Virus record (IMG/VR): IMGVR_UViG_3300023435_000687
Coordinates: 1 to 28,406 of that record
Direction: 5' to 3' (one strand)
Origin: a virus
DNA length: 28,406 nucleotides
Part shown: in pieces, positions 1 to 28,406 of the stretch
How positions within the stretch are numbered: the stretch's first letter is position 1
Layout: every line of letters starts with the position of its first letter
The notes under the pieces: generated by a model
The model's input: only the letters and a program-made list of their open reading frames with translations
Told to the model about the DNA's origin: nothing
The model's database searches: none
Translations under genes and position numbers: made by a program

Positions 1-155
1 TCCACAATCACAGGATACCAGGAGGCCCCATCACACATATAGACTGCTTTGGTATCAGTCTCGAAGAATAACCGACCGCGATGATTAGTTAGGTCTGTTA
101 GCGCAGTTCGTTCGGCGGTAGTGCCATCGAAGGGCGTCTGTGCTCCTAATTGCAT
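1..155 (-). CDS. Tail fibre or tip protein, N-terminal part (cut by window edge)
   Basis: An open frame starts at the ATG at 155 and runs off the left edge, giving about 51 residues. An AGAGGT ribosome binding sequence lies about 5 bases upstream. The visible part contains GRLFFETDTKAVYMCDG followed by SWYPV. Short motifs of this kind (GRLFF-TDT--YY-DG--W) are common at the start or in repeats of phage tail fibre and tip proteins, but this is recalled pattern knowledge and not a search result. It follows the preceding gene by 9 bases and sits at the distal end of the tail module, which fits a fibre or adhesin. The full length is unknown. Confidence 0.6.
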   Translation of the reverse strand, partial: MQLGAQTPFDGTTAERTALTDLTNHRGRLFFETDTKAVYMCDGASWYPVIV

Positions 156-164
156 ATCAACCTC

Positions 165-554
165 TTAGGCATCAACAAGATAACCGAATACGTCAAGGGT
201 TGCAGTACAAGCAGCCGTTGTACCGGTAATAACTTTGATGCCGAAAACATCTGCTGCGGCACATTCGGTGTACTTGGTAACATCGGCGCCATGAATAATC
301 ATGAAGTCGGTGCCGAGAGTTGTCATGCTTACAAGAGAAACGGCCTGCCTCCAAGTATCTGCGTTGGCCCCTGTGCCTATGTCGTAGTCACTACCGCCAG
401 CCATCGACGCCGACGGGTCTCGAACCACAATCATCATGGGATAGAACACTTTTCCTGTTGGCACAGTATACAACGTGGTCTTCGCTGCTGTCTGCATATC
501 GACCCCGGTAACGGTTGCTACCTTGGCAATAGCGTTTTCTTTTAAGGAACTCAT
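165..554 (-). CDS. Small virion-associated protein, unknown function
   Basis: This is a 129-residue protein with a strong SD (AGGAGG) 4-5 bases before the ATG. It looks beta-rich, with alternating hydrophobic residues and many Gly, Thr and Ala, and ends in DVFGYLVDA. There is no signal peptide, membrane segment or recognisable catalytic motif. Its place among tail-tip genes and its composition suggest a structural part such as a fibre, a trimeric tip component or a decoration protein. I do not recognise a named family. A 131-residue frame on the opposite strand covers the same bases and is taken as its shadow. Confidence 0.7.
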   Translation of the reverse strand: MSSLKENAIAKVATVTGVDMQTAAKTTLYTVPTGKVFYPMMIVVRDPSASMAGGSDYDIGTGANADTWRQAVSLVSMTTLGTDFMIIHGADVTKYTECAAADVFGIKVITGTTAACTATLDVFGYLVDA

Positions 555-562
555 AGATCCTC

Positions 563-820
563 CTAAGTTAGGGTTACAACTTCATCTTCAAAGCATACTA
601 CTTCATCCTCAAAACATACAATGTCATCCATAGGGATTAGTTGGGTCAGACTGGCTGCAGCATCACAATACCATAGAGTGGCATCATCTAATTGCAGGAT
701 TATCATTCCAATATCGGCAGCTACCAGAGCAGCCTCGGCTACATTCTTTGCGGCAACATCCGCGACTGTGCGTGCTGCAACGTGTAGGCTGTCACCTGCT
801 TGATCTGCGTGTCTACTCAT
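563..820 (-). CDS. Small tail-module protein with duplicated acidic C-terminus
   Basis: This is an 85-residue protein of unknown function. The ATG at 820 follows a GAGGAG ribosome binding sequence, which itself overlaps the stop region of the upstream gene. The N-terminal half (about residues 8-38) is Ala/Val-rich and probably helical. The middle contains LDDATLWYCD. The C-terminus carries a duplicated acidic heptapeptide (VCFEDEV twice) made by a 21-bp tandem duplication. Its position between tail-tip genes suggests a small structural or adaptor part. Nothing in it points to an enzyme. Confidence 0.6.
   Translation of the reverse strand: MSRHADQAGDSLHVAARTVADVAAKNVAEAALVAADIGMIILQLDDATLWYCDAAASLTQLIPMDDIVCFEDEVVCFEDEVVTLT
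579..620 (-). repeat. 21-bp tandem repeat, two units, inside the 563-820 gene
   Basis: Units at 579-599 and 600-620 match at 18 of 21 positions. They encode two successive copies of a VCFEDEV-type heptapeptide at the C-terminus of the small protein. The reading frame is kept because the unit is a multiple of three. Confidence 0.85.
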
Positions 821-832
821 AATCAGTACTCC

Positions 833-1684
833 TCAAACGTAGATGACTTGGCAGTCTTCGTCTACAAGTGTGTCTCCATAGTTATCAACAATAAACTCCG
901 TTGCTGGAGTGTTTAGTGACAAAAAACATCTCCTGTCCTGAATGTTTCGCTCTTGAAGCACCGTAGTACCCTTGCCGACCAGAACGGCTGCTAGAGCCAT
1001 TTTAGGTGTATCGACTGTAGGCTCTACAACATCGATAGTAATATCGTTGGACGCTATTCCAGGAGCCACTCCGACAGTATTCTTGATTGGATCAAGATAC
1101 ACTAAGTCAAATCTTGTACCTGCAGCCGGGAGTACGAATGTAGCTGTCAGACCCCCCAAGAACACTTTCTTTGTTCCTAGGTAGGTATAGTCACCGGGCT
1201 GAACGTATAGCTGCATTGATGCTCCGTTCGGGTCTTCGCCTACACGTAACTCCACGATAGCTCTATCGAAGACATTCAGGGCATCCTTACCAATATTCAA
1301 CTGATGCCATTCATGAGCCGCAGCATGATTGCCAACGATTTCTTCGGCTCTCTCCTTTGAGGTAAGTATTGCATCCATGCTTGTTCCGACAGCACCTAAA
1401 GTGCCCAACACAATGTATGGCGCTGTACCACCAACTCGCTCAGGGCTGACTTGTACCATTACATCTAGGTTATGTGACCACCCAGTCATAATGTTGAACG
1501 CAGCTACTACTTGGTTTACCTGATAATGACTTGAGCCCCCAAACAATCGTACCCAACAGTAATTGGTTCGTGATGTGCTAATAATGCCACCACGAGTGCC
1601 GATCTTGCCCCTGACAATCTGCTGCCTAGCAATATAATCTGTCTGGACTCCTTCAATTTTTTGAATCGCATCTAATATACTCAT
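833..1684 (-). CDS. Tail-tip/baseplate-associated structural protein
   Basis: The 283-residue start is chosen at the ATG at 1684, whose ATGA overlaps the stop of the upstream tail-tip gene. A TTG at 1696 in the same frame would add four residues and is less likely. The C-terminal half contains FDLVYLD, a Pro/Thr-containing stretch, an ALAAVLVGKGTTV segment and an NIQDRR motif. This order (FDLVxLD, then AxVxVxxGxT, then IxDxR) occurs in many phage baseplate and tail-tip proteins as I recall them. No enzymatic motif is visible. Tight coupling to the 1278-residue tip protein suggests assembly in the same complex. The family assignment is inferred. Confidence 0.65.
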   Translation of the reverse strand: MSILDAIQKIEGVQTDYIARQQIVRGKIGTRGGIISTSRTNYCWVRLFGGSSHYQVNQVVAAFNIMTGWSHNLDVMVQVSPERVGGTAPYIVLGTLGAVGTSMDAILTSKERAEEIVGNHAAAHEWHQLNIGKDALNVFDRAIVELRVGEDPNGASMQLYVQPGDYTYLGTKKVFLGGLTATFVLPAAGTRFDLVYLDPIKNTVGVAPGIASNDITIDVVEPTVDTPKMALAAVLVGKGTTVLQERNIQDRRCFLSLNTPATEFIVDNYGDTLVDEDCQVIYV

Positions 1685-4600
1685 GCTGTACCCCAATCAA
1701 GTAACCCACACACGGGCATGAGGTTTTCTGGTAAGCCTTCGTTAATGCGAGCCCAGGTACCGCCACTGTTTAGCGACAGCAGTACGGAAGCATTGTATGG
1801 ACTTAGAACCATTAGTATATTTGCAGTTCTTAAGTGGCGAATAAGTTTTGGAGGAGTATCTGGCCAAACTGTAGTATTATCAGATCCCTTAACGGGCAGA
1901 CCACTGCTCCAGGCATTCCACTCAGAAGAATTTAGAGTACGAAGTAATGTGCTTGAAATTTCAGAAAAGGCCCAGGGACTCCCCAAGGCCATTATATCAT
2001 TCTCATCAGTAGCGAGCCAGCTTAAGTCATACATCTCCTCCTGAGCTCCCCACATCGGGGAAGCGGGATTTTCGATTTGTTCTAATGTACGTCCCCCATC
2101 CGAGGATTTCCATACGCCAAATTCTGGATTATCAACCCACCACTGATAGACAGCGTTACTACAATAGCCAAGCCAGACAACATCATTGTTTGACAGGGGA
2201 GACAGGTAGCTAATGAAAGGTACAAATATACGTCCTGGGACATGCATGACATTTCTATAATGACTATTACCAGGGACAAAATCGCAAATCGCGGAGCCGT
2301 CGGCTTCGCAGATAAATATTCGACATGCTTTGTACAAATCTGGATCACCAGAAGCAAGGTGTCCACCGGAGCTAAAATAGATTCTAGGTGGTGGTGGGGC
2401 CCAATACGGACCACTGCTAATCTGCAAACTGGGGTACTCTGCTTCTATTCTCCCAGCCTGACCACCAGTTACGGTTACTCGAACAGATTCGACAAATGCT
2501 TGAGCTTGGTCTACCCAAGTCATAGTATCAACAATATACGCATCGAATAAGAGATATCTAGCATAGACCCTCTCTACGCCCACTTTTGTCCAAACCGTTC
2601 TCCACGCTACCGCTCCCGCTTCTATCCAGAAAGCGTCGGCACCCTCAGTATCCCAGGCTGTAGATACCCCATAACCAAGACTATCGCGATTATACAGCAT
2701 AAACCCGAGATCTTTTAGTGGGTTTGGATTATCTGGAGCATGCTTAAATGTCATCTCAGGCACTATTTTGAATCCCGCCTCATGTCCACCTTTTACCTCA
2801 ATCGTTTCCAAATAAAACATAGCACCAAGATCAACTACAAAGTTTATCAGCCGTTCAGTTGCACCTAATACAGGATGTGTCCCTGCTCCTACCGTAGCTG
2901 TCCAGGTAAGCGGTTTAGATCCATCATCGTGGAAAGCTCTTACCTCTGTTCCATTTTCGTGGGCCACATCAACATAATTTGCACCAGAATTTATGGTAAG
3001 CCCGCCCATAGCAACTTCTGAATTAGTGGGTCTATAATATGTAGAACCGTCATAATAAGTAACAGGAAGTGGAAGCCATGTCCAAGTATCTCCGGCATCT
3101 AGTGTAACGCCTAGGTAGGCATCCATTTGAGCTGCATTTCTGTATGCGTAAACTACATACCGTTCTGGCAGTGTAGTGTCAGCTACTATCTTATCCAGAC
3201 GGCCAGCTTCTGCACTATCGCCATAGGCATCCCAATTATCGAGTTGTAGCCAACCTGTCGGAGCTGTGGGGTAGGTAACATTCCACTTCGTCCAAGTCCA
3301 AGCATTTTCGTCATCGAGTACTCCTTGAAATACGCCCTGAGACGTTGCAATGACTACATCTGTTAATCTACCAAGTTCTTGTCTATGTGGATTGAAGCAC
3401 ATGTCAAAAACCTGCAACGGGTCTGTAGTGCTAAAAGGCGAACTGCGAGGAGTTATTGATTCCCAGTAGCCTAGGCCCGCCTGGCGACTATAGACTCCAT
3501 TCTCGGTGCCTAGGTATGCAATACCGTTCCAGCCGGGAATCTTCCATGACGGAGTTCCTGGCGGAGCAGGGATTTCCGGTGGAGACGTGTAGTCTCCAGT
3601 TACCCCAGTAGTACCTGTAGCTTCAGTGTCGATTTTAGTGTCGGTAAGCAACGTAGAGGCCTTGGAGTCGTACTTAAGCTCAACAGAGCGTACAATTAGT
3701 TTTTCATCCATCCATTCGATGCCGCGCTTGTTGTCGGCAGCAGCTACGTCCATTGTAAGCCATGCCTGCGGAGCGATGTCGAGGAAGCTAAAATTGCCCT
3801 GCAGCTTGATGGGTATGCCTTTCCACGTATTTGCTTCATCGAGTACATATCCCGCCGTAAAGTTAGCCTCACTTAGCTCTTCAAATGCAAGACCCTTCTT
3901 GAACAAGTCTTGACCGTCCTGTTTTGGGCACCTGCCGGGAGCTTGTCCAATATAAGCTGTCCCCGTTCGACCATCCCAGTGTACTCCTGCGACCTCGACA
4001 AATTTTACAGGAGCAACTTGTTTGCGAGGGAAGGTTATACCTTCCCGTAAGTGACTATCCTTGTCAAGTTTCATTAGTTCGACAATGCTGCTACGCTGGC
4101 CACCAATCCGGCACTGCACATCGCGGTCTATGAAGATAGAGCTTTGTTTGTCGGATAGAACGCGGCCTATGCAGACCGAGGCAGAGTAGTCATCAAGTTG
4201 ACGATAGATACTTGCCGAGGGAAAGTCTTGAGCAGCAATGTTAGTATTGTCGCCTAGGATGTTAATGTCAGTCATCTGCATCAGTGTAGTATGCCACTTA
4301 ATGAGGTAATAGGCAGCACGGTCAATCTGCAGTCGATACATTTTATACCAATCGGTGCATTCTGTACCGTCGACGGTGCCCGGAGTGTTTCTTGCATCTT
4401 CCACCGTACAAGGGAAAGCATTCCGCGCTTTCATTATCCCGTCTAGGGTGACAATTTCGAATTCAACGTAGCGTTGACCTTTTTGGTCGAAGTCTACTTT
4501 GGTAGATTCTTCTACAATCCAACCACGTAACTTAATGTTTTCTCGGCCAGGGTAACCACCAATTGACTGTTTGGTGTCACCATACCACTCCTCCGCAAAG

Positions 4601-5517
4601 AGAATGATTTCTGCTCCATCAGGAAACTCGTCTGTGTCTGCATCGCCGAAGACACGTATCTTTCCCGTCCATCCACCGGATTGCCAGTCGCCCCTCAAAG
4701 ATAGAAGCTGAAAGTCTGTATACGGCGAACCTACACCCGTTCGCGGGAGAATATGAATGTACCTGTAGCCCGTATGCGTCTTAGCCGCTGCTCCGCCACC
4801 CTGATCGTTTGCCACTTCCAGCGAGGCTAAGTATCGCCCCGTTGCGTTATACGCGATGGTATGTGGAGCGGCCTCGGTACCAAGCGTTGCCTTGTCGGCA
4901 GGAGCACCCCCAGCGAATTGCCAGTCACATGTTGCAGACAGGCCCATGTCCCCGGAACCGTAGTATCCGACTGCTATTGCGTAGCTCCACTCCCCAACGA
5001 AGTCTACGTCTACAGTAGCCTCATCTAGGAACGCTATAGCTGGCGGCCCCATAATAGCAACTGGAGCTAGTTGTCGAGTCTGGCCATGCTTGGTATTTAC
5101 GAACGCTTCGTCGAAGTCTTTGTACCAGTAATCTTTCCCCCCGGAATAGACAATTCGGGGAAAGACTGACCACAATTCAAAAATTGGAAGGATGGAAACA
5201 TATTTGTCATTGCTCCAAGTAACGTCAGGATTTTCTGCTACTGTTATAGTACCAGTAGCCCCACCAGAACAAGACTTGACTCTCACCTTAGCAAGATCAC
5301 GTCCACCCGGAGTGGAGCCGAGAATCAAAGTCATTCCAGACAACACACCAGAGCCACTGCCATTATCGTAGTTGAATGTGTGCGTGTCCACATTATAGAA
5401 GCCGTCTTCTTGGCATGTAAAAATAGGGTCGGGATTATCAACATAGAGGTACATTTTTGTCTTTTGAGGATGAGTTTCTAGTAATGTTTTTTCGGCCTCA
5501 GTCAAAGCTCTGCGCAT
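1681..5517 (-). CDS. Large multidomain tail-tip protein, putative receptor binding
   Basis: This 1278-residue protein starts at an ATG overlapping the preceding stop by one base (TAATG). The first 640 residues look like a tip or hub region and include a PKD/Ig-like segment at about 190-250 (CDWQFAGG... YLASLEV). A Pro-rich linker follows at about 643-655. After it come segments with Asp-box-like motifs: LDAGDTWTW near 806, SSDGGRT at about 1138-1144 and LNSGGTW near 1250, as seen in sialidase-type beta-propellers. Between them, about 870-1000 resembles a discoidin (F5/8 type C) carbohydrate-binding domain (VVDLG... ARYLLFDA). I see no clear catalytic set, so binding of surface glycans is more likely than cleavage. 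Domain names are inferred from motifs only. Confidence 0.75.
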   Translation of the reverse strand: MRRALTEAEKTLLETHPQKTKMYLYVDNPDPIFTCQEDGFYNVDTHTFNYDNGSGSGVLSGMTLILGSTPGGRDLAKVRVKSCSGGATGTITVAENPDVTWSNDKYVSILPIFELWSVFPRIVYSGGKDYWYKDFDEAFVNTKHGQTRQLAPVAIMGPPAIAFLDEATVDVDFVGEWSYAIAVGYYGSGDMGLSATCDWQFAGGAPADKATLGTEAAPHTIAYNATGRYLASLEVANDQGGGAAAKTHTGYRYIHILPRTGVGSPYTDFQLLSLRGDWQSGGWTGKIRVFGDADTDEFPDGAEIILFAEEWYGDTKQSIGGYPGRENIKLRGWIVEESTKVDFDQKGQRYVEFEIVTLDGIMKARNAFPCTVEDARNTPGTVDGTECTDWYKMYRLQIDRAAYYLIKWHTTLMQMTDINILGDNTNIAAQDFPSASIYRQLDDYSASVCIGRVLSDKQSSIFIDRDVQCRIGGQRSSIVELMKLDKDSHLREGITFPRKQVAPVKFVEVAGVHWDGRTGTAYIGQAPGRCPKQDGQDLFKKGLAFEELSEANFTAGYVLDEANTWKGIPIKLQGNFSFLDIAPQAWLTMDVAAADNKRGIEWMDEKLIVRSVELKYDSKASTLLTDTKIDTEATGTTGVTGDYTSPPEIPAPPGTPSWKIPGWNGIAYLGTENGVYSRQAGLGYWESITPRSSPFSTTDPLQVFDMCFNPHRQELGRLTDVVIATSQGVFQGVLDDENAWTWTKWNVTYPTAPTGWLQLDNWDAYGDSAEAGRLDKIVADTTLPERYVVYAYRNAAQMDAYLGVTLDAGDTWTWLPLPVTYYDGSTYYRPTNSEVAMGGLTINSGANYVDVAHENGTEVRAFHDDGSKPLTWTATVGAGTHPVLGATERLINFVVDLGAMFYLETIEVKGGHEAGFKIVPEMTFKHAPDNPNPLKDLGFMLYNRDSLGYGVSTAWDTEGADAFWIEAGAVAWRTVWTKVGVERVYARYLLFDAYIVDTMTWVDQAQAFVESVRVTVTGGQAGRIEAEYPSLQISSGPYWAPPPPRIYFSSGGHLASGDPDLYKACRIFICEADGSAICDFVPGNSHYRNVMHVPGRIFVPFISYLSPLSNNDVVWLGYCSNAVYQWWVDNPEFGVWKSSDGGRTLEQIENPASPMWGAQEEMYDLSWLATDENDIMALGSPWAFSEISSTLLRTLNSSEWNAWSSGLPVKGSDNTTVWPDTPPKLIRHLRTANILMVLSPYNASVLLSLNSGGTWARINEGLPENLMPVCGLLDWGTA

Positions 5518-5912
5518 TAGGAAGCAACCTCCAAGTTGGTGAACTCAATTTTCAATTTACGGTAGTAGCCACCCATGACCCTATCCTCTTCAGTGTCCTC
5601 GGGCCAATGCATGATGCCAGTGAGCGTCAAGAACGTACCGTCGTCAGATCGGGTCTTAATAAAGATAGTATCACTCTTTAGATATGTTGCACCACTGGTA
5701 ACATAAGCACGGAGTGTGTTTAGATCCACCTGCGAAATAATGTCGAAGTGCCAGGCACAACTTGGTAATCCGTCACCTTCGGTTTGGCCATCTCCTCGAG
5801 TGTAAACTACTGGCCACCGGACAAATTCTCCCGTAGGCACGACACTAATTATATCTTCTACGTATAGCATCGTACCCAATGTTGCTCCAATCTTATATTC
5901 GTAGTCTGCCAT
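5517..5912 (-). CDS. Distal tail protein-like, downstream of tape measure
   Basis: This 131-residue protein has its ATG overlapping the tape measure stop by one base (TAATG), and the same junction occurs at its own end. It is beta-rich with alternating polar and hydrophobic stretches (SDTIFIKTRSDDGTFLTL, YYRKLKIEFTNLEV). In long-tailed phages the gene just after the tape measure usually codes for the distal tail protein or an adaptor to the tip. Position is the main evidence. It is shorter than classic Dit proteins, so it may be a tip adaptor instead. Confidence 0.6.
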   Translation of the reverse strand: MADYEYKIGATLGTMLYVEDIISVVPTGEFVRWPVVYTRGDGQTEGDGLPSCAWHFDIISQVDLNTLRAYVTSGATYLKSDTIFIKTRSDDGTFLTLTGIMHWPEDTEEDRVMGGYYRKLKIEFTNLEVAS

Positions 5913-8900
5913 TACCGGGATACCCTCCTACCCACTTCTGCAAAGACTTCTTCAATGATTGGCACGACTACAGCTTCAAGAGACTCCTGGTCAATGTGGT
6001 CGGGTACTCCTTGGAACTCAAAGACATGGTGCGTAGAGCCACCTATACTCAGTGCGTCCGTTAGGGCACCCTGTGTAAGTGGACCTAAGTGCTGCTCCAG
6101 GTTACGAGTTGTATCTGTGTTAAGGACAAACTCTCGACCCCGTTCACCCGTCATAATTGGACCCAAAGCATACCCACCGCTAGCAAACCCCGGCAGGTCC
6201 CAACCCCAATTGCCGTAGGGCTGGGCTACGCTACCTCCGTAGGGAGCCCAATCCCCAATCTGACCTCCAGCTACTGTACCTGTAGGCGGGTGACCTATAG
6301 GCCACGGCATCGGAGTAGGTGACAGCTCCGTAGGAGACGTAAAGGCCCAAGCGTTCTCTGTACTTCCTCCGCTGCTGCCCGAGAGCATTTGGGACATTCG
6401 TGCATAAAGAGGGCTCATGTTCGTTATGAAGTCTTGAGCCTGCTTGAGGAGGTTCGCGTAGTGCATCCGAACGTACTCCTCCTCTGTCTGCATCAAGCCC
6501 CACACCCGACCAATGTGCATGAGTAGCTCCATACGTTGTAGCCGACCCTTTTCCTCTTCGGCTACTCGTGCCTCTTCCTTACTACGCTCGTACTCAATTG
6601 CCCGCTCCCCCTGTGCACGCTCAAAGTCTTCTTGTCGCTGTTCTGCCTGCAGATCGAAGTTCTCTTGCAGGTCTGCTTCCTGACGCTCGAAGCTTTCCAC
6701 CGCATCGGCTCGCTGCTCCACAAACTGCTCCTTGAGCTCCTCTCTACGCTCCTCCCCGTCCTCTCTAAGGTCGTCGATACTCTGCTGAGTATCCTTACGG
6801 ACATCCCCCTTCTGATCCTCACGATCTTCGATCATCCGTGAACGACGCTTCTTGTACTCCTTCATCTCCTTCAGGATAGCTATAGCGTCACGCTTGGCTA
6901 TATGTTCCATCATGACATCATCGTAATCTTCTTTTAGACGACGTAAGCTCTTCTGGAAGTCCTCCTCCCCATTGAGTAGCCTCTCGTGCTGCTGCTCCCG
7001 AATGTCCGCTTCCTGTTCTGCACGGTCCTCAACTAGGTCAGCAAAGGCTCTAGCCTCTGATACGTCGATGTCGGCCATTTGACGTTCGAGGTCTTCCTTA
7101 GCCCGTAGTCGCTGCCGATCGAAGCTCTGCTGGGCTCGTAGTACTTGGCGCCCAAAGTCTTTCTCAGTCCGTATTCGGTCGCGATTGAAGTCTGCATCCC
7201 GCCGCTTCCACTCCGCCTCAAAGTTTGCCTTCTCGAGGAACGCCTGTTGCTTGTATTCGTACATCGCCTGTGCAACACTAAGCTGTGATGTCATTACAGG
7301 TGCAGGAAGCGACTCAAATATTCCACCGACGGGTATTCCAGCTCTAATAGCTTCTACTTCCTCTTCACGCTTCCTAGTAAGGTCTGCATAGTGTTTACCT
7401 CTAAAGGTATATTTATCTACAATGTCCTTATCAGAGACTCCCAACGCCTCGAAGATTGTACCTACAGGTAGTGGTACGCCGAAGGCAGGCGACCCTGGGA
7501 GCTGTGTTCCTATATCCCACATTGCAGCAGGAATACCGAGGAGACCCATGTCCCAGTATGGCTGAGCTTTTTCCTCTATTGCTCTTGGAATGCCAAGGTC
7601 CCACTTTTTACCAATTTCCCATACTATTAAGCGGAGAGCCTCAGAAATTGCGATCGTCGGAAGTATGACCTTTCCAGCCGCTATAGCTCCAGCATACACA
7701 CCTTTCCATACTGACTGTAGCTTGTTAAGACCTGCAGGAGGTATCACAACATACTGCTTATTATATTCTTCTACTCGCTGCTTAGTAGTCATACCCATGA
7801 ACGCTTCGTAAGTCGTGCCCCCACGAGATACTCCTCGCGTGGTAATCTCGTCAAGCATCGTCCGCATCCCGAACTGAGCAACTGCCAATTGGAACTGTGC
7901 TACTGCTGACTGGAAGATTAAATAGTTAGCAGCAATACCAAGAGCTGTTCCTGCAACTCCCATCAACTTACCTATACCTACTAGCGCTACTCCGGTACCA
8001 CCAAGAATCGTACCGAGGAACGGGAACTTCGCAGCAAGCCGAGTAAGCCCTGCCGCTATGTCTGCTATCGACTCTAGTGGCCCTGACATTGTCTGACCCC
8101 AGGCATCTCCCATAGCTATAGCAGCAGCTTTCCACGACTGCTCAATACGTGCAAGCTTTGTAGACAGCGCATTCTCAAGGAGATCGACCTGACCCTCCAT
8201 TAAGTCGGTAGCAGACTCCACTGACCATGCAATGCCAGTAGTTTCCTCAACGAACCCCTTGTAAGCCTCTGTCTCCGCGTCGCGTACTCCTATCATTATG
8301 TTAGCATACGCTCGCATTGCATTGATACCATGCTTCCGAGCTTCTGTCTGGACACTAACTAGCTGGGTTATAGCTGGCAGCGACCGTGCAGTATTTACAT
8401 TAGCAAGGAACTCTACCTTTGCTGCCTCAGTCATATTTTCAGTTGCAGCAGCAAGTAGGTCGATGTGCGCCGCGTACCCCATATACTCTCCTTCAGGGAA
8501 CACAACATCCTTCCATGACTGCCCTACTGCAAGAGTAGAGGCTAACACCTTGTTCATGTTCTCTTCGTAGTCCCCAGTCGGCTTAACGGCGCGTACAAAG
8601 AACATTCGCTGAGCTCTACCAGCCATCGAGCCTCGTATGTTAGCATCTGCTAGCATACCAGTAGCAGCTCCAACTTCCTCAAAAGCTACACCCAAGTCGC
8701 GTGCTAGAGGACCTACCATCTTAAACGCTTGTCCGACGTCCGATAGTGTCGCGAACGACTTAGCTGCAACGTAGTTGAGTACTGCTGAGATGTAGTTTAC
8801 ATCCTTAAGCCCCATGCCAAACTCAGCCATTGTACCGCCGACGGCCTGCATTGTAGAATCCAACTGCTCACCACCTAAAGCTGCTAGGTATTGAATCTGG

Positions 8901-11900
8901 ATCGTGTCCGCCAACATTGCGTTGACTTCTTCTTCGCTCTTGACAACCATACCAGTACCTGCAGCCCACTGACGCATACCCTCAGCAATCTCTGTAGGGC
9001 TAAATAGACCAATGTCTGCCGAGGCTTGTAGTGCTGCACGTGACAGCTCTCCATGCAACTCAATAGGAGCTTCCATAGCTGCACCAGCTCGAGTAACTGC
9101 AGCATCAAACTCCCTGAATGCGTCTGAGGATATCGCTAAGGTATTCAGGATCTTCTGTCCAGCTCCCTCGAAGCTACGCCCGACCCACTCCATAGCATAG
9201 CCTAGCCGTCGTAGGCCAAAGTACTGCATCGTAGCTCGGTTTAGCGCTTGCCCAAATTCGTCGGCGTACTTACCCGCATCCATATATACCCAGGGGTCCC
9301 AGGGAGCTCCTCCACCAGCACCGCCAGCACCGCCAGCACCGCCGGTAGTTATAACAATGGGACCTCGCGGGGGAGCTCCTCCACCAGTTCCTCCTGCTCC
9401 TGCTCCCGCGGCAGGAATTCCATACTGTTGCTGCAGAGCTGCAGTCGTATCTGCTTCTTGAGCAGCTGCTGCCGGTGCCGCACGTACCTGTGCTGCTGTC
9501 AACCGTGGCCGAGCTGCTGCCTTAGGCATGACGTGAGCCGTAATAGGAATACGCTCACCGCCAGCTCCAACTCGGTAGACACCTTCAAGCTCCTTCTCTG
9601 TCTGTACAACCTCTTCCTTATCCCGTTGTCTCTGGTCCGCATGTACCTTGCGCTGCTCAGCCATCTCTATAGCTCGAGAGGCTTCCCAGATCCGTTGCGT
9701 CTGTGTGCCGGCTATTCCGATACGAGCTCTGGTTGCCCGCGCTGCTACTGTTGTTGTCTGGGCCAGATCGGCGTTAGCTGCAGCAACATTCTGCTCAGAT
9801 TGTGTCCTAGCCCCGATCATTCGAATAGCTGACCCAACAGCCTCCGCGGCTAGCTGCTCACGTACCTGCTCAGCTTCGGTAACCCTACCTGCTAGGGCTA
9901 CTGCGGCCTCCTTCTGGGCTATCTCGACGGCCAATGCTGCAGCAAAGTCAGCCTGTACCTGTGTAACCACCCTAGCCTGAGCTGCAGCTTGCTCCCCACC
10001 AGCGTCATAGCCAGGTAGCGCAGCTCCTCGTGGTGGTGTAAGTAGGAATTCGGGGTCGACCATTCGCCAGTCGCGAGCTCTGCCAGGTTTGGGAGGTGCA
10101 ATAAGCTGCTCTTCGACAAAGTCTCGGTGAGCTACAGTAGCTCTAACCCAAAAGTCTACCTTGCTCTCTACAACGCCGTAGTGCTGTGCAGCAGCTGTCT
10201 TTGCCTTCGCATAGTACTTTTGTGCAGCCTGTAGCTTGTCAGCCTCAAGTCGTAGTGCTTTCTCAGGAGTGAAAACAACATCCCAGTCGGATCCTGGCCG
10301 TGCTGTACCCTGAGCTCTACTACCTGCAAGAGCAAATTCTCCTGCTATCGAGGGCCTTGGAGGAGTTATGAGACCGGGAAACGGTGCTGTTGGGCCATAC
10401 ATTTGGGGAGCAAGAGTACCACGCCACTGGGGTAGCTGGCGAAGTTGTGCAGCTCTACTGATACCTGTCGGAAGCGCTAGCACAGGGGGGCCGGGGGGTA
10501 ACCTTAGTGGATACTCACGCGTAATAATCTCTTGAGCTACATCACGCAGTAACGCCTGAGCTTGTCGCTCTGCTCCGCGGCGTATTTGAGGCTGGTCGTA
10601 AAGGCTCGGTTCCGCGACAAACGAGCCTCTCCGTGCTAACGCTTCCGTAGAAGCTTCTCTAACAAATGCTGCTCGGCTCGTTGGGTCTATTGGAGGGCCT
10701 GCAGGGGCTGACACTGCTTCGTCAATAGCCCTGTTAACTTCAGATAGCTCGCGACGGATCTGCTGCTTAGATGTGAGCTGTGCTGCAGGAGACGTAACAT
10801 TCCTAACAAGTCGAAGGTAGTCATCTCGGTAGGTACCAACGAACTTGTTGAAGTTCGCCTCCGTCCGACCTACCATGGTGAGGATGTTAGCTACACCCTC
10901 TTTACCAGCTGCAGGCTCCCTCATAAGTCTGGTGCGCTCGAAGGAGAATTCCTCAAACGCCTTCATCACCCTAGGTTCTACCTTAGCAAGGAGAGCTGCC
11001 TCATGTCTATGTCGTGACTCGACATCCTGAAGGCCTTGTAGCCCCTCGAGTTGTAGGGCTATCTCCATGCGGCGCCGGTGCAGGTCAGAGGCTCCAACAG
11101 GCTGGTCGTACATCCTAAAGCCGGCTGCAGTTGTCTCATACTCAACAGCAGGGATCTCTTGTTCTTTTGATATTCTCTTGGCCTCACTAAGTCGCTGCGC
11201 AGCTACTTGGGTCTTAGAAAGGGGCTGAAGCTGCTCGGGTGATAGGAGTATGCGGTTCGCCATCTTCTGGAACTCCGCATACTGTCGCAGCTGAATCTCA
11301 AATAGCTCCATCTCAGCCTTGCCGGCACCTGTCGGCAGGACCGGTCGGTAAGCCTCAGCTCCGCGGGGTGATCGTTGAAGAGTACCAACTTTGACCTCAC
11401 CCTGCTCGTTGAAGTACACCGCGGCAGGGAGTTTCTTTACGTCCAGGCCACCCATACCCATTGCGGACTTAAGCTGGTCAGCTCGAGACTGCCTAGCTCC
11501 AGCACGGAACAGCGGCTGTATATACTGACCGAAGGTAGTTTCTAATGTATCAAGTTGACGCTTGCGTCTGACGAGCTCCATAACGTCTGGAGCGGCTTGA
11601 ACAGGGTTAGTAGTAATTGGAGGGAGGCCAATTGTAATCTGCTCCATACCACGAGCACGAACACGCCGGGCCTCTCCTCCAGCCTGTTCTACCTCGGCAA
11701 GGTAGTCGCCGAGCTTTTCCTGCACCCTACTCACTAATGCAGCGGTACGCTTCTCTGAGATCTGGAAGTTCTTGGTCATTACCTCGACGAGTCGCTGCTG
11801 TGACTGGAGTGACTCAGTTGTAAGCTCTCCTTGAGCATGCAGACCCGCGATCTGTTCGGCGACGGAGCGAGCGGTTATGTAGCCGCCAGAAGATGTTCTC

Positions 11901-12424
11901 TCTCGTTTCGCTGTGTCAGCGGCTCCAACGGGTCGTCCAGCCTTTCCCGTTCGAACTACTTCGACCCCCGCCTTCCTGGCGGTGCTAGCTAGCTCGGCAA
12001 AGGCTCCAGTAGCCTCCTTAGTCTCGGTAGTGAGTTGGTGGAGTTCCTGTGTTGGCGTTCCTACGTATCCCGAGAGTGACTTGAAGTGAGTGTTGAGGTC
12101 CCTAGCAACCGTAGAAGCCTTGCCGGCTTCTACTTGGATCTTCTGGAGAGCGAAGGTGCCAGCTCTGAGGTTAAGTACGAGGTTGCGAGCTTCCTCGCTC
12201 GATGCTATCTGTTCAACTGTAAACTGCTTCTGCAGCCGGGTAAGTTGTTTAATCGAAGCCGATCGATCGACTGCTATTTGCTTGAGCCTATTAACATCGT
12301 ACTCGATAGCCTTAGGGCTCGCAGTAGAAGCCTCAACAGCCTTCATAGCACTGGCGATTTCGGCCTTCAGCCGCTCAGCCCTTAGTTCGATCTCATAAAT
12401 GATTGAGTACTTTGATTGAGGCAT
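5912..12424 (-). CDS. Tape measure protein with embedded nucleotidyltransferase-like domain
   Basis: This 2170-residue protein sets tail length and is expected to leave the virion during DNA delivery. Residues 1-1000 are mostly helical and carry a nucleotidyltransferase-like motif set at 701-757. A Gly/Ala-rich linker follows at about 1000-1045. Then comes a TP901-type tape measure core at about 1050-1400. Hydrophobic segments lie near 1465-1490 and 1575-1602, and a highly charged Glu/Arg/Asp coiled coil at about 1725-1965. A C-terminal GERGREFVLNTDTTR motif near 2092-2107 is typical of tape measure proteins. At the usual 0.15 nm per residue the tail could approach 325 nm, less if the N-terminal part is globular. 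The core normally lies near the N-terminus, so the long N-terminal module is unusual. No lytic transglycosylase or peptidase motif was seen. Confidence 0.93.
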   Translation of the reverse strand: MPQSKYSIIYEIELRAERLKAEIASAMKAVEASTASPKAIEYDVNRLKQIAVDRSASIKQLTRLQKQFTVEQIASSEEARNLVLNLRAGTFALQKIQVEAGKASTVARDLNTHFKSLSGYVGTPTQELHQLTTETKEATGAFAELASTARKAGVEVVRTGKAGRPVGAADTAKRERTSSGGYITARSVAEQIAGLHAQGELTTESLQSQQRLVEVMTKNFQISEKRTAALVSRVQEKLGDYLAEVEQAGGEARRVRARGMEQITIGLPPITTNPVQAAPDVMELVRRKRQLDTLETTFGQYIQPLFRAGARQSRADQLKSAMGMGGLDVKKLPAAVYFNEQGEVKVGTLQRSPRGAEAYRPVLPTGAGKAEMELFEIQLRQYAEFQKMANRILLSPEQLQPLSKTQVAAQRLSEAKRISKEQEIPAVEYETTAAGFRMYDQPVGASDLHRRRMEIALQLEGLQGLQDVESRHRHEAALLAKVEPRVMKAFEEFSFERTRLMREPAAGKEGVANILTMVGRTEANFNKFVGTYRDDYLRLVRNVTSPAAQLTSKQQIRRELSEVNRAIDEAVSAPAGPPIDPTSRAAFVREASTEALARRGSFVAEPSLYDQPQIRRGAERQAQALLRDVAQEIITREYPLRLPPGPPVLALPTGISRAAQLRQLPQWRGTLAPQMYGPTAPFPGLITPPRPSIAGEFALAGSRAQGTARPGSDWDVVFTPEKALRLEADKLQAAQKYYAKAKTAAAQHYGVVESKVDFWVRATVAHRDFVEEQLIAPPKPGRARDWRMVDPEFLLTPPRGAALPGYDAGGEQAAAQARVVTQVQADFAAALAVEIAQKEAAVALAGRVTEAEQVREQLAAEAVGSAIRMIGARTQSEQNVAAANADLAQTTTVAARATRARIGIAGTQTQRIWEASRAIEMAEQRKVHADQRQRDKEEVVQTEKELEGVYRVGAGGERIPITAHVMPKAAARPRLTAAQVRAAPAAAAQEADTTAALQQQYGIPAAGAGAGGTGGGAPPRGPIVITTGGAGGAGGAGGGAPWDPWVYMDAGKYADEFGQALNRATMQYFGLRRLGYAMEWVGRSFEGAGQKILNTLAISSDAFREFDAAVTRAGAAMEAPIELHGELSRAALQASADIGLFSPTEIAEGMRQWAAGTGMVVKSEEEVNAMLADTIQIQYLAALGGEQLDSTMQAVGGTMAEFGMGLKDVNYISAVLNYVAAKSFATLSDVGQAFKMVGPLARDLGVAFEEVGAATGMLADANIRGSMAGRAQRMFFVRAVKPTGDYEENMNKVLASTLAVGQSWKDVVFPEGEYMGYAAHIDLLAAATENMTEAAKVEFLANVNTARSLPAITQLVSVQTEARKHGINAMRAYANIMIGVRDAETEAYKGFVEETTGIAWSVESATDLMEGQVDLLENALSTKLARIEQSWKAAAIAMGDAWGQTMSGPLESIADIAAGLTRLAAKFPFLGTILGGTGVALVGIGKLMGVAGTALGIAANYLIFQSAVAQFQLAVAQFGMRTMLDEITTRGVSRGGTTYEAFMGMTTKQRVEEYNKQYVVIPPAGLNKLQSVWKGVYAGAIAAGKVILPTIAISEALRLIVWEIGKKWDLGIPRAIEEKAQPYWDMGLLGIPAAMWDIGTQLPGSPAFGVPLPVGTIFEALGVSDKDIVDKYTFRGKHYADLTRKREEEVEAIRAGIPVGGIFESLPAPVMTSQLSVAQAMYEYKQQAFLEKANFEAEWKRRDADFNRDRIRTEKDFGRQVLRAQQSFDRQRLRAKEDLERQMADIDVSEARAFADLVEDRAEQEADIREQQHERLLNGEEDFQKSLRRLKEDYDDVMMEHIAKRDAIAILKEMKEYKKRRSRMIEDREDQKGDVRKDTQQSIDDLREDGEERREELKEQFVEQRADAVESFERQEADLQENFDLQAEQRQEDFERAQGERAIEYERSKEEARVAEEEKGRLQRMELLMHIGRVWGLMQTEEEYVRMHYANLLKQAQDFITNMSPLYARMSQMLSGSSGGSTENAWAFTSPTELSPTPMPWPIGHPPTGTVAGGQIGDWAPYGGSVAQPYGNWGWDLPGFASGGYALGPIMTGERGREFVLNTDTTRNLEQHLGPLTQGALTDALSIGGSTHHVFEFQGVPDHIDQESLEAVVVPIIEEVFAEVGRRVSR
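9302..9387 (-). repeat. Gly-rich linker repeats in tape measure gene
   Basis: A 17-bp direct repeat occurs at 9302-9318 and 9371-9387. It is flanked inside by a 9-bp unit (accgccagc) repeated over about 9314-9343. The DNA codes for a Gly/Ala/Pro-rich hinge between the N-terminal module and the tape measure core. Expansion or contraction by slippage would keep the frame. Confidence 0.8.
10055..10342 (-). other. Nucleotidyltransferase-like (MNT/Pol-beta superfamily) domain in tape measure
   Basis: This covers residues 695-790 of the tape measure protein. The segment LAGSRAQGTARPGSDWDVVF at 699-718 matches the superfamily signature hG[GS]-x(9-13)-Dh[DE]h, with G701, S702, D713 and D715. A third acidic residue, D757, sits in KVDFWV, matching the later h[DE]h strand. 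All three expected metal-binding acidic residues are therefore present. Flanking sequence is Pro-rich on the N-terminal side and Pro/Gly-rich on the C-terminal side, as for an inserted globular domain. Substrate and activity cannot be told from sequence. Confidence 0.7.
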
Positions 12425-12427
12425 AAC

Positions 12428-13006
12428 TTACCTGCCTTCTAGAGGTTTATTCAGTCTAGGTATTATGATCTCGTTGTAGATCCGCCGACCTACCCGCTGA
12501 CCCTCTCGACCAATTGGAAGCATCGGCCGAGACGGAATCGTAGCGATCCAAGGCTCCCAATCGTACCCAGTTTCGGCCTTGATCCTGGTGCGGCCCACAA
12601 TGTGCTCACCGAAGTGGTGAGTCTTAAAGAGTGGATGGGCCTCGTAGTCGAACCTAACAAACGAGTTGGTGGAGCCACTAGTGGGGCGAACGATGTAGAA
12701 GCCTCCGAGGGTAGCCTTTTTCAGACCCCCGGTCCGCTGTAAGATCTTCCCTAAGAAGACCCTCTTCTTACTCCTACCGCGAAGCCGCTTCTCGACCGTT
12801 TGCTTCGTCAAATTCGGCCAGCGAGGAATACCCTCACTGTCGAATATCCGAGAGGTCTCTTGTTGTAGGAGTGCTACAATGTCTACCGGAGACTCAGCTA
12901 TTACTTGGTTGATCCGGTTACGGGTCTCCTTAACAAGGTCATCAACAGCTCCACGGATGACCTCTTTACACGCAGCCTTAACCCTAAACCTTATCTGCCA
13001 CTCCAT
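12428..13006 (-). CDS. Mu gpG-like virion morphogenesis / tail completion protein
   Basis: This 192-residue basic protein begins at the ATG at 13006, with AGGT about 6 bases upstream, and overlaps the chaperone extension frame by 23 bases. It carries a run of features recalled from the phage virion morphogenesis (Mu gpG) family: a helical N-terminus, RWPNLTKQTVEKR at about 62-74, a KILQRTGGLKKA segment at about 87-98, and a C-terminal RPMLPIGREG. Proteins of this type join head and tail or complete the tail. The position is odd, because such genes usually come before the tail tube gene, whereas this one is between the chaperones and the tape measure. Confidence 0.6.
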   Translation of the reverse strand: MEWQIRFRVKAACKEVIRGAVDDLVKETRNRINQVIAESPVDIVALLQQETSRIFDSEGIPRWPNLTKQTVEKRLRGRSKKRVFLGKILQRTGGLKKATLGGFYIVRPTSGSTNSFVRFDYEAHPLFKTHHFGEHIVGRTRIKAETGYDWEPWIATIPSRPMLPIGREGQRVGRRIYNEIIIPRLNKPLEGR

Positions 13007-13352
13007 TACGCACCTGCCCCTTCATTGCACCTGGCGGGGTCGTACTTCCGTCGAGTAGGGTCTCCATTCGCTTCTTTCGCCACGAAATGATCATAAGATC
13101 ATCCAAAACGGCTTCTGACTGCTCCATAATGACTGACGGAGGATACTTCCACTCAAGGGCATCTAACAACTTAAACACTGACCAGGCAAGATCTAGGTCG
13201 TGGAGATCCCAGTCGCTCTCTGCCTCGTCGTCTTCGTCTTTAGCTGGAGAATCTTTTGCTCTGAGCCAGACGATGAGTTTCCTGTCAAGCTCTTCTCGTC
13301 GGCTGGCCCGAGCTCTTCCCCCTCTTTTTGCTCCTCCGTTGCTAGGGTCCCT
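12984..13352 (-). CDS. Tail assembly chaperone extension (T frame), reached by -1 frameshift
   Basis: This frame is -1 relative to the upstream chaperone. It is open from just after a TAA at 13355-13353 down to its stop at 12984. Its protein reads as a coherent continuation (EELDRKLIVWLRAKDS... DLDLAWSVFKLLDALEWKYPP... LDDLMIISWRKKRMETL), whereas the zero-frame tail in the same region is low-complexity. This is the arrangement of lambda G/GT: two overlapping frames between tail tube and tape measure, with a small fraction of ribosomes shifting -1. The fused product would be about 250 residues. An internal ATG at 13178 exists but would remove much of the conserved-looking part. Confidence 0.78.
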   Translation of the reverse strand, partial: RDPSNGGAKRGGRARASRREELDRKLIVWLRAKDSPAKDEDDEAESDWDLHDLDLAWSVFKLLDALEWKYPPSVIMEQSEAVLDDLMIISWRKKRMETLLDGSTTPPGAMKGQVRNGVADKV

Positions 13353-13741
13353 TTAGCGGGTTGTGGGAGCCAGTGAGGGTTCAATTCGAAGATATTCTCG
13401 AGCCACTCTACTACTAGCTGCTCAGGGAGCTCCATAAAGTCGGCGGGAGTTATGTCTAGGGTGAGTGCAACCTTGGCCCCCTCCAGGTTCTCCACGCTTG
13501 CAGTCCCGGCGATACACGCTGGGTATGAACTCGTGTTGATCATGTACTCGGTAAACGCATCGTCGTCAGCAATGAACTGATCGATGCCCCCCTTATCCTT
13601 CTTCCAGATAGAAGCAGCCATTTGGGAGTGCTGTTCTGCCTGTATGGATGACCTCTTTGCTCCTATGGCAACTGTAGCGGCCCTTACCGTGATCGATACG
13701 TCGTATTCACTGTCTTCATACAGAAACGTTTTTATCTTCAT
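13193..13741 (-). CDS. Tail assembly chaperone (G-like)
   Basis: This 182-residue protein has a TTAGGAGGTAACA-ATG start region, a near-perfect SD. It lies between the tail tube and tape measure genes, the normal place for chaperones that wrap the tape measure during tail assembly. Residues 1-140 look folded (IKTFLYEDSEYDVSITVR, FMELPEQLVVEWLENIFELN). Residues after about 140 are low-complexity, rich in Glu, Ser, Lys and Thr, and overlap the better-looking -1 frame. That pattern supports a short G product plus a minor fused G-T product. It is predicted to act in the cytoplasm and to be absent from the virion. Confidence 0.75.
   Translation of the reverse strand: MKIKTFLYEDSEYDVSITVRAATVAIGAKRSSIQAEQHSQMAASIWKKDKGGIDQFIADDDAFTEYMINTSSYPACIAGTASVENLEGAKVALTLDITPADFMELPEQLVVEWLENIFELNPHWLPQPAKGTLATEEQKEGEELGPADEKSLTGNSSSGSEQKILQLKTKTTRQRATGISTT
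13316..13337 (-). promoter_or_regulatory. Candidate -1 frameshift site with SD-like stimulator
   Basis: On the coding strand a GGAGGAG (13337-13331) is followed by C-AAAAA (13330-13325), GA, then GGGGG (13322-13318) and AA. The zero-frame codons are caa aaa gag ggg gaa. A peptidyl-tRNA on aaa or ggg can re-pair one base back within the five-base runs. An SD-like sequence about 9 bases upstream of a slip site stimulates -1 shifting in known bacterial cases such as dnaX. No perfect X-XXY-YYZ heptamer is in the right phase, so the exact slip point is uncertain. Confidence 0.5.
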
Positions 13742-13766
13742 TGTTACCTCCTAATCGTTCTGGATA

Positions 13767-13792
13767 TAGGGCTCTACCGAAGTAGAGCCCTA
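13767..13792 (-). terminator. Perfect UUCG hairpin between tail tube and chaperone genes
   Basis: An 11-bp perfect inverted repeat (13767-13777 with 13782-13792) closes a four-base loop that reads TTCG on the coding strand, closed by C-G. cUUCGg is a known extra-stable tetraloop. No T-run follows, so it may be an attenuator, an RNA stability end or a processing barrier instead of a classical Rho-independent terminator. It sits just after the tail tube stop and just before the chaperone SD. Confidence 0.75.
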
Positions 13793-13810
13793 CTACTACT
13801 ACCACTACTA
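13790..13810 (-). repeat. Triplet repeat giving multiple in-frame TAG stops
   Basis: The tail tube frame ends TAG TAG TGG TAG TAG TAG TAG before GGC, so six TAG codons occur within seven codons. This is a CTA/TAG triplet repeat at the 3' end of the gene and runs straight into the hairpin. It shows that TAG is used as a stop here. Confidence 0.85.
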
Positions 13811-14650
13811 CTCGTAGTCGTACTCCACAACCAACTTCTCCCCAGTCGCCGAGCCATCGTCTAAGGTGACAACCTTAGCAACTCGGGTCCAGTCAGTCGT
13901 TGGTACGAGGTTCACTCCGTTCTGGGCGATCACGATCTCGCCACCACTAGAAACAGGAGTCTTCGTTAGCGTGAAGTCCGTTTCAATTCCATCGAGGGTG
14001 AATACGTCGATCCAGAATTTGTACCGTGAGGTTACAATCAAGTAAGGACACTTAGTGAACCCGTGTATAGCCTCTGTAAAGGACGCTCCAAACTCGTCAA
14101 CGCTTGCGTCGTTTGCCGCAATCGAATACGTGAACTCTCCAACAGCCGCATCTTCCATCGCTGCCGGCCTAAGCGCTGCCTCGCAGGCTAGAAGGACATA
14201 CGTCTGCCATACCTTAGTGCCGAAGTACGAAGAGTCATCGTCCGAGTCGATTGCCTGACGACTACCCCACAATATAATTGTGGGCTCTTCGCCCTGCTTG
14301 TTAGATGCGATACCAATCTTCTTGAATGGAGGACTACCAAATTGCTCCGTATCGGTTAGCAACGCAACTATGTCTGCTTGGGTCTTTGACACTCGCAGCT
14401 CCCCCGTCGGCATGTCCGTAGGCGGAAGCTGGAACGTGTAGTACGGACGATCGTCACCTCGTGCCGTTACACGTTGTGGGTCTGGAACCGTAATGGTCAA
14501 CGCCGCTGCTCCCTGGATCTGCAGCCCTGCGTAAGCAGTTCCAACTGCGGTTCCTGAGGGAATCTTGAACGTTCCGTCAGTATCGCGAAGGGCAACTCTG
14601 ACGTGTCGTAGACCAATACCAGTTGATATCTTTGCTCCAGTAAAAGCCAT
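13808..14650 (-). CDS. Major tail (tube) protein
   Basis: This is a 280-residue protein with a very strong SD (AAGGAGGT) 7-8 bases before the ATG at 14650, as expected for an abundant virion protein. It lies between the tail terminator and the chaperones. It is mainly beta in character. The C-terminal 60 residues (TDFTLTKTPVSSGGEIVIAQNGVNLV... LVVEYDYE) look like a small beta-sandwich appended to the tube domain, a pattern seen in several phage structural proteins. No tail sheath gene is found nearby, so this is probably the tube of a non-contractile tail. A hairpin directly follows the gene. Confidence 0.75.
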   Translation of the reverse strand: MAFTGAKISTGIGLRHVRVALRDTDGTFKIPSGTAVGTAYAGLQIQGAAALTITVPDPQRVTARGDDRPYYTFQLPPTDMPTGELRVSKTQADIVALLTDTEQFGSPPFKKIGIASNKQGEEPTIILWGSRQAIDSDDDSSYFGTKVWQTYVLLACEAALRPAAMEDAAVGEFTYSIAANDASVDEFGASFTEAIHGFTKCPYLIVTSRYKFWIDVFTLDGIETDFTLTKTPVSSGGEIVIAQNGVNLVPTTDWTRVAKVVTLDDGSATGEKLVVEYDYE

Positions 14651-14667
14651 TATCTTGTACCTCCTTA

Positions 14668-15159
14668 TCAGTAAGTTTCAGCTGTTTCAACTATAGCTAC
14701 AAAGGTTAGGGCGTCGTAGAAGACAGCAAAGTCCAAATCGTACATATCACCACTCGACCCTTCGAAGCTACATGTAACTAAACCCTGCATTGTATCACCA
14801 ATGTCTACAAGCACACAGTGGAAGTACTTGAGCACCTTTCGAATCATTGTACGAACTTCCCGTATGTTACTAAAGCCCTTCTGTCGATCATAGATACGTA
14901 CGACCACCCTCTGTTGGGTGAAGTTGCGACTGAGCTTCTCACTCCCGTCGAATTGTATAGCAACACATAGTGCAAGATCTGAGTTGCCCCCAGTCCTACG
15001 GGTGCCCTCAAAATCTGTTAGTCTCTTTGCGGTCACGTCCCCGGCTTCTAACACACTAGTAGCTCCCGATACTAGCAGGTCCCGAACGTCTGATGCGTCA
15101 TCGTCGGTCTTGAGGAAGTTGAACACAGCAGCTGCTACGTCGTAGTTACTCGGAGCCAT
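14668..15159 (-). CDS. Tail terminator / tail completion protein
   Basis: This 163-residue protein starts at the ATG at 15159 inside the end of the zinc-ribbon gene, with AGAGGAG about 10 bases upstream. It contains VAAAVFNFLKTDD at the start, FTQQRVVVRIYDRQ in the middle and YDLDFAVFYDALTFVAIVE at the end. A short helical start followed by beta strands, in the slot just before the tail tube, fits tail terminator proteins (lambda gpU or HK97 gp10-neighbour type). Motif evidence alone is weak, and gene order carries the call. Two stop codons in tandem (TGA TAA) end it. Confidence 0.6.
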   Translation of the reverse strand: MAPSNYDVAAAVFNFLKTDDDASDVRDLLVSGATSVLEAGDVTAKRLTDFEGTRRTGGNSDLALCVAIQFDGSEKLSRNFTQQRVVVRIYDRQKGFSNIREVRTMIRKVLKYFHCVLVDIGDTMQGLVTCSFEGSSGDMYDLDFAVFYDALTFVAIVETAETY

Positions 15160-15364
15160 CGTCGAAGTTCTCCTCTGTTACCGGGACAGCCATCCCGCAA
15201 CCAAGACACACAATGAATAACGCCCGATCCTTGTCGAGGCGCACTCCTACGTCTGAGGACCAACACTTTCGGCACACAAACCCCTCAACAGGATCCGCAA
15301 TGATTCTAGAGGGACGTATGTACCTGTGAAACGCCTCTCGGTTAATCATGTCTTCGGGCATCAC
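15146..15364 (-). CDS. Small Cys4 zinc-ribbon protein
   Basis: This 72-residue protein has two CxxC knuckles, VCRKCW at about 30-35 and VCLGCG at about 52-57, 19 residues apart, which is the geometry of a zinc ribbon. The start is either GTG at 15364, with AAGGAG five bases upstream, or ATG at 15361. The GTG has the better spacing. It overlaps the stop of the preceding gene and the start of the next. Its place among head-tail connector genes suggests a small structural or assembly part, but nucleic acid binding is equally possible. Confidence 0.65.
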   Translation of the reverse strand: MMPEDMINREAFHRYIRPSRIIADPVEGFVCRKCWSSDVGVRLDKDRALFIVCLGCGMAVPVTEENFDDGSE

Positions 15365-15738
15365 TCACGCTCCTTAGCTAGAATGTCAACGTGATCAGGG
15401 TATACATCACTATGTACCACCAGCAGATTGTGTGTCGTAGTAAAGCTGTCGTCGTCGGCCTGCGTAGCTATGATTAGATCTCCGGTTACAATTTTAGGAG
15501 TATCATACGAGGCAAGTATACCCCAAATGCCCATAGCTACTGATCGCTCACCATCTAAGCGATAACCTAGCCGCTCCGCAGTCACCGCTCGTAGTAACGC
15601 AGTTTCTACCGAGCCCGTAAAGGAGAAGGTTGTAGGGTCATCGCCGGAGTCTGCAGCTTGTCGGTACACCGTACAGACCCACGGGTCTGCATCGATTATA
15701 CTCTGCGTATCGCGGCGACGTGCTACCCTATCACGCAT
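15361..15738 (-). CDS. Head-tail joining / head closure protein, putative
   Basis: This 125-residue protein has GGAGG about 6 bases before the ATG at 15738 and overlaps the end of the adaptor gene by 16 bases. The sequence has a basic N-terminus (RDRVARRRD), then short beta-like stretches (DDPTTFSFTG, IVTGDLIIATQADDDSFTTTHNLLVVHSDVYPDHVDI). Size, beta character and position between the adaptor and tail terminator fit a head closure or stopper protein. I do not recognise a specific family. Confidence 0.55.
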   Translation of the reverse strand: MRDRVARRRDTQSIIDADPWVCTVYRQAADSGDDPTTFSFTGSVETALLRAVTAERLGYRLDGERSVAMGIWGILASYDTPKIVTGDLIIATQADDDSFTTTHNLLVVHSDVYPDHVDILAKERE

Positions 15739-16415
15739 ACTGATCCTCCGTACCTCTGCTGAACTCCGCGCTGTAACTCACTAACCCTCTTAGCAATCGA
15801 GTCAGGCAAATGTTTCTTAGTAACCTTTCCGAGACCACGAACGTAATCGGGCTCAGTCACGAAGCTGTTAGCCCAAGGTGTTAATAGCTCTACTACAACT
15901 AGGTCCCTAAGGATCTCTAGGTCCTCTGCAGGAACCGTTGCTAAGTTAGTATTATCCACACTTACCGCGTGGCCCTTGTAGTACCTATAAGGTACTACTA
16001 TTACGGAGGTTGGAATCGGCGAGAGCCGAACAGTTCCTGAGGGACCTTCAACGATGACCTCCCAGTACCCTCCGTAAACCTCGATCTTGTGTGCCCTATC
16101 AATGTTAAGCACTACCTGGTCGGCTATATTAGCCGCAATCGGCTTATCTGCCCACAACTGAAGATCCTCCGAGGTACTGTACGGCGACCCGTAAGGCCAG
16201 TACTCCAATTCCAGAAGCTGGATACAATCACTTGGTAGTGTATAGTCGTAGGTGTTAGCTACAGTGGAAAGTGACGTAGTAACGACTATTGGGTTATATC
16301 TACTGTAGTACCGAAGTGCAGCCAACTCTGCACGAAGTATTCGAACGTCCGTAATAGTCTCTGCAGTGTATACATCTCGTACTGCTTCCGACAGTGCCGC
16401 AATAGTAATCGCCAT
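15723..16415 (-). CDS. Head-tail connector (adaptor) protein
   Basis: The start is taken at the ATG at 16415, one base after the TAA of the upstream gene (TAAGATG), giving 230 residues. An ATG at 16439 would add eight residues and overlap the upstream gene. Features are a helical N-terminus (ITIAALSEAVRDVYTAETITD), a beta-rich middle with DYTLPSDCIQLLELEYWP, YWEVI and VVPYRYYKGH, then helical EDLEILRDLVVVELLTPWANSF. The DYTLP and YRYYKG-type motifs resemble adaptor proteins of the T7 gp11/P22 gp4-like type that bind the portal. The function is inferred from these and from gene order. Confidence 0.6.
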   Translation of the reverse strand: MAITIAALSEAVRDVYTAETITDVRILRAELAALRYYSRYNPIVVTTSLSTVANTYDYTLPSDCIQLLELEYWPYGSPYSTSEDLQLWADKPIAANIADQVVLNIDRAHKIEVYGGYWEVIVEGPSGTVRLSPIPTSVIVVPYRYYKGHAVSVDNTNLATVPAEDLEILRDLVVVELLTPWANSFVTEPDYVRGLGKVTKKHLPDSIAKRVSELQRGVQQRYGGSVCVIG

Positions 16416-16416
16416 C

Positions 16417-18345
16417 TTACCAAGGCCTCCATACCGCATCTACCGAGCGTCCATGTCGAATCAACGTTCCCCTAACCGGCAGACCAGGACCGTGGATCGC
16501 AAAGTAGATATGTTGGTTACTACTATAGTAGTCGCTCTCAACTACGTTAAAGCTCTTGAGTATGTCGAGCCACTGCTCCTTCCGCATCAGTCGTTCGGTG
16601 CCTGTCTTAACGGGATAGTACACTGACGGAACGGAGAACACAAACCACTCACTGAGCTTAAGTACTGTCATCAGGATACGTCGTATGTCTCCGTTGGAGT
16701 AGTGCTCCAGCATTCCCTGACTAGTACACATGAGGTTCTCTCGTACCATTCTATATCTGTTTAGAAAGTTGGCACGGAGGTCGAGAACGTCGAGCCCTAC
16801 TAGCACAGGGGGGTGGGGTAATCCTTCGAACAGTAGTTGACAACTCGCAAAGACAGACGGATCCTTGTCAATCCCAATGACCCGAAGTCCTCTGTCCGCA
16901 AACATCTTCGTCGTAACCCCGCTGCCAACCCCGAGATCGAGAATGGTCGCATTGGGCGGCTTGAGTCTAACTACTGCCCGTACAAAGGGGGCATGGACCC
17001 TTGAGAGCTCCTTAACTGTTCCGGGGTCGTAGCTTGAGTACGTTTCCGTATTGGGCTGTGTGAGTACTCGGCGGTGGTCAACTGTAGCGAATGGGTTCTC
17101 AAGTGCGTCGAAGGCTGTCTTAAAGTCTGCGGCGACTCGATCGCCACCCCAAGTATTCGAGAACCAGATAGCCCCAGCGGCAGCCCGTGCGTTAGCCTCC
17201 TCTCGGTGATTGTAGATAGACCGTAGAACGTCTACTGCGTAATCCCAATCCGGGATGCTCCACGTACCACCAAGTCTGCACTCCTCAACTCGAGAGTCTG
17301 GAACGGGCCAGTCGTACTTTGGGTCACAGACAGCTAGGTGCCCAGTGTTCTCTGACAGAATCGTCGGAACCCCCATAGCTATTGCTTCGCGAGCCGGCAT
17401 TCCAAACCCTTCTCCCTTAGACAGGATCAGTGCACAGTCAGCAGAGTCTACGAGCTCACGCATCTGCTGTCTGGTCCACCTCTGGTCACTGTAGATCTTG
17501 ATCCGGGGATCATCCAGCTCGGGAAGCTGGTGGTGATCGTAGCCAAAGAACCCCGTGCGCGTCTTGAATACCATTTCAACATCTGGGTACTTATCGATCG
17601 GAAACGCCCTCTTGAATACCTCAACGGTTTCTACGGGCGATTTGCGCGCTGTTAATATTCCGAAGCTGATGATCCTAAACTTATCCTTAGCCTTACGAGG
17701 AGTTGGTACTGTGCCTCTCGGTGCGCAGAAGATCGGGTCGATTGCTAGAGTGGTTACGTAGATCGGCCGTCGGACGAACTCAGAGAATACATCCTTGCTA
17801 TACTGTGTAGGCACGAACAGGGTGTCGACATCGTTGCAGGAGTGCAACCATTCTGGGTGGGTCTCCAGAGGATCCGAAGCTTCGTACATTGTCAGACCGA
17901 TCTTGTATGGCGTCGGCAGCTTCTCGAACTCGCTTGGAGTCGCCATACACAACCCCACAAGGTGGGGCACGTCGATGGGCTTCTCGAGTAGACTAATAGT
18001 CTCGGGTAGCAGGCCCTCTTTTATTAGGAACCACAAGTGTCTTGCGGATAGCTTTACTCCGTGTGAGGTAAGGCAGTGAACAATGTTCTCCGCCGCAGTA
18101 GCATAGCCATCTCCCACAGAGAACGGAGACATCCAGAGGAGGTTATACGCTTCCTCCGAGTCAACCCAAACTCGCCTGTTGTCTGGGATAGCAGACTCAT
18201 CCAGCTCGGCCATTCCACGAGCCTTGAGCCACAGTGCAGTATCCCAAGGCACAGGCTCCGACCATACCCCGGGCATTAGAGTTAGGTGAATGTTCGACAT
18301 TACCTGCACCTTGCCGGTAACGTTCTTTACACTGACAGCATCCAT
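16417..18345 (-). CDS. Glycosyltransferase (GT4-type)-methyltransferase fusion
   Basis: The start is set at the ATG at 18345, which has GGAGGT four bases upstream. A longer frame reaching 18513 would overlap the capsid gene and has no such site. The 642-residue protein has a GT-B glycosyltransferase half. Its N-lobe includes AAENIVHCLTSHG near 58-70, its C-lobe begins at about 218 (FRIISFGILTARKSP), and the EGFGMPARE motif (E-x7-E) lies near 309-320, as in family GT4. The second half is a class I SAM methyltransferase with LDLGVGSGV near 467-477 and VIGIDKD. It lies between the major capsid gene and the connector genes, so glycosylation and methylation of a virion protein or its glycan is a reasonable guess. 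The substrate is unknown. Confidence 0.85.
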   Translation of the reverse strand: MDAVSVKNVTGKVQVMSNIHLTLMPGVWSEPVPWDTALWLKARGMAELDESAIPDNRRVWVDSEEAYNLLWMSPFSVGDGYATAAENIVHCLTSHGVKLSARHLWFLIKEGLLPETISLLEKPIDVPHLVGLCMATPSEFEKLPTPYKIGLTMYEASDPLETHPEWLHSCNDVDTLFVPTQYSKDVFSEFVRRPIYVTTLAIDPIFCAPRGTVPTPRKAKDKFRIISFGILTARKSPVETVEVFKRAFPIDKYPDVEMVFKTRTGFFGYDHHQLPELDDPRIKIYSDQRWTRQQMRELVDSADCALILSKGEGFGMPAREAIAMGVPTILSENTGHLAVCDPKYDWPVPDSRVEECRLGGTWSIPDWDYAVDVLRSIYNHREEANARAAAGAIWFSNTWGGDRVAADFKTAFDALENPFATVDHRRVLTQPNTETYSSYDPGTVKELSRVHAPFVRAVVRLKPPNATILDLGVGSGVTTKMFADRGLRVIGIDKDPSVFASCQLLFEGLPHPPVLVGLDVLDLRANFLNRYRMVRENLMCTSQGMLEHYSNGDIRRILMTVLKLSEWFVFSVPSVYYPVKTGTERLMRKEQWLDILKSFNVVESDYYSSNQHIYFAIHGPGLPVRGTLIRHGRSVDAVWRPW

Positions 18346-18354
18346 AGCACCTCC
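18343..18354 (-). promoter_or_regulatory. Strong SD that sets the glycosyltransferase start
   Basis: GGAGGTGCT-ATG on the coding strand places a perfect SD next to the ATG at 18345. It lies outside the capsid gene and argues against the longer overlapping frame. Confidence 0.8.
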
Positions 18355-18366
18355 GTTCGTGTAGCC

Positions 18367-18400
18367 CCGGGGTAGGACTAGACCAGCAGTCCGACCCCGG
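18367..18400 (-). terminator. Strong hairpin after the major capsid gene
   Basis: Arms 18367-18379 and 18388-18400 pair at 12 of 13 positions with one mismatch (18374/18393), and the loop is eight bases. The GC-rich stem lies in the 89-base gap between the capsid stop and the glycosyltransferase SD. No T-run follows, so partial termination, attenuation or mRNA 3'-end protection are all possible. Confidence 0.65.
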
Positions 18401-18434
18401 AGCCATGACAGGTCGATTAGGGCGATTAGGTCAG

Positions 18435-19616
18435 TTAGGTTATCGTAACCGTCCCAAACAACTCTGCCACAACCATCTTCTTCGCGTTTCTGGTCCGCAC
18501 GTTTCGAGACCACTTATCCGTGTTCAGGTAAGCACCCGGAAGAGTGCTATCGTCGTACGGGAGAAACTCTGCATACACAAGTGGCATTGCTGCCAAAGGA
18601 ATATACGGTGCGAAGATGTACCCTGCATCTGTCTGCGACCTGGGGTACACACCCATAATTGCTTTACTGGCGTTGATGTACACCGAGGTGTACACATCCC
18701 ATAAGCCATTCAGGGTTCCGATAAGCTCAACACCTACCGTTGAGGGGTTCAGGTCCGGCCGGGCACGTGGCTCAGCCTTGTAGTCTGAAGCCTTGCGAAG
18801 CCACTTGATGACGTTTCTTCCGGCCACAAGGTAATCAGCCTTGCGGTAACGGTTCGCGAAGATCAGATCCTCAGTGTCGATGAACGCGTGGACCAACGTT
18901 TCAGCCCACTCCTTCGTCGTGTAGCCAGCTGGCACCGTACTTGACCAGTTGGTATTTCCGGCTCCTGCACCATTGAGTACTTCATTGAGGCATCGTTCTT
19001 CAAGCTCGCGCGTGATTTCAGACGCCATCTGATCAATGAGTTCGGCCTCAACGTCGATGCCTAAGGCACCACGTGCGTCCTCCATCACCTCAGTTGACCA
19101 GGAAGCACCTAGGATATCCTTGGTGGCCGTGAACGTCTCCGATGTGATGACCATCTTGAGACGTTTCGGGACTCCGTTCTCGATGTTGTAGGCGTAAGGG
19201 CTGTCGGGAACAGTGACAGATGAGTCCGAATCGTCCTCCCTTTGGAAGTCCTGGTAGAAGACCCGGCCCACACCGCCTGACATTGCTGGCAGAGGCTGTA
19301 CCGATGCAATCTTCATCAGGAACATCTCCGGGAAGACTTTTCTTATGATGGGCAATGCGTACTTCTGGGGCAGAGTCAGGTCAGTAGTCAACGTAGCCTC
19401 AAGGGCTGTTCCCTGAGCTGAGAATATCGCCTGGTTCTCGAAGATCTGGGCCATTGCCGGCCAGTAGCTCTTGGGGATCGGCTTTAGCCCATACGCCTCC
19501 CCGTCCAAGTACCATTCCCACTTCTTTACTAGGGCCTCACGCTCCATACGTTGCTGCTTCTGCTGCATCGTACCCTCGCCGAGGTTGTCTAGCATCTCTT
19601 GGTTAAATGCGTTCAT
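18435..19616 (-). CDS. Major capsid protein, T4 gp23-like
   Basis: This 393-residue protein has GGAGG 7 bases before the ATG at 19616. It follows the protease-scaffold gene, the standard place for the capsid protein. Motifs recalled from the T4 gp23 family appear in order: LPIIRKVFPEMFLMKIASVQ at about 88-107, WSTEVMEDARGALGIDVEAEL at about 173-193, and YIFAPYIPL near 330-340. It is about 120 residues shorter than T4 gp23, so an insertion domain may be missing. The N-terminal 50-70 residues are charged and helical and could be removed by the prohead protease, as in T4. A GC-rich hairpin follows the gene. Confidence 0.85.
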   Translation of the reverse strand: MNAFNQEMLDNLGEGTMQQKQQRMEREALVKKWEWYLDGEAYGLKPIPKSYWPAMAQIFENQAIFSAQGTALEATLTTDLTLPQKYALPIIRKVFPEMFLMKIASVQPLPAMSGGVGRVFYQDFQREDDSDSSVTVPDSPYAYNIENGVPKRLKMVITSETFTATKDILGASWSTEVMEDARGALGIDVEAELIDQMASEITRELEERCLNEVLNGAGAGNTNWSSTVPAGYTTKEWAETLVHAFIDTEDLIFANRYRKADYLVAGRNVIKWLRKASDYKAEPRARPDLNPSTVGVELIGTLNGLWDVYTSVYINASKAIMGVYPRSQTDAGYIFAPYIPLAAMPLVYAEFLPYDDSTLPGAYLNTDKWSRNVRTRNAKKMVVAELFGTVTIT

Positions 19617-19667
19617 GTTAGATCCTCCAAATCCAAAAAATCCAAAATCTGTCTTTAGGTTGTCACC

Positions 19668-20183
19668 CTAAGCAGGCCGCCCGCCCGCAAGTCGAATCAT
19701 AGTTTGTTGGTCCTCGTTCACTCTGATCTTTCTTGCGGTACTACTTTGGGCACGATCGGGTGGGTGCGCAGCTCCGTCGACGTCCCCGCTCTCGCTTGTA
19801 CTGTTAAGCGAGCTCGCTAGGGCCTCGTCTAGTGCGTCCTTGATCGCGTCGTGAGCAAGGGCCTGTACTTCCTCCTTCGTTGTCGGCTTACCGGCACGAA
19901 TCTTCTCCGCTACCAGCTTTGACACGCCAACGTGGGCTGCCTCGGCGATTGCAAGCTCTACATCTAGCTCACCAACTCGCGCCTTAGCAACGGTCAGGTC
20001 CTCATTCAACTTTACAGACTCCTCAGGGTTGGTAGACGCTTCAAGTGCCTGAGTCAGACTTGCTAACTGGTTAGTTAGCGCGCCGACTTCTTCCTCGTGG
20101 GCGTTAGCGAACTCGCCCTTAAGTTCCTCAATCAGTTTGGGGTTCTTCTCCTTTAACTGGTCAAGGGTAGCTTCTTCCAACAT
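19668..20183 (-). CDS. Nested scaffold protein from internal start
   Basis: The in-frame ATG at 20183 has GAGGAGG five bases upstream (GAGGAGG-AAGAT-ATG), an ideal ribosome binding site. It would make a 171-residue protein (MLEEATLDQLKEKN...) holding just the coiled-coil scaffold. Lambda C/Nu3 and similar phages use the same nested design to make excess scaffold over protease. The SD also encodes Glu-Glu-Glu-Asp, so it could be chance, but it falls right at the protease-scaffold boundary. Confidence 0.6.
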   Translation of the reverse strand: MLEEATLDQLKEKNPKLIEELKGEFANAHEEEVGALTNQLASLTQALEASTNPEESVKLNEDLTVAKARVGELDVELAIAEAAHVGVSKLVAEKIRAGKPTTKEEVQALAHDAIKDALDEALASSLNSTSESGDVDGAAHPPDRAQSSTARKIRVNEDQQTMIRLAGGRPA

Positions 20184-20858
20184 ATCTTCCTCCTCAAATT
20201 CAGTTTTAGTTTGTGTATAGGTAACTTGGGGAGCAGACTCAAAGATTGTGTCGATCCCAGCATCTGCGACCCCTGGACGGGCTGTAAAGTCGATACCGGA
20301 CAGTGTTGCGTTCTCCATTACCTCTACATCTTGGCCATTAACCTTACCCATCCGACTTGTAACCGTACGACCGTCGGCTCGGATAGAAGTAGACCCGATA
20401 TTGCTGTGACGGAGCAGTATCTGGACGTCCTGTCCCTCCATTGTGGGCATGATAACAGCTTTGAACTTTACCAGTTCCTTACGAGCGTCGGGACGGAAGA
20501 GTTTTGTAATCTTCCCGATGGGAAGCTCCTCCACAGTTGGCGAGAAGAACCCACCAGTCCCGTAAGCCTTTCCGTGGCTAGTGAACATCGTAGGGATACC
20601 ACCCTCTGCGATGAACCTATTCGTGTTCTCGATAAGGCCCTCGTTAAACTCTTTCGAGTAGTAACGCATGTTCGCACTTACGATGTTGTCCCTTAGAGCA
20701 ACACCTTCGACGTTCATGATGCTATCGTTGTCGCCCTCACTCGACTCACTAATCACTTCTAGAGCCGACTCGACGCTTCCCAGTTGGATGAGTAACCCAG
20801 TATCTCGCTCAGTCTCCTGAGGTGTCGTCGTCGTCGGTGTCGTCGGTCGGTTGTCCAT
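19668..20858 (-). CDS. Prohead protease-scaffold fusion
   Basis: This is a 396-residue protein. The start is taken at the ATG at 20858, with AGGAGG upstream in the portal gene end. A TTG two codons earlier is less likely. Residues 1-210 look like a prohead serine protease of the T4 gp21/U35 type: a candidate catalytic His in FTSHGKAYG (about residue 95) and Ser in ATLSGIDFTARPG (about 187), the usual H...S spacing. Residues about 225-350 are Glu/Ala/Lys/Leu-rich coiled coil (DQLKEKNPKLIEELKGEF...), as in scaffolding proteins. An internal strong SD and ATG at the domain boundary suggests a separate scaffold product. It acts in prohead assembly and maturation. Confidence 0.8.
   Translation of the reverse strand: MDNRPTTPTTTTPQETERDTGLLIQLGSVESALEVISESSEGDNDSIMNVEGVALRDNIVSANMRYYSKEFNEGLIENTNRFIAEGGIPTMFTSHGKAYGTGGFFSPTVEELPIGKITKLFRPDARKELVKFKAVIMPTMEGQDVQILLRHSNIGSTSIRADGRTVTSRMGKVNGQDVEVMENATLSGIDFTARPGVADAGIDTIFESAPQVTYTQTKTEFEEEDMLEEATLDQLKEKNPKLIEELKGEFANAHEEEVGALTNQLASLTQALEASTNPEESVKLNEDLTVAKARVGELDVELAIAEAAHVGVSKLVAEKIRAGKPTTKEEVQALAHDAIKDALDEALASSLNSTSESGDVDGAAHPPDRAQSSTARKIRVNEDQQTMIRLAGGRPA
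20189..20195 (-). promoter_or_regulatory. Internal SD for nested scaffold
   Basis: GAGGAGG on the coding strand, five bases before the in-frame ATG at 20183, at the junction between protease and coiled coil. Confidence 0.6.
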
Positions 20859-22275
20859 TGTCAACTACCTCCTGTGCTTTCTGCTTTACGCGGTCTGCGA
20901 CCGCGGTCCACTGTGCTGGTGTCATCTGCAGGAACTTTGCTGCGATATACTCATCGTCAACCACTCCGAGGCTCACAAGAGTCTGAGCTGCTGAGGCAAA
21001 CGCTTGGAGCGCCTGTGCCTCCTCAACCACATCCAATCGTGAAGGATTGGGCCACTCAATTACGTACTGCACGTCGCGAGGATTGATCCCCTTTAACAGA
21101 AGTGTGAGTGCTACAAAGTGGTGAACGAAACCACTATTTACTGACTGAACTCTGCGAATCGTACGAGCAAAGCGTCTATCCTGGTACGACAGAGTCGCTT
21201 TGGCGTTGATATCTCTTTCCAACCCCAGATACGCTTTCGGCACCCGCATCGAAGTAAGGATCTTATTCTGGTAATACTCTACGGGATCCAGATGAGTGAA
21301 CCCAGTACTCGCGGTGTCGAGAACACTGACGTCGGTCAGACCTTCGTGGATCTGGCCACTGAAGTCGTGGAACCCTTTTCCGATAAACAAGTCCTTTACC
21401 ACCGACAGTTCCTCGTCTCCTAGAACCCCGGATACTACCTTCTTCTGGGTGAGGCCCCGCTTGAACCTCTGGATATAGGCAGTAGCCTCCTTTTCGGTCT
21501 TGCCCGTAACGTCAAGCTTGAATAGCAGCCGAGCAAAAGCCCGAGTTAGCCAGTTAACACACAGAGCTTCCTCCATTGCCTTCAGCTTCCGCCACGAGTG
21601 TCGAGCCGTGTAGCACATCGACCGCCCATACGGACTACTTCCTCGTCGGTTCCACCTAATATGCTCGACCTGCCACGCACGGAACCCCGCGATAAATTTG
21701 TTAGTTCGCGGGACGTACTGCTCAAACGCAAAGTTGCCTTCGGTGCTGCCCCGAAGCAATAAACCTACTTCGTCCTCATTCCGCACCATCGAGTTGGGCG
21801 GCATGTGCATCACCCGAACAAGCTGGAGGTTGGGTCCAAGTATGTACTGCTGGAAGTTGTCTCCATACAACAGAGTGTCCCGAGTAATCCCATACATCTT
21901 CTCGGCTAGTCGGCACTGTGCAATCGAATCCTCTACGTACTTCTGCACACGTTTAGACACTCCACTTTCCCATACGACCCGAAACGACTCCTCAGCACCC
22001 ATCTCCGAGTTCACAGCTTCATCGGCCAACACGTCTAGTGCCACTGCAACCTCGTCGATGGTGTCCTCCATCTCCTCAGCGTCGTCGTAGATCTCTACCC
22101 GCTCCGTCGAGATGTCGAACCAGGCAGAAGTTAAAGCGGACATACTCGCATCGGCTATTCCAACAGTAGTTGTTTGGGTCTGCTTGGGTACCTGAGTACT
22201 AAACGACTTCGTGAGGAGTCGTACAAACTTTGCCAGGCCCCTCGGAGCTTCTACAATGCCGCCATGGGATTCCAC
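20809..22275 (-). CDS. Portal protein
   Basis: This 488-residue protein starts at a GTG at 22275 with GGAGGAG five bases upstream, overlapping the terminase end by 25 bases. It lies between terminase and protease, as in most tailed phages. Features are IADASMSALTSAWFDIS near the start, a helix-rich wing, a GLERDINAKATLSYQDRRF segment near 355-375 that resembles the T4 gp20-type portal region before the DNA channel, and an acidic C-terminus (DDTDDDDTSGD). The portal forms the dodecameric DNA entry ring at one vertex. Family placement with gp20-like portals is inferred from motif likeness and from the gp23-like capsid nearby. Confidence 0.82.
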   Translation of the reverse strand: MESHGGIVEAPRGLAKFVRLLTKSFSTQVPKQTQTTTVGIADASMSALTSAWFDISTERVEIYDDAEEMEDTIDEVAVALDVLADEAVNSEMGAEESFRVVWESGVSKRVQKYVEDSIAQCRLAEKMYGITRDTLLYGDNFQQYILGPNLQLVRVMHMPPNSMVRNEDEVGLLLRGSTEGNFAFEQYVPRTNKFIAGFRAWQVEHIRWNRRGSSPYGRSMCYTARHSWRKLKAMEEALCVNWLTRAFARLLFKLDVTGKTEKEATAYIQRFKRGLTQKKVVSGVLGDEELSVVKDLFIGKGFHDFSGQIHEGLTDVSVLDTASTGFTHLDPVEYYQNKILTSMRVPKAYLGLERDINAKATLSYQDRRFARTIRRVQSVNSGFVHHFVALTLLLKGINPRDVQYVIEWPNPSRLDVVEEAQALQAFASAAQTLVSLGVVDDEYIAAKFLQMTPAQWTAVADRVKQKAQEVVDNGQPTDDTDDDDTSGD

Positions 22276-25265
22276 AGTATCTCCTCCAATTCTTCCCTCG
22301 ATAGTGGCCTCGACGTATCTAAACCTGAAAACTCACCTACTAACTGCTCTTCAGGTATCTCGTCACGTTCACGCTGCTGAGCCAGGAGCTCCATTCGAAC
22401 CCAGTCGCCGCTGCTTCCAGCAACAGGAGCCTGCTCCGCACCAAACTGAAAAGTATCCGCGATCGTTACCTCTGTTGTAGCCAGTGCCTCCCATTGTTGA
22501 GCCAGACGCCAGCAACCCTCAAGTGCATCCAATCCGTCATCGTGCGGGAGCAGCGGGGCCTGTTCCATCTCCTCGTACAGAAGATCGAAGCTCCCAGTTG
22601 CCCTGTCGGGGAACGCTAAGTAGTCATTCTCGATGTCGGGCTGCAGAGACTGAATCCGCATTTCCTTTCCGCCCCGGTGCGACTGTTGTATTGGCACTAC
22701 GGGAAGGTATGCACCCTGCTCACGAGACTCCTTAGCCGACTGCGATGCGAAGAATGCCTGAAACTGAACGGCCTCGATGCCCCAGCGAGCTACCCGATAA
22801 CGTCTGCCCCATCTAATCTGGTCCTGAAGTAACGTATCCGGGGTCCGCCTCTTCATATCTGCCTCAATTACGAACCCCAGCCCCGAAGGAGCTCTTGCAA
22901 TAATAATAATAGCGCTGTAGTCAGCTGCTTGAGTCTTACCCAATGATGGATCGGTGAACGCAAAGAGCTTACAGTCGGACAGTTTAACAGGCAAGTGTTC
23001 AAAGTGTGGAGTCAATACAACCTCGTCACCTATCCACTCCCGTGAATACGCCGCCCACCTTGGGAAGAGCCGATCCTCTGGAGCCACCGGAATGTTCTGG
23101 AGTTCCATCGAGAACGACGCCGAACCTTCGGATGCCTTCATGACCATGAGTTGGTAGTACGGATAAGCCTCCGGCCAAGCACTTACTGCACCGGCATCCA
23201 TTTCCACCTTGCGCTCTAGGTAGAACGCATAGGCATCCTTCTCCTTATTAGGGTTCTCTATACTAGTGAGTATCTTTCGCCACTCGTTCCACAACTCAGG
23301 GTTGTCGGCCCACCGTGCAACCGCTCGATAGGTAGTGTGCTGGAACATCGGGTTTAGCACACATTTCCGTACCAAACACTCTGAGTGGATAAAGTTTCCA
23401 ATCACTAGAATCTTTGTGTTTTCCCACCCAGCACGAACCACGGAACGGTTAAACCAGTTCTGGATGTCCCGACGCATCGTCGAACTCTGGACACCCTTAA
23501 CGTCTTCTGGATCGTCAACGATTATCAGATCCGGCCTCCATTGCCGGAACTTTCGACCGCGAATCTTCATTCGGGACCCCAGGGCAACTACTTTTACGTA
23601 TGTGGTCGTTTCGATATCATCTTCTTGCCACTTATTGCCCCGGAGGTCCCCAAAATCTTCAGCGATACGTTCGTTATTCTCGAACTCGTACTTCAAGGTC
23701 GCAAGGTGACCCTTTGCTTGTGGAAAGGAGTCACTTATGATTGGTATGAAGTGCCGCTTCTCGTAGCAAACACACCACGCAGGAAGCCCTAACACAGCCC
23801 AAGAAGTATTATGAACGACGAAGCCTTCTGCTACATAGTTATGATCCGGATGCTCGACCTCGATGTCGTATGTGTGAACCTCACCCTCATACTCAATGCT
23901 TACTACTGAGTCCCAAAAAACGTCGCTATCTACTAGAGTCTGAAGCTTATCTGATTTATCTAACGCAGCTACCTTTGCTACTCGAGTCCTTGACGAGTCC
24001 CTCCGATCGGGTACTACATGGAACCCGTGCTTCTTCTTGAATGCACCTTGACGCGTATTCATCAACTTATGCCACCCATAAGGCACGCAGTCTAGTTTGG
24101 CACCGCGTCCGTCGGTCCCTAGAACCTCAATGTTCATGAGCTGGGCAAACTCTTCACTTGTCTGATTTACAATAACTCTCCAAGCTCTCCCGAATCTACC
24201 CTCTGTAGGCGTCTCGTATACTTGCGAAACCACACCAAAGCGGCCTAGCAACCGCTGCACGTCTCGTACAAGGCCCTCAGACATCGAACAGTACTCATGA
24301 CAAGTACCCGAACCTCTTGTAGTAATGTGTCCATCACCCTTCCACAGGGCTATCAAGAACGTTTCTACATCTTCGATAGGCCAACCAAATACCTCTCCGG
24401 GTATCCTCTTGGTGTACGAGTTTGAACCGTACAGTCCGTACCTACGAGCCCAGTCCCGCGCACCTGAACAGTAATAAGTGATCCCGTCTTCACGTTTGCC
24501 AATCCGTCTAACTCCCCAACCCCTAGACTCTGCAGCTTTCCTAAAATCAGTTACGCTGTCAGAATCTACTTGGGTAAAGGTAACGCCTCCCCCCGAGAAG
24601 CCTCCCTCAGAGATCATCCAGCCTAGAAGCTTGGGATCCACAGAATGATCCGGCTTCAATACTGCCTCAGGAGTCCAGCTACGGACCGCAGCAACCCTAT
24701 CCTGCACGGTAAGGTTTTGTAAGTTGCGCCTCTTGGGTAGGCCCTTCTCAAGTACCGTAAACCCATGCTCGCCTGTTGTAGCAATTCTACGGCCTGAACG
24801 TGTACGCAGCCACCAAACCTCCTTGACACCTTGGTCGTATACAGCAACTACACTAGTTGGTACGAGCTTCATACTCTCGTAGTCCAAACACATAACTCGA
24901 TCGCCTGGTAGTATGTACTGAACCTCAACCTCGGTCCCGTCACTCATTAGGACCAGAGTTTCTGCGACGTCGCACTTTCCGTGCCCCCTAGGCCACGCTA
25001 TTGCGAGGTTCTGTCGGCCCGGGGTCTCTAGCATCTCCTCTACGGTCTTGGTAAATCCCTTGTGCATCGCAGCCACTGGCTTCGTGAAGTGGTTCCGTAG
25101 GTAGAACTGGCAGAAGAACTGGAGATCCAACTCCCCCAACTGCTTACGCAGCTCCGGCGCACTTAGTGAGACGTCCATCCACCCACTTGCAACGAGCTGC
25201 TCCTCAGTGAACCTCCGCTGCAACGTGTCAGCTATCAGTTGCGTATCGTACGAGTCAAGCTTCAT
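22251..25265 (-). CDS. terL: Terminase large subunit with intein
   Basis: The 1004-residue precursor would yield a 615-residue terminase after removal of a 389-residue intein. The ATG at 25265 directly follows the TAA of the radical SAM gene. The N-extein ends in AWPRGHGK (residues 90-97), the Walker A loop, and the C-extein resumes with Thr-Ser, completing GK-T/S. Walker B is PDLIIVDDPED near 578-588. The nuclease domain has FAFTDPSLG (D772) and HDDGLDALEG (D909, D910, D913), the metal-binding acidic residues. The enzyme packages and cuts DNA at the portal. No small terminase is recognised in the window. Confidence 0.93.
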   Translation of the reverse strand: MKLDSYDTQLIADTLQRRFTEEQLVASGWMDVSLSAPELRKQLGELDLQFFCQFYLRNHFTKPVAAMHKGFTKTVEEMLETPGRQNLAIAWPRGHGKCDVAETLVLMSDGTEVEVQYILPGDRVMCLDYESMKLVPTSVVAVYDQGVKEVWWLRTRSGRRIATTGEHGFTVLEKGLPKRRNLQNLTVQDRVAAVRSWTPEAVLKPDHSVDPKLLGWMISEGGFSGGGVTFTQVDSDSVTDFRKAAESRGWGVRRIGKREDGITYYCSGARDWARRYGLYGSNSYTKRIPGEVFGWPIEDVETFLIALWKGDGHITTRGSGTCHEYCSMSEGLVRDVQRLLGRFGVVSQVYETPTEGRFGRAWRVIVNQTSEEFAQLMNIEVLGTDGRGAKLDCVPYGWHKLMNTRQGAFKKKHGFHVVPDRRDSSRTRVAKVAALDKSDKLQTLVDSDVFWDSVVSIEYEGEVHTYDIEVEHPDHNYVAEGFVVHNTSWAVLGLPAWCVCYEKRHFIPIISDSFPQAKGHLATLKYEFENNERIAEDFGDLRGNKWQEDDIETTTYVKVVALGSRMKIRGRKFRQWRPDLIIVDDPEDVKGVQSSTMRRDIQNWFNRSVVRAGWENTKILVIGNFIHSECLVRKCVLNPMFQHTTYRAVARWADNPELWNEWRKILTSIENPNKEKDAYAFYLERKVEMDAGAVSAWPEAYPYYQLMVMKASEGSASFSMELQNIPVAPEDRLFPRWAAYSREWIGDEVVLTPHFEHLPVKLSDCKLFAFTDPSLGKTQAADYSAIIIIARAPSGLGFVIEADMKRRTPDTLLQDQIRWGRRYRVARWGIEAVQFQAFFASQSAKESREQGAYLPVVPIQQSHRGGKEMRIQSLQPDIENDYLAFPDRATGSFDLLYEEMEQAPLLPHDDGLDALEGCWRLAQQWEALATTEVTIADTFQFGAEQAPVAGSSGDWVRMELLAQQRERDEIPEEQLVGEFSGLDTSRPLSREELEEILWNPMAAL
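23808..24974 (-). mobile_element. LAGLIDADG intein in terL Walker A
   Basis: This covers residues 98-486 of the precursor. The intein starts with Cys98 (CDVAETLVLMSDG, block A) and has a TTGEHGF block B at about 163-169. Two LAGLIDADG-type helices lie at LLGWMISEGG (213-222) and FLIALWKGDG (303-312). It ends with HTYDIEVEHPDHNYVAEG then FVVHN (blocks F and G). The C-terminal HN and the +1 Thr are the standard splicing residues. Both homing motifs keep an acidic residue (E220, D311), so the endonuclease may be active. Codon boundaries were checked against the DNA at both ends. Confidence 0.93.
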
Positions 25266-26114
25266 TTACATCATCACCGAACATGTACTACATAATGGGA
25301 TCTCAGCCTTCCGTCCCGCGTTGTGAAGCTCCCTAACGTGACTAAGTACCGGACCTCTCCAAATCTCTTCCATACTCTGCTCGTGAAGGTTACCCATTGA
25401 CGTCTCCGGCCCACTGTCGATGCAACACATTCCTACAGAGCCGTCACACCAGATGTACATACCGGCAAACGGCTGAGCACAGGGGTCAGAGGAAGCGCAC
25501 CCTGTGTAACACCTAGGCTCGCCGTCAAATTGCTCCGTCCTCGAGTCACACTCACGATGGGTAACCTCGTCAACTCGGCCTGTCCAGTACTTAAAGAACT
25601 CGGGTACCTCATGTCGATTCCGATTAGTAAACGTCATATGTGCTCGTGTAGTTACCGGGCTTCCTGCAGCCTCGTTCAGTTCAAGGAAGCGTAGGATGTT
25701 TGCAATTACAGCTGCCAACTTGAGTGGAGGCCTTGCAGCTTCGTAGGTCTCAGCGGTAACCCCGTCAACGGAGAACGTAATGTGAGCAATTCCCAGGTCG
25801 ATCAGTATCTGTGCCATCTCTTCGCCCAGTAGGGCTGCATTTGTATACAGTACTACTTGGGTAGTTGGGAGCCTATCTCGAATGTAGCTAATTAGCGACT
25901 CGAGGTGGGGCCATACTAGGGGCTCCGCGTATCCATAGGGATGGAACACCTCCACTGGGCGCCCTACACACTGGTCTATAATGCCCTTTGCGAACTCAAG
26001 CGTCATGTCCTCACGCTTGAGGTACTGACTTGGGCATATAAGACAGTGTGCGTTACACCGAACACTTGTTTCGAGTTGTACAACTCCCGGAAAGTCTTTG
26101 GCGACTCGTTTCAC
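25266..26114 (-). CDS. Radical SAM/SPASM domain protein
   Basis: The 282-residue protein starts at a GTG at 26114 whose GTGA overlaps the upstream stop. The motif CNAHCLIC (C20, C24, C27) is the CxxxCxxC site for the SAM-binding 4Fe-4S cluster. A PYGYAEPL segment near 59-66 matches the GE-type SAM-contact motif in degenerate form. The C-terminal third has Cys-rich CYTGCASSDPCAQPF, WCDGSVGMCCID and PLCSTC, the layout of a SPASM auxiliary-cluster domain. Such proteins modify peptides or sugars by radical chemistry. Neighbouring glycosyltransferases and a methyltransferase suggest a role in glycan or virion-protein modification, but the substrate is not evident. Confidence 0.88.
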   Translation of the reverse strand: MKRVAKDFPGVVQLETSVRCNAHCLICPSQYLKREDMTLEFAKGIIDQCVGRPVEVFHPYGYAEPLVWPHLESLISYIRDRLPTTQVVLYTNAALLGEEMAQILIDLGIAHITFSVDGVTAETYEAARPPLKLAAVIANILRFLELNEAAGSPVTTRAHMTFTNRNRHEVPEFFKYWTGRVDEVTHRECDSRTEQFDGEPRCYTGCASSDPCAQPFAGMYIWCDGSVGMCCIDSGPETSMGNLHEQSMEEIWRGPVLSHVRELHNAGRKAEIPLCSTCSVMM

Positions 26115-26977
26115 TTACATTGTCTCCGTGAAAACTTCTGCATCTGTTTAACTTGACTCTCATCGATCCCTAGAGTTCGAGCGATATACTCAGTATCACC
26201 CCCAGCCATCTCTGCAAACGTCTCGATCCCTAACTCGTCGGCTAGCTGCTTACTTAGTTTCCTACCGAACCTCGTGAGTGGGTGACCTTGTACTTCGAGG
26301 GAGATTCCTGCGTTCTTGAGGACCTCTACGATCTCGGGTCGCATCACCATCCCGGCCTCCCAGGCCGCTCTACGAGTCGAGTTGGGATCCGCAGCGATGA
26401 TCCGACGGTAGTGGGCGTTTCTGCGGCGAACCTTGGTTAGATAGTCAGCTGAAGAGTTCTGGTGTATATAGATGTACTCTGGATGGCTCGTTGCCTTTGT
26501 GAGACCCTCCGGCCCCGCATGGGGGTGCTCAGGATAGTGAACACTTCCGGCGTTCTTAAAGATCCTCCACACCGGTACCTTCCGTATAGCCTTCCCGTCC
26601 ACATATCCATCCTGAGTCACAACGATCGCGTCGGCTTCATCAGCATCTGCCTCGGCAATGAGCTTGTCGCGAAGGTCGCTGAGCAGCTCGTCGCTCAACT
26701 TCTCATCGGGGTCGAACACAGCTACCCACGTCCCGTAAGGGATCACATTGTGAAGTGCCCACTCCCGTTGCGGGAAAGGGTTATGCTCACCCGGCCGCTC
26801 GAAGTAGCGTACATTTGAGTACGCTCCCGCAATGTTGAGGGTATCATCTGTGCACTTACCATCGTGTACCACAACCACATCGTCGAAGTACTTCGCGTGG
26901 TGTTCTAGAAACCCCTTGATGTGTTTCCCCTCGTTTCTTACAGCCACCAATAGTGTCACTGAAGCTTTCTCACTCAC
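26111..26977 (-). CDS. GT-A (family 2-like) glycosyltransferase
   Basis: This 288-residue protein starts at a GTG at 26977 with GAGGAG upstream, overlapping the methyltransferase stop. The N-terminus has SVTLLVAVRNEGKHIKGFL, VVVVHDGKCTDDT (nucleotide-sugar binding) and VAVFDPDEKL, whose DPD is the expected metal-binding DxD. The C-terminal third is helical and has ARTLGIDESQVKQMQKFSRR, a possible helix-turn-helix-like tail. It probably transfers a sugar from a nucleotide-sugar donor in the host cytoplasm. It shares VVVVHDG(x)C(x)DDT with the glycosyltransferase at 27652-28344, which suggests the two are paralogues. The acceptor is unknown. Confidence 0.85.
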   Translation of the reverse strand: MSEKASVTLLVAVRNEGKHIKGFLEHHAKYFDDVVVVHDGKCTDDTLNIAGAYSNVRYFERPGEHNPFPQREWALHNVIPYGTWVAVFDPDEKLSDELLSDLRDKLIAEADADEADAIVVTQDGYVDGKAIRKVPVWRIFKNAGSVHYPEHPHAGPEGLTKATSHPEYIYIHQNSSADYLTKVRRRNAHYRRIIAADPNSTRRAAWEAGMVMRPEIVEVLKNAGISLEVQGHPLTRFGRKLSKQLADELGIETFAEMAGGDTEYIARTLGIDESQVKQMQKFSRRQCK

Positions 26978-27671
26978 TTGTCTGCTCCTCTTCTAGTATA
27001 GGTCCGTGTACCCAGAATCGGTTCTTCTGTAGCTCCTCAGGTACTCCGACCCAATCATAAGTCCAAAAGTTATTGCCAAATGCATGACCGACGGCCCGAC
27101 CCACGCCAGAACTCGAGTTGTAATAGTCATCGCCAAAGATCGTACCCCCCGAGGCAAGAAGCGGCTGGGAGATCGTAATGTCTTCGTATGCAGACTCCTC
27201 AGTGTGTTCTGCGTCAACGTAGATGAGACTAGCTTCTACGTCGAGCTCCTTCAGAGCTGCTACTCCATGGATAGACATAAGTGGTAGCGGAGTGATGTAA
27301 TCCCGGACACCGTACTCCATTACATTCGAGAGAAAGAAGTAGTACGCCTGTGGATAGCCGTTCCGCAGCGCTAAACACTCATGTGCGCCTCCGCGCCACA
27401 TAACATTGCCGGTTAGCCACGTATCGATGCAGACGATCTCACAGTCGAGGCCCAGCTCCTTAACCGCCATGGCCATCGTTATTGCAGAGCCGCCGTACCA
27501 AGTACCTAATTCAACAATGACACTAGGTCGAATCTGCTCGACCAACCTCCGGAACAGCGACGAGTCCCCGCCACCGGGGGAGTGGCCCAGACCGTACCTG
27601 TGCGGAACCGGTACAAAGCCCTCATATGGATCAACCCTGTGCAATGCATCCCTAATCTTCGGCATATTCAT
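26970..27671 (-). CDS. Class I SAM-dependent methyltransferase (Methyltransf_24 / CmcI-like)
   Basis: This is a 233-residue protein. The ATG at 27671 lies within the end of the preceding glycosyltransferase gene, after GGAGAGG. Motif I is VIVELGTWYGGSA near 50-62, motif II CIDTW near 82-86, and SLIYVDAEHTEESAYEDI near 148-165 gives the post-motif acidic and His residues. GGTIFGDDYYN follows. This pattern is typical of the Methyltransf_24 and cephalosporin hydroxylase-like group often found beside glycosyltransferases. It likely methylates a sugar or small acceptor. It is coupled by overlap to both neighbours. Confidence 0.8.
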   Translation of the reverse strand: MNMPKIRDALHRVDPYEGFVPVPHRYGLGHSPGGGDSSLFRRLVEQIRPSVIVELGTWYGGSAITMAMAVKELGLDCEIVCIDTWLTGNVMWRGGAHECLALRNGYPQAYYFFLSNVMEYGVRDYITPLPLMSIHGVAALKELDVEASLIYVDAEHTEESAYEDITISQPLLASGGTIFGDDYYNSSSGVGRAVGHAFGNNFWTYDWVGVPEELQKNRFWVHGPILEEEQTSE

Positions 27672-28344
27672 CCTCTCCGGTATTATACTCTACACGTAGA
27701 AACTCCGAAATGATTTCGGGACGTGCCGCATACCTTTCCTGCAGCCGCTTCTGGACGTTAGCGTACCGGCGGCTTTTCTCCCTAGCAGCATCGCGATCTC
27801 CGTGAGGCCCGTCCGTGCTCGAGTAATGTGTGAACTGGACCCCGCGTAGATTCAGTACCCGTCCTGGGCCTCCCGGCTGGATATGAATGATGTCCGACAG
27901 CACAGTCGACTCACGCTTAAAGAGCCGCACGTGCAGGGATACCTCCTGAGGCTCCAGGTAATACTCAAGGCGCCTAATCGCAACCCTGTCGCAGCGCTTC
28001 CTGACCGCGCGATCAATTGTCTGCTGAAGGTTCTCAAGGAACTTTGGCGCGAACACCTCATCTACGTCTCCCATAAGGACCCAGTCACTGGTACACACCG
28101 TCAAGCCACGCTTACGCTGCGGCTCACAATAACCCTCATAGGGAGCAGTAATGACCGTAGCTCCACACTCCAGAGCCACATCGACCGTGTCATCCTCACA
28201 CTCGCCATCGTGTACGACTACGACCTCGTCGACGTAGCTCCACACCTCGGCAATACGATCCGCAAGTTTCTGCGCGTCGTGGCGAACTGCGATTAGAAAC
28301 GAAGCTGTCCGATTACTCACAACTACGGCCTCCGTCACGCTCAT
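27652..28344 (-). CDS. GT-A (family 2-like) glycosyltransferase
   Basis: This 230-residue protein has ASFLIAVRHDAQKL, then VDEVVVVHDGECEDDTVDVA, CEPQRKRGL and MGDVDEVF, whose DVD is the metal-binding DxD. These are the core motifs of a short GT-A fold transferase. The ATG at 28344 overlaps the upstream stop (ATGA) but has little SD. A GTG nine codons in has GGAGG about 8 bases upstream and is an alternative start. It is related to the enzyme at 26111-26977, and the two may add successive sugars. The substrate is not known. Confidence 0.83.
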   Translation of the reverse strand: MSVTEAVVVSNRTASFLIAVRHDAQKLADRIAEVWSYVDEVVVVHDGECEDDTVDVALECGATVITAPYEGYCEPQRKRGLTVCTSDWVLMGDVDEVFAPKFLENLQQTIDRAVRKRCDRVAIRRLEYYLEPQEVSLHVRLFKRESTVLSDIIHIQPGGPGRVLNLRGVQFTHYSSTDGPHGDRDAAREKSRRYANVQKRLQERYAARPEIISEFLRVEYNTGEDEYAED

Positions 28345-28406
28345 TTCTCAATCACCACCGGGACGCTCGGGCTGATCGCCTTCGCGGTTGTTGCCAACGC
28401 TTTGGC
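28341..28406 (-). CDS. C-terminal end of an upstream gene (cut by window edge)
   Basis: A frame open to the window edge ends with TGA at 28343-28341, overlapping the next ATG as ATGA. Only 21 residues are visible (AKALATTAKAIS then PSVPVVIEK). The ATGA junction matches others in this operon, which supports a real gene. Its function cannot be told. Confidence 0.5.
   Translation of the reverse strand, partial: AKALATTAKAISPSVPVVIEK

Follow-up and report, generated by a model that had tools for sequence, protein, structure and literature searches.

A 28,406-base record of an uncultivated virus, referred to below in its full length as the window, encodes a tail tape measure protein (TMP) in which a nucleotidyltransferase (NTase) domain of the pol-beta/MNT type is very probably embedded. 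The domain lies in a long N-terminal region that is missing or replaced in related phages. On balance, we favour the view that this region is an exchangeable cargo compartment of the TMP, here holding an MNT-type NTase that would be delivered on infection and would transfer a nucleoside monophosphate to the host.

The tape measure gene and its surroundings

The preliminary description of this DNA, made from the letters alone, had placed a nucleotidyltransferase-like domain within a phage TMP at positions 10055-10342, which on the minus strand correspond to residues 695-790 of the open reading frame (ORF) considered here (Table 1). The frame matches PF10145 with 74.1 bits (1.8e-20; cut-off 33.2) and TIGR01760 with 75.3 bits (4.3e-21; cut-off 28.8), the PhageMin_Tail/TP901 domain falling at approximately residues 1104-1340. 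Genes for a neck/tail completion-like protein, a gp23-type major capsid protein, a T4-type portal protein and terminase are found on the same strand. Tape measure proteins set the length of the tail and normally leave it just before the DNA. Besides serving as rulers and forming pores, they are known as carriers of cell-wall hydrolases, to which class most of the known TMP enzymatic domains belong.

Several other features of the window were recorded. T4-like head genes (gp20 portal and gp23 capsid; 18435-22275, minus strand) are paired with a TMP of the TP901 type. The gene for the terminase large subunit (22251-25265, minus strand) is split by an intein carrying a LAGLIDADG endonuclease (PF14890, 105-486; PF14528). 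A glycosyltransferase-methyltransferase fusion gene (16417-18513, minus strand) adjoins the major capsid gene, and two relatives (L006 and L026) have similar long genes next to the capsid gene. Together with genes for a radical SAM/SPASM protein (25266-26114), a second glycosyltransferase (26111-26977) and a methyltransferase (26970-27671), the fusion gene looks like part of a modification cluster within the morphogenesis region.

Table 1. Features of the tape measure gene region, with window coordinates, strand and supporting evidence.
Feature	Position	Strand	Evidence
Tail tape measure protein (TMP), 2170 aa, one ORF	5912..12424	-	PF10145, TIGR01760, several PHROG tape measure families
TMP residues 1-33, N-terminal segment like that of relatives (YxxxYxFxxE, then helix)	12326..12424	-	by-eye comparison, BLAST among relatives
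Optional N-terminal insert, residues ~36-1047 (~1,010)	9284..12319	-	missing or replaced in relatives
Predicted pol-beta/MNT-type nucleotidyltransferase (NTase) domain, core residues 695-776	10097..10342	-	PF01909, AF2 with MNT alignment, Foldseek
Motif I, GSRAQGTARPGSDWD, residues 701-715 (G701, S702, D713, D715)	10280..10324	-	sequence motif
KVDFWV, residues 755-760, with candidate third acid D757	10145..10162	-	predicted strand 3; aligned with VDL of MNT proteins
Conserved TMP domain (TP901/PhageMin_Tail and following), residues 1049-1524	7853..9280	-	profiles and comparison with relatives
Tail completion/neck-like neighbour gene, directly upstream of TMP	12428..13006	-	phrog_26, E 3.7e-4; PF05069 weak

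Motif, family and predicted structure of the domain

The residues on which the NTase assignment was originally based, G701-S702, D713-W714-D715 and D757 in KVDFWV, are all present at the positions claimed. All but the last belong to motif I, GSRAQGTARPGSDWD, which fits the NTase motif G-S-x(9-13)-D-x-D; D757 (in SKVDFWV) follows 42 residues past D715, the last Asp of motif I. Tested on the whole TMP, PF01909 aligned with residues 696-760 at 17.4 bits (E 0.0058), below its cut-off of 21 bits. Such a score is what one might expect if there were no NTase and the motif merely matched by chance within an alanine-rich helical protein; a deliberately loose three-acid set was indeed present in 31% of whole-protein shuffles, and a model computed without an alignment was helical (see below). 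However, the strict motif GS[RYA]AxGx[AS]RxxSDxD occurred in 0 of 2,000 whole-protein shuffles, and excised pieces containing the domain scored above the PF01909 cut-off (21.3-23.4 bits, E 8e-5 to 4e-4). Because the loose set is common in shuffles and the strict motif never appears, the significance of the match resides in motif I; the three acids by themselves do not confer it.

The specificity of the motif was assessed by running a DNA pattern for GSRAxGxARxxSDWD on bacterial and archaeal genomes, which yielded 80 loci, each with a motif-bearing ORF. A profile scan of 44 proteins, comprising 43 sampled from bacterial genomes and the window TMP, detected PF18765 in 43 and PF01909 in 38. Since the window TMP is the one with PF01909 and without PF18765 at the threshold applied, all 43 sampled proteins match PF18765. 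The motif proteins sampled thus fall without exception under Pfam pol-beta NTase models, so the motif reliably marks the superfamily; this result, too, speaks against a chance match, which we hold to be very unlikely. Motif, PF01909 and TMP profiles together uphold the original proposal that an NTase domain is contained in a tape measure protein.

The remainder of the domain was less informative. When motif I was kept and the rest shuffled, the profile score was equal or better in 69 of 500 sequences, showing that residues past motif I add little to it. D757 is a plausible third acid that does not reach significance by sequence alone. The match to NF047752 (MntA antitoxin) was partial, with 23.3 bits against an equivalog cut-off of 60, and a PDB sequence search with the domain fragment alone returned no match.

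A structure of the domain was predicted with AlphaFold2 (AF2) from an alignment of 17 sequences (A4), consisting of the window and 16 MNT proteins, mostly of the three-acid type. An earlier alignment (A3), in which the third Asp was misplaced, was dropped in favour of A4. In the resulting model, whose residue n corresponds to TMP residue n+684, strands and helices follow one another as they should in an MNT palm (strand-helix-strand-helix-strand). The mean pLDDT is 66.6, rising to 81-91 in residues 695-714 and 735-754, where strand 1, motif I and the second helix lie. The prediction puts D713 and D715 (model residues 29 and 31) at strand 2, which spans 30-34, and D757 (73) on strand 3, which spans 72-76. 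When this model was compared with the PDB by Foldseek, the top matches were all MNT antitoxins, with probabilities of 0.9-1.0, a best E of only 2.7e-3 and TM values of about 0.4-0.5. The best VIA-align hit (Z 5.9) was again an MNT; unrelated folds came close behind, and the score is no better than for common arrangements. Modelled by AF2 without an alignment, the same fragment was helical (pTM 0.24, no confidence), a prediction of such low quality that we take it as evidence neither for nor against the fold.

The Pol-beta-like fold anticipated in the preliminary description is therefore recovered in the MNT-alignment model and by Foldseek, but not in the alignment-free model, and the arrangement of D713, D715 and D757 on strands 2 and 3 appears with the MNT alignment only. 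The assignment of an MNT fold draws on the sequence family and on an alignment that may itself impose the result.

The N-terminal insert in related phages

Searches with the capsid protein and with the conserved domain of the TMP supplied the relatives. In the ten with a complete TMP N-terminus and a short form of the protein (L006, L116, L118, L026, L122, L120, L119, L124, L123 and L117), the conserved domain begins at residues 51-227. It begins at residue 1049 in the window, 1021 in L019 and 1780 in L020; in L021, the record stops at TMP residue 825, before reaching the conserved domain. The N-termini themselves resemble one another over approximately 35 residues, whether the form is short or long, and have a start of the YxF[DE] type; BLAST matches between L021 and several short forms cover the first 31-36 or about 148 residues. 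Since the start of the conserved domain varies and the N-termini are alike, about 800-1,700 residues constitute an optional insertion.

The long forms differ in what this insertion holds. In L019 (L019:3124-9384) the HEXXXH motif occurs once, as HEVFGHGVQD, and in L020 (L020:1646-10318) it occurs in two copies, HEVLGHGLQD and HEVLGHGVQD. E[TS]WA comes after every one of these motifs, and L019 and L020 share homology in this part of the protein. The L021 insert (L021:2-2476) contains HEVVHALQD, of the HEXXH form, and, towards its end, LTVYRG...ESWSVSP...ENELVLKG, a stretch that we read as resembling the R / S-x-S / E-x-E residues of ADP-ribosyltransferases (ARTs). Judged at the level of motifs, the HEXXXH stretches of L019 and L020 and the HEXXH stretch of L021 are metallopeptidase-like. 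None of these metallopeptidase- and ART-like stretches matched a Pfam, NCBIfam or PHROG profile, and the polyvalent-protein models PF18818 (MPTase-PolyVal) and PF18760 (ART-PolyVal) were absent from the four proteins G000, G004, G006 and G009. A search of 40 related records for PF01909 gave no match. Repeated DE[IL]VGHSI[IV]P segments were also noticed in the L019 and L020 inserts.

In a tree of the capsid protein, long forms occupy three places (the window, L019/L020 and L021), each beside short forms. The TMP gene could have a history separate from that of the capsid protein.

These comparisons bear on three alternatives to a working, delivered enzyme. The insert might be a former NTase that has become inert filler, merely lengthening the protein or the tail and retaining its motif through recent acquisition. 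TMPs tolerate length changes, the part past motif I is weakly conserved when set against MNT profiles, and no orthologues were found that could reveal selection on the site. Yet G, S, D and D, as well as the third D on its predicted strand, are all intact, as are the catalytic-type motifs that relatives carry at the same place (HEXXXH, twice in L020), whereas filler would need none of them. We regard inert filler as improbable and consider the predicted NTase domain likely to be catalytically competent.

The enzyme might also act in the virion-producing cell or on the virion, for instance by altering a protein of the tail or head while the particle is being built, so that no delivery would take place. 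This would be in line with the proposal that zincin domains in such proteins serve for processing before packaging (PMC5512222) and with the frequent observation of fragmented TMP (PMC11661146). However, a metallopeptidase motif was looked for in the window insert and not found, and most relatives assemble without a domain of this kind; action in the producer cell appears unlikely to us.

Lastly, a cellular MNT gene could have been joined to the phage TMP gene by faulty assembly of the record. No second record spans the domain, L002 covering TMP residues 1-147 only. We give this explanation very little credence, as the gene is a single open frame of 2170 codons, the NTase part has the same codon usage as the rest of the TMP and the other genes of this phage, and large inserts occur at this site in three relatives as well.

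Possible cargo role and related systems

In the solved neck of phage 80alpha, residues 1-37 of the trimeric TMP touch the tail completion protein just under the DNA; the C-termini lie at the baseplate, and the protein is believed to exit together with the DNA as a pilot protein (PMC11661146). In the mechanism we envisage, the TMP would be assembled into the tail with its N-terminal part at the head end; if the 80alpha arrangement holds, the insert would be head-proximal, nearest the DNA and the last part of the TMP to exit. During infection, the TMP would pass down the tail and out before the DNA, with the globular NTase domain unfolded or stretched inside the tube, as has been proposed for Sle1 (PMC13277306), and the cargo part would enter the cell and then fold. 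The NTase would move a nucleoside monophosphate onto a host protein or RNA, a nucleotidylylation timed to the very start of infection; the analogy with MNT antitoxins makes AMP the probable group transferred. An NTase needs an NTP, hence most likely the cytoplasm, which would suggest that part of the TMP is an effector acting early within the host cell.

That relatives either lack the insert or carry other enzyme-like modules in it suggests that it acts as exchangeable cargo. A delivered effector had been suggested from the outset, and the idea is now better founded because the domain sits in a variable, optional insert at what is, in 80alpha, the DNA-proximal end of the TMP. Delivery of the NTase into the host is still something we infer, at somewhat better than even chances. 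More tentatively, the head-proximal TMP N-terminus might be a standing cargo bay throughout this phage group, for varied enzymes that enter ahead of the DNA. If so, an NTase, zincin-type peptidases and an ADP-ribosyltransferase would have been loaded repeatedly, and the TMP would be a general effector carrier. A concrete site at which to seek such cargo in other phages lies after the first ~35 TMP residues. The NTase domain is small and expressible.

The MNT proteins of HEPN-MNT (type VII) toxin-antitoxin systems (7ae9, 8xeh, 6m6u; PF01909/PF18765, NF047752) share GSxxxG...SDxD with the TMP domain, whose model also puts the third Asp on the next strand. The antitoxins, however, are solo proteins of approximately 100-150 residues encoded beside a HEPN toxin, whereas the TMP domain is embedded in a large virion protein. 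None of the window proteins that were scanned was recognised as the product of a HEPN gene.

Polyvalent proteins of phages and conjugative elements are large proteins believed to be delivered with DNA, in which zincin peptidases (HEXXH or HEXXXH), ARTs and pol-beta NTases are combined; the pol-beta NTases were reported solely from polyvalent proteins of conjugative elements, and the tape measure is not mentioned (PMC5512222). The TMP and its relatives resemble them in enzyme classes, for the relatives at the level of motifs, but the Pfam models specific to polyvalent proteins match neither the TMP nor the relatives here. The TMPs of T5, TM4 and phiIPLA35 carry cell-wall hydrolase domains (PMC6116005). 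A built-in enzymatic domain is common to these and the window TMP; theirs act on peptidoglycan during entry, whereas an NTase, with its requirement for NTP, would most likely work in the cytoplasm. Sle1 and Tme are TMP-derived effectors of contractile injection systems (PMC13277306), which, like the window TMP, combine a TMP-like coiled coil with exchangeable functional domains. They differ in belonging to bacterial injection systems and in having their modules at the C-terminus, the window module being near the N-terminus of a phage protein; the presence of terminase, portal and major capsid genes likewise sets the window apart from capsid-less injection systems. The enzyme class is not new, and the novelty is that of a variant among virion-delivered multidomain proteins.

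Searches for a second case covered viral contigs, phage records and genome contigs. An exact-peptide scan of viral contigs detected no relatives of the NTase region or of the whole TMP, and the strict motif with W had no match in the same contigs. Compared with phage records by tblastn, the TMP matched through its conserved domain alone, with less than 30% identity among the matches listed, and the inserts of the window, L020 and L021 gave no match; the conserved TMP domain was not found in genome contigs. No relative with the same NTase inside a TMP thus emerged from the viral-contig scans or the 40 related records.

The general motif was found at 11 loci in viral contigs. At one of them (L259:8070-10571), PF01909 scores 33.5 bits, above the cut-off, near the end of a late-gene ORF of at least 830 residues (about 840) that runs off the record; the record also has an SU10-type adaptor gene. 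The NTase of L259 looks to be preceded by hydrophobic segments and an adenine methylase-like stretch. L259 and the window TMP suggest that NTases ride in large late phage proteins more than once. A long motif-bearing ORF in L251 was discarded as most likely the read-through of a solo NTase. A solo NTase with GTRAYGPAR(P/E)DSD(F/L)DIV recurs in five viral contigs (L252, L256, L257, L258 and L260).

Follow-up and report, generated by a model that had tools for sequence, protein, structure and literature searches.

The large terminase gene (terL) of an uncultured virus is interrupted within its ATP-binding loop by an intein, which raises the question of whether the insert is an ordinary selfish element or a device that times DNA packaging. 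The gene lies in a window of 28,406 nucleotides, the whole stretch of DNA analysed here, which derives from an IMG/VR virus record. Its reading frame begins with ATG, contains no internal stop and codes for the large terminase TerL (Table 1). As judged from its sequence, the insert is very probably a class-1 intein that was acquired sporadically at the Lys/Thr site of the P-loop and is bifunctional and probably active.

Table 1. Coordinates of the terL precursor, its exteins and the intein within the window
Feature	Position	Strand	Basis
terL precursor ORF, 1004 aa	22251..25265	-	ORF list, Pfam, PHROG
N-extein, 97 aa; C-terminal end is the P-loop half WPRGHGK	24975..25265	-	
Walker A N-terminal part, R93-K97 (RGHGK); Lys97 is the -1 residue	24975..24989	-	
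Intein, 389 aa, Cys1 to Asn389 (precursor residues 98-486); class-1 splicing blocks and LAGLIDADG endonuclease	23808..24974	-	
Splicing block B, RIATTGEHGF (T67, H70)	24759..24788	-	
First LAGLIDADG motif, LLGWMISEGG (acidic E123)	24600..24629	-	
Second LAGLIDADG motif, LIALWKGDGH (acidic D214)	24327..24356	-	
Splicing blocks F and G, HTYDIEVEHPDHNYVAEGFVVHN (D370, H378, H388, N389)	23808..23876	-	
Thr487, +1 residue and Walker A Thr	23805..23807	-	
C-extein, 518 aa; remaining ATPase (Walker B DLIIVDD) and RNase H-like nuclease (TDPS, GIEAVQ, HDDGLDAL)	22251..23807	-	

The host protein has the composition of a large terminase, namely a P-loop ATPase joined to an RNase H-like nuclease with its catalytic acids (D772, E831, D910/D913). 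The precursor matches the TerL family PHROG 38 (4.5e-80), and the C-extein contains a match to Pfam Terminase_6C (1e-8). The Walker B and nuclease motifs of the exteins are intact, and precursor residues D584/D585/E587, D772, E831 and D910/D913 are invariant in comparison with BalMu-1, Mushu and DMS3. By homology, this is a divergent host terminase related to the TerLs of Mu-like phages (BalMu-1, DMS3). A sequence search of the PDB with the C-extein gave no matches, nor did a DNA-level search of phage records with the terL region.

The intein sits exactly between Lys97 and Thr487 of the P-loop. This placement, proposed in the earlier note, is borne out by joining the exteins to a chain of 615 aa and aligning it with an intein-free TerL homologue (L028) that aligns from residue 1. 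The alignment runs without a gap over the junction, AWPRGHGK/TSWAVLGLPAW against AWPRSGGK/TTWVNFGLPLW, with 38% identity and an E-value of 9e-127. Together with the empty site of 77 relatives, it locates the insertion between the Walker A Lys and Thr/Ser, which is a TerL1-a-type site. The boundaries, intein length and spliced length proposed earlier agree exactly with the ORF translation. Since a single Thr serves both as the Walker A residue and as the +1 nucleophile, the P-loop is present only after ligation. The ATPase should therefore hardly be workable before excision, as had also been claimed; this is a structural consequence that published work on P-loop inteins also accepts. Identical DNA, both junctions included, extends over 6.4 and 12.2 kb in two further IMG/VR contigs from different metagenomes, and the presence of an identical sequence in three contigs is a strong argument against an assembly join.

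The insert carries the elements of a class-1 intein. Its nucleophile, Cys1, is precursor residue 98; T67 and H70 of the block B TxxH motif are invariant in a three-row alignment; and blocks F and G retain D370 and H378, followed by H388-N389 and the +1 Thr487. These hallmark positions are shared with other inteins, and the profile matches lie far above chance level. The Hint domain is recognized by PF14890 Intein_splicing (68–71 bits against a cut-off of 35.8; E-value 1e-18) and the C-terminus by TIGR01443 intein_Cterm (26.2 bits against 15.6), while TIGR01445 intein_Nterm (22.1 bits) and PF01079 Hint (18.1 bits) score below their own cut-offs. An NCBIfam model of intein-bearing DnaB also matches across the intein (2e-48). 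A single-sequence AlphaFold model of the intein, with a mean pLDDT of 38.5, was too poor for use. A rival reading is a non-splicing, dead insertion or an assembly chimera that leaves terL broken. Such a reading is highly improbable, given that all catalytic residues are intact, that the frame has no stops, that the extein motifs are preserved and that the three contigs agree.

The homing part of the element is preserved in its key positions. Two LAGLIDADG motifs are present in the sequence, and both keep an acidic residue (E123 and D214), as the earlier note had observed; the first has Glu where Asp is commoner. Pfam LAGLIDADG_3 matches above its cut-off (45–48 bits, 1e-11) over the region of the second motif only. 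An intein that still splices but has lost its endonuclease activity, as in a degenerate homing cycle, is a possible though less likely reading. The Glu of the first motif is consistent with it, as is the isolation of the element, which has no close relatives at the P-loop or any other site in the viral and genome collections. On the other hand, both acidic positions are occupied, the frame is intact across 389 codons and the second motif exceeds the Pfam cut-off. Taken together, the intact residues suggest that the window intein is probably active in both splicing and homing.

The distribution of the insert argues for a mobile element. Among 78 non-self TerL relatives from IMG/VR, a set that includes near-copy loci, the P-loop could be read in 77, all of which have Lys directly followed by Ser or Thr. 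The comparison with intein-free relatives at the same site that the earlier note had proposed showed an empty site in all readable cases. These relatives are about 35–42% identical to the window TerL, and no closer intein-free sister was found among them. Within the sampled family, the insert is, by this comparison, confined to this virus. Its absence from the 77 readable relatives marks it as a sporadic mobile element and not a conserved part of the terminase family. Codon usage gives no sign of recent foreign origin, since the RSCU correlation of the intein with the phage genes (0.54) is close to that of the exteins (0.52) and to the mean of random 389-codon blocks (0.54).

The same distribution bears on the suggestion that splicing acts as a timing switch for packaging, in which the intein would delay or gate TerL activation in response to redox state, temperature or DNA. 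P-loop inteins elsewhere do splice conditionally, including those of RadA of Pyrococcus (PMC5790916) and DnaBi1 of M. smegmatis (PMC6195587), and the window intein contains five non-catalytic cysteines. However, its absence from all readable family relatives indicates that packaging in this family does not need the intein. Five phage TerL inteins have been tested, and all spliced readily: ligated extein was the main product, and precursor was readily visible for only one (PMC5050341). Residues -3 to -1 before the intein are HGK, so that position -3 has no Cys, and no sensor or other conditional feature was identified in the sequence. A conditional-splicing switch is accordingly improbable, and the proposal was not supported here; nor is the idea new, as it had been put forward for the TerL of Mic1 (PMC7156551). 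A co-opted intein, whose slow or signal-dependent splicing in the native terminase exteins times the onset of packaging, is slightly less probable still. We infer that the element has no regulatory role and is an ordinary selfish element.

As a sporadic, bifunctional class-1 intein, the element would act in a simple sequence of steps. The terL precursor would be translated as a single chain, in which Cys1 would begin an N-S acyl shift and the +1 Thr, itself the Walker A Thr, would take over the N-extein. Cyclization of Asn389 would then set free the terminase, 615 aa long and with its GHGKT P-loop intact. The excised LAGLIDADG domain would be expected to cleave terL alleles that lack the intein, at the conserved codons of the P-loop, allowing the element to be copied in. 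Its location in the ATP-binding loop would also shield it, because imprecise loss kills the motor.

The window contains further features outside terL. Directly upstream, positions 25266-28344 on the minus strand encode a radical SAM/SPASM protein, two family-2 glycosyltransferases and a Methyltransf_24 methyltransferase (Pfam), an unusual modification cassette adjoining the packaging genes. Within the head gene module, a 698-aa ORF (16417-18513, minus strand) combines a GT4-type glycosyltransferase part with a C-terminal methyltransferase-like part, and its start overlaps the major head protein gene at that gene's end. A 1278-aa ORF close to the tape measure gene (1681-5517, minus strand), which had no match in Pfam and PHROG searches, may code for a tail tip protein or a fibre protein.

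Relatives of the intein itself are distant. The TerL inteins of Perkons (25%) and KLEB27-3 (24.5%) are its best full-length matches in phage records. In the plasmid collection, the best match is the DnaB intein of Nocardia farcinica at an H4-type site (30% full-length identity, E-value 6e-24). Viral contigs contain no close relative except the identical contigs, and the sole match among genome contigs is C-terminal, in an HNH-type intein of a thyX-like gene of Okeania (L093:3600-4120). The C-terminal 33 residues of this intein are 67% identical to those of the window intein (EVEHPDHN...), and the remainder is unrelated. In a tree of 16 inteins, the TerL inteins do not form one clade; the nearest rows by tree path are actinobacterial DnaB inteins, a placement without support. 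This tree was also considered as a means of choosing between a TerL-intein and a DnaB-intein origin, and it places the window intein firmly with neither group. A DnaB-like helicase on a plasmid of Euzebya pacifica (L095) has both a P-loop intein and a second intein at the H4-type site. Several P-loop inteins lack Cys1, with Leu in YC1 TerL (L109), Ala in the helicases of Vibrio phage YC (L112) and JN03 (L113), Pro in Bajun TerL (L005) and Asp in Cp1R7A-A1 TerL (L009); for the helicase intein of Vibrio phage YC, the N-terminal boundary was placed by hand. These first residues suggest that non-class-1 splicing may occur at the same P-loop site.

With the window, a divergent terminase related to Mu-like phage TerLs joins the proteins that inteins have entered at the P-loop Lys/Thr site. 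This fits the view that, in one phage lineage after another, homing targets those codons of packaging and helicase ATPases that are most conserved, and no current view is changed by it. If splicing proved conditional, the window intein would offer a case in which post-translational timing of DNA packaging could be tested.

Inteins are known to insert in P-loops, as the earlier note stated, and the Lys/Thr site has already been described in other phages. The TerL1-a inteins of mycobacteriophages are inserted between the invariant P-loop Lys and Thr, termed a 'classic' P-loop insertion (Kelley et al. 2016, PMC5050341); related phage TerL inteins b, c, e, f and g splice, and b and c cut the empty allele (PMC5050341). 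The window intein shares with TerL1-a this site in a phage large terminase. The TerL1-a hosts are Terminase_1-type TerLs of actinophages, whereas the window host is a PHROG 38 / Terminase_6C TerL of an uncultured virus. The equivalent P-loop site is occupied in the TerLs of six phages: Perkons, KLEB27-3, P1201, Cp1R7A-A1, Bajun and YC1. Among these, the inteins of Perkons, KLEB27-3 and Corynebacterium phage P1201 have the same Lys/Thr site, Cys1, HN end and +1 Thr as the window, but they are only 24–28% identical to the window intein and belong to other terminase lineages. The best match in the plasmid collection and the nearest, unsupported tree neighbours lie among the inteins of Nocardia farcinica DnaB (site a) and Euzebya DnaB (P-loop and site a), although these reside in another host protein, and the Nocardia intein occupies the H4-type site instead of the P-loop. 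The phiCbK TerL intein lies between K130 and S472 (PMC3556154); phiCbK-like TerLs, including that of Bajun, carry their intein in the N-terminal ATPase part as in the window, and the phiCbK and Bajun inteins lie at Lys/Ser of the same loop and begin with Pro where the window intein has Cys. The TerL of cyanophage Mic1, the terminase inteins of which had been assigned a possible role in packaging control (PMC7156551), shares with the window TerL an intein in the N-terminal ATPase part, but carries two inteins. The window case thus differs from known ones in host lineage and intein sequence, not in kind.
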